Assembly (NCBI GenBank): GCA_019075865.1
Contig: JAGXAN010000003.1
Span: forward strand, 62,001 to 126,000
DNA: 64,000 bases
Source of the DNA: Hyphomicrobiales bacterium
GTDB lineage: Bacteria > Pseudomonadota > Alphaproteobacteria > Rhizobiales > Beijerinckiaceae
Reading direction: 5' to 3'
The notes beneath the pieces are model-generated. The model ran no database searches, was not told the DNA's origin, and was given only the letters and a program-made list of their open reading frames with translations. The translations under genes and the position numbers were made by a program. How positions within the stretch are numbered: position 1 is the first letter of the stretch; the number at the start of each line of letters is the position of its first letter. This document shows, piece by piece, positions 1 through 64,000 of this stretch.

Positions 1-114
1 GATGTCGCTGGCATGGGCCAAAGCATCGCTCGCCTGCGGCGTGATCCATGCCTGCGGGCCGGGGCCAATGCCGACAATGGCGAGTGTGCCGCGTTTTGTG
101 GATTGCCCGCTCAT
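1..114 (-). CDS. cobJ: Precorrin-3B C17-methyltransferase, N-terminal fragment
   Basis: Only the first 38 codons are inside the window; the gene runs off the left edge. The start ATG (complement of 112-114) overlaps the cobI stop as ATGA. The readable N-terminus contains the SAM-dependent tetrapyrrole methylase opening, LAIVGIGPGPQAWITPQA, in which the GIGPG loop is the usual SAM/tetrapyrrole-binding motif. CobJ performs the ring contraction and C17 methylation step of aerobic cobalamin synthesis. The identification rests on this motif together with its position directly after cobI in a cob operon. CobL or another cob methylase is possible but less likely, because cobJ usually follows cobI. 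Confidence 0.8.
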   Translation of the reverse strand, partial: MSGQSTKRGTLAIVGIGPGPQAWITPQASDALAHASDI

Positions 115-851
115 GGCCGCCGTCCTTGCCCGGGAACCAGGATGATCGAGAAATACGGGGCGGTATCGTCCGCCTTGCTGGCAAGCGGCTGGACTTTTTC
201 ATCCCTCATGGTGCCGCGCTCGATATAAAGCGCCCGCGACAGCAGCCCAACTTCGTCCAGGGTCTCGCGGATCTTGCGAAAATTGCGACCGATTTTCATG
301 ATGACGGCGGCGTCCGTGGCCACGAGCGCGGCTTTCAATGCTTTTGCATCGAGCGTGCCGGGCAATACCGTCAAAACGTCATCGCCCCATGTCATGGGCG
401 CGCCACTGGCGCTCCAGCAGCCCGACATGCCGGTGATGCCGGGCACGATCCGGGTGGGGAAATCATCGCGCAGGCGAATGTAGAGATGCATGAACGAGCC
501 ATAGAACAGCGGATCGCCCTCGCAGGCCAGTGCTACATCCTGCCCCGAGGCCAGAATGGCGGCGAGTTGGTTTGCGGCCGCCTCGTAAAACGCCGCCAGT
601 TGCGCCTTGTATTCAGGGGCATTGAAATGGATTTCGGTGGTCAGCGGGTAATAGAGCGGAATTTCGCGATGATGGCGGCCGATATAGGGCGCGATAATGG
701 TGCGCGCATGGCCTTGACGCCCCGCCTTGGCAAAATAGGCGAGGTGGGCCGTGCGTGTAATCAGGCGATGGGCTTTCAGGGTGAGCAATTCGGGGTCACC
801 CGGGCCAAGTCCGATGCCGTAGAGCGTGCCGGGGGGCGGAGCTTGGGTCAT
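111..851 (-). CDS. cobI: Precorrin-2 C20-methyltransferase CobI
   Basis: CobI transfers a methyl group from SAM to C20 of precorrin-2 in aerobic cobalamin synthesis in the cytosol. The 246-residue product begins MTQAPPPGTLYGIGLGPGD; the GxGxGPGD loop at about residues 12-19 is the methylase nucleotide-binding motif. Later family blocks include ACEGDPLFYGSF and VPGITGMSG. The frame stays open further upstream, but the start at 851 is chosen because it forms an ATGA overlap with the cobH stop and sits just before the conserved motif. The cobJ start overlaps its stop in the same way, so cobH-cobI-cobJ are translationally coupled. Confidence 0.95.
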   Translation of the reverse strand: MTQAPPPGTLYGIGLGPGDPELLTLKAHRLITRTAHLAYFAKAGRQGHARTIIAPYIGRHHREIPLYYPLTTEIHFNAPEYKAQLAAFYEAAANQLAAILASGQDVALACEGDPLFYGSFMHLYIRLRDDFPTRIVPGITGMSGCWSASGAPMTWGDDVLTVLPGTLDAKALKAALVATDAAVIMKIGRNFRKIRETLDEVGLLSRALYIERGTMRDEKVQPLASKADDTAPYFSIILVPGQGRRP

Positions 852-1471
852 TCGGCGGCGCTCGCCAAGGCGTTGAGCGCGGCAGCGGCCATGGCGCTGC
901 CGCCTTTGCGACCCTGCACGACAATGGCTGGCACGCGGCCATCGGCAAGCAGCGCCTGTTTGGATTCGGCGGCACCGACAAAGCCGACCGGCATGCCAAT
1001 CACCAAGGCCGGCGGGGCAATGCCTTCGTCCAGTAATTCCATCAAGCGAAACAATGCGGTAGGTGCATTGCCGATGGCCACAACGCTGCCGGGCAAATGG
1101 GTGCGCCAAAGTTCCATGGCAGCGGCGCTGCGGGTGGTTTTGAGCGTCTGCGCCAAGGCGGGCACCTGCGCATCCTGCAAGGTGCAGATGACTTCATTTT
1201 GCGCGGGCAGGCGGGCGCGGGTGACGCCGTGCGCGACCATTTGTGCGTCGCAGAGTATTTTGGCACCTCTGGCCAAAGCTTCAATTCCGGCGCTGGCGGC
1301 ACCGTTGCTGAAGACAATATCGCGCGCCGTCTCGACCATGCCGCAGGCGTGAATGATGCGCACCGCCACCCGCTCCTCATCGGGCGTGAAGCGGGCCAAA
1401 TCAGCCTCGGCGCGGATGATGGCAAAGGAGCGCGCATAAATCGCCGCTCCATTCTTCTCATATTCAGACAA
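848..1471 (-). CDS. cobH: Precorrin-8X methylmutase CobH
   Basis: CobH moves a methyl group from C11 to C12, converting precorrin-8X to hydrogenobyrinic acid. The 207-residue product has the family block around VRIIHACGMVE, with His41 as the expected catalytic base, and a glycine-rich stretch (IGMPVGFVGAAESK) before the C-terminus. The most plausible start is a TTG at 1471, giving MSEYEKNG, inside the last codons of cobG (8-base overlap). No ATG lies nearer the conserved N-terminus. Length and order match aerobic cob operons of alphaproteobacteria. Confidence 0.95.
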   Translation of the reverse strand: MSEYEKNGAAIYARSFAIIRAEADLARFTPDEERVAVRIIHACGMVETARDIVFSNGAASAGIEALARGAKILCDAQMVAHGVTRARLPAQNEVICTLQDAQVPALAQTLKTTRSAAAMELWRTHLPGSVVAIGNAPTALFRLMELLDEGIAPPALVIGMPVGFVGAAESKQALLADGRVPAIVVQGRKGGSAMAAAALNALASAAE

Positions 1472-2768
1472 AGGGGGCGTCTCCGTTCAATTTGGATGCA
1501 ATGCCGTGGATGGCAGATTCGAGGCTCTTGAAGGACGCTTGCGGCGCATCGGTGGCGCGCCCGTTGAGGATCAGCCCATAACCGGACGCCTGCGCCACGA
1601 GGGTGAAGGGCGCGGCTTTGGGGTGGGCGCAACCCTTGGGGCAGCCAGATATATGCAACTGCATAGAATGTTCGGGCCAATGGGTTGACAGTGCATTGGC
1701 TATGGTCTCCGCATCGCGCGCCGTCGGTTGAAGCGCGCTGGTGCAGGCGGGGGCACCGACGCAGGCGGTGAGTTTCAGGCGCGGATCGCGGCGCTCAAAA
1801 ATAAAGCTTTCGCCGGACAAAGCGGCTTTCAATGCAATGGCATCTTCTTTGCGGGTCAACGGCACCACCAGCACGCGCCAGGGCGTCAGATACAGGGCCT
1901 TTGCCTGAATGGCGCTGGCGGCGGCGTGGAGCTGCAGCAGGCTTTGCGCGTGGATTCGGCCAAAGGGCAGGCCAAGCCCGAAGGCATCTGGCCGAAAGGC
2001 GCCAATCAGGTCAGCCGGGTCGTGGGGTTGGGGGCTTGGCAGCTGCGCGGCGTCCCAATCCTGCGGGTGGCTGGCGCGCCAGAGCGGGGCCATGTGGCCG
2101 CTCACCTCGCGCATACGGGCGGGGGCTTGGCCATCCGCGCGCCTGCTCGCCAAAAAGGCATCCAGCATCGAAAGTGCGGTTGGCACCAGATCATGCGCAG
2201 GGATAATGCAAACCGGCGCGGCCACGCCGTCAAAATAGCCTGCAAATTTGAGCGGTGCCTCGCCGGGTAGGGCAATGAAACGCAAATCCGCGTCAATATG
2301 GGCGAGGTTGAGCGGGCCGCCATCCTCGATGATGATGCTGAATTTGGGCGAAAGCGGGCGCTGGCGCGGCGCAAGATGCAGCTGTTGCTCCAGCGCATGT
2401 GCCAGGGGCGCGAGGGCCACAAGCTCTGGGGAAAGGCTGTTCAGGGGGCTGATCAGCACCCGGGTTTGGATTTCGCGCAGGGGCGCGCCATCGCCATTTT
2501 CAACCGCAGCGGCGATTAGGTCGTTGGCACGCAGGAACGGCACTATTTCGGCAAATGAAGCCTCGCTCAACCCGCGAATTTGCAAATTGCCGCGCTGGCT
2601 GAGGTCGATCTGGCCATTGCCGAAACGCTGGGCGGCCAGTGCAATGGCTTGGGCCTTGGGCAGGGCCAGCACGCCGCCCGCCAGATGCAGCCGCATCAGC
2701 AGGCCATCGCCGGAGCGCATGGGGACAAGGGTTGTGGGGCAAGCGCCGCGATGGCCAAAACCAGTCAT
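1464..2768 (-). CDS. cobG: Precorrin-3B synthase CobG
   Basis: CobG is the oxygen-dependent iron-sulfur monooxygenase that makes precorrin-3B, and it marks the aerobic cobalamin route. The 434-residue product resembles the sulfite/nitrite reductase hemoprotein family. It has an N-terminal ferredoxin-like half with the SQRGNLQIRG block, and a cluster-binding pattern C336-x5-C342 with C376-x3-C380 (GCPKGCAHP). The start at 2768 overlaps the cobN stop as ATGA and precedes the conserved region; an in-frame extension to 2924 lies inside cobN and is rejected. Confidence 0.93.
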   Translation of the reverse strand: MTGFGHRGACPTTLVPMRSGDGLLMRLHLAGGVLALPKAQAIALAAQRFGNGQIDLSQRGNLQIRGLSEASFAEIVPFLRANDLIAAAVENGDGAPLREIQTRVLISPLNSLSPELVALAPLAHALEQQLHLAPRQRPLSPKFSIIIEDGGPLNLAHIDADLRFIALPGEAPLKFAGYFDGVAAPVCIIPAHDLVPTALSMLDAFLASRRADGQAPARMREVSGHMAPLWRASHPQDWDAAQLPSPQPHDPADLIGAFRPDAFGLGLPFGRIHAQSLLQLHAAASAIQAKALYLTPWRVLVVPLTRKEDAIALKAALSGESFIFERRDPRLKLTACVGAPACTSALQPTARDAETIANALSTHWPEHSMQLHISGCPKGCAHPKAAPFTLVAQASGYGLILNGRATDAPQASFKSLESAIHGIASKLNGDAPFV

Positions 2769-5700
2769 GGTTGGCCCTCCATGGCGCTCAATATGGCAGC
2801 AATCGAATTGCGGCGGTCGCGCCAGAAGCCGCGTGCCAGAGCATGGCTGAAGCAGCGGGAAATGGCTTGGGCGGCCTGCGGGTTGGCCTTGAGCAGAAAT
2901 TCGCGGACATCGCTGGCTTCGCACAGGCTCGCAAACAGCCGCTCGAAGTGGCGCGAGGGCACCGCATGGGTCAAGGCCGCATAGGCAAACAGATTTTCCA
3001 CGCTATTGGCGATTTCGGCGGCCCCCCGGTGGCCGTGGCGCATTTGCCCGGCAAGCCAGCGCGGGTTGGTGGCGCGGGCCTGAAGGACGCGCGCCAATTC
3101 CTCGTTGATGGTGCGAATGGCGCTGCGGCCCTGGCTGGTGTCAGCGTGATAAATGGCGGGTGCGCGGCCAAGGCTGGCGGCGGCGGCGGCAAACCCGCCC
3201 TCTGATTGCGCGAAGGCGTCTGAATCGAGCACATCCTGCCCGGCCATGTCCTGCACATGGATAAAGGCGTCGGCGCTGGCAATGGCGCGTTCCAGCGGGG
3301 CGCGGGCGGGGATGCCATCAAGCTCGCGGCCATAGGCAAAAGCGTTTTCACGGATATAGCGATCGCCCAGCCCGTGCTGATCGGCCATGGGGCTTTCCGC
3401 CAGCGCCCGCACCAGACTGAGGCCATAACTTTGTGGCGCGGGGCCAAAGACAGCGGCTTCACCGATCCGGGTTTTCAACGGGTTGTCGGCAACGCTTTCA
3501 TCGAGCGCTGATACCGCTGCCACGGCCGCGTCAAAAAGCACGATCTGCGCGGCAAACATATCGCGAAACAACCCCGATATGCGCAAAGTCACGGCGACGC
3601 GGGCGTGCTCCAACCGGGCCAGTGGTAAAATCTCGAAGCCGTTGACGCGGGTGGAGGCACTATCCCACGTCGGGCGCACGCCAAGCAGGGCAAAGGCCTG
3701 CGCCAGATCATCGCCGCCGGTGCGCAGGCTGGCACTGCCCCATAAATCCAGAAATATGTGCTGCGGCCATTGGCCATGCTCTTGCGCATAGCGGGCGGTG
3801 AGCGCGCTGGCCGTGCGTTGGCCAATCTCCCAAGCCGTGCGGGTGGGAATGGCGCGCGGATCGCAAGCGTAAAGGTTGCGCCCGGTGGGCAGCACATCGC
3901 TGCGGCCCTGCTCAGGCGCGCCAGCCGGGCCGGGGGGCACGAAGCGGCCATCGAGGGCTTGCACCAGCCCGGCCATTTCGCTTTGGTAGGGAGCGGCACC
4001 AAATATGTGCAGCCCGTCGCCTATGCGCATTTCCTTGACCTCGCACAGCCAGGCATCGAGCTTTTGCAACTGGTCGCTGGGGTTGGCCTGCGCATCGGCG
4101 GCATCCATCAGGCCAGCGGCGCTGGCGCGGGCCAGAATGGCTTGCGCGAGCCAATCGGCGCGGCGGCGGTCGAGCGATTGCGCCTGCGCATATTCTTCCA
4201 GCATGGCCTCGATCTCAATGGCTTCGCCGTGATGGCCGGCAGGCATGAGCGGCGGGGTCATGTGGCCGAGCGTCAGCGCGCCAATGCGGCGCTTGGCCTG
4301 CGCAGCCTCGCCCGGATTATTGACGATGAACGGGTAAATTACCGGAACTGGCCCGATCAGGGCCTGCGGCGCGCAGGCGGGCGAAAGCGCCATGGCCTTG
4401 CCCGGCAGCCATTCCAGCGTGCCGTGGGTGCCGCAATGCAGCATGGCGTGCATCGCAAATTCAGCGCGCAGCCATAGGTAAAAGGCGACATAGGCGTGGC
4501 AGGGCGGGGTGGCGAGATCGTGGTAGAGGCCGTCTTGCGTGGCATCGCCGCGGCCCGGTTGCACCGCCAGCAGCAAATGCCCGGCCTTGACCATCGAGAA
4601 ATGAAAGGCACCGTTTTTGAATGCTGCATCGGTGTGGGGTTCACCCCAGCGGGTGGATATGGCCTGGCGCAGCGCTTGTGGCAGTTGCGCCAGCAGCGAT
4701 TCGTATTCGGCCAGGGAAATGGCGTGCCGGTGTTGGCCCGCTGCCAGTTCGGCCATCAGGCGGGCGGGTTCGGGCAGCGGGGTGATGGCATAACCCGCCT
4801 CACGCAGATGCTGGGCGATATCGACGGCGCTTTGCGGGGTGTCGAGGCCAACCGCATAAGCGGTGCGCCCGGCCTTGCCCGGATAATCGGAGAGGATGAG
4901 CGCAATTTTGCGCTGGGCGCGCGGGGTTTGGCGAAGGCGCACCAAGGCGGCCGCGCGGGCCACCACCTGCGCCACCAGGGCGGCGTCGGGCTGGTGAATG
5001 GTGCGGGTCAAGCCAAGGGCTGCGTCCAGCATGGTTTCGTCCTTGAACGAAATCGCCCCGGCATGGATGCGGCCATCGAGTTCGGGCAGCACGATATTCA
5101 TGGCAAGGTCATTGGCGTTGAGGCCGCGCGGGCTCGCCTGCCATTGCGCGGCGCTGGTGCCCGCCAGCACAACCTGCATCACGGGCGCGTCGCAGGCGTC
5201 CAGCACGAAGGCTGCGCCATGGGTGTCGCGCGCGGCAAAGGCGGTGGTGTTGAGGATGATTTCGGGCGGGTGGGCGGCGATTTCGCAGGCCAGAAGCCGG
5301 GTTGCCGCCCCATCCTTGAGGCTGGTGATGTAGCAGGCAGCCACGCTGAAGCCCCGTGCCGCGAGGCCCTGCGCCAGCGCCAGAACCGGGGCGGTATCAT
5401 CGGCCAGATAATGCGAACGGTAGAAGAGCAGCAGTGCGTGGGGCGCGGCGGCCTCGCCCCTGTGGCAGGCGGCGTGGAAGTGGCCAAAGGGCGGGGTGGT
5501 GACCGGTTCAGGGGCAGGCTGCGCACACAGGCGCGCCTGAAGCGCGGCCATATTCTCCGGGCCGCCCTCTTGGAAATATTGCCAATAGCGGCGAAGCGTC
5601 TGCGCATCGCGGGTAGAGGCGGCATCGAGGCGCGGATCGGCCTGATAGTCGCCGGGGATGAGGATGAGTTCAATGCCTTTGGCGCGGGCCAGCGCAGCGA

Positions 5701-5998
5701 TTTCCTCGACACCATAACGCCAGTAATCCAGCCCGCCGAGCAGGCGAATGAAAATCAAACGGGCATGGGACAGGGTTTTTTCGATGTAAAGATCAACCGA
5801 ATAGGGGTGCTGGAGGCGGGCGATATTGGCAATGCGCAGCCGCGCCGCCCGATGCGGCCCGCCCGCCCATGCGCTGGCAAAGGCGGCAATGTCGGCGTCC
5901 GAAAAAGACAGGAACACATAATCTGCCGGCCCATGACCGAGATCCACCGCTTGCGCGGTATCATCAAGGGTCACGAAATCACTGGCGAGCAGATGCAT
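2765..5998 (-). CDS. cobN: Cobaltochelatase large subunit CobN
   Basis: CobN is the large substrate-binding subunit of the ATP-dependent aerobic cobaltochelatase, which works with CobS and CobT (not in this window) to insert cobalt into hydrogenobyrinic acid a,c-diamide. The 1077-residue product shows the typical N-terminal half (YVFLSFSDADIAAF and RLLGGLDYWRYG) and the hallmark block MLHCGTHGTLEWLPGKAM in the middle. It is shorter than many CobN proteins, which are often around 1,250 residues, but begins and ends normally, so it is probably a compact version rather than a fragment. It lies 44 bases after cobW and overlaps cobG. Confidence 0.95.
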   Translation of the reverse strand: MHLLASDFVTLDDTAQAVDLGHGPADYVFLSFSDADIAAFASAWAGGPHRAARLRIANIARLQHPYSVDLYIEKTLSHARLIFIRLLGGLDYWRYGVEEIAALARAKGIELILIPGDYQADPRLDAASTRDAQTLRRYWQYFQEGGPENMAALQARLCAQPAPEPVTTPPFGHFHAACHRGEAAAPHALLLFYRSHYLADDTAPVLALAQGLAARGFSVAACYITSLKDGAATRLLACEIAAHPPEIILNTTAFAARDTHGAAFVLDACDAPVMQVVLAGTSAAQWQASPRGLNANDLAMNIVLPELDGRIHAGAISFKDETMLDAALGLTRTIHQPDAALVAQVVARAAALVRLRQTPRAQRKIALILSDYPGKAGRTAYAVGLDTPQSAVDIAQHLREAGYAITPLPEPARLMAELAAGQHRHAISLAEYESLLAQLPQALRQAISTRWGEPHTDAAFKNGAFHFSMVKAGHLLLAVQPGRGDATQDGLYHDLATPPCHAYVAFYLWLRAEFAMHAMLHCGTHGTLEWLPGKAMALSPACAPQALIGPVPVIYPFIVNNPGEAAQAKRRIGALTLGHMTPPLMPAGHHGEAIEIEAMLEEYAQAQSLDRRRADWLAQAILARASAAGLMDAADAQANPSDQLQKLDAWLCEVKEMRIGDGLHIFGAAPYQSEMAGLVQALDGRFVPPGPAGAPEQGRSDVLPTGRNLYACDPRAIPTRTAWEIGQRTASALTARYAQEHGQWPQHIFLDLWGSASLRTGGDDLAQAFALLGVRPTWDSASTRVNGFEILPLARLEHARVAVTLRISGLFRDMFAAQIVLFDAAVAAVSALDESVADNPLKTRIGEAAVFGPAPQSYGLSLVRALAESPMADQHGLGDRYIRENAFAYGRELDGIPARAPLERAIASADAFIHVQDMAGQDVLDSDAFAQSEGGFAAAAASLGRAPAIYHADTSQGRSAIRTINEELARVLQARATNPRWLAGQMRHGHRGAAEIANSVENLFAYAALTHAVPSRHFERLFASLCEASDVREFLLKANPQAAQAISRCFSHALARGFWRDRRNSIAAILSAMEGQP

Positions 5999-6042
5999 GT
6001 CGCGCTCCTATCGCCAGCTTGGGGTGGGCGTGGCAGCCATGG

Positions 6043-7113
6043 TCAGGCGCCCAAAGCGGCGGTAATGGCGGCTTGGTCGAGGCCCTTCTGGCCGATGATC
6101 ACCAGCCGCGAATGGCGCGCTTCGCCCGTGCCCCAGGGCCGGTCGAACTGCTGGCTGAAGCGGGTGCCAACGCCCTGCACCAGCAGGCGCATCGGCTTGC
6201 CAGCGACCTCAACAAAGCCCTTGATGCGCAAAATGTCATGGTCGGCGGCAAGGGCGCTGAGGCGGCCGAGCAGGGCATGGGCGTCCGGCGTGGGCGCAAT
6301 GTCGATGACGAAACTGTCAAAATCATCGTGGTCGTGGCCTTCTTCAGCGTCGTGGTGCGAGGGGCGGGCGGCCAGATCATCCTCGGCTTTGGCGCAGAGG
6401 CCGAGCAGCAAATCGGCATTGACCTGCGCGTGGCGGGTGGAAAGAATTTTCACGGCGCGCGGCACGGCGTCCAGAATTTCGCGGCGCACCCGCGCCAAAT
6501 CCGCCTCGTCCACCAGATCCGCCTTGTTGAGCACGATGAGATCGGCGCAGAGCAATTGGTCCTCATAGACTTCTTCGAGCGGGTTATCATGGTCAATGGC
6601 GTCATCATCGGCGCGCTGGGCGGCCATGCGGGCGGGATCATCGGCAAAGCGGCCAGCGGCAACGGCGGCGGCATCGACCACCGCGACCACGCCATCCACC
6701 GTCAGGCGGGCGCGAATGCCGGGCCAGTCAAAGGCCTTGACCAATGGCTTGGGCAGCGCGAGGCCGGAGGTTTCAATAATGATATGATCGGGCTGGGGCT
6801 GACGCGACAGCAATTGCTCGATGGCGGGGATGAAATCATCGGCAACGGTGCAGCAAATGCAGCCATTGGCGAGTTCCAGAATGTTTTCCGCCGGGCAGGT
6901 GGTTTGCTCGCATTGTTTGAGAAGGTCGCCATCGACACCGACATCGCCAAATTCGTTGATGACCAGCGCCAGGCGGCGACCGCCGGCATTTTGCAATATG
7001 TGGCGCAAAAGCGTGGTTTTGCCCGCGCCCAGAAAGCCGGTGAGAATGGTGACGGGAATTTTGGTGAGGCGCGGGCTTGGCGGCGAAAAGGGCGTGGTGA
7101 TGGGCGTGGTCAT
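6043..7113 (-). CDS. cobW: CobW-type GTP-dependent metal chaperone
   Basis: COG0523 G3E GTPase; CobW is thought to deliver cobalt to the cobaltochelatase. The 356-residue product has Walker A (GFLGAGKTT, residues 26-34), the metal-binding CxCC motif (GCICC, Cys86/88/89), the guanine motif NKAD (196-199), a His/Asp-rich linker (residues 253-264) and a C-terminal CobW domain ending near IIGQKGLDQAA. The start at 7113 overlaps the DUF1636 stop as ATGA. The reading frame is open another 81 codons upstream, but this runs through the DUF1636 gene in another frame. Its place just before cobN supports the cobalt role over zinc-type COG0523 members. Confidence 0.95.
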   Translation of the reverse strand: MTTPITTPFSPPSPRLTKIPVTILTGFLGAGKTTLLRHILQNAGGRRLALVINEFGDVGVDGDLLKQCEQTTCPAENILELANGCICCTVADDFIPAIEQLLSRQPQPDHIIIETSGLALPKPLVKAFDWPGIRARLTVDGVVAVVDAAAVAAGRFADDPARMAAQRADDDAIDHDNPLEEVYEDQLLCADLIVLNKADLVDEADLARVRREILDAVPRAVKILSTRHAQVNADLLLGLCAKAEDDLAARPSHHDAEEGHDHDDFDSFVIDIAPTPDAHALLGRLSALAADHDILRIKGFVEVAGKPMRLLVQGVGTRFSQQFDRPWGTGEARHSRLVIIGQKGLDQAAITAALGA

Positions 7114-7544
7114 GGGTTGGACTTCCTGTCTGGATGCAAAGGGGTGAGCGGCGGGATGCGGGCGATAACGCCTTTGCGCAGTGCCGGTGGGCGCGCCTTC
7201 CAGGCGACAATGCCATCGGGGCTCTGCGCATACAGCCGCGCGCCCTGCGCGGTGAGGCTGGCATTGTCGGCCTCGATCAGGCCGCCATAGACATAGGTCC
7301 ATTTGCCGGGCGCGGCATAGGTGATGGCGCAGGGGCGCTTGCAGACGCTCATGCACTCAAGGGGGATGATCTCGAAGGCGTCTGCGGGCAGGCTGGGGTC
7401 GCGGATTAGCGCCTCGTGCAATATGTAACCGGCGCGGGCCTCTTTGGGCTCGAGGTTCTGGCCTTCCGCCCGGCAGGTCACGCAGACATAAATGCGGGTT
7501 TTGGGCGCATCGGCGTCGGCGTTGGGGTCTGGAATTGCATGCAT
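7110..7544 (-). CDS. DUF1636 metal-binding protein, first gene of the cob operon
   Basis: A 144-residue DUF1636 protein. The exact role is unknown; the family occurs next to cobW in cobalamin loci. The sequence shows a cysteine set of thioredoxin-like ferredoxin style: C21-x2-C24, then C64-x3-C68-x3-C72 (CMSVCKRPC), which could hold an iron-sulfur cluster or a metal ion. The C-terminal part contains a GKWTYVYGGL block. It is the first gene after the cobalamin riboswitch and overlaps cobW, so it is expected to be repressed by cobalamin together with the rest of the operon. Function in cobalt handling is inferred from context only. Confidence 0.85.
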   Translation of the reverse strand: MHAIPDPNADADAPKTRIYVCVTCRAEGQNLEPKEARAGYILHEALIRDPSLPADAFEIIPLECMSVCKRPCAITYAAPGKWTYVYGGLIEADNASLTAQGARLYAQSPDGIVAWKARPPALRKGVIARIPPLTPLHPDRKSNP

Positions 7545-7671
7545 CTGTGGCGCCCTTGCTGCTTAAAAACCATGGGGGCGGACAGACCAGCGCGGGGGCC
7601 GGAACTCGTGACGTCCAAAAATGGACGGCGAATTGCTCCGGGGCACCCCGCCCGAGGCTTTCTGATATCTG

Positions 7672-7868
7672 GAAGGCAGGTCTCCTGACTTATGGATCCA
7701 AGCTTGCCGCCCCTTCCCGGTGCTGGCCTTGCGGCCGGGCTCCAGTGGTTATCGCGGTAAACTCCCCATTCACAGTTGCGGGGGCAGTTGTGGCATAGCG
7801 CAAGCGCACCACATTCCCTTTTCATCCCCTTAACGGGGAACCATCCAGAGCGAGTGGTAAACCGGTTC
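7672..7868 (-). promoter_or_regulatory. Cobalamin (adenosylcobalamin) riboswitch
   Basis: On the minus strand this stretch carries the conserved elements in order: the GCCACAACTGCCCCCGCAAC block that includes the B12-box region (around 7770-7795), a CCACTGGAG-type segment, a GGCCGCAAGGCC hairpin, then GTCAGGAGACCTGCC near 7675-7690. This is the usual layout of the class-I cobalamin riboswitch in proteobacteria. It lies about 130 bases ahead of DUF1636-cobW-cobN and should shut that operon down when cobalamin is plentiful. A 134-codon reading frame across it is a by-product of the conserved RNA sequence and not a gene. The ends are approximate. Confidence 0.92.
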
Positions 7869-7894
7869 GCGGGTCGCGTCAAATGGGGGGGGAA

Positions 7895-7911
7895 AGTGTC
7901 TCAGTTTGAAA
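7895..7911 (+). repeat. Left inverted repeat of the IS-like cassette
   Basis: The sequence AGTGTCTCAGTTTGAAA is matched in inverted form at 10454-10470, with one mismatch. Further outward, both sides also start with a G-rich run (GGGGGGAA here, GGGTAGGC at the other end), so the true terminus may lie a few bases outside 7895. The repeat includes the stop codon of the transposase remnant on the minus strand. Confidence 0.65.
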
Positions 7912-8055
7912 TTTGTGCCGGCGTTTTTTTATAAGGCCCGCGCTTCTTAGGTTGTTCCGCGGGGTCCATCATCGCCGAGAGATCGACCGCATGGACGATC
8001 CTCCGCAGAGCATGGCGAGGATTTGGGCGCGCTTGGCGACAGGAAGCTTGTTCAT
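7901..8055 (-). pseudogene. Internally deleted transposase remnant (N-terminal HTH joined to C-terminal tail)
   Basis: From ATG at 8055 the minus strand reads MNKLPVAKRAQILAMLCGGS, then SMRSISRR before a stop at 7969. This looks like the N-terminal helix-turn-helix start of IS1-type transposases. In another frame the following stretch (about 7987-7901) reads VDLSAMMDPAEQPKKRG followed by a basic tail PYKKTPAQISN and stop, which looks like the C-terminal end of the same kind of protein. The middle, including any catalytic core, is missing, with the junction near 7985-7995. It therefore cannot encode an active transposase. The family assignment is from motif memory, not from a search. Confidence 0.65.
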
Positions 8056-8099
8056 GAAAATCATGAAATAAATTTTCATGCTTAGTTTCAAGGATAGAT

Positions 8100-9188
8100 T
8101 TATTTTATAACGCGTAATTGAGGTCGCTGCTTCGTCTCAGGATCGACGCCATAAAGATTTTGGACTTCTTCTTGATTGAGATGCAGCATCGCTGCAAAAT
8201 CAGAACAAGAATATCCAAATTCAACCTTGTGTAGCGCTATTATTTGATCGTATAAGCGGGTTGACTCATGCGGGAATTGTGTTTCTTCTGGCTCGCGCTT
8301 GCGCCATCCGCGCGCGCTCAATTGCCTCCAAAGATAATCTGATTGATTTTTGCTGATCAGGCCATTGTGGCCCGATCTATAAAGCAAAGACGCAACAGAA
8401 ACTTTCCAATATTTTTTTAGTTGTACAAGCCTCTCCAAAGTAACCCGACCACCAATTAGATCGGACCTTAATTGAGCAGTTGGAGTAAGTAATTCGCCAG
8501 CAAATAAATCAGCTTCCTCCTCCATCGTTTCGGATGGTATTGCGTGCATTATCAAATGGCCAAGCTCATGGGCCAGCGAGTGACGAATTCTATCTGCGGG
8601 GGCGTTTTGATTAAGAAATATAATCGGCGGAACATCGCGCAACCGCATGGTTACACCATCAACTTTTTCAACAAAATTACAAATAATGACAAGAATCCCC
8701 GCTCTTTCGCAAAGCGTAGTTAAATTTTTTATAGGCCCATCAGGTATCATCCAAGCGCGGCGTATGAATGAAGCGACCTTATCTGCCCCACCCATCTCGT
8801 CTGCGTCTACGCGAGGCAGGGTAAGCTCCGGTTCAATCTCAAGCGAATTAAGATAACGCCGCAAATTCATAACCCGAAGATTTAGCTCTGCATGGAGCCT
8901 TTTCATATCCGACGCGTTCACGGATGCCTTTTTCCTCCACGCTACATCATGAACGCTAAGAGGAAGCCCTGACAGCTCATCATTTTGCTTAAAGAAAGAT
9001 ACAGGAAATTTTAATACCGAAGCGATTGCCCCAATAGTTTCATCTGTCGGCGGGGCATTTAAGAGTCCGCGCTCAATTCGCGAATAATGACCCTGATCAA
9101 GGGTTGCCGCATCGGCGACTTGAGATTGGCTCATTCCCCGATACTGCCTCGCGAGAAGCAATAACTCGTGATTGAATCCGTCCAACAT
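8100..9188 (-). CDS. XRE-family HTH / ImmA-IrrE metallopeptidase protein
   Basis: A 362-residue two-domain protein. Residues about 5-65 form an XRE-type helix-turn-helix (YRGMSQSQVADAA, HYSRIERGLL). The second half is an ImmA/IrrE (M78-like) zinc metallopeptidase with HELGH at residues 207-211 and the downstream acidic block EEEADLFAGELL that supplies a third metal ligand. Such proteins act as regulators or antitoxin-like proteins that cleave repressors, often in mobile elements and stress islands. It starts two bases after the stop of the upstream 203-residue gene, so the two form an operon. It is passenger DNA inside the IS-like cassette, AT-rich compared with the neighbouring cob genes. 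Substrate and partner are unknown. Confidence 0.9.
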   Translation of the reverse strand: MLDGFNHELLLLARQYRGMSQSQVADAATLDQGHYSRIERGLLNAPPTDETIGAIASVLKFPVSFFKQNDELSGLPLSVHDVAWRKKASVNASDMKRLHAELNLRVMNLRRYLNSLEIEPELTLPRVDADEMGGADKVASFIRRAWMIPDGPIKNLTTLCERAGILVIICNFVEKVDGVTMRLRDVPPIIFLNQNAPADRIRHSLAHELGHLIMHAIPSETMEEEADLFAGELLTPTAQLRSDLIGGRVTLERLVQLKKYWKVSVASLLYRSGHNGLISKNQSDYLWRQLSARGWRKREPEETQFPHESTRLYDQIIALHKVEFGYSCSDFAAMLHLNQEEVQNLYGVDPETKQRPQLRVIK

Positions 9189-9190
9189 GA

Positions 9191-9802
9191 TCAGCCATTA
9201 TCTTTCTTTTTTTCGCGACCCTGGTCGTTATCTGTTTTCTTAACGCGCACCAACTTTGCGGTATCCATTTCAGGCATAACAATTGGCAATTCCGGCGCGG
9301 GAATCGAGATGCCCAAATCACTCAATTCGAGTTTCCACAAATGCCTTCCCATGTTACGGGCAGTAATCCCTATCCAAATGATTTCTGTCTCAAATTCGTT
9401 AAAAACATGGCAAAGTTCCACCCGCTGAAGGCCAGCGAACCCGTAGAGGTCATTTTCATGATCATCAAAACTTGTTGCCTCCGGCGTTGGATAATTGGCT
9501 GTGCCCAATGCTAAATCAGCATGTTTAAACCGAAATAAAACTGAATTTTCCAAAATGAACGAGACGGTATCTCTATGTTCAATCACTACAAAACCAGCGT
9601 CTTCACTTGCGATGGCACTAAGCTCTCGGATCGCCTCTTCCCAAAATAACCCGCGAAACGTCGATTTGCGCCGCCAATTAGCACGCTCAGGATATTTCTC
9701 GTCGGCCGTTTTCCAGGCGTTGCGAATAGCACGGTGTATCTTTGCGGCCCTGTTGCCTTCAAGAAGTACCTGCTGAACAAATTCTTTTAGGGGCAACGGC
9801 AT
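9191..9802 (-). CDS. Hypothetical protein, operon partner of the ImmA/IrrE gene
   Basis: A 203-residue protein that I do not recognise. Start chosen at 9802 (MPLPLKEFVQQVLLEG) because GGAG stands six bases upstream; an in-frame ATG at 9829 lacks such a site. The protein has a basic N-terminal region with a conserved-looking FRGLFWEEAIRELSAI stretch, a beta-rich middle (VVIEHRDTVSFILENSVLFRF), and a highly charged tail ending in DNDQGREKKKDNG. No signal peptide or membrane segment. It is directly followed by the XRE-ImmA/IrrE gene, and this tight pairing is typical of toxin-antitoxin or regulator-target pairs. A toxin or effector role controlled by the downstream protein is conceivable but unproven. 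Confidence 0.7.
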   Translation of the reverse strand: MPLPLKEFVQQVLLEGNRAAKIHRAIRNAWKTADEKYPERANWRRKSTFRGLFWEEAIRELSAIASEDAGFVVIEHRDTVSFILENSVLFRFKHADLALGTANYPTPEATSFDDHENDLYGFAGLQRVELCHVFNEFETEIIWIGITARNMGRHLWKLELSDLGISIPAPELPIVMPEMDTAKLVRVKKTDNDQGREKKKDNG

Positions 9803-9888
9803 GAGAGTCTCCGAGTGAAGATGCACCATACCATTATTTTTTACAAAAACAACAACAGAATATGCGCTATGTTATGCGCGTTCCTTTT

Positions 9889-10056
9889 TCATCGTTTTTT
9901 GGCCGCATTCTTGGCAAACTCCGTCCGTCTCTCATGCGACATGGCCTTAGCGCGGGCAGCGCCAACCTTCTTGCCAATCGCCTTTGCCGCCGGGCAGCGC
10001 TCGCGTTTGGGGCCGGGTGGTATCGCTAAGTCTTCTTCGTTAGCTTTGTAGGAAAT
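9889..10056 (-). CDS. Possible small basic protein, start unclear or frameshifted
   Basis: After an in-frame stop at 10057-10059 the minus strand is open for 55 codons and reads like a small Lys/Arg-rich protein (PPGPKRERCPAAKAIGKKV, then MSHERRTEFAKNAAKKR). Proteins of this compositional type are common near mobile genes. However, no ATG, GTG or TTG precedes the conserved-looking part; the only upstream option is a rare ATT at 10056. The frame overlaps the end of the 116-residue gene, so this could instead be a former C-terminal extension of that protein separated by a frameshift. I cannot decide between these readings. Confidence 0.3.
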   Translation of the reverse strand: MSYKANEEDLAIPPGPKRERCPAAKAIGKKVGAARAKAMSHERRTEFAKNAAKKR

Positions 10057-10376
10057 TTACCGCGCATGAGTTGGTCAATTTCGGCAAAGTCCATCCGGGC
10101 AAGGCTCCAATTGCTGTTGATCGCATGCTCGTTGTCCAACGGGTCGTGCATGTCCCAATAGGAGCCATAGATGGCCTCGGCGCCATTATCGTCGTAAGTG
10201 ATGCGATAACAGGGCTTTATTCCCTTTCCCGTCACGCCAATCTTCACATACGAACTGCCGTGTTTGTCTTTGCATGTGAGCATTTCATGGCGGACTCTGG
10301 CGATGTAGTCGCGCGGATGTGTTAGCCTGTGAAAAATTGTCGCGATCGTGTCGTTTGGCGTTAGCTTATCCGCCAT
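10026..10376 (-). CDS. Hypothetical protein in the IS-like cassette
   Basis: A 116-residue protein that I do not recognise. A strong AAGGGGGG ribosome site lies four bases before the ATG at 10376. The product has aromatic and acidic stretches (CYRITYDDNGAEAIYGSYWD, DMHDPLDNEH) and a basic C-terminus (GKFPTKLTKKT). No transmembrane segment or signal peptide. It is the gene nearest the right inverted repeat and transcribed in the same direction as the other passenger genes, so it may be the first gene of their transcript. An overlapping open stretch in another frame follows its stop, which leaves open a frameshifted longer ancestor. Confidence 0.65.
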   Translation of the reverse strand: MADKLTPNDTIATIFHRLTHPRDYIARVRHEMLTCKDKHGSSYVKIGVTGKGIKPCYRITYDDNGAEAIYGSYWDMHDPLDNEHAINSNWSLARMDFAEIDQLMRGKFPTKLTKKT

Positions 10377-10453
10377 GGTTCCCCCCTTATTTTTCGCTTA
10401 GTTTTGCATCGAAGCATTATTACCTGATCTCAGCGCCGGTCAATCTGCCAACG

Positions 10454-10470
10454 TTTCAAACTGAGTCACT
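10454..10470 (-). repeat. Right inverted repeat of the IS-like cassette
   Basis: TTTCAAACTGAGTCACT is the inverted counterpart of 7895-7911, differing at one position. Just inside it is AT-rich intergenic DNA leading to the 116-residue gene; just outside is GCCTACCCGCGG, which continues the G-rich outer pattern seen at the other end when read inward. Confidence 0.65.
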
Positions 10471-10585
10471 GCCTACCCGCGGAGCAGGTTGATTTGAACT
10501 CAAGAAATCGGGGGGAATGCGCTCAAGGCATTGGATGTCTGAAATCTTATGTTGCGTCACAGACCTTTGCCGGGACAGCCATGGA

Positions 10586-10915
10586 TCACGCGATATGCGG
10601 CCTCGAATGATCGCCGGTACGACGTGCCTTGAAAGTAACGCTCACTTCAATGTCTTCATCGAGCTTCCCAAGGATAGCAATCATCCGGTCAAGGGTGAAG
10701 CGACGAAGCTGGGTGTTGCGAATGCGAGAGAATTCTGAATGGGCAATGCCGGTCAGCTTTTCGGCGTCGCGGGTCGAGAGCTTGCGCGCATCAAGGGTGC
10801 GGATGATTTTTGCGGCCATGATGGCGCGCGCCTGCTCAAGCCCCGCATTGGGGTGCCCAAAATCTCGGTAAACATTGCCGCTGCCACGCACCAGTTCAAA
10901 ATCGTCGTCACTCAT
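10586..10915 (-). CDS. HigA-like XRE antitoxin
   Basis: A 109-residue protein with a central helix-turn-helix (LSTRDAEKLTGIAHSEFSRI, residues about 46-65) followed by RNTQLRRFTLDRMIAILGKL, the usual layout of XRE antitoxins paired with HigB/Gp49-type toxins. It starts at an ATGA overlap with the upstream toxin gene, the reverse toxin-antitoxin order typical of higBA. It is expected to neutralise the toxin and to repress the operon at the palindrome upstream of the toxin gene. Immediate neighbours on the other side are the IS-like cassette, so this may be a separate accessory insertion. Confidence 0.85.
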   Translation of the reverse strand: MSDDDFELVRGSGNVYRDFGHPNAGLEQARAIMAAKIIRTLDARKLSTRDAEKLTGIAHSEFSRIRNTQLRRFTLDRMIAILGKLDEDIEVSVTFKARRTGDHSRPHIA

Positions 10916-11256
10916 TTCAATGCCTCCTTCAAGCGCTTCAGTCTCTCGCGGATAAGATCAACCTCCATTTGCGGGGTTTTGACGCTCTGCTTTGATTTCT
11001 TCTGAAACGCATGGATCACCCAAATATCCACGTCGATCTTGACGGCATAAATGGCGCGAAAAGCGTCTCCGCGATAGCGCAGCGCAATCTCGAAGACGCC
11101 GCCATCAACCCCTTTGAACGGCTTCGCCTTACCAGACAGCATGCCCTCGGCTGCGACTGTGAGCGCATCAAACACGTCGCTCTGCACGTCCTCCGGAAAC
11201 TCAGAAAAATCCTTGCGGGCGGCTTTCAGCCACGAAATATGCCTAAGGTCTCTCAT
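10912..11256 (-). CDS. HigB/Gp49-like RelE-superfamily toxin
   Basis: A 114-residue protein with the phage-derived Gp49/HigB-like pattern: SWLKAARKDFSEFPEDVQ at the N-terminus, KPFKGVDGGVFEIALRYRGD in the middle, FRAIYAVKIDVDIWVIHAFQ and a Lys-rich KKSKQSVKTP stretch near the end. Family members are ribosome-dependent mRNA interferases. It is the first gene of a two-gene operon with the XRE antitoxin, overlapping by four bases. A perfect 14-base palindrome starts 12 bases ahead of its start codon and probably binds the antitoxin complex. Confidence 0.88.
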   Translation of the reverse strand: MRDLRHISWLKAARKDFSEFPEDVQSDVFDALTVAAEGMLSGKAKPFKGVDGGVFEIALRYRGDAFRAIYAVKIDVDIWVIHAFQKKSKQSVKTPQMEVDLIRERLKRLKEALK

Positions 11257-11267
11257 TCGCTACATGT

Positions 11268-11281
11268 TGACAAATTTGTCA
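11268..11281. promoter_or_regulatory. Palindromic operator of the toxin-antitoxin operon
   Basis: TGACAAATTTGTCA is a perfect 14-base palindrome located 12-25 bases upstream of the toxin start codon (11256, minus strand). Position and symmetry fit autoregulation by an XRE antitoxin dimer. A TTGCAA hexamer at 11285-11290 on the minus strand could be the -35 element. The protein-binding claim is inference. Confidence 0.6.
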
Positions 11282-11663
11282 CCGTTTTGCAAGCATTTTC
11301 TTAAGGGGAGCTTTTACGCCGGTTTTCATCTCATATTATACCCCGAATTGCCGCCAAAACAGAGAAAATAACAAAATGGCTGGTTCGCAATATCAAGCGC
11401 ATTTATCAAGACGAATGCCAAAATATTGGTAGCGACAGTAGTCGATAGTTTTTCGATAAATAAAATAAATACGTCAGATAGGTTGGCTATGCCAACTTTC
11501 ATAGCCGAGTCTCCAGAAAATATCGAACTCAAAGAACATAGAATAATTGTTGATGATTGAGTTCAAACTGCCTCATTTGTGATCCTTTCATGAAGTGCTC
11601 TGGCTTTGTAATTTCTTCGTTGCGCTGGGGTATTTTAAGGGCACCAGCTGCGTAAGCCCCCCA
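11282..11663. other. AT-rich intergenic stretch, no convincing gene
   Basis: About 380 bases between the toxin-antitoxin operon and the next oxidoreductase gene. The composition is clearly more AT-rich than the flanking core genes. A 68-codon minus-strand frame (11326-11532) encodes a hydrophobic peptide but has no clear ribosome site and no family resemblance. An 11-base sequence TTGAGTTCAAA at 11557-11567 is the inverse of 10493-10503. Otherwise I see no gene, RNA or terminator. Confidence 0.5.
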
Positions 11664-12716
11664 TCAAAGCCGCACCGTCTCGCCGCTGGCGGCGGCGGTT
11701 TTTACGGCTTCTATGACGCGCAGGGTTTTTAGGCCTTCTTCGCCCGAAACCAGCGGTTTTTCGCCGTTTCGGATGACGCGGCAAAATTGCTGGATTTGCA
11801 GAACCAGCGGATCTTGGGAGACCAGCGGATCTTGCGGGGCATAGGCAATGGCGCTGCGGGTGAGGGGCTCCAGCCACGAGCGTTTGTTTTCGGCTTGCGT
11901 GAGCGCCAAATCCGGGATGGTCAGCGCGCCATGGGTGCCGCCGATGAAAATGCAGGGCTGGTTCTGGCGCGGGAAATCGGGGTTTTCGCCGGTGGTCAGC
12001 TCCCAGCTCCAGGGCGCGACAATGGTGTCGCTGACGCTGACCGTGCCCAGAATGCCGTTTTTGAAGCGCAGCAGAATGGTGCAGGTGTCCTCGACCGTAT
12101 GGCCGCGAATGGCGCTGGAATCCATGGCCTGCACGCTGGCGACATCGCCGCAGAAATGGCGCAAAAGATCGACATCATGGATCATGTTGACCAGCACCGG
12201 CCCCGCGCCTTGCTCGCGCCGCCAGGCCATGTCGAAATAATCCTCCGGCTTGAACAGCCAGAAAAAGGCGTGCACGGCCACCAAAGTGCCAAGCTGGCCC
12301 GATTCCAGCGTGGCTTTGGCTTTTTGCACCATCGGGTTGTGGCGGCGGTGGTGGCCGGTGAGCAGCGGCACGCGGGCCCGGTTTGCCGCGTCCACCAGCT
12401 TCTGGCCATCGAACACGGTGGCGGCCAGCGGTTTTTCCATCAGGGTGGGCAGACCGGCAGCAATCGCCTCGAGGCCATTGGCGAGGTGCAGATGGTTGGG
12501 GGTGGCGATGATGATGCCCTCGGGGCGGCCGGCGGCGAGCATGGCGGAAAGATCGGGAAACCACGGCGTCTGGCTGCGCGCGGCCAGGGCTTGTGCGGCA
12601 GGGCTGGGGTCAATAATGGCGTGCAGGGCGGCGGCGGGATCGGCCAGAATATGCTGGATGTGCCGGGCACCGATCAATCCGGCGCCCTGGACGGCAATGC
12701 GGGTGGGGTTTGGCAT
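11664..12716 (-). CDS. Gfo/Idh/MocA family oxidoreductase
   Basis: A 350-residue NAD(P)-dependent dehydrogenase. The N-terminal Rossmann fold starts with RIAVQGAGLIGARHIQHILA; the family signature follows as PTLMEKPLA (Glu-Lys-Pro), and the C-terminal half has the substrate domain with HDVDLLRHFCG, containing the expected active-site Asp/His. Family members act on sugars, inositols, biliverdin and related carbonyls; the substrate here is unknown. Start at 12716 (MPNPTR) sits directly before the Rossmann glycine motif; the upstream open frame is non-coding. It stands alone, divergent from the thioesterase gene. Confidence 0.9.
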   Translation of the reverse strand: MPNPTRIAVQGAGLIGARHIQHILADPAAALHAIIDPSPAAQALAARSQTPWFPDLSAMLAAGRPEGIIIATPNHLHLANGLEAIAAGLPTLMEKPLAATVFDGQKLVDAANRARVPLLTGHHRRHNPMVQKAKATLESGQLGTLVAVHAFFWLFKPEDYFDMAWRREQGAGPVLVNMIHDVDLLRHFCGDVASVQAMDSSAIRGHTVEDTCTILLRFKNGILGTVSVSDTIVAPWSWELTTGENPDFPRQNQPCIFIGGTHGALTIPDLALTQAENKRSWLEPLTRSAIAYAPQDPLVSQDPLVLQIQQFCRVIRNGEKPLVSGEEGLKTLRVIEAVKTAAASGETVRL

Positions 12717-12902
12717 GATGGCTCCGGGGTGTGGGGGTCGGTCAGGCAGGTTCGCGCCATGATGGCGGCGGCTTTTGTGGCTGACAAGCGGGGCTTGGGT
12801 TGTCCTGCGCACAAATCGGCGCGGGTGAGGCGCAATGGCGGTTGCCAAGCCCCCCGGTTGGCGGCAAAGTTGCAACGCCAATGGCACCTTTGGGGGGTGG
12901 TG

Positions 12903-13295
12903 ATGAATTCCAGCAATCAAGACGAAAAGCCGCGCGGCGAACTCACGGTGCGCACCATTGCCATGCCAGCCGATACCAATGCCAATGGTGATATTTTTGG
13001 CGGCTGGGTGCTGAGCCAGATGGATGTGGCTGGCGGCATAGCCGGGGTGGCGCGGGCGCGCGGGCGGGTGGTGACGATCAAGGTCGATACCATGTTGTTT
13101 TTGAAGCCGGTGCAGGTGGGCGACGTGCTTTGCGTCTATACCGAGGTTGAGCATGTTGGCAAAACCTCGATGCGCATTCACATCGAGGCCTGGGCCTTGC
13201 GTTTTCGCACCAATGCCAGGGTGAAGGTGACGGATGCCACCTTCACCTTTGTGGCGGTGGATGACGAGGGCCGGCCACGGCTGGTGCCGGAATAG
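12903..13295 (+). CDS. YciA-type acyl-CoA thioesterase (hotdog fold)
   Basis: A 130-residue hotdog-fold acyl-CoA thioesterase. It carries the YciA pattern: PADTNANGDIFGGWVLSQMD (with the catalytic Asp region NGDIFGGW), KVDTMLFLKPVQVGDVL and VTDATFTFVAVD. YciA enzymes hydrolyse a broad range of acyl-CoAs in the cytosol. The start at 12903 has a G-rich site (GGGGGGTGGTG) right before the ATG; the much longer open frame upstream is antisense to the oxidoreductase. Convergent with metA at 13312. Confidence 0.92.
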   Translation: MNSSNQDEKPRGELTVRTIAMPADTNANGDIFGGWVLSQMDVAGGIAGVARARGRVVTIKVDTMLFLKPVQVGDVLCVYTEVEHVGKTSMRIHIEAWALRFRTNARVKVTDATFTFVAVDDEGRPRLVPE

Positions 13296-13311
13296 GGCAC
13301 AGGGCTTTGGT

Positions 13312-14352
13312 TTACGCGAGGCGCTTGATGGGGCCGGGTGTGGCGGCCAAAGGGTGCGATTGGCTGGCGTAATCGGCCACTTCCCGCAGCCAACCGGCAT
13401 AAAGCGCGGTTGCGAACCCGCTCCAGCGCGGCGCGGGCGCTGCGCTTTGCAGCACAAGCTCAAAATCGGCCAGCAACTCGGGTCTTGGGTTGGCGAGGGC
13501 CGCTTTGTTCAGGGTATCGAGGCCCTTGCGGGTGGCGGGATCAAAGTAGTTTGCCGGATAGGGCGGCAAATCGGGCCGCTGGTGGTTAAGGAACCGGCGC
13601 AGATCGCGGCGGTATTCGAGCATCAAAGTGTCGATTTCATATTCGGGATGGCCGTGGGTGAAAAGCGTGAGGCCGTGGGTGCGGTTGATGAAGGCGTCCG
13701 CACCGACTTCCGCTGACCCGGTCAGCACTTTGTAGCCGCCCGATTCGAGATCATGGATGTCGAGGCCATTGTAACGCGAATGGGGGGTGAGCAGCGGCGC
13801 CTCGATCCGTGCCAGCAGGCCATCGCGGGTGCGGGCCTCGACGCGGTAGACGCCACTGAGCTTTTGCGGCAGCGGGCGGCGGCGGATCTGGTCAAAATGC
13901 AGCACAGCGGCATGGGCTGCCATGCAGGAATAGAGGGTGGGCAGGCGCAGGGCGGCGGCAGCATTCATCGCATCCGTCAACTCGCGCCAATAGGGTTCGT
14001 CGCGCAAATCCGCCTGGTTGGGGACGCCGCCGGTGAAGATGATGCCATCGAGCTGCAAATGCGCGATGTCAGCGGCGTTGCGATAGCGGTAGCGCATGGC
14101 CTCACGCGCCGGAACGCCACGCGGCAGGGCGGGCAGGTGCAGGCGCTCGATGTGAAAGGGCAAGGCGGATCGCCCAGTGGCATGGGAGGCGCGGCGCAGG
14201 AGTTCAGCAAACTGGCGCTCGCTGGCGGCAATGGCGGCGTCCGGCATATTGTTGACGAGGCCAATGCGCAGCGACCGCCGCAGCCCCTGCCAGAGCGGGG
14301 TGGTGATCTTGCGGGTTCTGGATGCGGGTTTGGTGAGCAGGCGCACGGTCAT
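13312..14352 (-). CDS. metA: Homoserine O-acyltransferase, MetA family
   Basis: A 346-residue MetA-family (PF04204-like) enzyme that activates the hydroxyl of L-homoserine with an acyl-CoA for methionine synthesis. Visible features: an N-terminal IGLVNNMPDAAIAASERQF block, the nucleophilic cysteine in LYSCMAAHAAVLHF, and the His/Glu part HGHPEYE. The common GLCWG surrounding of the nucleophile is changed to YSCMA, so it is a divergent member; whether it uses succinyl- or acetyl-CoA cannot be read here. It starts three bases after the metY stop, so both are in one operon, and MetY prefers O-acetylhomoserine. Confidence 0.85.
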   Translation of the reverse strand: MTVRLLTKPASRTRKITTPLWQGLRRSLRIGLVNNMPDAAIAASERQFAELLRRASHATGRSALPFHIERLHLPALPRGVPAREAMRYRYRNAADIAHLQLDGIIFTGGVPNQADLRDEPYWRELTDAMNAAAALRLPTLYSCMAAHAAVLHFDQIRRRPLPQKLSGVYRVEARTRDGLLARIEAPLLTPHSRYNGLDIHDLESGGYKVLTGSAEVGADAFINRTHGLTLFTHGHPEYEIDTLMLEYRRDLRRFLNHQRPDLPPYPANYFDPATRKGLDTLNKAALANPRPELLADFELVLQSAAPAPRWSGFATALYAGWLREVADYASQSHPLAATPGPIKRLA

Positions 14353-14355
14353 GGG

Positions 14356-15711
14356 TTAGACGCAGGCCTCCGTATGGAACAGCGGGCGCACGCCGAGCGC
14401 TGCCTGCAAGGCCTGGTCGAGATCGGCCAGAATGTCGGAAATATGCTCGATGCCGACGCTGAGGCGAATGGTTTCGGGCAAAATCCCGGCCTTGACCTGT
14501 TCGGCGGGCGGCATCTGGCGGTGGGTGGTGGAAGCTGGATGGCAGGCCAGCGATTTGGCATCGCCAATGTTGACGAGGCGCTTGACCAGCTTGAGATTGT
14601 CAAAGAATTTCTTGCCCGCTTCCATATCGCCCGCGACGCCGAAGGTTAGCAGCGAGGCGGCCTTGCCTCCCAGATATTGCCGGGCGAGGGCGTGATAGGG
14701 ACTTTGCGGGAAACCGGCGTAATTGACCCAGGCAACGCGCGGGTCATCGCGCAGAAATTCTGCGACGTGGCGGGCGTTTTCGACATGGCGCTCCATGCGT
14801 AGCGCCAGGGTTTCAATGCCTTGCAGCAACAAAAACGCGCTCATGGGGGCCAGCACGGAGCCGGTGGTGCGCTGGTAAACGCTGCGGGCGCGGGCGATGA
14901 AGGCGGCAGCGCCAAAGCGCTTGGCATAGACGAGGCCGTGATAGGAGGCATCCGGCACGTTGAACATGGGAAAGCGTTCGGGGTAATCCTGCCAGGGGAA
15001 ATTGCCCGAATCGATGATGATGCCGCCCAGCGTGGTGCCGTGGCCGCCCATGAACTTGGTGAGCGAATGCACGATAATGTCGGCGCCATGCTCGATCGGG
15101 CGCAGCAGGGCTGGCGAAGCCACGGTATTGTCGACAATCAGCGGAATGCCGTGGGCATGGGCCATTTTGGCAATGGCGGCGATGTCGCAGATATTGCCAG
15201 CAGGGTTGCCGATGGATTCGCAGAAAATCGCTTTGGTATCGGCGTCGATCATCGCTTCAAGATCGGCGACCTGATCGCTGATTGCAAAGCGGGCGTGAAT
15301 GCCCTGCCGGGGCAAAACATGGGCCAGCAGCGTGTGCGAAGTGCCATATAATTGCGGGGTAACGACGATGTTGCCGCCGTGATCGGCCAGATTGGCGATG
15401 GCGTAGTGAATCGCGGCCTGCCCACTGGCGACCGAGAGCGCGGCAATGGCGCCTTCCATTGCCGCCACCCGCTTTTCAAGAATGTCATTGGTCGGGTTGG
15501 AAATGCGGCTGTAGCGAAAACCGTCGGCTTCAAGGTCAAACAGGGCCGCGGCATGGTCGGCGCTGTCGAAAGTATAGGCGGCGGTTTGATAGATCGGCAC
15601 CGCCGCGGCATGGGTGGTGGGGTCGCCATCAAAGCCGGAGTGCAGCGCCATGGTTTCCAAACGCATGGTCTGGCGCGTGGGTTTGGCGGGGACGGTTGGA
15701 GATTTTTTCAT
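14356..15711 (-). CDS. metY: O-acetylhomoserine sulfhydrylase / aminocarboxypropyltransferase
   Basis: A 451-residue Cys/Met-metabolism PLP enzyme, fold type I. Signatures include [29 protein letters not shown], and the PLP-lysine block [14 protein letters not shown]. It makes homocysteine from O-acylhomoserine and sulfide. The start is set at 15711 ([14 protein letters not shown]), where GGAAG precedes the ATG; a further 27 open codons upstream run into the next gene. It lies 41 bases after the amino acid:carrier-protein ligase gene and three bases before metA, so the leftward transcript may contain acyl-CoA dehydrogenase, ligase, metY and metA. Confidence 0.93.
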
Positions 15712-15752
15712 TGCTTCCAGCTTTGGCAAAGTGGTTTGAGCCGAATGGCCGA

Positions 15753-16682
15753 TCAATCCAGGGCGAGGGTGGCGCGCACGCTTTGCGGCCATTTTTTGGG
15801 GTCAAGCCCATGCGTGCAGAACAGGGCCACGGCGAGGCGATCCATGCCGAAGGCGACGCAACCGGTATGGGCATGGTTGCCTTCATCATCGCGAATGTCC
15901 CAGACCTCGCCAAAATGCTCGCGGTGGTAATTGAAGCTCATGCAGGCGGTGGGTTTTTCCTGCGAAATCACCGGCACCAGCAATTCAAATTTCAGCGATT
16001 GCTCGACCTGGCTGGCCGCCATCAATTCACCGCCGCGCCCAAAGAATGGATCGCTGGCGACATCGACGCGATAGGGCAGGCCAATGGCGTCGGCCATGCC
16101 GGTGGCGCGCTCCATCCATTCCTTGCGGAAGGACTGGATCTGGTCCGGCTTGGCGATGCGCACATATTCGCGCATGCGGAAGCTTTGCAACCGGTCGAGG
16201 TTATTGGAAGGCTCGCGGCGGAAGCAATCGGCGGCAACATCATAGAGCAGGCCATCGGCCGGCAATGGCCCAAGCGCGGCGGCGATCGGGTAGATCGGGT
16301 AGCAGGAGGCGGGGGTGAGCACCAGATCGGCGGAACTGAGGCTGTCCGTCCATTCGCCCGTCCCGCAGGTGAAGCGCGAGACCGCCGCTTTGATGTCGCG
16401 CTCCGAGCCGCCAAGGCAGCAGACGCAGCCCAGAAGATTGGGGAAGCTTGACAGATACCCGGACTTTTCAATCATGGCGCGGGTCATGACGGGGGGGAAG
16501 CGATAGACATGCGTGCCGCTCTGGCGCTGGCGGGTGATATAATCCTCCAGTGCGCGAACGATGCCTTCATAAAGGCCGGTGCGGCCGTAAACCCCGGGTG
16601 CACCCATGGGGGAGAACAGGTGCCGGGCAATCGAGTCGAGCTTTTCAGGGGATGAAATCGGCTGTTGCATTGCAATGGTCAT
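15753..16682 (-). CDS. Amino acid:[carrier protein] ligase (SerRS-like)
   Basis: A 309-residue protein related to the catalytic domain of atypical seryl-tRNA synthetases but lacking a tRNA-binding arm. Class II motif 2 appears as CFRREPSNNLDRLQSFRMRE and motif 3 as GCVAFGMDRLAVALF. Three likely zinc ligands, Cys127, Glu172 and Cys275, keep the same spacing as Cys131/Glu176/Cys279 which I recall for Bradyrhizobium Bll0957. Those enzymes load glycine or alanine onto the phosphopantetheine arm of a carrier protein instead of tRNA. An acyl-CoA dehydrogenase gene lies eight bases upstream and a carrier-protein gene diverges 0.3 kb further, the same company as in Bradyrhizobium. The product of the pathway is not known. 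Confidence 0.92.
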   Translation of the reverse strand: MTIAMQQPISSPEKLDSIARHLFSPMGAPGVYGRTGLYEGIVRALEDYITRQRQSGTHVYRFPPVMTRAMIEKSGYLSSFPNLLGCVCCLGGSERDIKAAVSRFTCGTGEWTDSLSSADLVLTPASCYPIYPIAAALGPLPADGLLYDVAADCFRREPSNNLDRLQSFRMREYVRIAKPDQIQSFRKEWMERATGMADAIGLPYRVDVASDPFFGRGGELMAASQVEQSLKFELLVPVISQEKPTACMSFNYHREHFGEVWDIRDDEGNHAHTGCVAFGMDRLAVALFCTHGLDPKKWPQSVRATLALD

Positions 16683-16690
16683 GGCGGCTC

Positions 16691-17929
16691 CTAGTGATTT
16701 TGCAGGTTGTGAGGGGTTTCAACCAGCAGGGTCGAATTGCCGAGATTGGTGGCGATGCGGTCATTGTTGATCATCACCGGCGCGGCCAGAATATCGCGAA
16801 GCTGGCGTCCAATGCTGGCCTCGCAATCCTCGCGATAACCGGTAAGGCCGCAGGCGCGCAGGCTGGCCATGACGCTGGCGACCGCGTGCTCGGAAATATC
16901 CACTTTCAGCAGGGTGATTGCGGTTTGAAAATCCAGCGCCGACAGGGCCGCCGGGTTGTTTTCAATGGATGCGAACTGGTTCAGCATATCCTGAAGCATG
17001 GCCCGCAACGTGGTGAGGCCGGTGCGGGCCTTGGCCAGATGCACCAGCCCGCCGGGAGGTTGGGCCGCGCCTCGCGCGGCTTTGCGCAGGTGCAGGCGGG
17101 CACGCTCATGCGCGGTGGCGGCAATGCCGGCCCATACGCCGCCCCACATCAGATGGGCGGTGGGCGTCATGGTCTGGGTGTGAATTTCAGCGTAGGGCTG
17201 GGGCATGATCTGCACGGCCTGGCCTTTGGCCGCCATGTGGAAGCCGCCGCTACAGGTGCCGCGCATGCCCAATGTCTGCCAGCTGAAGGTCGGGCTTAAG
17301 GTGTAATCGGCCTTGTCAAACACGACCAGAACCTGATCGGAAGACAGCGATCCAGCGGCGCGGCGGGCGGTGGTGACAATGGCGTCCGCCTGCGCGCCAT
17401 AGGAAAGCACGGTAGCGGCGCGCTCCAGCGAGATCAATGCGCCATCATAAACCACCGGGGCCTCACTGTTGCGCACGTCGCCGCCCGCCTGCCCTTCCGT
17501 GGTGGAGGAGGCGAGCAACAATTGCTGTTGCACCATGCGGCACATGAATTCGCGGTGCCAGGCGCTGGCTTGCCCGTGCCGCACAATGCAGGCGGCTTTG
17601 ACATGGTGCATGGCAAATATCATCGCCGCCGAAGAACAGGCCTGGCCCAATATGTAACAGGCGTCGACAATATCCTGCACGCTGGCCCCTTCACCGCCGA
17701 GGCTGACGGGCACCATGGCTCCCAGCAGCTTTTCGTGGCGGGCTGCGTCCATCGCCTCTACCGGAAAACGACTGTTGGCATCGACATCATCCGCATGCAG
17801 GGCGGCAATGGCGGCGACCCGCTCGGCACGCTCACGCAACAGCCCTTGCGGGTGATCGCCAGTTGGCTCTGGCTGGGCAGGGGTTTCCAACTTGTGAGTT
17901 GCCGAAAAATCGACGTGATGAATATTCAA
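16691..17929 (-). CDS. Acyl-CoA dehydrogenase-like flavoprotein of the aminoacyl-carrier-protein locus
   Basis: A 412-residue acyl-CoA dehydrogenase-superfamily protein. The fold is visible from RHEKLLGAMVPVSLGGEGA (N-terminal helical domain), through ASSTTEGQAGGDVRNSEAP (beta domain, flavin contacts), to the C-terminal four-helix region. The canonical motif with a catalytic Glu near the C-terminus (YEGTSE type) is not present; the equivalent part reads RDILAAPVMINNDRI. This suggests an unusual chemistry such as oxidation of a carrier-bound aminoacyl group, or a monooxygenase-like reaction. It heads the leftward transcript, eight bases before the ligase gene. The carrier-bound substrate is inferred from context. 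Confidence 0.85.
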   Translation of the reverse strand: MNIHHVDFSATHKLETPAQPEPTGDHPQGLLRERAERVAAIAALHADDVDANSRFPVEAMDAARHEKLLGAMVPVSLGGEGASVQDIVDACYILGQACSSAAMIFAMHHVKAACIVRHGQASAWHREFMCRMVQQQLLLASSTTEGQAGGDVRNSEAPVVYDGALISLERAATVLSYGAQADAIVTTARRAAGSLSSDQVLVVFDKADYTLSPTFSWQTLGMRGTCSGGFHMAAKGQAVQIMPQPYAEIHTQTMTPTAHLMWGGVWAGIAATAHERARLHLRKAARGAAQPPGGLVHLAKARTGLTTLRAMLQDMLNQFASIENNPAALSALDFQTAITLLKVDISEHAVASVMASLRACGLTGYREDCEASIGRQLRDILAAPVMINNDRIATNLGNSTLLVETPHNLQNH

Positions 17930-18251
17930 CTCGTTCTCCTGCGTATAACATAGGATATGTTGGCGGATAGCTTTATAAATTACCGCATTTCCTCCGGTTT
18001 TACCAACAATCTCGATATGTAGCGTTAAATGATCTGGTTAATTATTCAAAATAATTTATGATTGATTTTTTGGTATCGATTTATACTCTGTTAAGCAAAG
18101 AAAGTTGTTAAGCATGTTTTGCGGTTTCAATGACAAAAATCAGTTGGCAGCGGTGCGCCGCGGCTGAATGGGCCGGGCTTAAGCGGAATTTAACAGGGCG
18201 GGTGCAAGCCTAGGGGCCAACATCGGCTTCCAACATTGAAATGTGCACGTC
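17930..18251. promoter_or_regulatory. Divergent AT-rich promoter region with repeats
   Basis: About 320 bases separate the leftward acyl-CoA dehydrogenase gene from the rightward carrier-protein gene, much more AT-rich than either. It holds a perfect inverted repeat AATTATTcaaAATAATT at 18040-18056 and two copies of TGTTAAGCA in direct orientation at 18089-18097 and 18106-18114, 17 bases apart start to start. These look like regulator sites for coordinated control of both directions. No gene is visible. Which regulator binds is unknown. Confidence 0.45.
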
Positions 18252-18533
18252 ATGGCTCAACCCGCTTTGCAAGATTCGAACAAACCAAAGGACGTTCAGA
18301 CCCGCGTGTCGGGGGTCGTTGATGCGCTGGTGGCGCGGCGCAAGCCGGCGGCCGTGCCGGTGGGCCCGACCGAGATATTAAGCGAGGTTGGCTTGACCTC
18401 GCTCGACATGGTCAACCTGATGCTGGGCATCGAGGAAGAATTCGATCTTTTCGTGCCGCAAAAGCAGATGGTGCCGGACAATTTCCGCACTATTTCGGCC
18501 ATCGTCGCCTTGCTTGGCGGGCTTTTGACTTAA
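18252..18533 (+). CDS. Acyl/aminoacyl carrier protein (first of two)
   Basis: A 93-residue phosphopantetheine carrier protein. The attachment site is Ser50 in EVGLTSLDMVNLMLGIEEEF; TSL replaces the more common DSL, and acidic helix II follows as in other carrier proteins. The start at ATG 18252 is preferred to a GTG at 18243; no strong ribosome site is visible for either. Given the divergent amino acid:carrier-protein ligase gene, this protein is the best candidate to receive the activated amino acid. It is followed after ten bases by a hydrolase gene and then an aminotransferase gene. Confidence 0.9.
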   Translation: MAQPALQDSNKPKDVQTRVSGVVDALVARRKPAAVPVGPTEILSEVGLTSLDMVNLMLGIEEEFDLFVPQKQMVPDNFRTISAIVALLGGLLT

Positions 18534-18543
18534 GGCATTGACT

Positions 18544-19464
18544 ATGGCGCTGGACCCATTTGCGGCGCGGTTTCTGGCGATGATGGGCCGTCCTGTGGCG
18601 ACGCCGCCGACGTCATTTGCGGCGCGCCGGCAAGGGCTTTCTGACCTCGCAAGGGTGGCGGACCGGGTCGAGCCGGGGGTTGCGACGCGCGATCTGGTGA
18701 TGGTGGGGCCGGGCGGCGAGATGCGCTTGCGGCTTTACGGCGGGCCAGTTTCTTCAAGGGCCTGCGTGATTTATCTGCATGGCGGCGGACTTTGCGCCGG
18801 GGGGCTCGATACCCATGCTGGCCTATGCAGCCGGTTGGCCGCGGCTTCGGGCCTGCCGGTGCTGGCGCTTGCCTATCGCCTGGCGCCCGAGCATCCCTGT
18901 CCGGCGGCGCTGGAGGATGGCGCGGCGCTGATTACCGCCCTGCTGCGCGCGCCTGAAAGTCTGGGCCTGACAAGCGGGCCGCTGATTCTGGCGGGCGATT
19001 CGGCGGGGGCGACGCTGGCGCTGGTGCTGGCGCTGCGATTCGCGCCGCAGATTGCGCGGCTGTTGCTGATCTGCCCGATCGTTGACATGGGCGGAACAGC
19101 CGATTCACGCTTGCGCTTTGGCGAGGGCTATTTTGTCGATGCGCAAGTGATTGCAGCGGATCTGGCGGCCTATCTTGCGCCGGGCATGTCGGCGCGCGAT
19201 CCGCAGATTGCGCCGCTGTTCAGCCCGGATCTGGCGCGTCTGCCGCCGATTGATCTGCATGTGGCGGACTATGATCCGTTCCGTGACGAGGGGCTGGATT
19301 TGGCGGCGCGGGTGGGTGAGGCGGGCGGCAAGGTAAGCCTGACCCGCCACCCCGGCATGATCCATTATTTCTATGCGCTGGCGCGCGCCATTCCCTATGC
19401 CGGGGAAGCGGCGGCGATGATGGGGGCGCAATTGCGCGAGGCCACGCAAGCTGGCGAATTCTGA
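18544..19464 (+). CDS. Alpha/beta hydrolase, hormone-sensitive-lipase family
   Basis: A 306-residue serine hydrolase. The HSL-type oxyanion motif HGGG is at residues 79-82, the nucleophile Ser153 sits in GDSAGA, and the rest of the triad is probably Asp244 (YDPFRDEG) and His274 (GMIHYF). No signal peptide. Family members are short-chain esterases or amidases. It sits between a carrier protein and an aminotransferase gene, so a role in releasing or processing a carrier-bound intermediate is plausible. ATG 18544 is preferred to an in-frame TTG six bases earlier because AAGG is better spaced. Confidence 0.88.
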   Translation: MALDPFAARFLAMMGRPVATPPTSFAARRQGLSDLARVADRVEPGVATRDLVMVGPGGEMRLRLYGGPVSSRACVIYLHGGGLCAGGLDTHAGLCSRLAAASGLPVLALAYRLAPEHPCPAALEDGAALITALLRAPESLGLTSGPLILAGDSAGATLALVLALRFAPQIARLLLICPIVDMGGTADSRLRFGEGYFVDAQVIAADLAAYLAPGMSARDPQIAPLFSPDLARLPPIDLHVADYDPFRDEGLDLAARVGEAGGKVSLTRHPGMIHYFYALARAIPYAGEAAAMMGAQLREATQAGEF

Positions 19465-19529
19465 TCCATCGGTCTAGGATGGCGCAACCACAGGCTTGCG
19501 GTATCCACCCGATTTCAAGAGGGGCTCAC

Positions 19530-20408
19530 ATGAGTTTGATAAAATCGAAGGTCACTTATTCGCGCACCTGGACGTATTTTCAAGATGGCTGGCACGAAGG
19601 CAATGTCGCGCTGATGGGGCCGCGTACGCATGGGGCGTGGCTGGGTTCGACGGTGTTTGACGGCGCGCGGGCCTTCGAGGGGATGACACCTGATCTTGAT
19701 TTGCACTGCGCGCGGGTCAACCGCTCCGCCGAGGCTTTCATGCTGAAGCCGGTGGTGCCGGTGGCGCAATGGCTGGCGCTGGCGCATGAGGGCATTGCCC
19801 GCTTTGATGGCAAAACGGCGCTTTATATTCGCCCGATGTATTGGGCGGAAAATGGCATGGGTGGCGGCGTCAAATACGACCCCGACACCACGCAATGGTG
19901 CCTGAGCCTTTACGAAGCGCCGCTGGTCGAACCCAAGGGCACCTCGGTGACGCTGTCGCCGTTCCGTCGCCCGACGCGCGAAACGGCACCGCTGGAAGCC
20001 AAGGCTGGCTGCCTCTACCCCAATAATGCCCGCGCCATTGCCGAGGCCAATTCGCGGGGTTTCGACAATGCGCTGATGTGCGACATGCTGGGCAATGTGG
20101 CCGAGCTTGCCAATGCCAATGTGTTTCTGGTGCGTGACGGCATCGTGCAGACCTCTGTGGCCAATGGCACTTTCCTGAGCGGCATCACCCGGGCACGGAT
20201 GATCGGGCTGTTTCGCAAGGCGGGTCTGAGCGTGGAGGAGACAACCTTGCGGCCGGCTGATTTTCTTGCCGCCGACGAGATATTCTCAACCGGCAATTAC
20301 AACAAGCTGGCACCCGTGACACAGATTGAAACCCGAAAGCTGGAAGCCGGGCCGGTGTATGAACTGGGCCGCAAGCTCTATATGGAATTTGCCAGAAGCG
20401 GGGCTTGA
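19530..20408 (+). CDS. Branched-chain-type aminotransferase (fold type IV)
   Basis: A 292-residue PLP enzyme of the IlvE/BCAT class. PLP lysine is Lys158 in APLEAKAGCLYPNNARAIAE; the cofactor-binding block GFDNALMCDMLGNVAELANA includes Glu192, and GTFLSGITRARMIGL follows. It exchanges amino groups between glutamate and a branched-chain or similar keto acid. A GAGGGG site precedes the ATG at 19530, ruling out the longer frame. Housekeeping IlvE is possible, but its place within the carrier-protein locus suggests supply of an amino acid or amination of an intermediate. Confidence 0.9.
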   Translation: MSLIKSKVTYSRTWTYFQDGWHEGNVALMGPRTHGAWLGSTVFDGARAFEGMTPDLDLHCARVNRSAEAFMLKPVVPVAQWLALAHEGIARFDGKTALYIRPMYWAENGMGGGVKYDPDTTQWCLSLYEAPLVEPKGTSVTLSPFRRPTRETAPLEAKAGCLYPNNARAIAEANSRGFDNALMCDMLGNVAELANANVFLVRDGIVQTSVANGTFLSGITRARMIGLFRKAGLSVEETTLRPADFLAADEIFSTGNYNKLAPVTQIETRKLEAGPVYELGRKLYMEFARSGA

Positions 20409-20415
20409 GGGCCGG

Positions 20416-21303
20416 TTAATCGCCGAAAATGGCCAGCTCGGTATAGGCCAGATCGTTCTGGCGCGGCGGATTCGGGCCGCGCGCATATTTGGGATTATTG
20501 CCCATTTTGAAGCGACCGGGCAGCCCCTGGATCGGGGCGTCGCAATCCAGCGCGACCGTGTATATGCGATGTTCGCGTAGCAATCTCCGGCCAATCGCAC
20601 CGGCCATGTCGGCAAAGGCTTGCGTGTCGCGGCAATAGATGAGCTGGGCGCCGGGCAGGCGCAGGCGGGTGAGGCGGCGGCGCGCAAACACAAAGGGTTG
20701 CATCGCGGCTTCGCCCGGCCCGGCCAGCAGCACGATGGCGCCAAGGCGCGCGTGGTCCTGTAGCAGGGTGAGTTCCTCGGCGGGCAGGAAACGGCCATGC
20801 CTTTCCGGTGCCAGGGCCTCGACCCGCGCCCGACCCCGTGCCAATGCCGGAAAAGCGGTGAGGAGGCCGTTGACATAGGGCCGGTAGCCCTGCGCGGTGA
20901 GGATGGGCCGCGTGGCGGGGGCGGGCGAAATGTTGATGTAAGTGACATCCTTGGCGCGCAGGGCCTTGCCGACCAGCAAGGCGGCATAGGCGCGAAACTC
21001 GGGCACCACATACCAGCTTGAGACATTGGCGCGGGCGCCGAGGGTTTCGGGGGCATAAATGAGCAGCAGCGCGCCAACAACGCGGGCTTCCTGCACCAGT
21101 ATAAAGCCGTAGCGCGGCCGCGTGGGCGGGGCCGGGAGGGCGGTGAGGTTCGCCAGCCCGCGCTCCCAATAGCGGTGCGATCGCTCGGGAAAGCCGGCGC
21201 AGAGCAGCGTGATCACGGCAGGCAAATCTGCCTTCGCAATCTCGCGGCATAAAACCCGTGCGGGGGAGTCGGGCAGTGGGGGGTGAGCGATCACGCCGTT
21301 CAA
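20416..21303 (-). CDS. GNAT-like acyl-CoA acyltransferase
   Basis: A 295-residue protein resembling the acyltransferases often annotated as acyl-CoA N-acyltransferase (GNAT superfamily). The N-terminal half starts with CREIAKADLPAVITLLCAGF and contains GFILVQEARVVGALLLIYAP and SSWYVVPEFRAYAALLVGKA, the typical beta4-alpha3 acetyl-CoA-binding region. A second, weaker repeat-like half follows. It is the only leftward gene between two rightward blocks and is convergent with the aminotransferase gene, divergent from the second carrier protein. A role in acylating the product of the locus is possible but unproven. Confidence 0.7.
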   Translation of the reverse strand: MNGVIAHPPLPDSPARVLCREIAKADLPAVITLLCAGFPERSHRYWERGLANLTALPAPPTRPRYGFILVQEARVVGALLLIYAPETLGARANVSSWYVVPEFRAYAALLVGKALRAKDVTYINISPAPATRPILTAQGYRPYVNGLLTAFPALARGRARVEALAPERHGRFLPAEELTLLQDHARLGAIVLLAGPGEAAMQPFVFARRRLTRLRLPGAQLIYCRDTQAFADMAGAIGRRLLREHRIYTVALDCDAPIQGLPGRFKMGNNPKYARGPNPPRQNDLAYTELAIFGD

Positions 21304-21349
21304 AAATTCAACTCCGGAAGGGCTAACACGCGAGCCCGGCTATCAATAA

Positions 21350-21367
21350 TTAAGGGTTGAGCCTTAA
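21350..21367. promoter_or_regulatory. Inverted repeat in the divergent promoter of the second carrier-protein operon
   Basis: TTAAGG and CCTTAA flank a six-base centre between the leftward GNAT-like gene and the rightward carrier-protein gene (90-base intergenic space). It may be a binding site that controls the four-gene rightward unit. Its short length means chance occurrence cannot be excluded. Confidence 0.3.
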
Positions 21368-21393
21368 GATTGCCTAAAGTGACAGGAGTTGAG

Positions 21394-21636
21394 ATGGACG
21401 TAAAACAGACCGTTGCGGACTGCATCGAGCAGGTCGCCAAAGCGCAGAACAAAGTCATACCGGCGATTTCCGACCAATTGGTTTTGCTGGAATCGGGGCT
21501 GGATTCGCTGTGCTTTGCCATTGTCGTTGCCACGCTCGAAGATGAGTTGGGGGTCGATCCGTTTGCCACCAGCGAAGACGTGCATTTTCCGGTGACGTTT
21601 CTGGATTTTGTCAGGCTCTATGAACGCGCGCTTTGA
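21394..21636 (+). CDS. Acyl carrier protein (second of two)
   Basis: An 80-residue carrier protein with the phosphopantetheine serine Ser38 in a standard DSL motif (LESGLDSLCFAIVVATLEDE). Start at 21394 has AGGAG seven bases upstream. The next gene, an AMP-forming ligase, starts 17 bases before this gene stops, so the two are translationally coupled; the ligase likely loads this carrier. The sequence differs clearly from the first carrier protein at 18252, so the two probably serve different substrates. Confidence 0.92.
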   Translation: MDVKQTVADCIEQVAKAQNKVIPAISDQLVLLESGLDSLCFAIVVATLEDELGVDPFATSEDVHFPVTFLDFVRLYERAL

Positions 21637-23011
21637 GCCTTTGTCCGCCCAGTCGCGGCTGAGCCTGCGGGCACGGGTGGCTGCGGCGACCGGGCACGGG
21701 CCGCGCTGGCTTTTTGGCGCTGAGCGGCAATTGCAGCTGGATGAGGCGCTGGCGGGCACTGTTTTGCCGCAAGCCTCGATCATGCATGACAAGATTGTGG
21801 TACTGCGCTTTGCCTCGCAACTGGCCAATGCGCTTGCTTTACTGGAACTGGATGGCATCGCCAGCCAGATCGTGCTGTGCCCGCCGGACGTGCAAGGCGC
21901 GATGCTGGCGCAGATATGCACGCAGGCGCGTGCCGATTTCGTGGTGAGCGATGGCGCGATGGCGGATGAAGCCGGTCTTGAGGCCACCATCGTTGAACTT
22001 GCCGCCGATTTTACCGCGCGCCTTGCGCCGACATTGCCGGCCATTGACACAAAGTGGCTGTTGTTGACATCGGGCACTACCGGTGCACCGAAACTGGTGG
22101 CGCATAGCCTGCCCGGCCTGACTGGTGCGATCATCAGCCAGGGCGCTGACTTCGACATTGTGTGGGCGACATTTTATGACACGCGCCGATATGGCGGGCT
22201 GCAAATGCTGCTGCGGGCGCTGCTGGCGGGCGGCTCGATGGTGTTTTCGCAGGCTGAAGAACCGGTCGGGGCGTTTCTGACCCGTCTGGCCCGGCATGGC
22301 GTTACGCATCTGGCGGGGACGCCCTCGCATTGGCGGCGGGCGTTGATGAGCGCGGAAATCAAAAGCCTGAAACCGCGCTACCTGCGCCTTTCAGGCGAAA
22401 TTGCCGATCAGAGCGTTTTGAATGCGTTGCGCGCGGCGTTTCCGGATGTGCCCGTTGGCCATGCCTATGCCTCGACTGAGGCGGGTGTTGGCTTTGAAGT
22501 CACGGATGGGCTGGAGGGTTTTCCGGCGTCGTTTCTGGAGCGGGTGGGGCCGGTGGAAATGCGGGTGCAGAATGGTACATTGCGCATACGCTCGCAACGC
22601 ACTGCCAGCCATTATATCGGTGCCGGGGCGCTGGCCGATGATGAGGGTTTTGTCGATACCGGCGATCTCGTCGAGGCGCGCGGCGGGCGTTATTATTTTC
22701 TGGGCCGGGCCAGCGGCATCATCAATGTGGGCGGGCTGAAGGTTCACCCCGAAGAAATCGAGGCGGTGCTGAATGGCGTTGCCGGGGTGCAATTGTCCCG
22801 CGTCAAGGCGCGCAAAAGCCCGATCACCGGCGCGATTGTGGTGGCCGAAATCGTGGCGGCTGATCCGGCCAGTGCCGGGCCGGCGTTGAAAGCCACGATC
22901 CTGGCAGCGGCACAGGCGGCGCTGCCCGCCTACAAGGTGCCGGCGCTGATCCAGTTTGTCGCGCAATTACCGATGACCCGTGGTGGAAAACTGGAGCGCG
23001 CCCATGCGTAA
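21620..23011 (+). CDS. AMP-forming acyl/aryl ligase coupled to the second carrier protein
   Basis: A 463-residue class I adenylate-forming enzyme. The ATP motif TSGTTGAPK lies at residues 150-158, the acyl-adenylate block reads HAYASTEAGVGFEV, followed by DTGDLVEARGGRYYFLGR and the C-terminal VGGLKVHPEEIEAVL with catalytic Lys457 near the end (RGGKLERAHA). It is short compared with acyl-CoA synthetases (usually over 500) and similar in size to stand-alone ligases that charge carrier proteins. It overlaps both the preceding carrier-protein gene and the following reductase gene. Substrate unknown. Confidence 0.9.
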   Translation: MNARFEPLSAQSRLSLRARVAAATGHGPRWLFGAERQLQLDEALAGTVLPQASIMHDKIVVLRFASQLANALALLELDGIASQIVLCPPDVQGAMLAQICTQARADFVVSDGAMADEAGLEATIVELAADFTARLAPTLPAIDTKWLLLTSGTTGAPKLVAHSLPGLTGAIISQGADFDIVWATFYDTRRYGGLQMLLRALLAGGSMVFSQAEEPVGAFLTRLARHGVTHLAGTPSHWRRALMSAEIKSLKPRYLRLSGEIADQSVLNALRAAFPDVPVGHAYASTEAGVGFEVTDGLEGFPASFLERVGPVEMRVQNGTLRIRSQRTASHYIGAGALADDEGFVDTGDLVEARGGRYYFLGRASGIINVGGLKVHPEEIEAVLNGVAGVQLSRVKARKSPITGAIVVAEIVAADPASAGPALKATILAAAQAALPAYKVPALIQFVAQLPMTRGGKLERAHA

Positions 23012-23735
23012 TGTGCTGGTGAGTGGCGCAAGCCGGGGCATTGGCCTTGCCATAGCGCAGCGGCTATGCGCCGATGGCTTCAATGTCATCGGTCTGGCCC
23101 GAAATCCGAGCGATGCATTTCGGGCCGCCGAGCGGGCCGCGAGTACGGCAGCCGGAAAATTGCATTTCCGGCAGGCGGACCTTTCCGATGTCGATGCGAT
23201 TGCCGGACTGGTGCGCGCCATCAAGGCGGAGTTTGGTGCCTATTACGGGCTGGTCAACAATGCTGGCCTCAGTCAGGAGGGCCTGCTTGCCATTCTCACC
23301 CAGCGCCAGATTGAATCGATGGTGCGGCTCAACACTTTGTCGCCGATGCTTTTGACGAAATTTGCGGTGCGCTCGATGATGGCCGAGGGGCGCGGGCGGG
23401 TGATCAATATTTCCTCGATTATGGCTTCGACCGGTTTCAGCGGGCTGAGCGTCTATGGCGCGACCAAGGCCGGGATGGTGGGCTTTACCCGCTCGTTGGC
23501 GCGGGAAGTGGGGCGGGTGGGTGTGACGGTCAATGCGATTGCGCCGGGATTTATCGATACAGAAATGACCGCTTCGATGGGCGATGCCGAGCGGGCGAAA
23601 ATCGCGGGCCGCAGCGCATTGGGCCGGTTGGCGCAGGTGGATGACATTGCCAATGCCGCCAGTTTTCTGATGAGTGACGCGGCGGCCAATATCACCGGCA
23701 CCGTGATAACCGTGGACGCAGGTTCCACCGCATGA
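23004..23735 (+). CDS. FabG-like SDR, probable 3-oxoacyl-carrier-protein reductase
   Basis: A 243-residue short-chain dehydrogenase. The cofactor motif GASRGIG is at residues 8-14, NNAG at 85-88, and the catalytic Ser138, Tyr151 and Lys155 are in NISSIMASTGFSGLSVYGATK. The end (ITGTVITVDAGSTA) is FabG-like. It would reduce a 3-oxo group on a carrier-bound chain with NADPH. The start at 23004 overlaps the ligase stop by eight bases, and its own stop overlaps the next ligase as ATGA. This tight packing shows a single translational unit dedicated to one pathway. Confidence 0.9.
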   Translation: MRNVLVSGASRGIGLAIAQRLCADGFNVIGLARNPSDAFRAAERAASTAAGKLHFRQADLSDVDAIAGLVRAIKAEFGAYYGLVNNAGLSQEGLLAILTQRQIESMVRLNTLSPMLLTKFAVRSMMAEGRGRVINISSIMASTGFSGLSVYGATKAGMVGFTRSLAREVGRVGVTVNAIAPGFIDTEMTASMGDAERAKIAGRSALGRLAQVDDIANAASFLMSDAAANITGTVITVDAGSTA

Positions 23736-25522
23736 ACGCGGCCTTGCCCGACGCGCGCTCGCCCAACAAGATCTGGCTGCAGGCATTGGCGGCGACCGCA
23801 TCGCTGCATGCCAATTCGCAGCGGCTTTTGGGCGATGTGGTGGAGGAATGGGCGCAAAAGCAGCCGCAGGCCCCGGCGATCCTGTCTGATCGCGGCAGCC
23901 TGAGCTATGAGGAACTCGCCAAAGCCATGCGCCGCTATGTCCGATGGGCGGTGAGCGCTGGCCTCAAGCCCGGCGATTGCGTGGCACTGATGGCGCAAAA
24001 CCGGGGCGAAACGCTGGCGGCGTGGCTGGGGTTGACGCGGCTTGGCATTGTCGTGGCCTTGATCAATTGTCATTTGCGCGGCGTCGCGCTCAGCCATTGC
24101 CTTGCGGCGGCGGGTGCGAAAGTGCTGCTGCTGGCGGGGGAACTGGCGGCGGAGATCGACGCGGCGGCGCTGGAAAATGCCCCGACGCTGCTGACGATGG
24201 AAGCGGAAGGCGCTTTTTCGCGCGCCCTGCTGGCGCAAAAGGATACGCCCATTGATTTTGATGGGCTCTGGGGCGCAGAAGCGGTGGCGCGGCCAAGCCT
24301 TTCAGACCCGGCTTTGCTTATTTACACCTCCGGCACCACGGGCTTGCCCAAGGCGGCGTTTGTCAGCCATCACCGGGTGATGAGCTGGAGTTTCTGGTTT
24401 TGCGCCATGCTGGACGCTTCGCCGCGCGATCGGCTCTATGATTGTCTGCCATTGTATCACTCGGTGGGTGGTGTTGTGGCTCCGGGCGCCATGCTGGCCG
24501 CTGGCGGGGCGGTGGTGGTGGCGGAGAAATTCTCGGCCAGCCAGTTTTGGGCAGATATTAGCCGCTGGGATTGCACGATTTTTCAATATATCGGCGAATT
24601 GTGCCGCTATTTGCTGAACGCGCCGCCGCAACCACTGGAGCGCGGTCATCGCTTGCGCTGCATTTGCGGCAATGGCCTCTCGGGGGAGGTGTGGGAAGCG
24701 TTTCAGGCGCGCTTTGCCATTCCCCGGATATTTGAGTTTTATGCGGCGACTGAAGGTAATTTCTCGCTCTACAATGTGGAAGGGCGTGTGGGCGCGATCG
24801 GGCGCGTGCCGGGGTTTCTGGCGCACCGGTTTCCGTTGGCGCTGGTGCGGTTTGATCGCGAGCGCGGTGCGCCCTACCGCAACGCGGCAGGGTTTTGCGA
24901 GCGGGTGGCTGTAGGGGAGGCTGGCGAGGCAATCGGTTGGATCGACCCGTCGCGTGGGGCCAGCGGGCGCTTTGAAGGCTATACCAATGCGCAGGAAACG
25001 CAGAACAAGCGGCTGGATCATGTTTTTGCGCCCGGCGATGCGTGGTTTCGCACCGGGGATTTGATGCGCGCGGATGCGCAGGGCTTTTATTATTTTGTCG
25101 ATCGCATCGGCGATACGTTTCGCTGGAAAGGCGAGAATGTTGCAACCAGCGAAGTGGCACGGGTGATGGCAATGGTGGCGGGGATTGCCGAGGTCTCGGT
25201 TTACGGCGTCGAGGTGGCGGGGGCGGACGGCCGGGCCGGCATGGCGGCGCTGGTGGTGCGCGACGGCTTCGATATTGGGGGCCTCGCCCGCGCGCTGGAC
25301 GCGGCCTTACCCGCCTATGCGCGGCCGGTATTTTTGCGGATCGTGCCGCAAATGGCGCTGACCGATACGTTCAAGCAGAAAAAGGCGGCGCTGGCGGCGC
25401 TGGGCTTTGATCCGGCGGACAGCGCCGACGCGCTCTACGTGCGACCGGCCGGGGCGGCGGATTTTCAGCGGCTCGATGCCCTTGTGCATCAGGCGATTTT
25501 GCAAGGACTGGTGCGGCTTTAG
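23732..25522 (+). CDS. FATP/VLACS-type AMP-forming acyl-CoA synthetase
   Basis: A 596-residue adenylate-forming enzyme of the very-long-chain/fatty-acid-transport-protein group. YTSGTTGLPK is at residues 198-207; the family-typical FQYIGELCRYLLNAPPQP and FYAATEGNFSLYNVEG blocks follow, then RTGDLMRADAQGFYYFVDRI and DTFRWKGENVATSEV. It ends with the FKQKKAAL lysine region. It activates long-chain or steroid-like acids with CoA. The ATGA overlap with the reductase makes it the last gene of the carrier-protein operon. It could supply the acyl group for the pathway. Confidence 0.9.
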   Translation: MNAALPDARSPNKIWLQALAATASLHANSQRLLGDVVEEWAQKQPQAPAILSDRGSLSYEELAKAMRRYVRWAVSAGLKPGDCVALMAQNRGETLAAWLGLTRLGIVVALINCHLRGVALSHCLAAAGAKVLLLAGELAAEIDAAALENAPTLLTMEAEGAFSRALLAQKDTPIDFDGLWGAEAVARPSLSDPALLIYTSGTTGLPKAAFVSHHRVMSWSFWFCAMLDASPRDRLYDCLPLYHSVGGVVAPGAMLAAGGAVVVAEKFSASQFWADISRWDCTIFQYIGELCRYLLNAPPQPLERGHRLRCICGNGLSGEVWEAFQARFAIPRIFEFYAATEGNFSLYNVEGRVGAIGRVPGFLAHRFPLALVRFDRERGAPYRNAAGFCERVAVGEAGEAIGWIDPSRGASGRFEGYTNAQETQNKRLDHVFAPGDAWFRTGDLMRADAQGFYYFVDRIGDTFRWKGENVATSEVARVMAMVAGIAEVSVYGVEVAGADGRAGMAALVVRDGFDIGGLARALDAALPAYARPVFLRIVPQMALTDTFKQKKAALAALGFDPADSADALYVRPAGAADFQRLDALVHQAILQGLVRL

Positions 25523-25528
25523 TCGGGC

Positions 25529-26365
25529 TCAGGCGGGGGCGTCGAGGCCAATGTCCACGGCGGGAGCCGATTGGGTGATCTTGCTGGTGGAAATATAATC
25601 GACACCGGTTTCGGCGATAGCGGGCAAGGTCTCCAACCGGACATTGCCCGAAGCTTCGAGTGCCACGCGTCCGGCCACCCATTTGACCGCTTCGCGCATG
25701 TCGGCCAGACTCATGTTGTCCAGCATGATCAGATCCGCCTGCGCCGCCAAGGCTTCCCTGACCTGATCGAGCCGGTCGCATTCCACCTCGATTTTGGTGA
25801 GCACCGGCACGCCGGCGCGGGCTTTGGCAATGGCCGGGCCAATGCCGCCGCAAACCGCGATGTGATTGTCCTTGATCAGCACGCCACCATCGAGGCTAAG
25901 GCGATGGTTGAGCGCGCCGCCGCAATGGGCCGCGTGTTTTTCGAGTGCGCGCAGGCCGGGGATGGTCTTGCGCGTATCGAGGAGGCGGGCGCGCGTGTGG
26001 CTGATGGCGCGCACATATTGCGCGGTGAGCGTTGCTATGCCCGACAGATGCTGCACGATATTGAGCGCGGGGCGCTCCGCCGTGAGAATGGCGCGGGCAT
26101 TGCCCGACAGGCGCAACAGGGCTGTGCCTTTTTCCACCGCTTGGCCATCGCGGCAGAGGGTTTCAATGGCCAGATCCGGCCGATAACGCGCAAATACCGC
26201 CGCGGCGACGTCAATGCCGGCGATGACCATGGCCTCGCGCGCGTTCATGACGAAATGCGCGGTTGCATCGGCATCGACCATCAATTGTGCGGTTAGGTCA
26301 GCGGCGCCAATGTCCTCGCGCAGCCACAAATCAATGAGGGGGAGCGTGGTAAAAGCATCATACAT
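25529..26365 (-). CDS. nadC: Nicotinate-nucleotide pyrophosphorylase (carboxylating)
   Basis: NadC converts quinolinate and PRPP to nicotinate mononucleotide in de novo NAD synthesis. The 278-residue protein shows LSGIATLTAQYVRAI, TRKTIPGLRALEKHAAHCGG, LIKDNHIA, KIEVECDRLDQ and the C-terminal EASGNVRLETL and DYISTSKIT blocks, all classic NadC. Start at 26365 has GGAG nine bases upstream; the frame upstream of it overlaps nothing conserved. It is convergent with the carrier-protein operon, six bases apart. nadA and nadB are not in this window. Confidence 0.95.
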   Translation of the reverse strand: MYDAFTTLPLIDLWLREDIGAADLTAQLMVDADATAHFVMNAREAMVIAGIDVAAAVFARYRPDLAIETLCRDGQAVEKGTALLRLSGNARAILTAERPALNIVQHLSGIATLTAQYVRAISHTRARLLDTRKTIPGLRALEKHAAHCGGALNHRLSLDGGVLIKDNHIAVCGGIGPAIAKARAGVPVLTKIEVECDRLDQVREALAAQADLIMLDNMSLADMREAVKWVAGRVALEASGNVRLETLPAIAETGVDYISTSKITQSAPAVDIGLDAPA

Positions 26366-26422
26366 GGCGGCGGTCTCCAGCCGGAACGGCGAGTGATGGG
26401 ACAAGAGGCGGGTGCTGATCGT

Positions 26423-26911
26423 TCAAGGCGATGTCCTGTGCGATGGAACCCAAGGCATAGGCGGTTTGGGCGGGTTTTGGCAAGCTGTCATGGCTGCGCC
26501 CGTCGCCTGGTCGAGGATTTGCAAGCGTTGGCGCAGTTGGTCGCGTGCGCGATTTGGATCGGTTTCGGGGGCCCGGGCATTGGCCGCCTGCTCGGCGGTT
26601 TCATAATCGACCAGATCGCGCAAAACCTTGGTGAGCGCGGAAAGATCGCGCAAGCTGGCGGTGACGATATGGTCTGGCGACTGGCTTTCCAGAACGCTGA
26701 GCCAATGATCGGCATTTTGCCAGAGGCGATCGGCGAAGTGCTTGCGGTGATGGATGCTGGGCCGGCTCCAGTCCTCGCGCTGCGCCCGGCGCTGGATGCT
26801 GCGCGCCGAGACACCGGTTTTCTTCTCGATGCTGAGAACGGGCAGCCACGAAGATTCATAAAGGCTTTGTGCCAGCGCGAGGCGCTCAAGGTCAATTTTG
26901 TGGCCGCTCAT
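26423..26911 (-). CDS. Small HTH protein, terminase-small-subunit-like N-terminus
   Basis: A 162-residue protein. Start at 26911 (MSGHKIDLERLALAQSLYES) has GGGAG five to six bases upstream. Residues about 15-45 look like a helix-turn-helix (VLSIEKKTGVSARSIQRRAQ), a pattern seen in small phage terminase-like or resolvase-like DNA-binding proteins. The C-terminal part is helical with many Arg/Asp/Gln residues and no recognised domain. It is not accompanied by other phage genes. It follows nadC in the reverse direction (upstream of it), 57 bases apart. Function unknown. Confidence 0.6.
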   Translation of the reverse strand: MSGHKIDLERLALAQSLYESSWLPVLSIEKKTGVSARSIQRRAQREDWSRPSIHHRKHFADRLWQNADHWLSVLESQSPDHIVTASLRDLSALTKVLRDLVDYETAEQAANARAPETDPNRARDQLRQRLQILDQATGAAMTACQNPPKPPMPWVPSHRTSP

Positions 26912-27151
26912 ACAGGCTCCCTTGTCGGTTGAGCGCGAGATATGGGGGCGCATAGGTTGATTTCAAGGACAATATTCCTAGCATGGAATTATGGCAGTCC
27001 GCTTGCCGCCCAAAGCCTGTCCAACATGCAAACGCTTGTGAATGCACACCTGTTCGAGAATACTTCATTAGCCAATCGTGCAATTTGAATGAAAAATTAA
27101 CTTTTCTGTTAGGGATGCGCGCCATATTCGCGTTGCACAGGGAATAATTGG

Positions 27152-27304
27152 ATGATCAGCAAATTTTTAACAGACGAAAAAGGTGGATCATCGCTGGAAT
27201 ATGCGGTGATCGCGGCGCTGATATCCGTCATCATCATTCCGTTCCTGCCCGGAATCGGAAGCAAGACCCAAAATATGTTCCTGGCTTTCTCCAATCGCTT
27301 CTGA
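27152..27304 (+). CDS. Flp/Fap-type pilin subunit, 50 residues
   Basis: Too short for routine gene calling but convincing. ATG at 27152, AGGGA upstream. The peptide begins MISKFLTDEKGGSSLEYAVI and continues with a hydrophobic stretch AALISVIIIPFLPGIGS. The Gly-Gly followed by SSLEY is the type IVb prepilin pattern, with the Glu-Tyr pair right after the processing site. Flp pilins make Tad adhesive pili. No cpa/tad assembly genes are nearby, so this copy would depend on a Tad system elsewhere. A separate terminator for the leftward DUF937 gene lies 30 bases beyond it. Confidence 0.8.
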   Translation: MISKFLTDEKGGSSLEYAVIAALISVIIIPFLPGIGSKTQNMFLAFSNRF

Positions 27305-27335
27305 TTTGCGGCGCGGCCTGGATCGCACCACAAAC

Positions 27336-27367
27336 AAAAAACCCGCGCCGCCGTTGGGCCGCGCAGG
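27336..27367 (-). terminator. Rho-independent terminator of the DUF937 gene
   Basis: On the minus strand an 11-base GC-rich stem (CCTGCGCGGCC with GGCGGCGCGGG, one mismatch, loop CAAC) is followed by six T residues. It starts about 30 bases after the DUF937 stop. Confidence 0.75.
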
Positions 27368-27397
27368 TTGATCGTTGAAGTTTGAGGCTTTGTTGGT

Positions 27398-28084
27398 TCA
27401 GACGCCCGGCTTCATCATTTTCGACAAAGCATCAATGCCTGCTTGCACCGAACTGGCGTTCAGGCCGCCGGGCAGGGACTGGCCAGCGGGCGCTGCGGCA
27501 TTGCCGCCACCCATCAGGCCGCCGAGCAGGCCCGAGAGCATGCCCATGAGGCCACCGGAGCTTGCGCCCGCTGCGCCTGGCTGCGCGTTCATTACCTGAC
27601 CGAGCACCGAGCCAAGGCCGCCGGAACTGCCGGCTACATTGGTCAATTGCCCGAGCATACCGCCCATGCCCTGGTTTTGCATGGATTTGAACATGCCGCC
27701 CATCGCCATGGAAGCCACGACCGGCAACATGGATGCCAGAATGGCAGGGGGGATGCCGGTGGCTTTGGATGCTTCCTGCGCAATTTGTGAAACGTCCGAA
27801 GAGCCGAAGATATTGCCCAGCAAATCGCCGCCGGGGGTTGCGCCCGCTGCTGTGGCATTGGGGTCATTGAAAGCCGCCTGATTGGCCGGATGGGTCATGG
27901 AACCAATGATCGAGCCAAGGCCGCTGGGATCGGCCATCTTGCCCTGCAGGCCCTGCGAGAGCGAAGGCAGCATCGAATTGAGCGCCGACTGGGCCTGATC
28001 GGGTGAAATGCCAAATTGTTGGGCCAGATTGCTGATGCCCTGACCGCCCTGCGCCGCCTGCAAAATATCATTCAGATTAAACAT
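27398..28084 (-). CDS. DUF937 (YidB-like) protein
   Basis: A 228-residue Gly/Met/Ala-rich protein. The N-terminal half, with FNLNDILQAAQGGQGISNLA and FGISPDQAQSALNSMLPSLS, matches DUF937, also found in YidB; the function is unknown. The second half has low complexity, with many Gly-Gly-Leu-Met repeats (LMGMLSGLLGGLMGGG). No signal peptide. It is a single-gene unit with its own terminator, separated from ispH by a 200-base divergent promoter region. Confidence 0.85.
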   Translation of the reverse strand: MFNLNDILQAAQGGQGISNLAQQFGISPDQAQSALNSMLPSLSQGLQGKMADPSGLGSIIGSMTHPANQAAFNDPNATAAGATPGGDLLGNIFGSSDVSQIAQEASKATGIPPAILASMLPVVASMAMGGMFKSMQNQGMGGMLGQLTNVAGSSGGLGSVLGQVMNAQPGAAGASSGGLMGMLSGLLGGLMGGGNAAAPAGQSLPGGLNASSVQAGIDALSKMMKPGV

Positions 28085-28291
28085 TCCACCCTCCTTACAT
28101 GTGCGTTCAGCATTCTATGTGTTAATTTCGATTCATAAAAGAATTTTAACAGGTTTGCGAGCGGGAATTGGCAGAGGCCCTCGGCTTTGGCGGCGGCGGG
28201 CCGAAATTTTGCGCAAACGCCCGCATTTATTACGTGCCTTGACGCGGGTGTGCATGGTAAAGCCGGAGCGATCCCGCCACCGAGAGCCGAC

Positions 28292-29260
28292 ATGAGCTTG
28301 ACTGAAAAACCCAGACTTCACATTCAGCTTTGCGCGCCGCGCGGGTTTTGCGCCGGTGTGGTGCGCGCTATTGATGCGGTGGAGCGCGCGCTCGAAATTT
28401 ACGGCGCGCCGGTATATGTGCGCCACGAAATTGTTCATAATAAATATGTGGTCGAGAATTTGCGGGCCAAGGGCGCGATATTCGTGCAGGACCTGGACGA
28501 CGTGCCCGATGGCACCGCACCCCTGATATTCTCGGCGCATGGCGTGCCCAAAAGCGTGCCGCTGGCGGCGCAGGCGCGGCATTTGTTTGCGATTGACGCG
28601 ACCTGCCCATTGGTGACCAAAGTGCACCGCGAGGCGGAAATCCACGCAAAACGCGGCCGCCACATCATTTTGATCGGCCATGCCGGGCACCCGGAGGTGG
28701 TAGGCACCATGGGGCAATTGCCGCAGGGGCACGTCAGCCTGGTGGAAACGCGCGAGGATGTTGCAAAGCTGCCGCTGACGGGCGATGACCATCTGGCTTA
28801 TGTCACCCAGACCACGCTATCGGTGGATGACACGGCTGAAGTGGTCGCGGCTTTGAAAGCGCGGTTCCCGGCCATTCACGGGCCGCAGAAGCAGGACATC
28901 TGCTATGCCACCACCAATCGCCAGGAGGCGGTGAAGCAGGTGGCGGGCGCGGTGGATGGGCTGATCGTGGTCGGGTCGGCCAATTCTTCCAACTCGCAGC
29001 GTCTGCGGGAAGTGGCGGAGCGGGCCGGGTGTGCGCGCACGCAATTGGTGCTGCGGGCCGGCGATATTGACTGGCAGGTGTTTGGGGCTTTGCGCACATT
29101 GGCGATCACGGCGGGCGCATCGGCGCCCGAAAAGCTGGTCGAGGAGATTATTGATGCGTTCGCGCAGCGTTACGAGGTGAGCGTGGAAACGGTGACCAGC
29201 GCCGAAGAAAAAGTATTTTTTCCGCTGCCACGCGAACTTCGACCCGCCAGTGAGAATTGA
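28292..29260 (+). CDS. ispH: 4-hydroxy-3-methylbut-2-enyl diphosphate reductase
   Basis: IspH (LytB) is the last enzyme of the MEP isoprenoid pathway, making IPP and DMAPP with a [4Fe-4S] cluster. The 322-residue protein has the three cluster cysteines Cys20 ([14 protein letters not shown]), Cys105 (DATCPLVTK) and Cys204 ([10 protein letters not shown]), plus the [14 protein letters not shown] block. The start at 28292 is immediately ahead of the conserved N-terminus; longer frames are rejected. A promoter should lie in 28085-28291, shared with the divergent DUF937 gene. Confidence 0.97.
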
Positions 29261-29373
29261 AAGCGCCGCTTGCTCCCCTAGTTGTATTGCAGGCTCGCCT
29301 GAGGTGCGCTACCTGTTTTTTGTCGAATCTTGATTATCCGCGCATGAAATCCATGTGCCTGCTTGAGGGTCTT

Positions 29374-29787
29374 ATGTCCGAAACCACGCCCCAGAACGCA
29401 CCTCGAGAAGTTGAGCGGCCCCTGTCGCCGCATTTGTTCATCTATCGGCCGATGCTGACCATGATGATGTCCATCGCCCATCGCATCAGCGGTGCGGCGC
29501 TTTACGTGGGCACGTTGCTGCTGGCCTGGTATTTGATTGCTGCCTCGCTCAATGTGAATTCTTTTGCCGTTGCCTCGGGGTTCTTGCATTCCTGGCTTGG
29601 CATGCTGATCCTGTTTGGCTTTACCTGGGCGCTGGTGCATCACTTCCTGGGCGGGGTGCGGCACGCATTCTGGGATTATGGCATCGGCCTGGATGCGCCG
29701 TTGCGCGAGTGGATGGCACAGGCCACGCTGATTGGCGGCATCGTGCTTACTGTGCTGATCTGGCTCATTTATTTCACGGTAGGGTAG
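29374..29787 (+). CDS. sdhC: Succinate dehydrogenase cytochrome b556 subunit
   Basis: A 137-residue membrane anchor of complex II, with three predicted membrane helices (starting near MMSIAHRISGAALYVGTLLL, FLHSWLGMLILFGFTWALVH and ATLIGGIVLTVLIWLIYF). The RPLSPHLFIY N-terminal signature and the haem-binding histidine region HHFLGGVRHAFWD are present. GAGGG lies five bases before the ATG at 29374. It begins sdhCDA(vapD)B and is followed ten bases later by sdhD. Confidence 0.95.
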   Translation: MSETTPQNAPREVERPLSPHLFIYRPMLTMMMSIAHRISGAALYVGTLLLAWYLIAASLNVNSFAVASGFLHSWLGMLILFGFTWALVHHFLGGVRHAFWDYGIGLDAPLREWMAQATLIGGIVLTVLIWLIYFTVG

Positions 29788-29796
29788 GGGCAGGCC

Positions 29797-30186
29797 ATGC
29801 AAAGTACTTCCAAAATGCGCAGTGATCGCCGCAAGATCAGCTTTCTGGGTTCGGCGCGCTCGGGCACGACCCATAACGCCTATATGCGGCTGACATCGCT
29901 GGCACTTCTGCCGCTATCGCTTGCCTTTGTGGTGATGGTGCTGCAACTCGCCAACCGCGATTATAATGGCGTGCGCGCTTATCTGGGGCATCCGCTTCCA
30001 GCCATACTGATGCTGCTGTTCGTTGGGGCCGGGATTTTCCACATGCAACTGGGCATGCGCACCATCATTGAAGATTATGTGCACGGTCGCCACGCCAAGG
30101 AATGGGCGCTGACGGCCAATGGCTTTTTCTCGGCAGTTCTGGCTGTCGTCTGTGCTTATGCGCTGATTCGTATCGGCCTGTCATAA
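29797..30186 (+). CDS. sdhD: Succinate dehydrogenase membrane anchor subunit
   Basis: A 129-residue protein with three membrane helices and the SdhD-typical start (SFLGSARSGTTHNAYMRLTS). The central FHMQLGMRTIIEDYVHG stretch holds the conserved His and the Asp-Tyr pair near the quinone site. It joins SdhC to bind haem b and ubiquinone. It lies 35 bases ahead of sdhA. Confidence 0.95.
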   Translation: MQSTSKMRSDRRKISFLGSARSGTTHNAYMRLTSLALLPLSLAFVVMVLQLANRDYNGVRAYLGHPLPAILMLLFVGAGIFHMQLGMRTIIEDYVHGRHAKEWALTANGFFSAVLAVVCAYALIRIGLS

Positions 30187-30221
30187 GCGCTCACAAAACA
30201 TGGTAACAAGAGGCAAATTCT

Positions 30222-32048
30222 ATGGCTAGTGAAGGTACCGCAATGGCTCCGGCAATCAATGGCAGCGCTTATCCGATTACGGACCACACGTTTGATGCGG
30301 TGGTGGTGGGGGCTGGCGGTGCCGGTCTGCGGGCAACGGTGGGTTGTTCGCAGGCGGGTTTGCGCACGGCCTGCATTTCGAAAGTGTTTCCGACCCGCTC
30401 GCATACGGTGGCGGCACAGGGTGGCATTTCGGCTTCGCTGGGCAATATGGGCCCGGATGACTGGCGCTGGCACATGTATGACACCGTGAAGGGGTCGGAC
30501 TGGCTGGGCGACCAGGACGCGATTGAGTATCTTTGCCGCAATGCGCCCGAGGCGGTGTATGAGCTGGAGCATTGGGGCGTGCCATTCTCGCGCACCAGCG
30601 CCGGGAAGATTTATCAGCGCCCGTTTGGCGGCATGACGACCGATTACGGCAAGGGCATTGCCCAGCGCACCTGCGCGGCGGCGGATCGCACCGGCCACGC
30701 CATTTTGCACACGCTATATGGGCAGGCACTCAAGGCCAATACCGAGTTTTTCATCGAATATTTCGCCATTGACCTGATTATGGATGCCGGGCGCTGCGTG
30801 GGCGTGGTCTGTTTGAAGATGGATGATGGCACCCTTCACCGTTTCCGCAGCCAGATGGTGATTCTGGCGACCGGCGGTTATGGGCGTGCCTATTTCTCCG
30901 CAACTTCCGCCCATACCTGCACCGGGGATGGCAATGGCATGGTGCTGCGCGCCGGACTGCCCTTGCAGGATATGGAATTCGTGCAGTTCCATCCCACCGG
31001 CATTTACGGCGCGGGCTGCCTGATTACCGAAGGCTCACGCGGTGAGGGTGGTTATCTGACCAATTCGGAAGGCGAGCGCTTCATGGAGCGTTACGCGCCA
31101 TCGGCGAAGGATCTGGCGTCGCGCGATGTGGTGTCGCGGTCAATGACCATGGAAATTCGCGGCGGGCGCGGTGTCGGCAAGCTCAAGGACCATATTCACC
31201 TGCATCTGGAGCATCTCGACCCGAAGCTGCTGCATGAGCGTCTGCCCGGCATTTCCGAATCGGCGAAGATTTTTGCTGGCGTCGATGTGACCAAGGAGCC
31301 GATTCCGGTGCTGCCGACGGTGCATTACAACATGGGCGGCATTCCCACCAATTTCCACGGCGAAGTGCTCAGCAAGGTCAACGGCGACCCGGACAGTGTG
31401 GTGCCGGGCCTGATGGCGATTGGCGAGGCGGCCTGCGTTTCGGTGCATGGCGCGAACCGGTTGGGTTCCAATTCGCTGATCGATCTCGTGGTGTTTGGCC
31501 GCGCTGCCGGTGCGCGCGCCGCCGAAGTGGTGGAAAAGGGCGGCAAGCAAGCCGCGCTGCCCAAAGATTCGGCGGATTTGGCCCTGTCGCGGCTTGACGG
31601 TTTCCGTCACGCCTCAGGCGGCACGTCAACGGCGGAATTGCGCGGCAAAATGCAGCGCACGATGCAGGACAATTGCGCCGTGTTCCGCACCGGAGAAGTG
31701 CTGGAGGAAGGCTCAAAGCTGATTCATGAAGTGTGGCGCGGCCGCGCGGATTTGAAAGTGAGCGACCGCTCATTGATCTGGAATTCCGACCTGATTGAGA
31801 CGCTGGAATTCGACAATCTGATCACGCAGGCGGTGGTGACGATGGATTCGGCGGCCAACCGCAAGGAATCACGCGGCGCCCATGCCCGCGAGGATTTCCC
31901 CAATCGCGACGACAAGGAATGGATGAAGCACACGCTGTCGTTCCTCGATGATGTCAAGCAGACGGTCACCATCGATTACCGGCCGGTGCATACCTATACA
32001 ATGTCCAATGATATTGCCTATATCGAGCCAAAAGCGCGGGTGTATTGA
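30222..32048 (+). CDS. sdhA: Succinate dehydrogenase flavoprotein subunit
   Basis: A 608-residue catalytic flavoprotein of complex II. The FAD site GAGGAGLRA, the covalent-FAD region [19 protein letters not shown] with its histidine, and the active-site parts [20 protein letters not shown] and [18 protein letters not shown] are all present. It oxidises succinate to fumarate on the inner side of the membrane. AAGAGG precedes the ATG at 30222. In most relatives sdhB follows directly; here a 368-base insert separates the two. Confidence 0.97.
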
Positions 32049-32106
32049 GGGCGGAGCGATGGTCAGGCCACACGGTATAGGGCATAACGTCAGGGTGCAC
32101 ACCAGC

Positions 32107-32406
32107 ATGTATGCGATCGTCTTTGACTTCGACACCGAGATGTTGAAAAACACCTACCCAAATCAGTCCTGGAATAACGCTTATCTCGACGTGCGAACCT
32201 ACCTTACCGCGCATGGATTTAATTGGATGCAGGGAAGTGCCTATTTTGGGGATGACTCGGTTGACGCCATTCGATGTGTCCGGGTGGTTCAGAAAATGGC
32301 AGTGAAATTTCCTTGGTTTAAGTCCTCAGTTCGCGACATAAGGATGTTGAGGATTGAAGAAAACAACGATCTCAAAGCCGCATTTGAAGATGATGATGCC
32401 GATTAG
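32107..32406 (+). CDS. vapD: VapD-family endoribonuclease, inserted in the sdh operon
   Basis: A 99-residue protein close to virulence-associated protein D, a small ribonuclease with a Cas2-like fold. It starts [20 protein letters not shown]; the middle reads [19 protein letters not shown], and the end has the family hallmark [20 protein letters not shown]. No VapX-type antitoxin gene is adjacent. The coding sequence is visibly less GC-rich than sdhA and sdhB. It sits in the same direction between them, so it is presumably transcribed with the sdh operon. An in-frame ATG at 32059 behind the old sdhB ribosome site could give a 16-residue longer product. Confidence 0.9.
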
Positions 32407-32426
32407 GTTTTTTGGAAACACATATC

Positions 32427-33203
32427 ATGGTTGAACTCGCACTCCCCAAGAATTCCCGCGTCATGGTTGGCAAGACCTGGCCTAAGCCAGCCAATGCCAA
32501 CCATCTGAAGGAATTCAAGATTTACCGCTGGAACCCGGAAGACGGGGCCAATCCGCGGATTGATACCTATTTTGTCGATCGCGATGATTGCGGGCCGATG
32601 GTGCTGGACGGGATCATCTGGATCAAATCGAAAATTGATGCCGGGCTGACCTTTCGCCGCTCGTGCCGCGAGGGGATTTGCGGCTCCTGCGCCATGAATA
32701 TCGACGGCACCAACACGCTGGCCTGCACCAAGGGCATGGACGAGATTTCCGGTGCGGTGAAGATTTATCCGCTGCCTCATATGCCGGTGGTCAAGGATCT
32801 GGTGCCCGACCTTACAAGGTTTTACGCCCAGCACGCCTCCATCGAGCCCTGGCTGAAAACCACGACGCCTGCGCCCGAGCGCGAGTGGGAGCAATCGGTT
32901 GAAGATCGCGCCAAGCTGGATGGGCTCTATGAGTGCATCCTGTGCGCGTGCTGCTCGACATCCTGCCCCAGTTATTGGTGGAATGGGGACCGCTACCTTG
33001 GCCCGGCGGCTTTGTTGCAGGCCTATCGCTGGCTGATCGATTCACGCGATGAGGCAACCGGGGAGCGGCTCGATAATGTCGAAGATCCATTCCGCCTGTA
33101 TCGCTGCCACACCATCATGAATTGCGCCAAGGCCTGCCCCAAGGGTCTCAATCCGGCCAAGGCGATTGCCAAGATCAAGACGATGATGCTGGAGCGCCAA
33201 TAG
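32427..33203 (+). CDS. sdhB: Succinate dehydrogenase iron-sulfur subunit
   Basis: A 258-residue protein with the [2Fe-2S] ferredoxin cysteines ([16 protein letters not shown], then LAC) and the C-terminal [4Fe-4S] and [3Fe-4S] ligand groups ([12 protein letters not shown] and [20 protein letters not shown]). It passes electrons from SdhA to the quinone. Start ATG 32427 ([14 protein letters not shown]). Its present ribosome site is a weak GGAAA ten bases upstream, since the strong GGAG matching an sdhA-sdhB junction now stands before position 32059. Confidence 0.97.
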
Positions 33204-33241
33204 GCGCACTTTGACGAAGAAACTGGAGCGCCAATAGGCGC
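33180..33241 (+). repeat. 34-base tandem duplication at the end of sdhB
   Basis: CTGGAGCGCCAATAGGCGC, the last codons and stop of sdhB, occurs at 33189-33207 and exactly again at 33223-33241. Similarity extends upstream (GACGAtGAtg versus GACGAaGAaa), giving a 34-base unit. Each copy contains a small hairpin GCGCC-AATA-GGCGC. The second copy is outside the coding sequence. Confidence 0.8.
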
Positions 33242-33274
33242 TTCTGGCTGACTTAAGCAGTTGAACCAACTGGC

Positions 33275-35281
33275 TTATTTTTGGGGTGCGGGATTGGGCT
33301 TGAAATGCACCAGTTCGACGCCCTCGCTGACCTGCTCGCCCTCACCATAGTGAAACGCCTCGACGATGCCGCCGCCCGGCGCCTTGATCGTGTGCTCCAT
33401 TTTCATGGCTTCCAGAATCAGCAAGGGCGTGCCGGGGGCAACTTCGGTGCCGGGGGCGACGAGGTGGGCGACGATCTTGCCCGGCATGGGCGCGTTGAGG
33501 CTGCCGGTCTCCTGACGCTCGGCGCTGGCCCAGCGCAGGCGCGGCAAAAGCGTCAGATAAAAAATCGTGGCCCCGTCAAAAATCACCCTTCGTGACTCCA
33601 GTGCCACGATGCGCAAGGTGCGGGTGTGGCCCGCCAGTGTGAAGCGCAGGATTCCATCTGGCAGAATCTGGCCTTGGGCAGCGTGGGCCACGCCTTTCAG
33701 CGTCAGGCTGAATTCGCCTTGGCCAAGCGCTTGCGCGTGCACATCGATCTGGCGATCCTCCGCCTGAAAGGTGAGGGCGCGCGCGGCGTGGCTGCCGATG
33801 CGCCAGCCGTCCTGCACTGTCCAGGGCGAGGATTCGTTTCGGCCCGCTTCAGGGTTGGGTTCGGATGCCTGCAAACATTCGTAAAGCGCGGCTGCGAGCC
33901 CGTAAGTGTCGCTGAGCGGCACCGGTTTGGGAAACAGCACGGCATGTTCACGCTCGATCAGCGAGGTGTCGAGGTCGGCGGCGCGAAAGGCGGGGGATTC
34001 GATGAGGCGGGCGAGAAATGCAATGTTGGTGGTGAGGCCGGCAATCTGGAACTGCGCCAGGGCCGCGTGCATGGCGGTGAGCGCCGCCGCGCGGGTAGGC
34101 CGATGCACGATCAGCTTGGCAATCATCGGGTCGTAATAGGGGGTGATGGCATCGCCCTGGGTGACGCCGGTATCAATGCGCAGCCCCGCATTCTGGGCTG
34201 GCATATGCAAAAAGCTGAGCGTTCCGGCGGCGGGCAGGAAGCCGTTGTCGGGGTCTTCGGCGTAAACGCGTGCCTCCAGCGCATGGCCCTGCGCGACAAT
34301 CTCGGCCTGCGCCAGCGGCAGCGGCTCACCAGCCGCGACCCTCAATTGCCATTCAACCAGATCCAGCCCCGTCAGCATTTCCGTCACCGGATGCTCGACC
34401 TGCAACCTTGTGTTCATCTCCATGAAATGAAAGGTTCCGGCCTGATCGACGATGAATTCCACTGTGCCTGCACCTTCATAGCCGACGGCGCGGGCAGCAT
34501 CGCAGGCGGCTTTGCCCATTTGCTGGCGGAGCGCTTCGCTCAGGCCGGGGGCGGGCGCTTCCTCCAGCACTTTCTGGTGGCGGCGTTGCACCGAGCAATC
34601 GCGCTCGAATATATGGACGACATGGCCGTGCTTGTCGGCAAACACCTGCATTTCAATGTGGCGGGGTTGCTGGATGTATTTTTCCAGCAGCACTTTGGCG
34701 TCGCCAAAACTTTGCTGCGCCTCGCGCTGGCAGGAGCCTAGCGCCGCGTCAAATTCGGTCGGTTTGGTTACAATGCGCATGCCTTTGCCACCCCCGCCGG
34801 CGCTGGCCTTGATCAGCACGGGGTAACCAATTTTGCGCGCCTCATCCGCCAGAAAAGCCGCGTCCTGATTATCGCCGTGGTAGCCGGGCACCAAAGGCAC
34901 CTGCGCCTTGGCCATCAGGATCTTGGAAGCTGATTTGGAACCCATCGCGCGAATGGCATCGGGGGGTGGGCCGATGAAAACCAGTCCGGCGGCCTGGCAC
35001 TGATCGGCGAAGGCCGCGTTCTCGGACAGGAAGCCGTAGCCCGGATGGACGGCCTGCGCGCCGCTGGCAATCGCTGCCTGCAAAACCGCATCGGCGTTGA
35101 GATAGCTTTGCGCGGCGGGGGCGGGGCCGATCGCGACCGCTTCATCGGCGAGGCGCACGTGAAGCGCGTCACGGTCGGCATGCGAATAAACCGCAACGCT
35201 CTTTATGCCAAGACGGGCCAGCGTACGGATGATCCGGCAGGCGATTTCACCGCGATTGGCAATGAGCACTTTGGCAAACAT
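33275..35281 (-). CDS. mccA: 3-Methylcrotonyl-CoA carboxylase biotin-containing (alpha) subunit
   Basis: A 668-residue acyl-CoA carboxylase alpha subunit with biotin carboxylase (starting FAKVLIANRGEIACRIIRT, ATP-grasp KASAGGGGKGMRIV and MNTRLQVEHPVTE) and a C-terminal biotinyl domain, biotin lysine Lys627 in EAMKMEH. With MccB it carboxylates 3-methylcrotonyl-CoA in leucine breakdown. Propionyl-CoA carboxylase is excluded mainly by the neighbours ivd and mccB. The start at 35281 places the protein right at the conserved MFAKVLIANRGE. It follows mccB by 22 bases. Confidence 0.93.
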   Translation of the reverse strand: MFAKVLIANRGEIACRIIRTLARLGIKSVAVYSHADRDALHVRLADEAVAIGPAPAAQSYLNADAVLQAAIASGAQAVHPGYGFLSENAAFADQCQAAGLVFIGPPPDAIRAMGSKSASKILMAKAQVPLVPGYHGDNQDAAFLADEARKIGYPVLIKASAGGGGKGMRIVTKPTEFDAALGSCQREAQQSFGDAKVLLEKYIQQPRHIEMQVFADKHGHVVHIFERDCSVQRRHQKVLEEAPAPGLSEALRQQMGKAACDAARAVGYEGAGTVEFIVDQAGTFHFMEMNTRLQVEHPVTEMLTGLDLVEWQLRVAAGEPLPLAQAEIVAQGHALEARVYAEDPDNGFLPAAGTLSFLHMPAQNAGLRIDTGVTQGDAITPYYDPMIAKLIVHRPTRAAALTAMHAALAQFQIAGLTTNIAFLARLIESPAFRAADLDTSLIEREHAVLFPKPVPLSDTYGLAAALYECLQASEPNPEAGRNESSPWTVQDGWRIGSHAARALTFQAEDRQIDVHAQALGQGEFSLTLKGVAHAAQGQILPDGILRFTLAGHTRTLRIVALESRRVIFDGATIFYLTLLPRLRWASAERQETGSLNAPMPGKIVAHLVAPGTEVAPGTPLLILEAMKMEHTIKAPGGGIVEAFHYGEGEQVSEGVELVHFKPNPAPQK

Positions 35282-35303
35282 GAACAATACTCGGTTGGAA
35301 GGG

Positions 35304-36923
35304 TTACATCCGGAAAATGCCGAACTTTGTGGGCTGGATCGGGGCGTTGAGCGCAGCGGCAAGGCCAAGGCCCAGCACGCGGCGGGTGTCGCGCGGATCA
35401 ATGATGCCATCGTCCCAGAGCCGGGCGCTGGCATAGGCGGGGTGGCCCTGTTCGGCATATTGGGCGAGAATCGGCGCGCGAAAGGCGGCTTCCTCCTCCA
35501 GGGGCCAATCCTTGCCCTTGGCGCGCAGGCCCTCGCGCCGCACATTGGCGAGGACGCTGGCCGCCTGCTCGCCGCCCATGATCGAAATGCGGGCGTTGGG
35601 CCACATCCATAAGAAGCGGGGGTTGAAGGCACGCCCGCACATGCCGTAATTGCCCGCGCCAAACGAGCCGCCGATCAATACGGTGAGTTTGGGCACGTTG
35701 GCGCAGGCCACCGCCGTCACCATTTTGGCGCCATCGCGGGCGATGCCCGCGTTTTCATATTTGCGACCGACCATGAAGCCGGTGATATTTTGCAAAAACA
35801 CCAGTGGAATATCGCGTTGCGCGCAAAGCTCGATGAAATGCGCACCCTTGAGCGCTGATTCGGAAAAAAGAATGCCGTTATTGGCGACGATTCCGACCGG
35901 AAAACCGTGAATATGGGCAAAGCCGGTGACCAGCGTCGTGCCATAGCGGGCCTTGAATTCCTGAAAGCGGCTGCCATCGACGATGCGGGCGATGATTTCG
36001 CGCACGTCCACTGATTTGCGGGTATCGGCGGGCACCAGCCCAAAAATCTCTTCACAATCATATATCGGGGCTTGCGACGGCTGCTGGGCCACGGTGGGCG
36101 CGGCCCTTGGCTTGAGGCTGGCGACAATCTGGCGGGCGATGGCGAGGGCATGCGCGTCGTTTTCGGCCAGATGATCGGCGACGCCCGAAAGACGGGTATG
36201 GACATCGGCCCCGCCCAGATCCTCGGCGCTGACGATTTCGCCAGTGGCAGCCTGCACCAGCGGCGGCCCACCCAGAAAGATGGTGCCCTGATTCTTGACG
36301 ATGATGGTTTCATCGCTCATGGCGGGAATGTAAGCGCCGCCCGCCGTGCAGGAGCCCATGACCACGGCGATCTGGGCAATGCCTGCGGCGGACATTTGCG
36401 CCTGATTGAAGAAGATGCGGCCAAAATGGTCACGGTCTGGAAAGACCTCATCCTGCAATGGCAAAAATCCGCCACCCGAATCAACCAGATAAATGCAGGG
36501 CAGCAGGTTCTGCGCGGCGATTTCCTGGGCGCGCAGATGCTTTTTCACGGTCATCGGGTAATAGGTGCCGCCTTTGACGGTGGCATCATTGCAGACAATC
36601 ACGCATTCGCGGCCACTGACCCGGCCAATGCCGGTTATCAGGCCGGCGGCCGCGACATCGCCGCCATACATGCCATGCGCGGCGAGGGCGGAAAATTCCA
36701 GAAATGGCGTGCCAGGATCAATGAGATTGTCGATGCGCTCGCGCGCCAGCATCTTGCCGCGCGCGATATGGCGCTCGCGCGCCGCTGCGGCACCGCCAAG
36801 CTGGGCTTTTTGCAGCATGGCGAGGTAGAGATCGACCTGCTCCTGCATGGCCTTGGCGTTGGCCATGAATTCGGCGCTGCGCGGTTTGGCGCTGGTTGGG
36901 AGCACGGGCACGGGGCTAACCAT
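35304..36923 (-). CDS. mccB: 3-Methylcrotonyl-CoA carboxylase carboxyltransferase (beta) subunit
   Basis: A 539-residue carboxyltransferase. Family blocks include [75 protein letters not shown] and [16 protein letters not shown], which are specific for the MCC/geranyl-CoA beta type. It overlaps the ivd stop by eight bases and precedes mccA. The three form a leucine-degradation operon; HMG-CoA lyase and methylglutaconyl-CoA hydratase are not in the window. Confidence 0.95.
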
Positions 36924-38076
36924 TCTGCTTGAACAATTCGCGCCCGATCAACATGCGGCGAATCTCGCTGGTGCCAGCCCCGATCTCGTAGAGTTTGGCA
37001 TCGCGCCACAGGCGACCGGTAGCATAATCATTGATATAGCCGTTGCCGCCGAGGGTCTGGATCGCCTCGCCTGCCATCCATGTGGCCTTTTCGGCTGCAT
37101 AGAGAATTGCCCCGGCGGCATCCTTGCGGGAGGCCTCGCCGCGATCACAAGCGCGGGCGACGGCATAGACATAGGATTTGGCGGCATTCATGGTGACATA
37201 CATGTCCGCCAACTTGCCCTGCATCAACTGAAACTCGCCAATGGCGCGACCAAACTGGCGGCGCTGGTGGCTGTAGGGCATGACAATATCCATGCAGGCC
37301 TGCATAATGCCCAGCGGGCCACCGGCGAGCACTGCGCGCTCGAAATCAAGCCCCGACATCAGCACACCGACGCCGGCATCGACGCTGCCCAGCACATTGG
37401 CGGCGGGCACTTCGCAATTGCGGAAAACCAGTTCGCAGGTGTTGGAGCCGCGCATGCCAAGTTTGTCGAGTTTGGGCGAGGTTGAAAATCCGGGGAATGT
37501 CTTTTCGACGATGAAGGCTGTGATGCCGGAAGGCCCTGCTTCGGGCCGGGTCTTGGCGTAAACCACCAGAACATTGGCGTCGGGGCCGTTGGTGATCCAC
37601 ATTTTGGTGCCATTCAGCAGATAATGCCCGTCGCGGGCTTCAGCTTTCAGGCGCATCGAGACGACATCTGAACCTGCTTCCGGCTCGCTCATCGCCAGTG
37701 CGCCGACATGCGCGCCGGAAATGAGTTTGGGCAGGTATTTCGCGCGCTGCGCCGGGGTGCCGTTGCGGTTGATCTGGTTGATGCACAAGTTGGAATGGGC
37801 GCCATAGGACAAGCCGACCGAGGCACTGGCGCGGCTGATTTCCTCCATGGCGATGACATGGGCGAGATAGCCAAGGCCGCTGCCGCCGTCGCCCTCCGGC
37901 ACGGTAATGCCCAACAGCCCGAGTGCGCCCATTTTTTGCCACAGATCCGGCGGGAAGGTATTGGTCTGGTCAATGCTTTGGGCGCGGGGTGCAATTTCAT
38001 GGGCGGCGAAGTCGGCCACCGTGTCGCGCAGCATGTCCAGCGTTTCGCCTAAATCAAAATTAAGATGGGTCGACAT
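36916..38076 (-). CDS. ivd: Isovaleryl-CoA dehydrogenase
   Basis: A 386-residue acyl-CoA dehydrogenase that oxidises isovaleryl-CoA to 3-methylcrotonyl-CoA with FAD and electron transfer flavoprotein. The conserved parts are [70 protein letters not shown] and [20 protein letters not shown]. The first gene of the ivd-mccB-mccA operon, with the start ATG at 38076. A run of nine G (38109 region) lies upstream, of uncertain meaning. Confidence 0.96.
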
Positions 38077-38138
38077 GGGTTCTGGCCTTTTGGGTGATCT
38101 GGGAATGCGGGGGGGGGTAAAATCGGGCGGGGCGGGGG

Positions 38139-39272
38139 CTAGGGCAATTCAATGGCCCGTTTCTCGCGCACGGATTGCTCGGCGGCCAGGCCCATGCGGA
38201 CGGCTTTCAAGCCATCGCTGATGCTTACCACCACCGCACCTTCGCCGCGCACCAGCTTGTTGAAGCCAAGGTGCTGGTAATAGGTGGAGCCGTGATGGTC
38301 ACCGGCGCGCAGGATTTGGGCGTCCACTTCCAATTCGCGGCGGATCGGCCCCTTGGGGTGGCGCGGGCTGATGACCAGTTGGCTGGCGGGTTCGCCGCCC
38401 TCGGGCCAGAACCTTGCGGGGCCGGGAATAAGGGATTCAATCTTGGCCATATCGCCGGTGGCGGCCATTTCCTCCTGCCAGAGCGAGCCTTCGGCAAACA
38501 TGCACAAATCGAGCATGGCGCGGCGGCCGGAGGCAAAATCAACGATGACAAAGGCATTATCGAGAATATCGGGTGTTTGGCCGTTGTAGCTTTCATCGCG
38601 ATGGTTGACGTCCGCCCCGCCAGAGGCATAGACGCGCAAAGGTTCGTCGCCCTTATGTTCAATCTGCATCACGAGGCGCATCAAATCAAAATAATGGCAG
38701 CATTTTTCGACCAGGGTGCCGCCGGTGCGCGCGCTGAAGCGGTTCCAGTCGCCGACCTTGGTCAGAAATGGATAGCGATGCTCGCGAATGGCAAACATTT
38801 TCATTGAACCGGCGGTGCCGAGGCGCAATTCATCGAGCAGGGCGGCAACCGGCAGCATGTAGCGGTATTCCATCGCCACCCAGACCGGCGCGCGATAATG
38901 GACGGCGGCGGCTTCAAGGGCGTCGGCATCCTGCGCATTGGTGCAAAGCGGCTTTTCAACCAGAATCGGCAAAGCTTTGGGCTGGGCGAAAATATCGCTC
39001 AAGATCGCCTTGTGGGTGTCATTGGGGCTGGCGATGACCAGGGCATCGACGTTGGCCTCTTTCAAGAGGGCGTGATGGTCGGAAAAGACGGCGGCGGGCG
39101 TGGCGGGCCATAATTGTTGCAGCAATTGGCTGGTTTGCGTGCGCTGTCCGGCATCCGGATCGCTGAAGGCGGCAATGGTCGCGCCCGGCACCAAACTGAG
39201 ATTGCGGATATGCTCGCGTCCCATCATGCCAGCGCCGATAATACCATAGCGAACAGGGGCAGGCGTCGACAT
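38139..39272 (-). CDS. Gfo/Idh/MocA family oxidoreductase
   Basis: A 377-residue NAD(P)-dependent dehydrogenase with Rossmann start [20 protein letters not shown], the EKPL signature ([15 protein letters not shown]) and the substrate-domain block [12 protein letters not shown]. It has no special similarity to the 11664-12716 paralogue beyond the family. Two adjacent ATG codons (39275 and 39272) follow GGAG; the second has better spacing. Located upstream of ivd in the same direction with a 62-base gap, it may be co-transcribed. Substrate unknown. Confidence 0.9.
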
Positions 39273-39459
39273 CATCGTTCTCCGGTGATTTAGCTGAACG
39301 CACATTCGGCTATTGCTGTCCGATTTTCAATACGCTTTTTTGCTTGGGCGTGCGCGAGTGCTTGCGCGGCTTGCGCGGCGCGCACCGCTGGTTGACGGGA
39401 ATTTGATTTCGCAACTGCGTCAAAGGCTGGCTATATGCGGGCGAACGGGGAAACTCATC

Positions 39460-40683
39460 ATGAATGGCACCATCATTATCGGCGGCGGACAAGCAGGGGT
39501 GCAGGTGGCGATCAGCCTGCGGGCTGGCGGGTACAGCCTGCCCATCCGCATCATCGGAATGGAGGCGCGGTTGCCCTACCAGCGCCCGCCCTTGTCCAAA
39601 GCCTATCTCACCGGCGAGGTCGAGGCCGACCATTTGAGCCTGCGACCGGCGGATTTTTATCAAAGTCAGGGCATTGATCTGCAATTGGGGGTTGCGGTTG
39701 AGCGCCTTGAGCTTGCCGCAAACCGCGTATTGCTGACCAATGGTCACAAGCCCGATTTTGACCATCTCATTCTGGCCACCGGAAGCCGGAACCGGCCGCT
39801 GGGGCTGGCGGGGAGCCAGTCGCGCAACGTGTTCAGCCTGCGCAGCCTCGATGATGCCAGCGCCCTGCGCGAAGCCTTTGCCACGGCGCAGAAGGTTGTG
39901 GTGATTGGCGGCGGGTTCATCGGGCTGGAATTTGCGGCGGTTGCGCGCAAAAAGGGGCGCGAGGTGCATATTGTGGAAATGCAGGATCGGCTGATAGCGC
40001 GCGCGGTCGGCCCGCAGGTTTCGACGTATTATGCGGATTTGCACCGGGGCCACGGCAGCCATTTGTACCTTGGCACCGGTGTCGAGAAACTGGCGCATGA
40101 CGGGGGTCTGGTGCACAAGGTGGTGCTTTCCGATGGCGTCGAACTGGACTGCGATCTCGTGGTTTATGGCATTGGGGCAATGGCCAATGCCGAGTTGGCG
40201 CGCGAAGCCGGGCTCACGGTCGGGATGGGCATTCAGGTGAATGGCCTCATGCAGACCAGCCATCCAAAAGTGCTGGCGGTGGGCGATTGCGCCGAACATC
40301 CCAACCCGTTCTATCATGGCGGGCCGTTGATCCGGTTGGAAAGTGTGCAGAACGCCTTCGATCAGGGCAAGGCGGCGGCCGCGACCGTGCTGGGCGTTGG
40401 CGCGCCCTATCACGTGGTGCCGTGGTTCTGGTCGGATCAGTTCGACGCAAAACTGCAAACGGCGGGGCTGTCGAGCGGGTTCGATGCGCAGGTTGTGCGA
40501 GGCGACGTGAGTTTAGGAAAATTTTCCGTGTTCTATTTTCGTCAAAGCCGGTTGATCGCCGTGGACAGCGTCAACATGTCGGGCGAGCACATGCTGTCGC
40601 GCCGCCTGCTGGCGCAGGCAAGGCCGGTGCTGCCGGAACAGGTGGCGGATGTGACGGTTGATTTGCGGCAATTGCTGGCTTGA
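39460..40683 (+). CDS. FAD-dependent ferredoxin reductase-like oxidoreductase
   Basis: A 407-residue flavoprotein of the ferredoxin/rubredoxin reductase group (as in dioxygenase and P450 systems). FAD-binding IIIGGGQAGVQVAISLR opens the protein, PYQRPPLSKAYL and LATGSRNRPL follow, then the NAD-binding VVVIGGGFIGLEFAAVARKK and the second FAD motif VLAVGDCAEHPN. The C-terminal part contains WFWSDQFDAKLQTAGL, typical of this group. The start at 39460 is right before the first motif with GGGGAAA upstream. No ferredoxin or oxygenase is adjacent, so the electron acceptor is unknown. Confidence 0.9.
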   Translation: MNGTIIIGGGQAGVQVAISLRAGGYSLPIRIIGMEARLPYQRPPLSKAYLTGEVEADHLSLRPADFYQSQGIDLQLGVAVERLELAANRVLLTNGHKPDFDHLILATGSRNRPLGLAGSQSRNVFSLRSLDDASALREAFATAQKVVVIGGGFIGLEFAAVARKKGREVHIVEMQDRLIARAVGPQVSTYYADLHRGHGSHLYLGTGVEKLAHDGGLVHKVVLSDGVELDCDLVVYGIGAMANAELAREAGLTVGMGIQVNGLMQTSHPKVLAVGDCAEHPNPFYHGGPLIRLESVQNAFDQGKAAAATVLGVGAPYHVVPWFWSDQFDAKLQTAGLSSGFDAQVVRGDVSLGKFSVFYFRQSRLIAVDSVNMSGEHMLSRRLLAQARPVLPEQVADVTVDLRQLLA

Positions 40684-40691
40684 GGCGTCTG

Positions 40692-41216
40692 TTAATGATG
40701 GTTGAGCCTGCGCAGGGTCTCGGGTACCAGTGGGGTCTGGCCGGTCTTGCGGCGGCGGGCAAAACGGCTGCGGCGCGCCAGAAGAATGCGCTTGCGGCGT
40801 GAATGGCCGGGCGAGTCGGTATCCAGCGCGTCGATGGGCGGGTTGTCGAGCCTCGTATATTCGCCGACGCTGCGCTCGACGAGGCGGGGCAGGCCAAGCT
40901 TAAGACTCCATTGTGTCCATGCCTCTTGAATGGGGCCGGCTTCGCCCCCTTCGGCCAGCACGACGTCCAGTTCGGCATCGCCGTGAATGAGGCTGACCCG
41001 GTAAAGGCATTGCATATCCGCCATCGGTTCCAGCGAGAGCAGCACGCCGTGATAGATGGGGGTGGGAATGGCTATTTTCATGGCAATGCCGGCCATATGC
41101 CGCCGTATCTGCACGTGGGTGGCGTGCAGGGTGACATGGCGGACCTCGCCATCGGCGCGCGGGTCAGGGGCGGCCAGATGCACGGGGTCAAAATTTGGGT
41201 TAGCGGCCTGTGCCAT
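40692..41216 (-). CDS. DUF6101 family protein
   Basis: A 174-residue protein with the alphaproteobacterial DUF6101 pattern: DPVHLAAPDPRADGEVRHVT, HATHVQIRRHMAGIAMKIAI, YRVSLIHGDAELDVVLAEGG and the basic C-terminal region RRKRILLARRSRFARRRKTG. Function unknown; a cytosolic location is likely since no membrane segment is seen. The start at 41216 fits the family N-terminus; 38 open codons upstream are not supported. Convergent with the flavoprotein gene, eight bases apart. Confidence 0.8.
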   Translation of the reverse strand: MAQAANPNFDPVHLAAPDPRADGEVRHVTLHATHVQIRRHMAGIAMKIAIPTPIYHGVLLSLEPMADMQCLYRVSLIHGDAELDVVLAEGGEAGPIQEAWTQWSLKLGLPRLVERSVGEYTRLDNPPIDALDTDSPGHSRRKRILLARRSRFARRRKTGQTPLVPETLRRLNHH

Positions 41217-41415
41217 TTTATTCGCACTCCAGAAACATGACGGGACCTGCAATCGGAAAATCACGGCAATGGTTGCGTGAGGCCCTTTTGCGGGTTCATG
41301 TTGTCGAATGTCGGCGCGGACGGGTTCCAAACCGCTAATTTCGCTGGTTAACGACCCGTGAAATCGGCTATTTAGAGGTTGTTTTGCGAATCGTGGCTGA
41401 GAAAGAAATGAAAAA

Positions 41416-41829
41416 ATGCCTCAAATTATAGATAAACCCGCACTTATTGATGCTCTGGGCGTCGTCGGCTTTCTCATCCTGATGGGATTGGTGCTGGCGG
41501 CCATGGTATCTGCGCAGCGCCGCGCCGCGCATGTGAGCCTTGGCGATGGCGGCGATGCCGTGTTGCTGCGCCGGATTCGGGCCCATGGCAATTTCACGGA
41601 AGTTGCACCCTTTGTGATGATTGGGCTGATCGGTCTGGCAATGAGCGGTTCCTCAGGGATTACCGTGCTGGTGCTGGGGGGCTTGTTCATCCTGGCGCGC
41701 ATCGCCCATGCGGTGGGGCTTTACGGCAGCGATGGCCGCAGTCCCGGACGCCTAATTGGCGTGCTGGTGAGCTGGGTGGTGCTGGCCGTGATCGGGGTGA
41801 AGTTGCTGGCTCTGCTATTGCTGGCCTGA
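41416..41829 (+). CDS. MAPEG family membrane protein
   Basis: A 137-residue integral membrane protein with four predicted helices. The loop RRIRAHGNFTEVAPFVMIGL contains the Arg-x-x-x-Asn-x-x-Glu pattern of MAPEG proteins (membrane-associated eicosanoid/glutathione metabolism). Bacterial members are usually of unknown substrate, some with glutathione transferase activity. ATG at 41416 with a purine-rich GAGAAAGAAATG upstream. It precedes the cysQ-like gene by about 20 bases. Confidence 0.9.
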   Translation: MPQIIDKPALIDALGVVGFLILMGLVLAAMVSAQRRAAHVSLGDGGDAVLLRRIRAHGNFTEVAPFVMIGLIGLAMSGSSGITVLVLGGLFILARIAHAVGLYGSDGRSPGRLIGVLVSWVVLAVIGVKLLALLLLA

Positions 41830-41848
41830 GTGGGGCGAAGGGCCCAGC

Positions 41849-42688
41849 TTGCGTTGGACGCGGACGCGCCCTAAACAGGGGCTGATCCCAACCCGCGAGT
41901 TTGCTGCTTTGCTGACACCTTTTGACGACGAGATGCTGGCCGCCATACAGGCGGCTGCGTGCGATGCGGGGGATTTGGCGCTCGGCTATTTCAACCATGG
42001 GCAATTGACCAGCGCCAGCATCGAGATGAAAGCGGGTAATTCGCCGGTAACGGCTGCCGACAAGGCGGTTGACCGGCTTTTGCACGGCAGATTGCGCGAA
42101 ATCTGCCCCGAGGCGGCCTGGCTCTCGGAAGAGACACTCGATGATGGCGCGCGCCTTGGCCAGAATCTGGTTTTCGTGGTTGACCCGATTGACGGCACGC
42201 GCGGCTTCATGGCGGGTGATCCGCAATGGTGCGTCTGTGTGGCGCTGGTGGAGGCTGGCCGCCCCATTCTGGCAGTGGTGCATGTGCCAGCCCTCGACGA
42301 GACGTTTATCGCCGCGCGCGGGCAGGGGGCGTGGCGCAACGGCCTGCGCATTCAGGTTTCGGGGCAGGTTGAACTTTCCGGGGCGAAGCTGGCCGGGCCG
42401 CGCTTCTTGCTGGACCGGATGGCAGAGCGGCACCCCGGCATTGTGATCGCCAGGAAAATCCCCTCGCTGGCCTATCGCATCGCGCTGGTGGCGGATGGGC
42501 GGCTGGATGGCAATATCGCCGGGGCCAATTCGCATGACTGGGATCTGGCAGCTGCGGACCTGATCTTGCATGAGGCAGGCGGGGTTCTGGTTGACCATAA
42601 CAATCAGACTTTGCAATACAACCGGCATGACACGCGACACGGCGTGCTTTACGCCGGGCCACGTGCATTGGTGAAGCAATGGCTGTAG
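41849..42688 (+). CDS. CysQ-like inositol monophosphatase-family phosphatase
   Basis: A product of up to 279 residues in the inositol monophosphatase superfamily. The metal site is clear: WLSEETLDDG, VDPIDGTRGFMAGDPQWCV and the C-terminal HDWDLAAADLILHEAGGVL. CysQ removes the 3'-phosphate from PAP or acts on related nucleotides; in alphaproteobacteria this gene commonly stands before DUF4170 and lipid A genes. The start is uncertain: TTG at 41849 or ATG at 41933, the latter matching the usual beginning of the first helix. Confidence 0.85.
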   Translation: MRWTRTRPKQGLIPTREFAALLTPFDDEMLAAIQAAACDAGDLALGYFNHGQLTSASIEMKAGNSPVTAADKAVDRLLHGRLREICPEAAWLSEETLDDGARLGQNLVFVVDPIDGTRGFMAGDPQWCVCVALVEAGRPILAVVHVPALDETFIAARGQGAWRNGLRIQVSGQVELSGAKLAGPRFLLDRMAERHPGIVIARKIPSLAYRIALVADGRLDGNIAGANSHDWDLAAADLILHEAGGVLVDHNNQTLQYNRHDTRHGVLYAGPRALVKQWL

Positions 42689-42719
42689 CCTGCGGGTGCG
42701 GCCTCATTCTTGGGTGGTG

Positions 42720-42983
42720 ATGGAAATGAGCACGAAAAACAAACCGAAAGACCAATTGCTGCATCTGGTGTTTGGCGGCGAATTGAAAGAATTGGAACAG
42801 CCGCATTTTCGCGATTGTGCCAGCCTCGATATTGTCGGGATTTTCCCCGATTATGCCAGCGCCCTCGCCGCCTGGCGCAGCAAGGCGCAATCGAGCGTTG
42901 ACAATGCGATGATGCGCTATTTCATCGTGCATCTGCACCGCTACCTCGATCCGGCGCATGATCTGGCACCGCAAAAGGGTTGA
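42720..42983 (+). CDS. DUF4170 family protein
   Basis: An 87-residue protein matching DUF4170: LLHLVFGGELKELEQPHFRD, DIVGIFPDYASALAAWRSKA and YFIVHLHRYLDP. Unknown function. The same small gene sits between a cysQ-like gene and a DUF374 acyltransferase in many Hyphomicrobiales, as here. Two in-frame ATG codons (42720 and 42726); the first follows GGGTGGTG. Confidence 0.85.
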   Translation: MEMSTKNKPKDQLLHLVFGGELKELEQPHFRDCASLDIVGIFPDYASALAAWRSKAQSSVDNAMMRYFIVHLHRYLDPAHDLAPQKG

Positions 42984-42992
42984 AGGCATTTC

Positions 42993-43766
42993 ATGCTGAA
43001 AAAACTGGGACGCAGTCCTTTTGTGCAGGAGTTGCTCGGGTGGCTGCTGGAGCGCTATCTGGCATTTGTCGCCGCGACCACGCGTTTCAGTTTCGAACCA
43101 GCGGACATGCAGGCTATTGTGGGGCGCGATGCGCCCGTCATCCTCGCCTTCTGGCACGGGCAGCAATTTTTGCTGTTCAGCGGCTGGCCGAAATCGATGA
43201 AGCTTGCGGCACTGATCTCGCGGCATGGCGATGGTGGCATCAATGCCGCGATCCTGCGTCGCCAGGGGGTGATTCCGGTGCGCGGCTCGGGCGGCAATAC
43301 GTCCCACAAGGTGCGCCATCGCGGCGGGGCGGTGGCTTTGCGTGAAATGCTGCGGGTGCTGGAAGGCGGCACATCCATGGCGCTGACCGCCGATGTGCCG
43401 AAAGTGGCGCGTCAGGTCGGGTTGGGGGTGGTGACATTGGCGCGCCTGTCGGGGCGGCCGATTTATCCGGTGGCGGTGGTTTCCGCCCGCCGGATTGATT
43501 TTAACAGTTGGGACCGTGCCAGTTTTCCCAAACCATTTGGGCGCGGGGCAATGGTGCTGGGTGAACCCATTCGTGTGGCCCGGGAAACTGATGCGCCGGG
43601 GCTTGAGGTGGTGCGGGGGCAGGTGGAAGCGGCGCTGGATATCGTCCAGATAAGGGCCTGCGCCATGGTGGGCACGCTGGATCCGGGGCAGGTGTTGAAC
43701 GTGAACCGCCCGGCAAGCCAAACCGACAGCCAAACCGACAGCCAAGCTGAAAGCCAAGCCGGATGA
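42993..43766 (+). CDS. DUF374 lysophospholipid acyltransferase-like protein
   Basis: A 257-residue protein of the DUF374/LPLAT group. The acyltransferase core is seen in ILAFWHGQQFLLFSGW, ALISRHGDGGINAAILRRQG and SMALTADVPKVARQVGLGVV. Family members probably transfer acyl chains to lipid A or related lipids at the inner membrane. The C-terminal tail is a low-complexity run (SQTDSQTDSQAESQAG) made by 12-base repeats, and the stop overlaps the waaA start as ATGA. Confidence 0.85.
   Translation: MLKKLGRSPFVQELLGWLLERYLAFVAATTRFSFEPADMQAIVGRDAPVILAFWHGQQFLLFSGWPKSMKLAALISRHGDGGINAAILRRQGVIPVRGSGGNTSHKVRHRGGAVALREMLRVLEGGTSMALTADVPKVARQVGLGVVTLARLSGRPIYPVAVVSARRIDFNSWDRASFPKPFGRGAMVLGEPIRVARETDAPGLEVVRGQVEAALDIVQIRACAMVGTLDPGQVLNVNRPASQTDSQTDSQAESQAG
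43716..43763 (+). repeat. Four 12-base tandem repeats at the end of the DUF374 gene
   Basis: The unit AGCCAAACCGAC occurs twice exactly and twice more with changes (AGCCAAGCTGAA, AGCCAAGCCGGA). It encodes the S-Q-T/A-D/E/G tail and runs to the start of waaA. Repeat number might vary among strains. Confidence 0.8.
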
Positions 43767-45094
43767 GTGATTCGCGCGGGCTATTGGGGCTTTATTGGCT
43801 GGCAAGCCTTGGTTTGCGGCCACTGGCACCGTTGTTTTTGCGTCGGCGGATTGCCCGCGGCAAGGAAGACCCGAGCCGTTACCGCGAAAAGCTGGGCGAG
43901 CCGGGGCGCGAGCGTCCGCTGGGCAGCCTCGTTTGGTTGCACGGCGCGAGCGTGGGCGAGGGGTTGGCGCTGCTGCCCTTGATTGAGCAATTGACCGGAC
44001 AGGGCCTGAAAGTGCTGGTCACAACCGGCACGCTCAGCTCCGCCCGCATTTTGGACTCACGGCTCGGGCCGAGTGCCGCGCATCAATTCATGCCGCTTGA
44101 CAGCCCGGTTTATATTGACCGGTTTCTGGATCATTGGCGGCCTGATCTGGTGCTTTTCGCCGAATCGGAGCTGTGGCCCAATATTTTCGAGCGGGTGGCG
44201 CGCCGCCGATTGCCGCTGGTGCTGGTGAATGCGCGGCTTTCGGAACGCTCGGCGCGACGCTGGATGCGGGTGCCGCGCTCTATCGCCGCGATGCTGGCCT
44301 GCGTGGATCTTTGCATTGCCCAGACCGATGCGGATGCGGTGCGGCTGTCGCGGCTGGGTGCGGGCCAGGTGCGGGTGGCAGGCAACCTCAAATATGATGT
44401 GCCAGCGCCGCCAGTGGACAATGCGCTGCTGGCTGAATTGAATGTTGCGATCGGCGCGCGCCCGGTGTGGCTGGCAGCTTCCACCCATGCCGGTGAAGAA
44501 GCCCAGTGCGCCAGCGTGCATGATGCCTTGCGCGAGACGTTTCCCGATATTCTCACCCTGATCGCGCCGCGCCATGCCGAGCGGGGCACAGCCATTGGCG
44601 AGGCTTTGCAGCAAAGCGGCCTGAATGTGCAAATCCGTTCGCGCGGCGAGACGATCGAGGCGACGACGGATATTTATCTGGCCGATACGATGGGCGAAAT
44701 GGGGCTGTTTTACCGGGTGGCTCCGATTGTGTTTGTCGGCAAGTCGCTGGCAGCGCCGGTGCGAGGGGCCCCGAACGAGGCGGCGGTGATGCATCGGCTG
44801 GGCGGACAAAACCCGATCGAGCCGGCTAAACTGGGCAGTGCCATTCTGCACGGGCCGCATATTGGCAATTTTGGTGAAGTTTATCAGGCGCTGGATGAAG
44901 CCGGTGGGGCGGTGCCGGTGGCCGATAGCGCGGCATTGACCGAGGTTCTGACGCAGATTTTCAAGGATGCCGCCCTGATGCGCCAAATGGCGCGGGCCGC
45001 GCATCGGGTGGTGGAGGAATTCAGCGGTGCCACGGCGCGCACCATGCAGGCGCTGGAGCCCTATATCGAGCAAATTCAGGCGAGGCAGCCTTGA
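43763..45094 (+). CDS. waaA: 3-Deoxy-D-manno-octulosonic acid (Kdo) transferase
   Basis: WaaA (KdtA) attaches Kdo to lipid IVA at the inner membrane. The 443-residue protein shows an N-terminal hydrophobic segment (LLGLYWLASLGLRPLAPLFL), the LHGASVGEGLALLPLIEQL acceptor block, FAESELWPNIF, ASTHAGEEAQ and the C-terminal GGQNPIEPAKLGSAILHGPH. Between VGKSL and GGQNPIEP about 14-16 residues (APVRGAPNEAAVMHR) stand where most relatives have a few. ATGA overlap with the DUF374 gene; lpxK follows with a one-base overlap. Confidence 0.95.
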   Translation: MSDSRGLLGLYWLASLGLRPLAPLFLRRRIARGKEDPSRYREKLGEPGRERPLGSLVWLHGASVGEGLALLPLIEQLTGQGLKVLVTTGTLSSARILDSRLGPSAAHQFMPLDSPVYIDRFLDHWRPDLVLFAESELWPNIFERVARRRLPLVLVNARLSERSARRWMRVPRSIAAMLACVDLCIAQTDADAVRLSRLGAGQVRVAGNLKYDVPAPPVDNALLAELNVAIGARPVWLAASTHAGEEAQCASVHDALRETFPDILTLIAPRHAERGTAIGEALQQSGLNVQIRSRGETIEATTDIYLADTMGEMGLFYRVAPIVFVGKSLAAPVRGAPNEAAVMHRLGGQNPIEPAKLGSAILHGPHIGNFGEVYQALDEAGGAVPVADSAALTEVLTQIFKDAALMRQMARAAHRVVEEFSGATARTMQALEPYIEQIQARQP

Positions 45095-46107
45095 TGCGCG
45101 CGCCGCGCTTCTGGCAAGGCCCGCATCTGGATTGGCGGGCGCAGGCGCTGCGGCCAATCTCTAAGCTCTATGGCTGGGTGGCAGCGCGCCACATGGGCCG
45201 GATTGGCAGCCGACTGGCGGTGCCGGTGATTTGCATTGGTAATCTCACCGTGGGCGGCACAGGCAAGACCCCCACCGTGCTGGCTCTGGCGCAGATGCTG
45301 CTGGCGCAAGGGGAGCGCGTGTTCATCCTGACGCGCGGATTTGGCGGTAGTCGCGCGCGGGGCCGGAATGCCGCGCCGATTCAGGTGGAAAGCTGGCATA
45401 CGTCCGCAGTGGTTGGGGATGAGCCCCTGTTGCTGGCGCAGGTGGCCCCAACCATTGTGGCAACCGATCGCCTCGCCGGTGCGCGGCTGGCCGTGGCGCG
45501 CGGGGCCAGCGTGATTTTAATGGACGATGGCCTGCAGAACAGCGCGCTGGTCAAGGATTTAACTCTCGCGGTGGTCGATGGCCCGATGGGCTTTGGCAAC
45601 GGATTGTGCCTGCCGGCAGGCCCGCTGCGTGCACCGCTCACGGCCCAATTGCCCAAGGTCGATGCTTTTGTGCAGATTGGCCCGGGGCGGGCGGGGCCAG
45701 ATGGTGCCGATGCGGCGATCCTGGCGGGCAAAACGGTGCTGCGGGCGCAACTTGTGGCGGGTGCGGCCAGCGTCCGCGCCTTGCAGGGCCGCAAGCTGCT
45801 GGCATTTGCCGGTATCGGGCGGCCGCAGAAATTCTTTGACAGCTTGCGCGCCTGCGGGCTGGACATCGTTGGCACCCGCGAATTTGCCGATCACCATATC
45901 TATCGCGATGCCGAGATTTTGCAGTTGCAACAACAGGCGCAGGCGCTGGGAGCGAGCCTGGTGACCACCACCAAGGATCATGCGCGGCTCGGGGCACCAG
46001 CCTATGCGCAAACGCTGGAGGTCGCGCTTGACTTTGGCGATGGTGCGGCAATGACGGAGCTGCTGGCGCAGGCGCTTGGCAAAGGCGGGCCCCGCGACAA
46101 ATCCTGA
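45094..46107 (+). CDS. lpxK: Tetraacyldisaccharide 4'-kinase
   Basis: LpxK phosphorylates lipid A disaccharide at the 4' position. The 337-residue product has the P-loop GGTGKT (54-59) in VICIGNLTVGGTGKTPTV, ILTRGFGGSRARG, VGDEPLLLAQVAPT, MDDGLQNSALVKDLTLAVVD and the FADHHIYRDAEI block. The ATG at 45094 shares one base with the waaA stop (TGATG). It is the last gene of the cysQ-DUF4170-DUF374-waaA-lpxK envelope operon. Confidence 0.96.
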   Translation: MRAPRFWQGPHLDWRAQALRPISKLYGWVAARHMGRIGSRLAVPVICIGNLTVGGTGKTPTVLALAQMLLAQGERVFILTRGFGGSRARGRNAAPIQVESWHTSAVVGDEPLLLAQVAPTIVATDRLAGARLAVARGASVILMDDGLQNSALVKDLTLAVVDGPMGFGNGLCLPAGPLRAPLTAQLPKVDAFVQIGPGRAGPDGADAAILAGKTVLRAQLVAGAASVRALQGRKLLAFAGIGRPQKFFDSLRACGLDIVGTREFADHHIYRDAEILQLQQQAQALGASLVTTTKDHARLGAPAYAQTLEVALDFGDGAAMTELLAQALGKGGPRDKS

Positions 46108-46308
46108 AATGGCATGCGGCAAATCGCCCGAAGCTGGCAAGTCGTCGCGGCGTGCCGAGGGCCTGCCAGAATGTCTGAATTTTGCGCCAATTTTGGCTTG
46201 GGATTGCGCCGGGGAATCGCGGAACGGCAAGGTTCAGGCATACGGTATGGGATTTTTTTGCTAACCTTGATCTTGCGATAATTGCCATTAAAACCGCTGG
46301 AGCGCGCC

Positions 46309-46638
46309 ATGGATGATAAAAATTCCGAAAAAATGCTGCAATCGCGCCTCGACAAGCTCGGTGAGGCACTTGACGACACGCGTGCAACGTCGCAAAAGGA
46401 CGCCGAAGACATGATACGGGCGCAAGGCTCGGGACAAGCCATGAATCTCGCGTTTCGTGTGCTTTCCGAGTTGGTGGCGGCGGTAGTCGTGGGGGCGTTC
46501 ATCGGTTGGAATATCGACAAATGGCTGGGCACAACCCCCATTGGTCTAATTGTGTTCTTGACCTTTGGGACGGCTGCTGGCTTCTGGAATTTATATCGCA
46601 TGGTGGCCGTGCCGCAGGGCAAGGGCCGTCCAAAATGA
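46309..46638 (+). CDS. atpI: AtpI-like ATP synthase assembly protein
   Basis: A 109-residue protein with two membrane segments (VLSELVAAVVVGAFIGWNID and GLIVFLTFGTAAGFWNLYRM) after a charged N-terminal region (NSEKMLQSRLDKLGEALDDT). AtpI aids assembly of the c-ring. GGAG stands seven bases before the ATG at 46309. First gene of the Fo operon; the F1 genes are elsewhere, as usual in this group. Confidence 0.92.
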   Translation: MDDKNSEKMLQSRLDKLGEALDDTRATSQKDAEDMIRAQGSGQAMNLAFRVLSELVAAVVVGAFIGWNIDKWLGTTPIGLIVFLTFGTAAGFWNLYRMVAVPQGKGRPK

Positions 46639-46660
46639 CTGAACAGAGATAGGGCATAAA

Positions 46661-47425
46661 GTGGCGGCTGGAACTGGAATCGATCCGATCGAGCAATTCA
46701 ACATCAAGACCTATTTTCCGATCCACGTCGGCGGCGTCGACGCGTCCTTCACCAATTCATCGCTGTTCATGGTGGTGGCATTGGTGTTGATAACCCTGTT
46801 GATGGTGGTGTTCACCTCCGGGCGGAATCTGGTGCCGGGGCGGATGCAGGCCGCGGCCGAAATGTCCTACGAATTCGTTGCCTCGACGCTGCGCTCGGCG
46901 GCGGGTGATGACGGCATGCGGTTCTTTCCGTTCGTATTCTCGCTGTTCATGTTCGTCATCATCTGCAATCTGATGGGCCTCGTGCCTTACACCTTCAGCA
47001 TTACCAGCCAGATCATCGTGACTTTCGCGCTGGCGGCTCTGGTGGTCCTGACCGTCATTATTTACGGCATTTACAAGCATGGCCTGCATTTCTTGCACCT
47101 GTTTGTGCCGTCGGGTGTGTCGATGGCCCTGGTGCCTTTTCTGGTTGTGATCGAAGTGATCTCTTTCCTTTCCCGCCCGATCAGTCTTTCGGTGCGTTTG
47201 TTTGCGAATATGCTCGCTGGGCATATCACGCTGAAAGTATTTGGCGGGTTCGTCGCCTTGCTGCTCGGTTCTGGCACGATTGCGCTGTCGGTATTGTCTT
47301 TGCTGCCGATGGCGGCGACGACATTGCTGTTCGCGTTTGAATTGCTGGTGGCGGTGCTGCAAGCCTATGTGTTTGCCATTCTCGCGAGCGTCTATCTGAA
47401 TGACGCTTTGCATCCGGGCCACTAA
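46661..47425 (+). CDS. atpB: ATP synthase Fo subunit a
   Basis: A 254-residue membrane protein starting with GTG at 46661. The essential proton-channel arginine is in [38 protein letters not shown] and [20 protein letters not shown] complete the family pattern. It forms the stator path for proton flow. It follows atpI by 22 bases and precedes atpE by 51. Confidence 0.97.
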
Positions 47426-47476
47426 TAAATATCCAACAACAGATAGTTGCCCACTTAACTCAACGGAGACAATAAA

Positions 47477-47707
47477 ATGGATCATTCTTCTGCTGCTTAT
47501 CTTGGTGCAGGCATTGCAGCTATCGGCATGGGTGCCGCAGCTATCGGTGTCGGCTTGATTTTCGGAAACTTCCTGTCGGGCGCGTTGCGCAACCCGTCGG
47601 CTGCTGATTCGCAGTTCGGTCGCGCTTTCATCGGCGCCGCACTGGCTGAAGGCCTCGGCATTTTCGCGTTCCTCGTCGCAATTTTGCTGCTCTTCGTTGT
47701 AAAATAA
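47477..47707 (+). CDS. atpE: ATP synthase Fo subunit c
   Basis: A 76-residue two-helix proteolipid. [20 protein letters not shown] forms helix 1, the polar loop is [15 protein letters not shown], and the ion-binding Glu58 is in [15 protein letters not shown]. No sodium-binding pattern is evident, so it is proton-type. AACGGAGA stands upstream of the ATG. A strong hairpin lies directly after the gene. Confidence 0.97.
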
Positions 47708-47721
47708 GCAAATTTATCCTG

Positions 47722-47743
47722 GCTGCGCGGTAACCCGCGCAGC
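47722..47743 (+). promoter_or_regulatory. Intercistronic hairpin after atpE
   Basis: GCTGCGCGG and CCGCGCAGC form a perfect 9-base stem with loop TAAC between atpE and atpF'. No T-run follows, so it is not a typical terminator. It may stabilise the upstream atpE mRNA and so help raise the c-subunit yield; this role is inferred. Confidence 0.6.
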
Positions 47744-47763
47744 CCTTGCATATGGGTTCTAGG

Positions 47764-48312
47764 ATGGCAAATCAGGAATTAGCCGCGACGACCACCGCCA
47801 ATGGTGGGGCCGCACCCGAAGGTGGCGCGTTTCCGCCGTTCGACTCGTCGTATTTTTCATCGACGCTGATCTGGCTGGCGCTGACGTTTGGTCTGTTGTT
47901 CCTGCTGATGTCGCGTGTGGCCCTGCCGCGCGTCGAGGGCATTCTTGGGGATCGCCGCAAGAAGATCGACGATGATCTGAACGCCGCCCGCCTCGCCAAG
48001 CAGCAAGCCGATGCGGCTTTTGCCGCCCATGCCAAGGCTTTGGCCGATGCCCGCAGCAATGCCCAATTGCTGGCCCAACAGGCCCGCGATGCGCAAAATG
48101 TCCAGAACGAAGCGAAGCGCGCCGAACTGGAAAAGAATTTGGGCGCCAAACTCGCCAGCGCCGAAGCCAAGATCGCCCAGACCAAGACCGCGGCCATGGC
48201 CAATGTCGGTGCCATTGCCCATGAAACGGCAAGCGCGATCTTCGAGAAGTTAACCGGGCAGGCAGCGGATGCCGATGCCCTGCATGCGGCCCTTGCCGCG
48301 AAACAGTCTTAA
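47764..48312 (+). CDS. atpF': ATP synthase Fo subunit b'
   Basis: A 182-residue peripheral-stalk protein: a Thr/Ala/Gly-rich N-terminus, one membrane helix (LIWLALTFGLLFLLMSRVAL), then a long helical coiled-coil arm rich in Ala, Lys and Glu (from RVEGILGDRRKKIDDDLNAA). The PRVEGIL segment is typical of b' proteins of photosynthetic and other alphaproteobacteria. Starts are possible at 47752 and 47764; GGG eight bases ahead favours 47764. Pairs with atpF downstream. Confidence 0.93.
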   Translation: MANQELAATTTANGGAAPEGGAFPPFDSSYFSSTLIWLALTFGLLFLLMSRVALPRVEGILGDRRKKIDDDLNAARLAKQQADAAFAAHAKALADARSNAQLLAQQARDAQNVQNEAKRAELEKNLGAKLASAEAKIAQTKTAAMANVGAIAHETASAIFEKLTGQAADADALHAALAAKQS

Positions 48313-48324
48313 GGAACGGGTGAC

Positions 48325-48810
48325 ATGGAGTTCAATGCAGAATTTTTCGTCGCCGTCGCGTTTGTGCTTTTCCTGTGCGGAATGGCCTATCTCGGCGTTC
48401 ACGGAAAAATCGGGGCGGCGCTGGATGCGCGGGTGAAAGCCATCGTCGACGAACTGGAACAGGCCAAGAGCCTGCGCAAGGAAGCGGCGGCGCTGTTGGC
48501 CTCCTTTGAGGCCAAAAGGGTGGCGGCGGAAGCGGAAGCCGCGAGCATTGTCTCGCAGGCCAAGGCCGAAGCCGAGGTATTTGCCAAGGAAGCCGAAGCC
48601 CGCATCAATGAATTCATCCATCGTCGCACGGCGCAGGCCGATGCCAAGATCGCCATAGCCGAATCGCAGGCGGCCAATGAAGTGCGCGCCAGCGCGGCGG
48701 ATGCTGCGGTGCGCGCCGCTGGAACCGTGCTGCAAGCCCATGCCAATGGCCCCGCCGGTGCCAGCTTCATCGAGAAGGGCATTGCCGATCTTAAGTCCCT
48801 GATGAATTGA
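48325..48810 (+). CDS. atpF: ATP synthase Fo subunit b
   Basis: A 161-residue stalk protein with one N-terminal membrane helix (FFVAVAFVLFLCGMAYLGVH) and a long Ala/Glu/Lys-rich helical arm. It forms the peripheral stalk with b'. AAGGAACGGG stands ahead of the ATG at 48325, twelve bases after the b' stop. The gene closes the Fo operon; a weak GCACC-GAC-GGTGC hairpin with a following T5 run (48847-48875) may reduce read-through to gapR. Confidence 0.93.
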   Translation: MEFNAEFFVAVAFVLFLCGMAYLGVHGKIGAALDARVKAIVDELEQAKSLRKEAAALLASFEAKRVAAEAEAASIVSQAKAEAEVFAKEAEARINEFIHRRTAQADAKIAIAESQAANEVRASAADAAVRAAGTVLQAHANGPAGASFIEKGIADLKSLMN

Positions 48811-48891
48811 TCATCCGGGTTTTGGCTTAGCCTGTTTCTGCCAATGGCACCGACGGTGCAGCGCTTCGCCTTTTTGTAACGGAGGTTTGCT

Positions 48892-49143
48892 TTGGGTATT
48901 GAGAATGATTCGGTCGAAGCAGGCCCGTTGAAGGCGTTTATTGAACGCATCGAGCATCTGGAAGAGGAAAAGCGCACGATTTCCGACGATATCAAGGAAG
49001 TCTATGCGGAAGCCAAAGGCTCGGGCTACGATATAAAAATCGTCCGCAAAATCATATCGCTACGTCGGCAGGACAAGGAAAAGCGCCGCGAAGAAGAAGA
49101 AATTCTCGGGCTTTATCTGTCCGCGCTGGGCATGGACGCCTGA
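48892..49143 (+). CDS. gapR: GapR family (DUF2312) nucleoid protein
   Basis: An 83-residue, highly charged helical protein with the DUF2312/UPF0335 pattern: [40 protein letters not shown] and [20 protein letters not shown]. GapR in Caulobacter binds overtwisted AT-rich DNA and stimulates topoisomerases. The start is TTG 48892, six bases after a strong GGAGG; no ATG fits. It lies 81 bases after atpF. Confidence 0.93.
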
Positions 49144-49273
49144 TCGGGCGCCAAACAGCTTGCTTTTGCAACTATTTTCCCTAGATGATAATCTGACATG
49201 CCGCTAACAGCCTTAGCTGCAGAAAAGTAACGAGACCAAGCACTGGCGTTGGCTGCATCTTTAGGGGGATGGC

Positions 49274-50164
49274 GTGGATTGGGATAAGCTGCGGATTTTT
49301 CACGCGGCAGCGGATGCAGGATCTTTTACCCATGCGGGCGAGGCTTTGGGGCTGAGCCAGTCAGCTGTCAGCCGCCAGGTAAGTGCACTCGAGCAGGATC
49401 TCGAAGTGCCCTTGTTCCATAGGCACGCGCGTGGGCTGATTTTGACCGAGCAGGGCGAAATGCTGATGCGCACGGTCAAGGAAGTGGTGACCAAACTGGA
49501 CACCGCCAAGGCGCGGCTGACCGACAACCGCGAGCGGCCAAACGGCGAACTCAAAATCACCACCACTTTCGGCATTGGCACCAATTGGCTGGTGCCCCGG
49601 CTTGGCGAATTTCTGGAGCTTTATCCGGAGGTCAAGCTGCGGGTGCTGCTGACCGATGAGGAACTGGATCTGGCGATGCGCGAGGCCGATGTCGGGATAA
49701 GGGTGCGCGAGCCGGTGCAACCGGACCTCATTCGCCGCCGCCTTTTTACCGTGCATTTTCACGCCTATGCCTCGGCCGATTATCTGAAACGGCACGGGCA
49801 GCCGACGACTTTTTCCGAACTCGACCAGCATCGCCTGCTGGTTTACGGCGGCAGCGGGCCGGGGGCTTTCATCAACAATAATCCATTGCTGGAGGGAGGC
49901 CGCGAGCCACGCAATCCGCGGGTTCCGGCATTGAATATCAATAATGTGACGGCGCTGCGCCAAGCGGTGGAAAACGGCGTTGGCATTGCGCTCCTGCCCG
50001 ATTATCTGGCCGAAGCCAGTGGTAACCTGGTGCGGCTGATGTCGGAAATCCAGATGCCGGAGCTTGAGTGCTATCTGGTGTACGCCGAGGAAATGAAATC
50101 GGTGGCGCGGGTGCAGGTTTTCCGTGATTTTCTGGTGGCAAACGCGCAGCGCTGGCGGCATTAA
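49274..50164 (+). CDS. LysR-type regulator, VtlR/LsrB-like
   Basis: A 296-residue LysR regulator. The winged HTH occupies residues about 1-60 (MDWDKLRIFHAAADAGSFTH, LSQSAVSRQVSALEQDLEVP), followed by a periplasmic-binding-like effector domain (IGTNWLVPRLGEFLELYPEV, LTDEELDLAMREADVGIRVR). The N-terminal MDWDKLR and the long FHRHARGLILTEQGE helix match VtlR/LsrB regulators of Brucella and Sinorhizobium, which control small RNAs and redox genes. GTG start. Target genes cannot be read here. A clear terminator follows at 50246. Confidence 0.88.
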   Translation: MDWDKLRIFHAAADAGSFTHAGEALGLSQSAVSRQVSALEQDLEVPLFHRHARGLILTEQGEMLMRTVKEVVTKLDTAKARLTDNRERPNGELKITTTFGIGTNWLVPRLGEFLELYPEVKLRVLLTDEELDLAMREADVGIRVREPVQPDLIRRRLFTVHFHAYASADYLKRHGQPTTFSELDQHRLLVYGGSGPGAFINNNPLLEGGREPRNPRVPALNINNVTALRQAVENGVGIALLPDYLAEASGNLVRLMSEIQMPELECYLVYAEEMKSVARVQVFRDFLVANAQRWRH

Positions 50165-50245
50165 AACCGCGCTGCGCATTTGGTGCATGATACGCATGCA
50201 AAATTCGGTCTTGCCAGCATCGGTGTGAGTAGGCATTTTGGAGGG

Positions 50246-50306
50246 GTCGAGCAAGGAATTGCCTGCCCCCCCAGGCCTCTATCCCATGCCTTGCTCGACT
50301 TTTTTT
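50246..50306 (+). terminator. Terminator of the LysR gene
   Basis: GTCGAGCAAGG (50246-50256) and CCTTGCTCGAC (50289-50299) form an 11-base perfect stem followed by seven T residues. The loop has a second small hairpin (GCCTG-CCCCCCC-AGGC variant). It separates the rightward LysR gene from the leftward msrP. Confidence 0.85.
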
Positions 50307-50336
50307 CCAGACCTTTTTTGAGCCTTTTCGGACGCT

Positions 50337-51296
50337 CTAGCGGTAGAGTGGCAATTTTTCCATGCCTTTGTAAAGGCTGGCCACCTGATCTTCGTAACCG
50401 TTGAACAGCAAGGTGGGCTTGCGCTCCATCGTTCCCAGAATTCGTTCCGACGCCTGGCTCCAGCGCGGGTGGGGCACGGCAGGGTTCACATTGGCCCAGA
50501 AGCCATATTCATTGCTGGCAATCTGCTGCCAGAAATTATTGGGCTGCTGGGTTACGAAGCTGATTTTGGTGATGGACTTGATCGATTTGAAGCCATATTT
50601 CCACGGAACCGCCAACCGCATCGGCGCGCCAAATTGCTTGAGCAAGGGTTTGCCGTAAGCGCCGGTGACCATAAATGCCAATTCATTGGTGGCTTCCGCC
50701 ATGGTCAGACCCTCGATATAGGGCCAGGGATAAAATGGCATTTCTTGCCCTGGCGCCATTTTCGGGTCGAGGAAGGTTTCCATCTGGATGTATTTGGCCT
50801 CCGGTTTGGGCTTGGCAAACGCGATGAGTTTGGCCAGCGAAAAGCCGGTCCATGGAATGGTCATGGACCATGCCTCAACGCAGCGGTGCCGATAGAGGCG
50901 CTCCTCAAGCGGCATGGCTTTGATGAGATCGTCGACGTCGAGTTTCATCGGCTTTTCAACGAGGCCGTCAATGGTGATCTGCCAAGGGTGCGGCTCCAAC
51001 TGCTGGGCAGCGGCGGAGATGGTCTTATCGGTGCCATACTCATAAAAATTGTTGTAATGGGCGTTGGTGCTTTCGGGCGTCAGCGGACGATCCAGTTTGA
51101 ATGCGTCGTTGCGTTTGGCCGGGTAGAGACTGGCCGTCGGGTCTGCTTCGGCCGCCGCCAACACCTGGGTTGCGGCCAGGCTGGCCACGGCACCTGCACC
51201 AAGGCCGCGCAAAATGTCGCGCCGGTTGAGGAAAAAGGCCTCGGGTGTTGCCTCGCGTTCTGGAATTTCCCAAGACTTGCGGCTGCGAATCAACAT
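50337..51296 (-). CDS. msrP: Periplasmic methionine sulfoxide reductase catalytic subunit MsrP (YedY)
   Basis: A 319-residue molybdopterin enzyme that repairs oxidised methionine in periplasmic proteins. Tat signal: NRRDILRGLGAG with the Arg pair at 25-26 and a hydrophobic run to about 49. The molybdenum ligand Cys139 is in RHRCVEAWSMTIPW; FYPWPYIEGLTMAEA and GFWANVNPAVPHPRWSQASE are family blocks. Start at 51296 with GGGAG nine bases upstream. The membrane partner msrQ is not adjacent in this window, which is a little unusual. Confidence 0.95.
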   Translation of the reverse strand: MLIRSRKSWEIPEREATPEAFFLNRRDILRGLGAGAVASLAATQVLAAAEADPTASLYPAKRNDAFKLDRPLTPESTNAHYNNFYEYGTDKTISAAAQQLEPHPWQITIDGLVEKPMKLDVDDLIKAMPLEERLYRHRCVEAWSMTIPWTGFSLAKLIAFAKPKPEAKYIQMETFLDPKMAPGQEMPFYPWPYIEGLTMAEATNELAFMVTGAYGKPLLKQFGAPMRLAVPWKYGFKSIKSITKISFVTQQPNNFWQQIASNEYGFWANVNPAVPHPRWSQASERILGTMERKPTLLFNGYEDQVASLYKGMEKLPLYR

Positions 51297-51514
51297 GATC
51301 AAAAACTCCCGGATGTGACGCCCCATGGCGGTGTCATGCGCTCAACATAGGGCGGAGCGAGGGGCTCGGCAAATCACGAGGTTGCGATTGAAATGTAATA
51401 AAAATCTTACTTTTGCCGCGTTGCAGCCTTTTGGCCGCCTGTTTGGGGGTGGATGTTGGGCAATGTGATCGCGTGTTGAATGAATGCCATTTGCCGCAAA
51501 GCATTAGCCCCCCA

Positions 51515-51600
51515 GCCTACCGGTGGAGGGCATTTGTTCCGCCCTTTTGGGTGTGTGATCCACAGACCGACGGTGAGATTACTCCCGTCGGTCTTTTTTT
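51515..51600 (+). ncRNA. Candidate small RNA with strong terminator
   Basis: In a 450-base gap without any rightward gene stands a strong intrinsic terminator: AGACCGACGG (51564-51573) and CCGTCGGTCT (51585-51594) with a T-run to 51600. The sequence before it (51520-51560) has a G-rich part and a single-stranded-looking CATTTGTTCCGCCCTTTTGG stretch. A terminator needs a transcript, and msrP is on the other strand, so a small RNA ending at 51600 is likely. The 5' end and identity are unknown; it stands close to a VtlR/LsrB-like regulator gene, a family known to control small RNAs. Confidence 0.5.
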
Positions 51601-51750
51601 GCCTGTCTCTGGCCCATGCATGTGGCGAAAGTGACGGTAAAATGCGGCTCATTTTCGCATTATTACTTGAAAAAACCGGCTTCAACAGCGATATCAGCGG
51701 CAGCGCATGACGGGCTGTGCGCTTTTCCAATTCATGAATAAGAGGTCATT

Positions 51751-53649
51751 GTGAGCGAAGTGGACAATAATGCGAAGGTCGCGACGCCGCGCGCCTTTGA
51801 AGCGGATGTTTCGCGTCTTCTGCACCTGATGGTGCATTCGATTTATTCAGATCGCGATATTTTTGTGCGCGAACTGATCTCCAATGCGGCGGACGCTTGT
51901 GAGAAATTGCGCTACGAGGCATTGGCCAACCCTGCCCTGAAGCAGGAGGATAGCCAATTTTCCATTGAAATCACCGCCGACAAGGCCGCCAAGACGCTTC
52001 AGTTTGCGGATAACGGCATTGGCATGAGCGAGACGGAACTGGCCAGCGCGCTGGGCACGATTGCCAGCTCCGGCACCAAGGCGTTTCTCGACAAGCTGGG
52101 TGCGAGCGAAGGCGAGGGCAAGGTTGCGCCTGAATTGATCGGCCAGTTTGGTATAGGTTTTTATTCCGCGTTTATGGTGGCGAGCCGGGTGGAAGTATTC
52201 TCGCGCCGGGCCGGCGAGGCGGGCGCGCATGTCTGGCGCTCCGAAGGCAAGGGCAATTACACGATTGAGCCGGTGGATGTGGCGCAGGCACCGGTGCATG
52301 GCAGCCGGGTGGTGCTCCATATGAGCGATGAAGCGCTGGAATATCTCGAAAGCTACCGGATCGAGGGCATTGTGCGCGAACATTCGGGCGCGGTGGCGAT
52401 TCCGATTGATTTCATCGAAGAGCCGGGCAAGGAGCCGCGCCGGATTGGGGAAGGCGTGGCCCTGTGGGCCAAGCCCAAGAGCGCGGTGACGGAGGCTGAA
52501 TACAAGGATTTTTATCAGTCGCTCGCCGGGCAGTTTGATGAACCGGCGCTGACCATGCACTGGCACGCCGAAGGCCGCCACGAATATCACGCGCTGGCGT
52601 TTATTCCCGGTTCGCGGCCGATGGATTTGTTTGATCCGGCGCGCAAGAGCCGGGCCAAGCTTTATGTGCGCCGGGTGCTGATCACCGGCGACGCCCATAT
52701 TCTGCCAGGTTGGCTGCGCTTCGTGCGTTCGGTGGTGGATTCCAGCGATTTGCCGTTAAATGTCTCGCGCGAAATGATTCAGGAGAGCCCGGTTTTCGGG
52801 GCGATTCAGAAGGGCGTTACCAATCGCGTCGTTCAGGATTTGACCAAGCTGGCGGAGACGGATGCGCAGGCCTATGGCAAGATTTGGGACAATTTTGGCG
52901 CGGTAATCAAAGAGGGGCTCTATGAAGATTACGAGCGCCGCGACGCGCTTTTGAAACTGGCGCGTTTTGCCACCGCCAGTGCACCGGATGGCAAAACCAC
53001 GCTGGCCGAATATATTGCGGGGCTGAAAGAGAACCAGACCGCGATTTACTATCTGGTGGGTGAGGATATCAAGCGTCTGGCTTCCAGCCCTCAGCTTGAA
53101 GGTTTTCGCGCGCGCGGGATAGAGGTCTTGTTGTTGCCCGATGCGGTCGATGCGTTCTGGGTGCAAAATGCGGTTGGCTATGAGGGCAAACCGTTCAAAT
53201 CGGTGACGCAAGGGGCGGCCGACATCAAGAGCATCCCGCTTAAGGAAGGGAGCGAGCCCGAGCCTGCAGCCGAAGTGAGCGCGGCCATTGCCGGGCTGTT
53301 GACGCGCATGAAGCAGGTGCTGGGCGACGAAGTGGCCGATGTGCGGGTCTCTGAGCGGCTCTCGACCAGTGCCGCCTGTCTGGTTGCGCCCGAATCAGGG
53401 CCGGACCGGCGTCTGGAGCGGATGCTGGCGGAGCATGGACAATTGGGCGGCATCAGCAAGCCGGTGCTGGAGATCAACCCCGGCCATGCCTTGATGACCA
53501 AACTTGGCGCGGCCAGCGATGATGCGTTTGTCGAAGATGCGATCTGGCTGGTTTATGACGAAGCGCGGCTGATGGATGGTGAGCGGCCCAATGATGCGGC
53601 GGCATTTGCTGGCCGTCTCGCCCGCGTGCTGACGCGCGCTGCCGGGTAG
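51751..53649 (+). CDS. htpG: Molecular chaperone HtpG (Hsp90)
   Basis: A 632-residue Hsp90. The ATPase domain is shown by LLHLMVHSIYSDRDIFVREL, ISNAADACEKLRYEA, FADNGIGMSETEL, GTIASSGTKAFLDKL and IGQFGIGFYSAFMVA. The middle domain starts at the LYVRRVLITGDAHILPGWLR region and SSDLPLNVSREMIQESPV follows. GTG start at 51751 with AGAGG upstream. It helps fold client proteins under stress; no heat-shock operator was seen. Confidence 0.97.
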   Translation: MSEVDNNAKVATPRAFEADVSRLLHLMVHSIYSDRDIFVRELISNAADACEKLRYEALANPALKQEDSQFSIEITADKAAKTLQFADNGIGMSETELASALGTIASSGTKAFLDKLGASEGEGKVAPELIGQFGIGFYSAFMVASRVEVFSRRAGEAGAHVWRSEGKGNYTIEPVDVAQAPVHGSRVVLHMSDEALEYLESYRIEGIVREHSGAVAIPIDFIEEPGKEPRRIGEGVALWAKPKSAVTEAEYKDFYQSLAGQFDEPALTMHWHAEGRHEYHALAFIPGSRPMDLFDPARKSRAKLYVRRVLITGDAHILPGWLRFVRSVVDSSDLPLNVSREMIQESPVFGAIQKGVTNRVVQDLTKLAETDAQAYGKIWDNFGAVIKEGLYEDYERRDALLKLARFATASAPDGKTTLAEYIAGLKENQTAIYYLVGEDIKRLASSPQLEGFRARGIEVLLLPDAVDAFWVQNAVGYEGKPFKSVTQGAADIKSIPLKEGSEPEPAAEVSAAIAGLLTRMKQVLGDEVADVRVSERLSTSAACLVAPESGPDRRLERMLAEHGQLGGISKPVLEINPGHALMTKLGAASDDAFVEDAIWLVYDEARLMDGERPNDAAAFAGRLARVLTRAAG

Positions 53650-53656
53650 CACTGGC

Positions 53657-54511
53657 ATGGAGCCGCAAACCACGCGGGCGCAAGCGGTGCGGCAATTGAC
53701 GGAGACTTTTGGGGCAGCCGGGCTGGAAAGCCCGGCACTGGACGCTCGTCTGCTGGTTTGTGCCGGGCTGGAAATTGACCATGCCGGATTGATCCTGCGC
53801 CCGGATTTGCCATTGGGTGTGCAGGCCAGCGTCGTGCAAAGCTATGCGCAGCGGCGGCTGGCGCATGAGCCGGTTTCGCGGATCTTGGGCGAGCGCGAAT
53901 TCTGGGGGCTGCGGTTTGCGGTCACGCCGGCAGTGCTCGACCCGCGCGCAGATTCAGAAACAATCGTGGAAAGCGCATTGGCCTGCCTTGATGATCGTGG
54001 CCGCCGTTGGCGCATTCTGGATATTGGCACAGGATCGGGGGCGCTGCTGGCGGCATTGCTGCATGAATTGCCGCAGGCGAGCGGGCTTGGCATAGATGTG
54101 TCGGGGGAAGCCTGCAAGATGGCGCGCGCCAATCTGGCGCAGCTTGGAATGGCAACGCGTGCCAATGTGCGTCATTGCAACTGGGACGATCTGCATGGGC
54201 TGGGAATGGACCTGATCGTTTCCAATCCGCCCTATATCGAGGCGCGGGCGATTGCCGGTCTGGCACCCGAGGTGCGGCTTCACGACCCCATGCTGGCGCT
54301 GGATGGCGGCGCAGACGGACTGGCGGCTTATCGCGGGTTGATGCCGGTGCTGGCGCGAAACCTGGTGCCGGGCGGGGCAAGCGTGCTGGAAATTGGCGCG
54401 GGGCAAGCAGAAGATGTTTGTGCGCTGGCGCAAGCCCAGGGCTTTGCCATAATCGCGCAAACCCCGGACCTCAACCAGATCGTGCGGGCGATCAGTCTGC
54501 GACGCCACTGA
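53657..54511 (+). CDS. prmC: Peptide chain release factor N5-glutamine methyltransferase
   Basis: PrmC (HemK) methylates the GGQ glutamine of release factors. The 284-residue product has REFWGLRFAVTPAVLDPRAD, the SAM-binding ILDIGTGSGALLAALLHELP and the glutamine-binding SNPPYIEARAI (NPPY). It starts seven bases after htpG. The usual partner prfA is not adjacent here. A good terminator stands 20 bases beyond the stop. Confidence 0.95.
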   Translation: MEPQTTRAQAVRQLTETFGAAGLESPALDARLLVCAGLEIDHAGLILRPDLPLGVQASVVQSYAQRRLAHEPVSRILGEREFWGLRFAVTPAVLDPRADSETIVESALACLDDRGRRWRILDIGTGSGALLAALLHELPQASGLGIDVSGEACKMARANLAQLGMATRANVRHCNWDDLHGLGMDLIVSNPPYIEARAIAGLAPEVRLHDPMLALDGGADGLAAYRGLMPVLARNLVPGGASVLEIGAGQAEDVCALAQAQGFAIIAQTPDLNQIVRAISLRRH

Positions 54512-54531
54512 TATTGAGAAAAATGGCGCGC

Positions 54532-54562
54532 GGCTTTTCAGCTTGGAAGCCTTGATTTTTTT
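54532..54562 (+). terminator. Terminator after prmC
   Basis: GGCTTTT and GGAAGCC pair (two G-T pairs at the loop end) around CAGCTT, followed by TTGATTTTTTT. It separates htpG-prmC from the DUF4167 gene. Confidence 0.7.
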
Positions 54563-54904
54563 AACTTGGCGAATGACGCAAAAGCGGCTATTGTGATGCG
54601 GTAAAAGATGATTTGATTCTGCCTTTCGAGCTTTAGGGCGCAGGAATCAAGCCTCAGGGTGGGCAAGATAGCTTTCATCGAGAGTTGATATTGCTATCGC
54701 AATAGCTTGAACGATTAGATCAGGATAGTTGAGATGGTTGGTTGTGCTGGTAGGCACAAATACCGTTTATTTTGCCAAGGTCGAACCTGATTGGTGAGAG
54801 ACCTTTGGCGAACCCGCATCTTAAAGAAATTTGGATCCAATGCTGGCAACAGCGTCACTGTGGCGCATCCGGTCTTGGAAGTTGATGCAAGCTAAGGGTA
54901 TTCT
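54563..54904 (+). other. Long leader ahead of the DUF4167 gene
   Basis: About 340 bases with no gene. It includes a short inverted repeat GCTAT-CGCA-ATAGC near 54690-54710 and is moderately AT-rich. It probably contains the DUF4167 promoter and a long 5' leader. I recognise no known riboswitch or RNA family in it. Confidence 0.4.
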
Positions 54905-56020
54905 ATGAGACAAGGTCAAAATAAGCGGATGCGCGGCCGCAACAATAATAATAACAACAACCGCCGCGGCCCCAACCCACTCACGCGCTCCTATGAATCC
55001 AATGGGCCGGATGTCAAAATTCGTGGCACGGCGCATCATGTGGCGGAAAAATACCTGCAATTAGCTCGCGACGCGCAGACCTCCGGGGATCCGGTGATGG
55101 CAGAGAGCTATCTGCAACATGCCGAGCATTATTTCCGGCTTATCGCCAGTGCGCAATTGCAGCAGCAACAGGCGCAATCGGGCACGGCTTCCACCGGCGA
55201 GGGGGATGACGAAGGGGATGATGATGACGATTTTGGCGGATTGCCGGATCGGTTTGCGTCACCCCAGGAGCGGCCAGCGCCGCAACCGGCCCTGGCCCAG
55301 CCCGCGCTGGCACCGCAGGGTGAGCGCCCGAATTATAATGGCGAGCGTGCGGACAGCAATCGGCAGGATGTGAACCGGCAAGATTCAAACCGGCAAGATC
55401 CAAACCGGCAAGATCCAAACCGGCAAGACAATAATCGTCAGCGCACGGATCGTAATTTCTATCAGGACCGCAATTATGCGGATCGCAATGGTCAAGACCG
55501 CAACGGCCAAGACCGCAATGGTCAAGACCGGAACAATCAAGACCGGAATAATCCGAACCAGCAGCGTTACCCGCGCGACCAGCAGCGCCGCCCGCGTGAT
55601 TTCCGCTATGATCAACCAAGGCAAGATCAACCGAGGCAAGATCAGCCCAGACAGGATCAACCAAGGCAAGATCAGCCAAGGCAGGATCAACCCAGACAAG
55701 ATCAGCCGCGCGCTGAAAATTTCCGTGGTGATTACAATCGTTCCGAGAGTGCCCGCAATGAGGCACCGCGCGACAATGGTGTGCAGGGCGAAGCCCGAAG
55801 CGAGGCGCGCGCTGTTCAAGTTGAGCCCGTGGATGTAGCGGCTTTGCCCGCTTTCATCACCGCGCCGCGCGGGATTGAGACGTCGGCCGCTTCCAGTTCA
55901 GGTGCTGGCGAGGCCGCATCCGAGACTTTGGGTGCACGCCCGCGTCGCCGCCGTCGCACGCGCGAGGAGATCGATGCGGACAATGCCGCCGCTGCTGCCA
56001 AGGCCGAAATCGCCGATTAG
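54905..56020 (+). CDS. DUF4167 protein with tandem repeat region
   Basis: A 371-residue protein. Residues about 20-85 are the DUF4167 domain (RSYESNGPDVKIRGTAHHVA, YLQLARDAQTSGDPVMAESY, AEHYFRLIASAQ); the family is universal in Hyphomicrobiales, of unknown function, and the basic N-terminus (RMRGRNNNNNNNRRG) suggests RNA or DNA binding. The middle is low-complexity, with NRQDx, DRNGQ and DQPRQ pentapeptide arrays. The C-terminus is basic (RPRRRRRTREE). AAGGG stands six bases before ATG. Confidence 0.9.
   Translation: MRQGQNKRMRGRNNNNNNNRRGPNPLTRSYESNGPDVKIRGTAHHVAEKYLQLARDAQTSGDPVMAESYLQHAEHYFRLIASAQLQQQQAQSGTASTGEGDDEGDDDDDFGGLPDRFASPQERPAPQPALAQPALAPQGERPNYNGERADSNRQDVNRQDSNRQDPNRQDPNRQDNNRQRTDRNFYQDRNYADRNGQDRNGQDRNGQDRNNQDRNNPNQQRYPRDQQRRPRDFRYDQPRQDQPRQDQPRQDQPRQDQPRQDQPRQDQPRAENFRGDYNRSESARNEAPRDNGVQGEARSEARAVQVEPVDVAALPAFITAPRGIETSAASSSGAGEAASETLGARPRRRRRTREEIDADNAAAAAKAEIAD
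55355..55711 (+). repeat. Three arrays of 15-base coding repeats in the DUF4167 gene
   Basis: Array 1, 55355-55429: five units of the AACCGGCAAGATCCA type (NRQDP). Array 2, 55481-55555: five units of the GACCGCAATGGTCAA type (DRNGQ). Array 3, 55610-55711: six full and one partial GATCAACCAAGGCAA unit (DQPRQ). All keep the reading frame. Adjacent units are nearly identical, so slippage can alter copy number. Confidence 0.9.
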
Positions 56021-56118
56021 GCGGTTCTGGCCCCATGGGGCCAACCGGTTTGGCCGCGTTCATGCATGGGGCTTGCAGGCGGATGCTGTTATTGGCATCA
56101 TGAGCTTGGAGGCGAAGC

Positions 56119-56544
56119 ATGAGCCAAAATGGTGAGGAGGTGGATATCGATCCGCCTTTCAATGGCGGGATGGGTGAAGAACCCGCGGGCGCGGTGACTC
56201 CCATGGCCCCGCATATGGCAAAGGCGCAGCGCCATTCGTCTGGCGCGCGTGTCAGTTTTGATCTTTCCGAGCTTCGTGAAATTCTCAACCTCTATGGCCG
56301 CAAGGTGGCGGAAGGGGAGTGGCGTGACTATGCCATGGATTTCAACCTGGAGCGGGCGGTGTTTGCGGTGTATCGCCGCGCTTCTGAAAACCCGATATAC
56401 CGCATTGAGAAGGAGCCAGCACTGGCGCGCAAGCAAGGTGCCTTCAGCGTGGTAAGCGCACATGGCCTGGTGCTGCGGCGCGGGCAGGAGTTGAAGCGGG
56501 TGCTGGCGGTATTGGAGAAGAAGCCGAAACTGGTGGCCTGGTAG
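56119..56544 (+). CDS. DUF2794 family protein
   Basis: A 141-residue protein. The DUF2794 part is ARVSFDLSELREILNLYGRK, GEWRDYAMDFNLERAVFAVY and RRASENPIYRIEKEPALARK. Unknown function, widespread in alphaproteobacteria. The N-terminal 35 residues are poorly conserved and acidic. A strong bidirectional terminator follows the stop by about 20 bases. Confidence 0.9.
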   Translation: MSQNGEEVDIDPPFNGGMGEEPAGAVTPMAPHMAKAQRHSSGARVSFDLSELREILNLYGRKVAEGEWRDYAMDFNLERAVFAVYRRASENPIYRIEKEPALARKQGAFSVVSAHGLVLRRGQELKRVLAVLEKKPKLVAW

Positions 56545-56565
56545 GGCGCAAGTGCTGGCCCAAAA

Positions 56566-56591
56566 AAAAGCCCCCTGAGAAGGGGGCTTTT
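56566..56591. terminator. Bidirectional terminator between DUF2794 and the BI-1 gene
   Basis: AAAAGCCCCCT-GAGA-AGGGGGCTTTT: a 7-base GC stem flanked by A and T runs on both sides, so it can stop transcription from both converging genes. Confidence 0.9.
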
Positions 56592-56610
56592 CCTTTTGAC
56601 TTGTGGGTGG

Positions 56611-57372
56611 TTAACGGCGATCGCCGAAAATCATCAGCAACGACTGGAAGATGTTGATGAAGTCGAGATAGAGCATCAAGGCACCGTTGATCGACTTTTT
56701 GGCCGCCATCTCGGTGCTGTCGCTTTCCATGTACATTTCCTTGATCGCCTGCGTATCCCAAGCGGTGAGGCCGGAGAAGATCAGCACGGAAATCACGGAG
56801 AGTGCATATTGGAAGGGGCCGCTATGCACGAACAAATTCACCACCGAGGCAATGACCAACCCGATCAGCGCCATATAGAGGAACGAACCCATGGCCGAGA
56901 GGCTGCGCGTGGTGGTGTAGCCATAGAGGCTCAAGGCGCCAAAGGTTGCAGCCGTCACGAAAAAGGCGTTGGCCACGGACGAGCTTGTGTAAACCAGCAG
57001 CAGGATCGAGGTCGAAAGGCCCATGGCGGCGGCAAAGGCGTAGAAACTCACCCGTGCGGTGGCAGCCGACATTCGGTTGAGGCCCACGGATAGAAACATC
57101 ACAAAGCCGAGCGGCGCCAGAATGATAAGCCAATGCAGCGGCCCCACATAGATGGTGCGCCCAAAATCGGTAAGGGCCATGTGGCCATTCACGTTCGTGG
57201 TGCCCAGCATATTGGCGGCATAAGCGACAAGGCCCGTGATCGCGAGGCCACTTGCCATGTAATTATACACGCCCAGCATATAGCTGCGCAGGCCCTGATC
57301 GAGTGTCGCTGAACTTGCCCTGGTCGCAGCAGCTCCGAAGCGGGAAGTTGCGTTACGGTCATAGTCAGACAT
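56611..57372 (-). CDS. Bax inhibitor-1/YccA family membrane protein
   Basis: A 253-residue membrane protein with about seven helices. Family features: GVYNYMASGLAITGLVAYAA, WLIILAPLGFVMFLSVGLNR, and the C-terminal FSGLTAWDTQAIKEMY with the pH-sensing Asp region, ending in LDFINIFQSLLMIFGDRR. Members are calcium-leak channels or regulators of membrane proteases. Start ATG 57372 with GGAGATC seven to eight bases upstream; a TTG three bases earlier is less likely. Confidence 0.93.
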   Translation of the reverse strand: MSDYDRNATSRFGAAATRASSATLDQGLRSYMLGVYNYMASGLAITGLVAYAANMLGTTNVNGHMALTDFGRTIYVGPLHWLIILAPLGFVMFLSVGLNRMSAATARVSFYAFAAAMGLSTSILLLVYTSSSVANAFFVTAATFGALSLYGYTTTRSLSAMGSFLYMALIGLVIASVVNLFVHSGPFQYALSVISVLIFSGLTAWDTQAIKEMYMESDSTEMAAKKSINGALMLYLDFINIFQSLLMIFGDRR

Positions 57373-57613
57373 CAAAGATCTCCAAAATTATCGCACCGAA
57401 ACTACGGCGCTTGAGCAGAATATGGATGGTTGGGGCGAAAACTGCAAGGGCTGGATAATTTGTCGCAGATTCGCCTGAAGCGAAAGCGCCCCAATCGCCC
57501 ATTTTTCGCTCTATACCATAGATAAGCTTGCCAATGGATCGACTTTTCTGGCAAGGTCATCTGCACATCGGGTGCGTCTGCGAAGGGCAGGCTGCCTGGA
57601 CGGGATTAAATTG

Positions 57614-57844
57614 ATGATGAACCGATATGAGCGCATGCCGATCCCGCAAACCGAAGCGGATGTCGCCTATCTGGATGGCGAATACCGCATCCGCAAGCCG
57701 GGAACCTATGTGCGTTGCGCGGTGACCGGCCAACCGATTCTGCTCGAAGACCTGCGATACTGGAATGTTGATTTGCAGGAGGCCTATGCCAGTCCGCAGG
57801 CCAAATTGCAGCGTCTGCAAAAGGTGGCGCCACGCCGCGCCTGA
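57614..57844 (+). CDS. DUF2093 family protein
   Basis: A 76-residue protein with the DUF2093 pattern ([55 protein letters not shown]). The Cys and Tyr-Trp features are typical, function unknown. Starts at two consecutive ATG codons (57614 and 57617) with GGGA upstream. It stands 105 bases ahead of grxD. Confidence 0.9.
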
Positions 57845-57948
57845 AATGCGGGAGGCTGGCTGGCATTGGTGCCGCAAAATCGCTATATACGGGGCAAGAG
57901 GTTGTAACCGCGACCGGAAATGACAATTTCGAACCAAAGGAACAGGCC

Positions 57949-58290
57949 ATGACCAATACCAATGACATGATCAAGAATGAAATCGCCTCGCAGGATGTTG
58001 TCGTGTTCATGAAGGGCACGCCGCAGTTTCCGCAATGTGGTTTCTCGGGGCAGGTGGTGCAGATTCTGGATTACCTCGGTGTGCCATTCAAGGGCATCAA
58101 TGTGCTCGACAATGCGGAAATCCGCCAGGGCATCAAGGATTTTTCAAACTGGCCGACGATTCCGCAGGTCTATGTGAAGGGTGAGTTTGTGGGCGGCTGC
58201 GACATTGTGCGCGAAATGTTTCAGTCGGGTGAGCTTGCCAGCCACCTGTCCGAAGCTGGCGTCATCGGCAAGCAGGCGGCAAAGGCCTGA
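57949..58290 (+). CDS. grxD: Monothiol glutaredoxin Grx4-type
   Basis: A 113-residue monothiol glutaredoxin with active site CGFS (Cys30) in [16 protein letters not shown], followed by [20 protein letters not shown] for glutathione binding. It transfers and senses iron-sulfur clusters, usually with BolA; no bolA gene is adjacent here. AAAGGAAC stands upstream of the ATG. Confidence 0.95.
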
Positions 58291-58347
58291 CAATCAGGCT
58301 TGAAATTCGGGCCGCCTTTGGATGGTTTCTCTTCCTAAGGTAGTGGT

Positions 58348-58371
58348 TGCGCCATCAAATTGGATGGCGCA
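58348..58371 (+). promoter_or_regulatory. Hairpin between grxD and phaA
   Basis: TGCGCCATC and GATGGCGCA form a perfect 9-base stem with loop AAATTG, 40 bases ahead of phaA. No T-run follows, so it is either a weak terminator of grxD, an mRNA-stability element, or a binding site for a PHB regulator. The sequence alone does not decide. Confidence 0.45.
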
Positions 58372-58410
58372 TGCTGATTCAATTCCGTTTTTGGTCTTTG
58401 GAGTAGTTCA

Positions 58411-59589
58411 ATGTCGTCTAAGGAAATCGTCATCGTCGGTGCCTCGCGAACCGCAGTAGGTTCGTTCAACGGCGCGTTTGGTTCAGTTTCGGCGCATGAA
58501 CTGGGTGCTGCCGCCATTGTGGCCGCTTTGGCACAGGCGAAGGTCGCGGGCGGCGAAGTTGACGAAGTCATCCTTGGCCAGGTTCTGGCGGCAGCCCAGG
58601 GCCAGAACCCGGCGCGTCAGGCGGCGATGAAGGCCGGTGTGCCGCAGGAAAAGACAGCGTTCAATCTCAACCAATTGTGCGGTTCGGGTCTGCGCGCGGT
58701 GGCATTGGGCATGCAGCAGATCGCGCAGGGCGATGCCAATATTATCGTGGCGGGCGGGCAGGAGAGCATGTCCATGGCACCGCACGCCGCTTATTTGCGT
58801 GCCGGCACCAAGATGGGCGACATGAAGTTCACCGATACCATGCTTAAAGATGGCCTGATCGACGCTTTCCATGGCTACCATATGGGCACGACTGCCGAGA
58901 ACATCGCGGCCAAATGGCAGATCAGTCGTGACGAACAGGACAAATTCGCGCTGGGCTCGCAAAACAAGGCGGAAGCCGCGCAAAAGGCCGGCCGCTTCAA
59001 GGATGAAATCGTGCCTTTCACGATCTCCACGCGCAAGGGTGATGTGGTGGTGGATCAGGACGAATATATCCGCCCCGGCACGACGCTGGAGATGTTGACC
59101 AAGTTGCGTCCGGCGTTTTCCAAGGAAGGCACGGTTACGGCCGGCAATGCCTCTGGCCTCAATGACGGCGCTGCAGCGCTGGTGCTGATGAGTGCCGAAG
59201 AAGCGCAAAAGCGCGGGTTGACGCCTTTGGCCCGGATCGTCTCGTGGGCGACCGCCGGTGTTGATCCGGCCCTGATGGGTTCAGGCCCGATCCCGGCTTC
59301 GCGCAAGGCGCTGGAGCGGGCCGGCTGGAAAGTGAAGGACCTCGATCTCGTGGAGGCCAACGAGGCTTTCGCAGCGCAGGCGCTGGCCGTGAACAAGGAC
59401 ATGGGCTGGGATCCCTCGATCGTCAACGTCAACGGCGGCGCGATTGCCATTGGTCACCCGATTGGTGCCTCTGGCGCGCGCGTGCTGACCGGCTTGCTGT
59501 ATGAGATGCGCCGTCGTGATGCCAAAAAGGGCCTGGCCACGCTTTGCATCGGTGGCGGTATGGGAATTGCGCTCACCGTCGAGCGCTAA
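58411..59589 (+). CDS. phaA: Acetyl-CoA acetyltransferase (beta-ketothiolase)
   Basis: A 392-residue thiolase that condenses two acetyl-CoA to acetoacetyl-CoA. The catalytic residues are Cys90 ([12 protein letters not shown]), His349 ([11 protein letters not shown]) and Cys379 (TLCIGGGMG). Start ATG 58411 with GGAGT upstream. It is followed by phaB after 68 bases; the two supply 3-hydroxybutyryl-CoA for polyhydroxybutyrate, whose polymerase phaC is elsewhere. Confidence 0.96.
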
Positions 59590-59657
59590 GCTAGGGCCAA
59601 GGATCGGCGCAAGATCGATCTTTACAGGAAACGTCATCACTAAAACAGGAGGGTAGC

Positions 59658-60383
59658 ATGGCTCGTGTGGCAGTCGTCACGGGGGGAACGCGTGGTATAG
59701 GCGCAGCCGTATCCAAGGCGTTGAAAGAGGCGGGTTACAAGGTTGCCGCCATTTATGCCGGCAATGATGAGGCCGCAAAGTCATTCCATACCGAAACCGG
59801 CATTGCCGTGTACAAATGGGATGTCTCCAGCTTTGAAGCCTGCACAGCCGGATTGGCGAAAGTGGCGGCCGAAATGGGGCGCGTGGAAGTGCTGGTCAAT
59901 AATGCCGGGATCACGCGCGATGGCATGTTCCACAAGATGACGGCCGAGCAATGGTATGCCGTCATCAACACCAATCTCAATTCGCTGTTCAACATGTGCC
60001 GTCCGGTGATTGATGGGATGCGGGAAGGCAATTTCGGGCGCATCATCAATATTTCGTCGATCAATGGCCAGAAGGGCCAGATGGGGCAGACCAATTATTC
60101 GGCCGCCAAGGCTGGCGATATTGGTTTCACCAAGGCGCTCGCCCAGGAAAATGCCAGAAAGGGCATTACGGTCAACGCTATCTGCCCCGGCTATATCGGC
60201 ACAGAAATGGTGCGGGCCGTGCCCAAGGAAGTGCTGGAAAAGAACATTTTGCCGCAAATTCCAGTGGGCCGCTTGGGCGAACCGGAGGAGATCGCGCGTT
60301 GCGTGGTGTTTCTGGCGTCCGACCAGTCCGGGTTCATCACCGGTTCCACCATGACCGTCAATGGCGGGCAATATATGATCTAG
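59658..60383 (+). CDS. phaB: Acetoacetyl-CoA reductase
   Basis: A 241-residue SDR reductase, NADPH-type in this family. GGTRGIG at residues 9-15, NNAG at 81-84, catalytic Ser134, Tyr147 and Lys151 (NISSINGQKG and QTNYSAAKAG). The block GITRDGMFHKMTAEQW is typical of PhaB compared with FabG. AGGAGGG precedes the ATG by four bases. Together with phaA it forms the PHB precursor operon. Confidence 0.95.
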   Translation: MARVAVVTGGTRGIGAAVSKALKEAGYKVAAIYAGNDEAAKSFHTETGIAVYKWDVSSFEACTAGLAKVAAEMGRVEVLVNNAGITRDGMFHKMTAEQWYAVINTNLNSLFNMCRPVIDGMREGNFGRIINISSINGQKGQMGQTNYSAAKAGDIGFTKALAQENARKGITVNAICPGYIGTEMVRAVPKEVLEKNILPQIPVGRLGEPEEIARCVVFLASDQSGFITGSTMTVNGGQYMI

Positions 60384-60444
60384 CGACCATGGGGCCCCTG
60401 CGCGCGGCGGATTGGCACATTTGGCCAGCCACGCGCGGGGCGCT

Positions 60445-61170
60445 TCAGGTTCCGGTGGCGAGCAGGTTTTGCTCGCGATGCCAGCCTTGCAGGAATTGCC
60501 GGCACCAGCGCAGCACATCGGCATCATACTGGAACCAGCCCTGCAAATGCTGTTCGCGGGTCTGGGCACCGGGACTTTTCATGCGGTCAGCGGCGATGGT
60601 CGTCCAGCGGCACATCATGGCGTAGGTGACTTCGGGGTGGAACTGTATGGCGCAGGCCGTCTCCCCATATTCATAGGCCTGCACCGGAAAATCGCCGCCC
60701 TCGGCCAGCAAGGTTGCGCCCTGGGGCAGGGTGAAGCCTTCGCGATGCCATTGATAGACGTGGCGGGGCAATAAGGCATGGGCACAGTCGCAACGGATGG
60801 TATCGCTGGGCTGCAAGGGATAATAGCCAATCTCGACGCGGCCATCCTCGCGCGCGTAAACCCGCCCGCCCAGATAGCGGGTCAATAATTGCGCGCCAAG
60901 GCAAATGCCCAGAAAGGGCTTCTTTTCCTTCAGTGGCACGCCAATCCAGTCAATCTCGGTATGGATGAATTCATCGGTATCATTGGCGCTCATCGGCCCG
61001 CCAAAGATGATCGCCCCGGCATGGTCGCGCATGTGGCCTGGCAGCGGGTCTCCGAAGCGAGGGCGGCGAATGTCGAGCGCAAAGCCCTGTTCCAGCAGCA
61101 ACCGCCCAACGCGGCCAGGGGTTGAATGTTCCTGATGCAGAATGATGAGAATTTTAGGGGCAGGTCGCAT
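60445..61170 (-). CDS. Class I glutamine amidotransferase-like protein
   Basis: A 241-residue stand-alone GATase1 domain. The nucleophile Cys90 is in FLGICLGAQLLTRYL and the His/Glu pair in AIQFHPEVTY. It resembles the GMP-synthase-like amidotransferases with no fused synthetase (puuD/YfeJ type); the acceptor is unknown. Start ATG 61170 (MRPAPKILII). It is leftward, with convergent phaB on one side and a leftward SDR gene 31 bases upstream. Confidence 0.88.
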   Translation of the reverse strand: MRPAPKILIILHQEHSTPGRVGRLLLEQGFALDIRRPRFGDPLPGHMRDHAGAIIFGGPMSANDTDEFIHTEIDWIGVPLKEKKPFLGICLGAQLLTRYLGGRVYAREDGRVEIGYYPLQPSDTIRCDCAHALLPRHVYQWHREGFTLPQGATLLAEGGDFPVQAYEYGETACAIQFHPEVTYAMMCRWTTIAADRMKSPGAQTREQHLQGWFQYDADVLRWCRQFLQGWHREQNLLATGT

Positions 61171-61201
61171 CACATCATTTCAGCCTTTGGCTGGGCCAAG
61201 G

Positions 61202-62002
61202 TCAAGCATTATCCCGGCGCATTCCTTGCATCCATGCAATAATGGGCAGCAAAATTGCGTGTGGTGAAAACCGGGTCGCAAAGGCAAGCACCCGATTGGC
61301 CATGCCGGCAACGACAACGCGCCGTCCCGCCATCAGGGCATCGTAGCCGATTTGCGCCACGCTGCGTGCCGACATCATCGACATTTTTGAGAGCAGCATA
61401 TTGGGGTCAAAATGGGCGCGGGTCTGGAATTCGGTTTGGGTCGGGCCGGGACACAGGGCCGTCACCTGCACGCCCTTGCCACGCAATTCCTGCGTCATGG
61501 CCTCGCTGAAGGAGAGCACGAAAGCTTTGGTCGCGTAATAGACGGCAAGCCCGGGGCCGGGCAAGAAAGCGGCGGTGGAGGCCACATTGAGGATTTTGCC
61601 GCGCACCGCCAGCAATTGCGGCAGGCAGGCGAGGGTGAGATCGGTGAGGGCGCGCACATTGACATCAACCGAGGCGACTTGTGCGCCCCGATCCAGGGTC
61701 GCCGCTTCGCCCGAGAAGCCAAAACCGGCGTTGTTAACAAGGATTTCCACGCTGGCCCCCGCGCTGGCGAGCGCCGCCAGCACTTGATCGGCAGCATCGG
61801 GCTTGGCGAGATCGCAGGTGAGCACCAGCGGGCGCGGGCGACCGGTTGCGCTGATTTCGTCCGCCAATTGGTCGAGGCGGGCGGTGGTGCGGGCAACCAG
61901 CGCCAGATCATGGTTGTTTTGCGCAAAAATCCGGGCCAGCTCCGCGCCGATGCCGCTTGACGCGCCCGTGATGAGGGTGACCCTGCGCCCTGAATTTTCC
62001 AT
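61202..62002 (-). CDS. Short-chain dehydrogenase
   Basis: A 266-residue classical SDR (DltE/YqjQ-like group). TGASSGIGAELARIF holds the cofactor loop, NNAGFGFSGEAA and STAAFLPGPGLAVYYATKAF contain the catalytic Ser, Tyr and Lys. A C-terminal hydrophobic stretch (FSPHAILLPIIAWMQG) suggests membrane association. Start set at 62002 (MENSGRRVTLITGA) with GGGG eight bases upstream; an in-frame ATG at 62026 is possible. The substrate is unknown. Confidence 0.88.
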   Translation of the reverse strand: MENSGRRVTLITGASSGIGAELARIFAQNNHDLALVARTTARLDQLADEISATGRPRPLVLTCDLAKPDAADQVLAALASAGASVEILVNNAGFGFSGEAATLDRGAQVASVDVNVRALTDLTLACLPQLLAVRGKILNVASTAAFLPGPGLAVYYATKAFVLSFSEAMTQELRGKGVQVTALCPGPTQTEFQTRAHFDPNMLLSKMSMMSARSVAQIGYDALMAGRRVVVAGMANRVLAFATRFSPHAILLPIIAWMQGMRRDNA

Positions 62003-62134
62003 CTTGAATGCCCCATTTTCAACCATTGCCCGGTGAGATTCGCACAAGTCGCAAGCCAGTGCAATTACACCGCTTGCCGGGAGGCCCGTGGTTTGGCAAA
62101 AGTGCTACAACTATTGCGGATGAAAGATTTTCAA

Positions 62135-63889
62135 ATGAGTTTTATGCGCCTTTATGGGCGGGTGCTGGCGCAAATTGGCGAGCAATGGCGGCTGGCTGTG
62201 GTATTGGCGCTGGCCAATGTGGCTCTGGCGATTGCGCAATTTGCCGAGCCGGTGCTTTTTGGCCGAATCATTGACCAATTGGCGCTTGCGCAGGCCGCAG
62301 CGCGGCTTCCCACTTTTGCGGAATTGCGGCCGCTGGCGGGAGCTTGGGTCGGCTTTGCCATATTCACGATTGTGGCGGGGGTTCTGGTGGCGCTTTATGC
62401 CGACCGGTTGTCACATCAGCGCCGCCTTATCGTGATGTCGCGGTTTTTCGATCATGTGCTGAGCCTGCCGATGGCGTTCCACGCGACGACCCATTCGGGC
62501 CGATTGCTGAAAGTGATGCTGGAGGGTGCCGACGGCATGTTCAACCTCTGGCTCTCGTTCTTTCGCCAGAACTGCGCTTCGCTGACGGCCATGGTCGTGC
62601 TGCTGCCAATGACCATGTTTCTGAATTGGCGGCTGGGCGGGGTGCTGTTGTTGCTGGTGATCCTGTTCGGGATTCTTACGGGATATGTGGTGCGGCGCAC
62701 CGAAGCGCTGCAATTGCGTGTGCAGCATTATCACAGCGAACTGGCCGAACATGCGTCTGACGCTCTGGGCAATATTGCGGTAATCCAGAGTTTTACGCGG
62801 ACGGGGGCCGAAGCGCGGGCCTTGCGGTTTATTTCCCGGGACTTGCTGGAGGCGCAAATGCCGGTGCTCTCGTGGTGGGCGATGGCATCCGTGGCCACGC
62901 GTGCTGCCTCAACCCTGTCGATGCTTGCCATATTTGCGCTGGGGGTATGGCTGCATATCCGGGGCCAGGCCAGCATTGGCGCGATCGTAACATTCATGAA
63001 TTTTGCCGGGTTGCTGATTGGGCGGCTGGAGCAGGTGGTTGGCTTTTTCAACGTGCTGATGGCGCAGGCACCCAAATTGCGCGACTTTTTTACCGCGCTC
63101 GATACCGAACCGGCGATTGTTGACCGGCCTGACAGCATTAACCCAGGTCGACTTGTCGGTGCGGTGAAGTTCTCGCGCGTGGGTTTCACCTATGACAAGC
63201 GCCGATCGGCGGTGCATGAACTGAGCTTTGAAGTGCAACCGGGGCAAACGATTGCCTTGGTAGGGGCAACGGGTTCGGGCAAATCCACGGCGATGAATTT
63301 GCTTTACCGGGCGTTTGACCCGGAAACGGGGACGATCAGCATTGACGGGCGGGACATTCGCGACATCAAGCTCGCCAGCCTGCGCGCCAATATCGGCGTC
63401 GTGTTTCAGGAGCCGATGCTATTTGCGCGTTCACTGGAGGAGAATTTGCGGATTGGCAAGCCCAATGCCAGCGTGGCGGAATTGACGCTGGCGCTGGAGC
63501 GGGCGCAGGCCAGCGAATTTGTCGGGCGACAGGCGGATGGGCTGGCCACGCAGGTGAGCGAGCGCGGACGCAGCCTTTCGGGTGGCGAGCGGCAAAGGCT
63601 GGCCATTGCCCGGGCGCTGCTCAAGGATCCGCCGATCATGATTTTTGATGAGGCCACCAGCGCGCTGGATGCGCATACCGAGCAGCAATTGCAGTTGGCC
63701 CTGGACGCGGCCACGGCGGGGCGCACCACATTTGTCATCGCCCATCGGCTCGCCACCATTCGCAACGCCGACCGGATTCTGGTATTTGATGCAGGGCAGG
63801 TGGTGGAAAGCGGCAGTTTTGATGAGCTGGTTGCCATGGATGGCGTATTCGCGCGGCTGGCGCGGGCGCAGTTCATGACGACGGCTTAA
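62135..63889 (+). CDS. NdvA/ChvA-like ABC exporter (fused membrane and ATPase domains)
   Basis: A 584-residue half-transporter: six membrane helices (from VVLALANVALAIAQFAEPVL onwards) then an ATPase domain with Walker A GATGSGKST (about residue 375), Q-loop VVFQEPMLFARSLEEN, signature LSGGERQRLAIARAL (about 480) and IMIFDEATSALD. The N-terminal MSFMRLYGRVL and overall pattern fit the cyclic beta-1,2-glucan exporter group of Hyphomicrobiales; without the glucan synthase gene nearby the substrate is tentative. ATG at 62120 or 62135 is possible. It diverges from the SDR gene. Confidence 0.88.
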   Translation: MSFMRLYGRVLAQIGEQWRLAVVLALANVALAIAQFAEPVLFGRIIDQLALAQAAARLPTFAELRPLAGAWVGFAIFTIVAGVLVALYADRLSHQRRLIVMSRFFDHVLSLPMAFHATTHSGRLLKVMLEGADGMFNLWLSFFRQNCASLTAMVVLLPMTMFLNWRLGGVLLLLVILFGILTGYVVRRTEALQLRVQHYHSELAEHASDALGNIAVIQSFTRTGAEARALRFISRDLLEAQMPVLSWWAMASVATRAASTLSMLAIFALGVWLHIRGQASIGAIVTFMNFAGLLIGRLEQVVGFFNVLMAQAPKLRDFFTALDTEPAIVDRPDSINPGRLVGAVKFSRVGFTYDKRRSAVHELSFEVQPGQTIALVGATGSGKSTAMNLLYRAFDPETGTISIDGRDIRDIKLASLRANIGVVFQEPMLFARSLEENLRIGKPNASVAELTLALERAQASEFVGRQADGLATQVSERGRSLSGGERQRLAIARALLKDPPIMIFDEATSALDAHTEQQLQLALDAATAGRTTFVIAHRLATIRNADRILVFDAGQVVESGSFDELVAMDGVFARLARAQFMTTA

Positions 63890-63893
63890 GCTT

Positions 63894-63923
63894 CGCCCGC
63901 ATAAACATCGCCCGCATAAACAT
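63894..63923 (+). repeat. Two exact 15-base tandem repeats
   Basis: CGCCCGCATAAACAT occurs twice in a row in the short space between the ABC exporter gene and the converging gene at the right edge. Probably a simple duplication. Confidence 0.8.
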
Positions 63924-63932
63924 AGCCCTGGC

Positions 63933-64000
63933 CTATTCGGCGGCGGCCTTGGCTGCCTCGCCCATGCCGTTCTTGCTGATCTCGCGTGCGGCTGGCGCGT
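63933..64000 (-). CDS. C-terminal fragment of an unidentified gene
   Basis: A leftward reading frame enters from the right edge and stops at 63933 (TAG). The last 21 residues are APAAREISKNGMGEAAKAAAE in part; this is too short to identify. It is convergent with the ABC exporter gene. The frame is inferred because it alone stays open to the window edge with a coding-like composition. Confidence 0.45.
   Translation of the reverse strand, partial: APAAREISKNGMGEAAKAAAE

Follow-up and report, generated by a model that had tools for sequence, protein, structure and literature searches.

The window, i.e., the whole stretch of 64,000 nucleotides analysed here, contains a gene cluster in which an aminoacyl-tRNA synthetase (aaRS)-like ligase is encoded together with a flavoenzyme, two carrier proteins, an acyltransferase and further enzymes, and gene clusters of this kind occur in Bradyrhizobium, Rhodopseudomonas and other bacteria. 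A previous, sequence-only reading had placed a biosynthetic locus at positions 15753-25522. Every gene that it named was found to be an intact open frame at or near the position assigned to it, with family or fold matches in agreement; its limits, however, proved too narrow, as a homoserine-related gene pair (13312-15792), as well as a TPP enzyme and a cupin of related loci, lie outside them.

The ligase gene (aaCPL; 15753..16682, reverse strand) encodes a class II aaRS-like amino acid:[carrier protein] ligase of Bll0957 type, assigned by model NF005479 (441.2 bits, cut-off 357) and with a PF00587 match slightly below the cut-off (28.3 versus 29.3 bits). Its nearest solved relative is Bll0957 (PDB 3mey; E 3.4e-130), and along the alignment of both, which covers ligase residues 13-308, the 309-aa protein constitutes a class II core devoid of a tRNA-binding domain; methanogen-type SerS models align to it only from model position 226 or 249 of 518. 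Residues C127, E172 and C275, which we take to be the zinc ligands of the active site, are invariant in 12 aligned ligases. Divergently from the ligase operon, CP1 (18243..18533, forward strand; PF00550, 24.7 bits) encodes an aminoacyl carrier protein that, within the PDB, best matches Aminoacyl carrier protein 1 (4h2s; E 2.5e-14), and PDB entries 4h2s-4h2v contain both that carrier and Bll0957. The serine of the CP1 motif GLTSLDM is conserved in the alignment. Judging from these relationships, the ligase would load glycine, or another small amino acid, onto CP1.

Beside the ligase gene lies that of an acyl-CoA-dehydrogenase-fold flavoenzyme (ACAD; 16691..17929, reverse strand; PF02771), and both adjoin each other in 38 of 40 ligase loci. 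The predicted structure of ACAD (pLDDT 83.6) matches those of MCAD (8sgp; Z 37.6) and SCAD (8sgs; Z 37.9) over 365 residues, and its fold matches at Z values of about 38 comprise monooxygenases and dehydrogenases alike, so that oxygenase and dehydrogenase are not separated by this comparison. In a sequence alignment of 14 proteins, the catalytic glutamate was absent from the MCAD-type and IVD-type positions, where ACAD displays Ile387 and Ala258, positions that we assume to be the usual sites of the catalytic base; Ile387 is invariant in the 14 sequences, and position 258 is Ala, Ser or Thr. Two earlier calls were thereby sustained: that of a SerRS-like ligase, by the NF005479 score and the invariant Cys/Glu/Cys positions, and that of a "non-standard" acyl-CoA dehydrogenase, by the ACAD fold with no acid aligned at either base position.

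The right side of the cluster begins with CP2 (21370..21636, forward strand), a second carrier protein whose PF00550 score lies just below the cut-off (20.7 versus 20.8 bits) and whose G(L/F)DS motif contains a serine shared by all 11 aligned CP2 sequences. It is followed on the same strand by LIG1 (21608..23011; PF00501, 71.2 bits; PF13193, 38 bits), a short AMP-forming ligase presumed to load CP2, the latter being present in all of the best 80 LIG1 loci; by a FabG-like short-chain reductase (22980..23735; PF13561, 185.3 bits; TIGR01830, 210.6 bits, below the cut-off of 297.75); and by FadD (23732..25522), a long-chain acyl-CoA synthetase of PRK08279 type (NF006134, 708.9 bits, cut-off 625).

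Upstream of CP2, on the reverse strand, a gene at 20416..21303 encodes a GNAT-like protein that displayed no match to Pfam models up to an E value of 0.1, to NCBIfam models up to 0.01, or, as a profile, to PDB sequences up to 1. Its predicted structure (pLDDT 93.3) was recognized by structure search as a tandem GNAT fold, and the matches listed include glucosamine N-acetyltransferases and span many kinds of acceptor; on the grounds of this fold, the protein probably performs acyl transfer. The GNAT fold, along with phosphorylase-superfamily and IF-2B-family genes found beyond CP1 in a related locus (L033), brought up the idea of a LuxI-type AHL synthase. This candidate was set aside as less likely, as the 50 matches listed in each fold search were acetyltransferases or other acyltransferases, with no LuxI among them. 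We take the two L033 genes to be MTAP and MtnA.

In this genome, which is 99.18% complete, the claim that the locus operates without an NRPS or PKS megasynthase is borne out: there is no match to the condensation domain PF00668, and the six PF00109 (ketosynthase family) matches lie in frames of 403-440 aa, which are not of PKS size.

The homoserine pair and other accessory genes

Left of the ligase, on the reverse strand, HTS (13312..14352) encodes a MetA-type homoserine O-acyltransferase (PF04204, 175.7 bits; NF003776, 301.4 bits, below the cut-off of 358) and metY (14356..15792) an O-acetylhomoserine sulfhydrylase-type PLP enzyme (TIGR01326, 596.3 bits, cut-off 495.1). The family match of metY starts at residue 45; therefore, its real start is probably inside the 14356-15792 frame. 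HTS is the sole PF04204 match found in the genome. That metY might be the only such enzyme of the cell is ruled out by the four strong PF01053 matches, of which it is one. Among 23 further loci in which the ligase and LIG1 lie together (see below), HTS is present in 13 and metY in 14, and the pair is thus part of the locus in 13 or 14 of them.

Between CP1 and the GNAT gene, the forward strand encodes an HSL-type alpha/beta hydrolase (18538..19464; PF07859, 177.3 bits) and a class IV (BCAT-type) transaminase (19479..20408; NF009896, 454.2 bits, cut-off 262), each present in 10 of the 23 loci. The transaminase was rejected as a pathway-specific gene, given that homologues above the cut-off were too common (18 of 20 panel genomes, including four of the six lacking LIG1). 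A TPP enzyme and a cupin (CUP) occur in 12 and 11 of the 23 loci, respectively. TPP homologues are present in 188 of 249 genomes, with the copy of G000 sitting on another contig. All six TPP copies scoring above 1,010 bits are near LIG1; the LIG1-linked copies of G042 and G147, at 861 and 857 bits, score like many unlinked ones. The TPP enzyme was likewise rejected as pathway-specific, because its subfamily is common and these two linked copies score in the range of many unlinked ones.

Distribution of the gene set among genomes and loci

The sample comprised 249 genomes of the order Hyphomicrobiales, of which 52 encode the ligase family and 13 a ligase of Bll0957 type, the ligases of the 12 relatives being 59-68% identical to that of the window. 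In a profile search, LIG1 was found in 14 of the 249 genomes, and a GNAT score of at least 195 bits was obtained in exactly the same 14. A preset check compared the left and right genes of the locus, which the sequence-only reading had joined: LIG1 is present in 13 of 13 genomes with a Bll0957-type ligase versus 1 of the 236 others (hypergeometric 8.5e-21, uncorrected for kinship), in agreement with that proposal. In genera g3, g39, g64 and g66, some of the sampled species have both the Bll0957-type ligase and LIG1 and others have neither; therefore, kinship alone does not explain the co-occurrence. Both genes do not lie within one 20-kb stretch in 6 of the 13 genomes (G035, G042, G112, G143, G147 and G218). 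Thus, the left and right genes co-occur even when unlinked, and they probably serve one process.

In the Bll0957 clade, 11 of 13 genomes have CP1 adjoining the ligase. In the genus mates G042 and G147, the ligase locus and the LIG1 locus were both searched and neither yielded a CP1 relative; the ligase of these genomes may therefore depend on CP2 or on a carrier encoded elsewhere. The 23 further loci hold the ligase and LIG1 within approximately 21 kb, in varying gene order, and share CP2 (23), ACAD (23), CP1 (22), FabG (22), GNAT (19, missing from four) and FadD (17, one of them, in L137, being a 26%-identical match only). A tally of 18 different gene orders among them was disregarded, being raised by contig ends and weak matches.

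The right half of the locus, i.e., the LIG1 side, also occurs in some genomes without the ligase. From 61 genomes whose LIG1 locus contains no ligase, 20 were drawn and searched: a ligase above the cut-off was not found in six, including all four from Acidobacteriota and Rokubacteria, and the GNAT was not found in five. Among the 249 genomes, G188 displays LIG1 and the GNAT with no ligase above the cut-off.

Conversely, a sister clade of the ligase is present in 35 genomes, beside other genes. It resembles the Bll0957-type loci in a ligase of 43-52% identity, an adjacent ACAD and, in most loci, a small gene of carrier-like type encoded on the same strand; it differs in that these genomes have no LIG1 and in its other neighbours, namely DUF1839-like and GH2-like genes. 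The GH2-like gene was seen in 26 of the 26 sister-clade loci looked at (domain-scanned in L034 only), and L034 also has a bacterial sugar transferase gene. In a quick tree, which is used only for the separation of the sister clade, since long branches were flagged and the 19 named loci in the tree were LIG1-positive by construction, the 26 LIG1-lacking sister-clade rows fell on one fully supported branch.

A proposed pathway and its rivals

Building on the gene identities, the conserved clustering, the co-occurrence and the lack of a condensation-domain match observed here, we consider it slightly better than an even prospect that the locus encodes one conserved, altemicidin-like pathway that relies on two discrete carrier proteins instead of a megasynthase, with glycine held on CP1 and a (hydroxy)acyl group on CP2. 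In its first arm, glycine, if not some other small amino acid, would be activated by the SerRS-like ligase and transferred to CP1, where ACAD may oxidise the bound group. In the second arm, LIG1 would place a carboxylic acid on CP2, the FabG-like enzyme might reduce the CP2-bound acid to a hydroxyacyl group, and FadD would activate a fatty acid. By analogy with the altemicidin GNATs, the tandem GNAT could then join both arms by moving a carrier-bound group onto an amine. Building blocks might be supplied or finished by the transaminase, the hydrolase and the HTS/metY pair, and in other loci also by the TPP enzyme and the cupin. In which order the steps occur, what each accessory gene contributes and what is finally made are guesses; conceivable products are a homotaurine or glycine lipid, a sphingoid-like base or a methionine-derived acid. 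A more specific version, which we regard as distinctly improbable, is that the base-less ACAD oxidises glycyl-S-CP1 at the nitrogen or alpha carbon, that the resulting unit is joined to the CP2 acyl group, or else to an acyl anion that the TPP enzyme provides, and that FabG reduces the ketone. If true, acylated or beta-hydroxylated amino acids would be made here with neither a ketosynthase nor an NRPS, by a route that extends across Bradyrhizobium and further Alphaproteobacteria and that megasynthase-based cluster finders would readily overlook.

It is somewhat unlikely that the product is instead a decoration, that is, an acylated amino acid attached to a polysaccharide of the cell surface or to an aminolipid of the membrane, in which case the GNAT would acylate an amino sugar or an amino head group. 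Genes in keeping with this idea include a polysaccharide flippase gene near CP1 and the cupin (L037, L040), a polysaccharide deacetylase adjoining the TPP enzyme (L072, L080), a GT4 glycosyltransferase after CP1 (L076), a GINT1_N/GH43-like gene (L110) and a nucleotidyltransferase adjoining FadD (L152); however, any one of these sugar genes was seen in only a few of the loci inspected, and different loci have different ones, an observation that is not a systematic count. In the window, the gene to the left of the cluster (11664-13463) encodes a Gfo/Idh/MocA oxidoreductase that scores partially against models of sugar and inositol dehydrogenases, but the right-hand neighbours of the cluster are QRPTase, DUF937 and LytB genes. 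The long-chain type of FadD and the sugar-related genes of the sister clade (GH2-like and, in L034, sugar transferase) also fit a decoration, as do the glucosamine N-acetyltransferases among the GNAT fold matches, although these matches span many acceptor kinds.

Nor do we consider it likely, and less so than a decoration, that the locus combines two independent modules brought together by a same lifestyle, one (CP2-LIG1-FabG-FadD) making an acyl product and the other (ligase-ACAD-CP1) a glycine-derived group. Each arm is indeed found without the other, and they are at separate places in 6 of 13 genomes; against this, both arms are present in all 13 genomes that have a Bll0957-type ligase, are jointly present or jointly absent among the sampled species of four genera, and lie within approximately 21 kb in the 23 further loci. 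As for ordinary genes of fatty-acid and amino-acid metabolism located beside the ligase by chance, FadD, FabG, the transaminase and the hydrolase do belong to large families, with common homologues in the case of BCAT. A chance gathering is nevertheless very unlikely, to the point of being hardly credible, because the same genes are found again, variously arranged, in 23 further loci; GNAT and LIG1 relatives with high scores also track the ligase, and the co-occurrence counts already contradict chance.

The product of a single two-carrier pathway would go unflagged by megasynthase-based genome mining. Since 54 of the best 80 LIG1 loci belong to Bradyrhizobium, soil and nodule bacteria may commonly produce it.

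Comparison with known systems

Sphingolipid-type acyl carrier modules include a serine palmitoyltransferase-like alpha-oxoamine synthase in the cluster, and none was called among the genes of the window's cluster scanned with Pfam and NCBIfam. Regarding the flavoenzyme, ColB1 (7xp7), which performs tethered-cysteine oxidation, shares the fold of ACAD (Z 37.4, rmsd 2.8 over 356 residues), and the prolyl-ACP dehydrogenase 4irn is matched by the ACAD sequence profile at 1e-9. They would be alike in their working only if ACAD also acts on a carrier-bound amino acid; in contrast to both, ACAD has no acid at either base position, and monooxygenases are equally good matches to its fold.

For altemicidin/SB-203208, the available part of the source describes two adenylating enzymes, two carrier proteins, an aaRS-like enzyme and a cupin in the sbz cluster, with GNATs that use carrier-bound acyl groups and an aaRS-like enzyme that is IleRS-like and was assayed with tRNA (PMC6331615). 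The window's cluster, too, combines two adenylating enzymes with two carrier proteins and encodes a GNAT, the profile of which has no sequence match to any PDB chain (up to E 1). It differs in having a class II SerRS-like carrier-protein ligase instead of the IleRS-like enzyme, and the sbz cupin has a counterpart in 11 of the 23 relatives' loci and none in the window's cluster. That same part of the source contains no mention of an ACAD, FabG, FadD, TPP enzyme or homoserine pair for altemicidin (PMC6331615).

The role of amino acid:[carrier protein] ligases, whose structures have been solved, was still called unknown in the accessible portion of a 2022 review (PMC9437257), and beyond it no pathway was named for them among the matches listed in the literature searched. 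With Bll0957 and Aminoacyl carrier protein 1, the window shares a ligase that aligns with the former and a CP1 that matches its partner carrier. The difference lies in the wider partner gene set here tied to the Bll0957 type, by which an orphan enzyme gains a testable pathway in cultivable and mutable bacteria, and through which the gene cluster could point to the function of an enzyme family of unknown purpose as of 2022.

A run of twelve genes and its ligase

Twelve intact genes lie within 13312-25522, on a 416 kb contig of a 3.29 Mb genome that is 99.18% complete. The leftmost four, encoding a homoserine O-acyltransferase (HTS), an O-acetylhomoserine sulfhydrylase-type enzyme (metY), a SerRS-like amino acid:[carrier protein] ligase and an acyl-CoA-dehydrogenase-fold flavoenzyme (ACAD), are on the minus strand, followed on the plus strand by a carrier protein (CP1), an alpha/beta hydrolase (HSL) and a class IV transaminase (BCAT). 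A tandem-GNAT acyltransferase gene (GNAT, minus strand) separates BCAT from the rightmost four genes, which overlap at their ends and are again encoded on the plus strand: a second carrier protein (CP2), a short AMP-forming ligase (LIG1), a FabG-like reductase (FabG) and a long-chain acyl-CoA synthetase (FadD). All genes named in the sequence-only reading were recovered as intact frames, and its left limit proved too narrow, as HTS and metY, from 13312, belong to the run. Left of the cluster, the stretch 8100-11256 (GC 0.46-0.52 vs ~0.62) is probably a small acquired insert; it encodes a Gp49/HTH_37 pair resembling a toxin-antitoxin module and an HTH/Peptidase_M78 protein that scores 195.7 bits against PADLOC RmrA models. 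Further left, at 1464-7544, are cobalamin-type genes (nitrite/sulfite-reductase-like, CobN, CobW and DUF1636).

The ligase scores 441.2 bits against a curated cut-off of 357 for the amino acid:[carrier protein] ligase family, and its best solved relative is Bll0957 (residues 13-308, E 3.4e-130), which charges glycine. Residues C127, E172 and C275, invariant among 12 homologues, are presumably the zinc-binding residues of the published structures. The best match of CP1 is Aminoacyl carrier protein 1, which occurs with Bll0957 in entries 4h2s-4h2v. For such ligases, a 2022 review gives Gly, Ala and Ser as amino acids (PMC9437257).

The GNAT gene had no Pfam or NCBIfam match and its profile no PDB sequence match; its predicted structure, a confident model (pLDDT 93.3), has a tandem GNAT fold. 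The ACAD model retains the ACAD fold, and sequence alignment places Ile at the catalytic Glu position of medium-chain dehydrogenase, and Ala, Ser or Thr at that of isovaleryl-CoA dehydrogenase. Its structural matches to TdsC/DszC monooxygenases, to ordinary dehydrogenases and to ColB1, which by its entry title dehydrogenates carrier-tethered cysteine, all fall within ~1 Z of one another, so the fold does not single out a reaction type.

Co-occurrence across Hyphomicrobiales

Three queries, the ligase, LIG1 and GNAT, were run against one set of 249 genomes from the order. The ligase family was present in 52, all of which were placed: the Bll0957 type accounts for 13 (that of the window plus 12 at 59-68% identity to it), a sister clade for 35 (43-52% identity), and distant or partial matches for 4. 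The sequence-only reading had staked its case on the left and right genes co-occurring, which they do: LIG1 was found in 14/249 genomes, comprising all 13 with the Bll0957 type plus G188 (hypergeometric 8.5e-21, kinship ignored). The kinship objection is partly answered by genera g3, g39, g64 and g66, in which some sampled species have both Bll0957-type ligase and LIG1 and others neither; a sister-clade ligase is present in the two g3 species without LIG1, and a distant homologue in one g64 species. In 6/13 genomes, LIG1 is distant from the ligase or lies on another contig, so linkage by itself does not account for their association. GNAT matches at 1e-10 occurred in 26/249 genomes; those of at least 195 bits, in 14 genomes, coincide exactly with the LIG1 set, the other 12 reaching at most 161 bits. 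CP1 and the ligase are neighbours in 11/13 Bll0957-type genomes; no CP1 lies at either the ligase or the LIG1 locus of genus mates G042 and G147, so among the loci examined the pairing is not universal in this clade.

The sister-type ligase (e.g., loci L034 and L036) has other neighbours. Among 26 sister-clade loci examined, the GH2-like family of L034 was found in all 26 and its DUF1839-matching family in 14, and L034 and L036 carry a sugar transferase and a glycosyltransferase, respectively; these neighbours suggest amino-acid decoration of exopolysaccharide.

Gene neighbourhoods and the limits of coupling

LIG1 relatives in named genomes were confirmed at 294 places, and the best 80 of these loci were kept, including 54 from Bradyrhizobium, 5 from Rhodopseudomonas, and others from Caulobacter, Methylobacterium, Bauldia, Lichenibacterium, two Acidobacteriota and two Rokubacteria; two metagenome-assembled genomes (MAGs) whose loci hold both ligase and LIG1, labelled Mycobacteriaceae (L102) and Burkholderiales (L089), may be misassigned. 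Counting any match at 1e-4, some of them weak, CP2 was matched in 80/80, FabG in 79/80 and FadD in 72/80, and the ligase shared the locus in 19/80. Pooling with the order's loci, with L037 and L039 dropped as repeat genomes, gave 23 loci holding ligase and LIG1 together, the window excluded. Among these, several interrupted by contig ends, matches of at least 40 bits were found for ACAD and CP2 in 23, CP1 and FabG in 22, GNAT in 19, FadD in 17, metY in 14, HTS in 13, a TPP enzyme in 12, a cupin in 11, and BCAT and HSL in 10 each.

Gene order differs among the 23. In the f36 genomes, which we read as Bradyrhizobium-type from the match between the CP1 of L033 and Aminoacyl carrier protein 1 (1.5e-46), the genes occupy two places, GNAT-ligase-ACAD/CP1 and FadD-CP2-LIG1-FabG. 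The window's genus is split differently (HTS-metY-ligase-ACAD; TPP-GNAT and CP2-LIG1-FabG-FadD), with GNAT beside TPP near the acyl arm (CP2, LIG1, FabG and FadD) and HTS-metY beside the ligase. In L033, CP1 is followed (12552-14564) by phosphorylase-superfamily and IF-2B-family genes, which we take to be the families of methionine-salvage MTAP and MtnA, again hinting at sulfur amino acids.

For 20 of the 61 LIG1 loci without ligase, the whole genome was checked, and 14 had a ligase over the cut-off elsewhere. The six without one were the four tested Acidobacteriota/Rokubacteria genomes, one with a weak match (139.6 bits), and alphaproteobacterial MAGs L088 and L098, which may be incomplete; five of these six were also the only genomes of the 20 lacking GNAT. 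The acyl arm therefore occurs without the glycyl arm (ligase, ACAD and CP1). Both Acidobacteriota loci, L075 and L083, contain metY and HTS, in genomes with neither ligase nor GNAT at the cut-offs used. L075 also encodes a PLP-dependent decarboxylase (16146-17573), and L083 a gene similar to it by eye (17683-19041).

Proposed assembly and its closest known counterpart

By analogy with altemicidin/SB-203208 assembly, the ligase would charge glycine onto CP1, LIG1 would charge CP2, FabG would reduce the group bound to CP2, and GNAT would form the bond. Homology supports the single activities; the pairing of carriers with enzymes, and the product, are inferences. A search of the genome (99.18% complete) gave no condensation domain, and its six ketosynthase-family matches all lie in 403-440 aa frames. 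Among the literature matches listed, no publication describes this gene set; most subscription journals lay outside the search, and a description may be in print elsewhere. The closest published working model in the literature examined is altemicidin/SB-203208 assembly, which uses a pair of adenylating enzymes, a pair of carrier proteins, and GNATs that transfer groups from the carriers to an amine or hydroxyl (PMC6331615). We place the gene set within a known kind of system, discrete carrier-protein assembly, and not in a category of its own.
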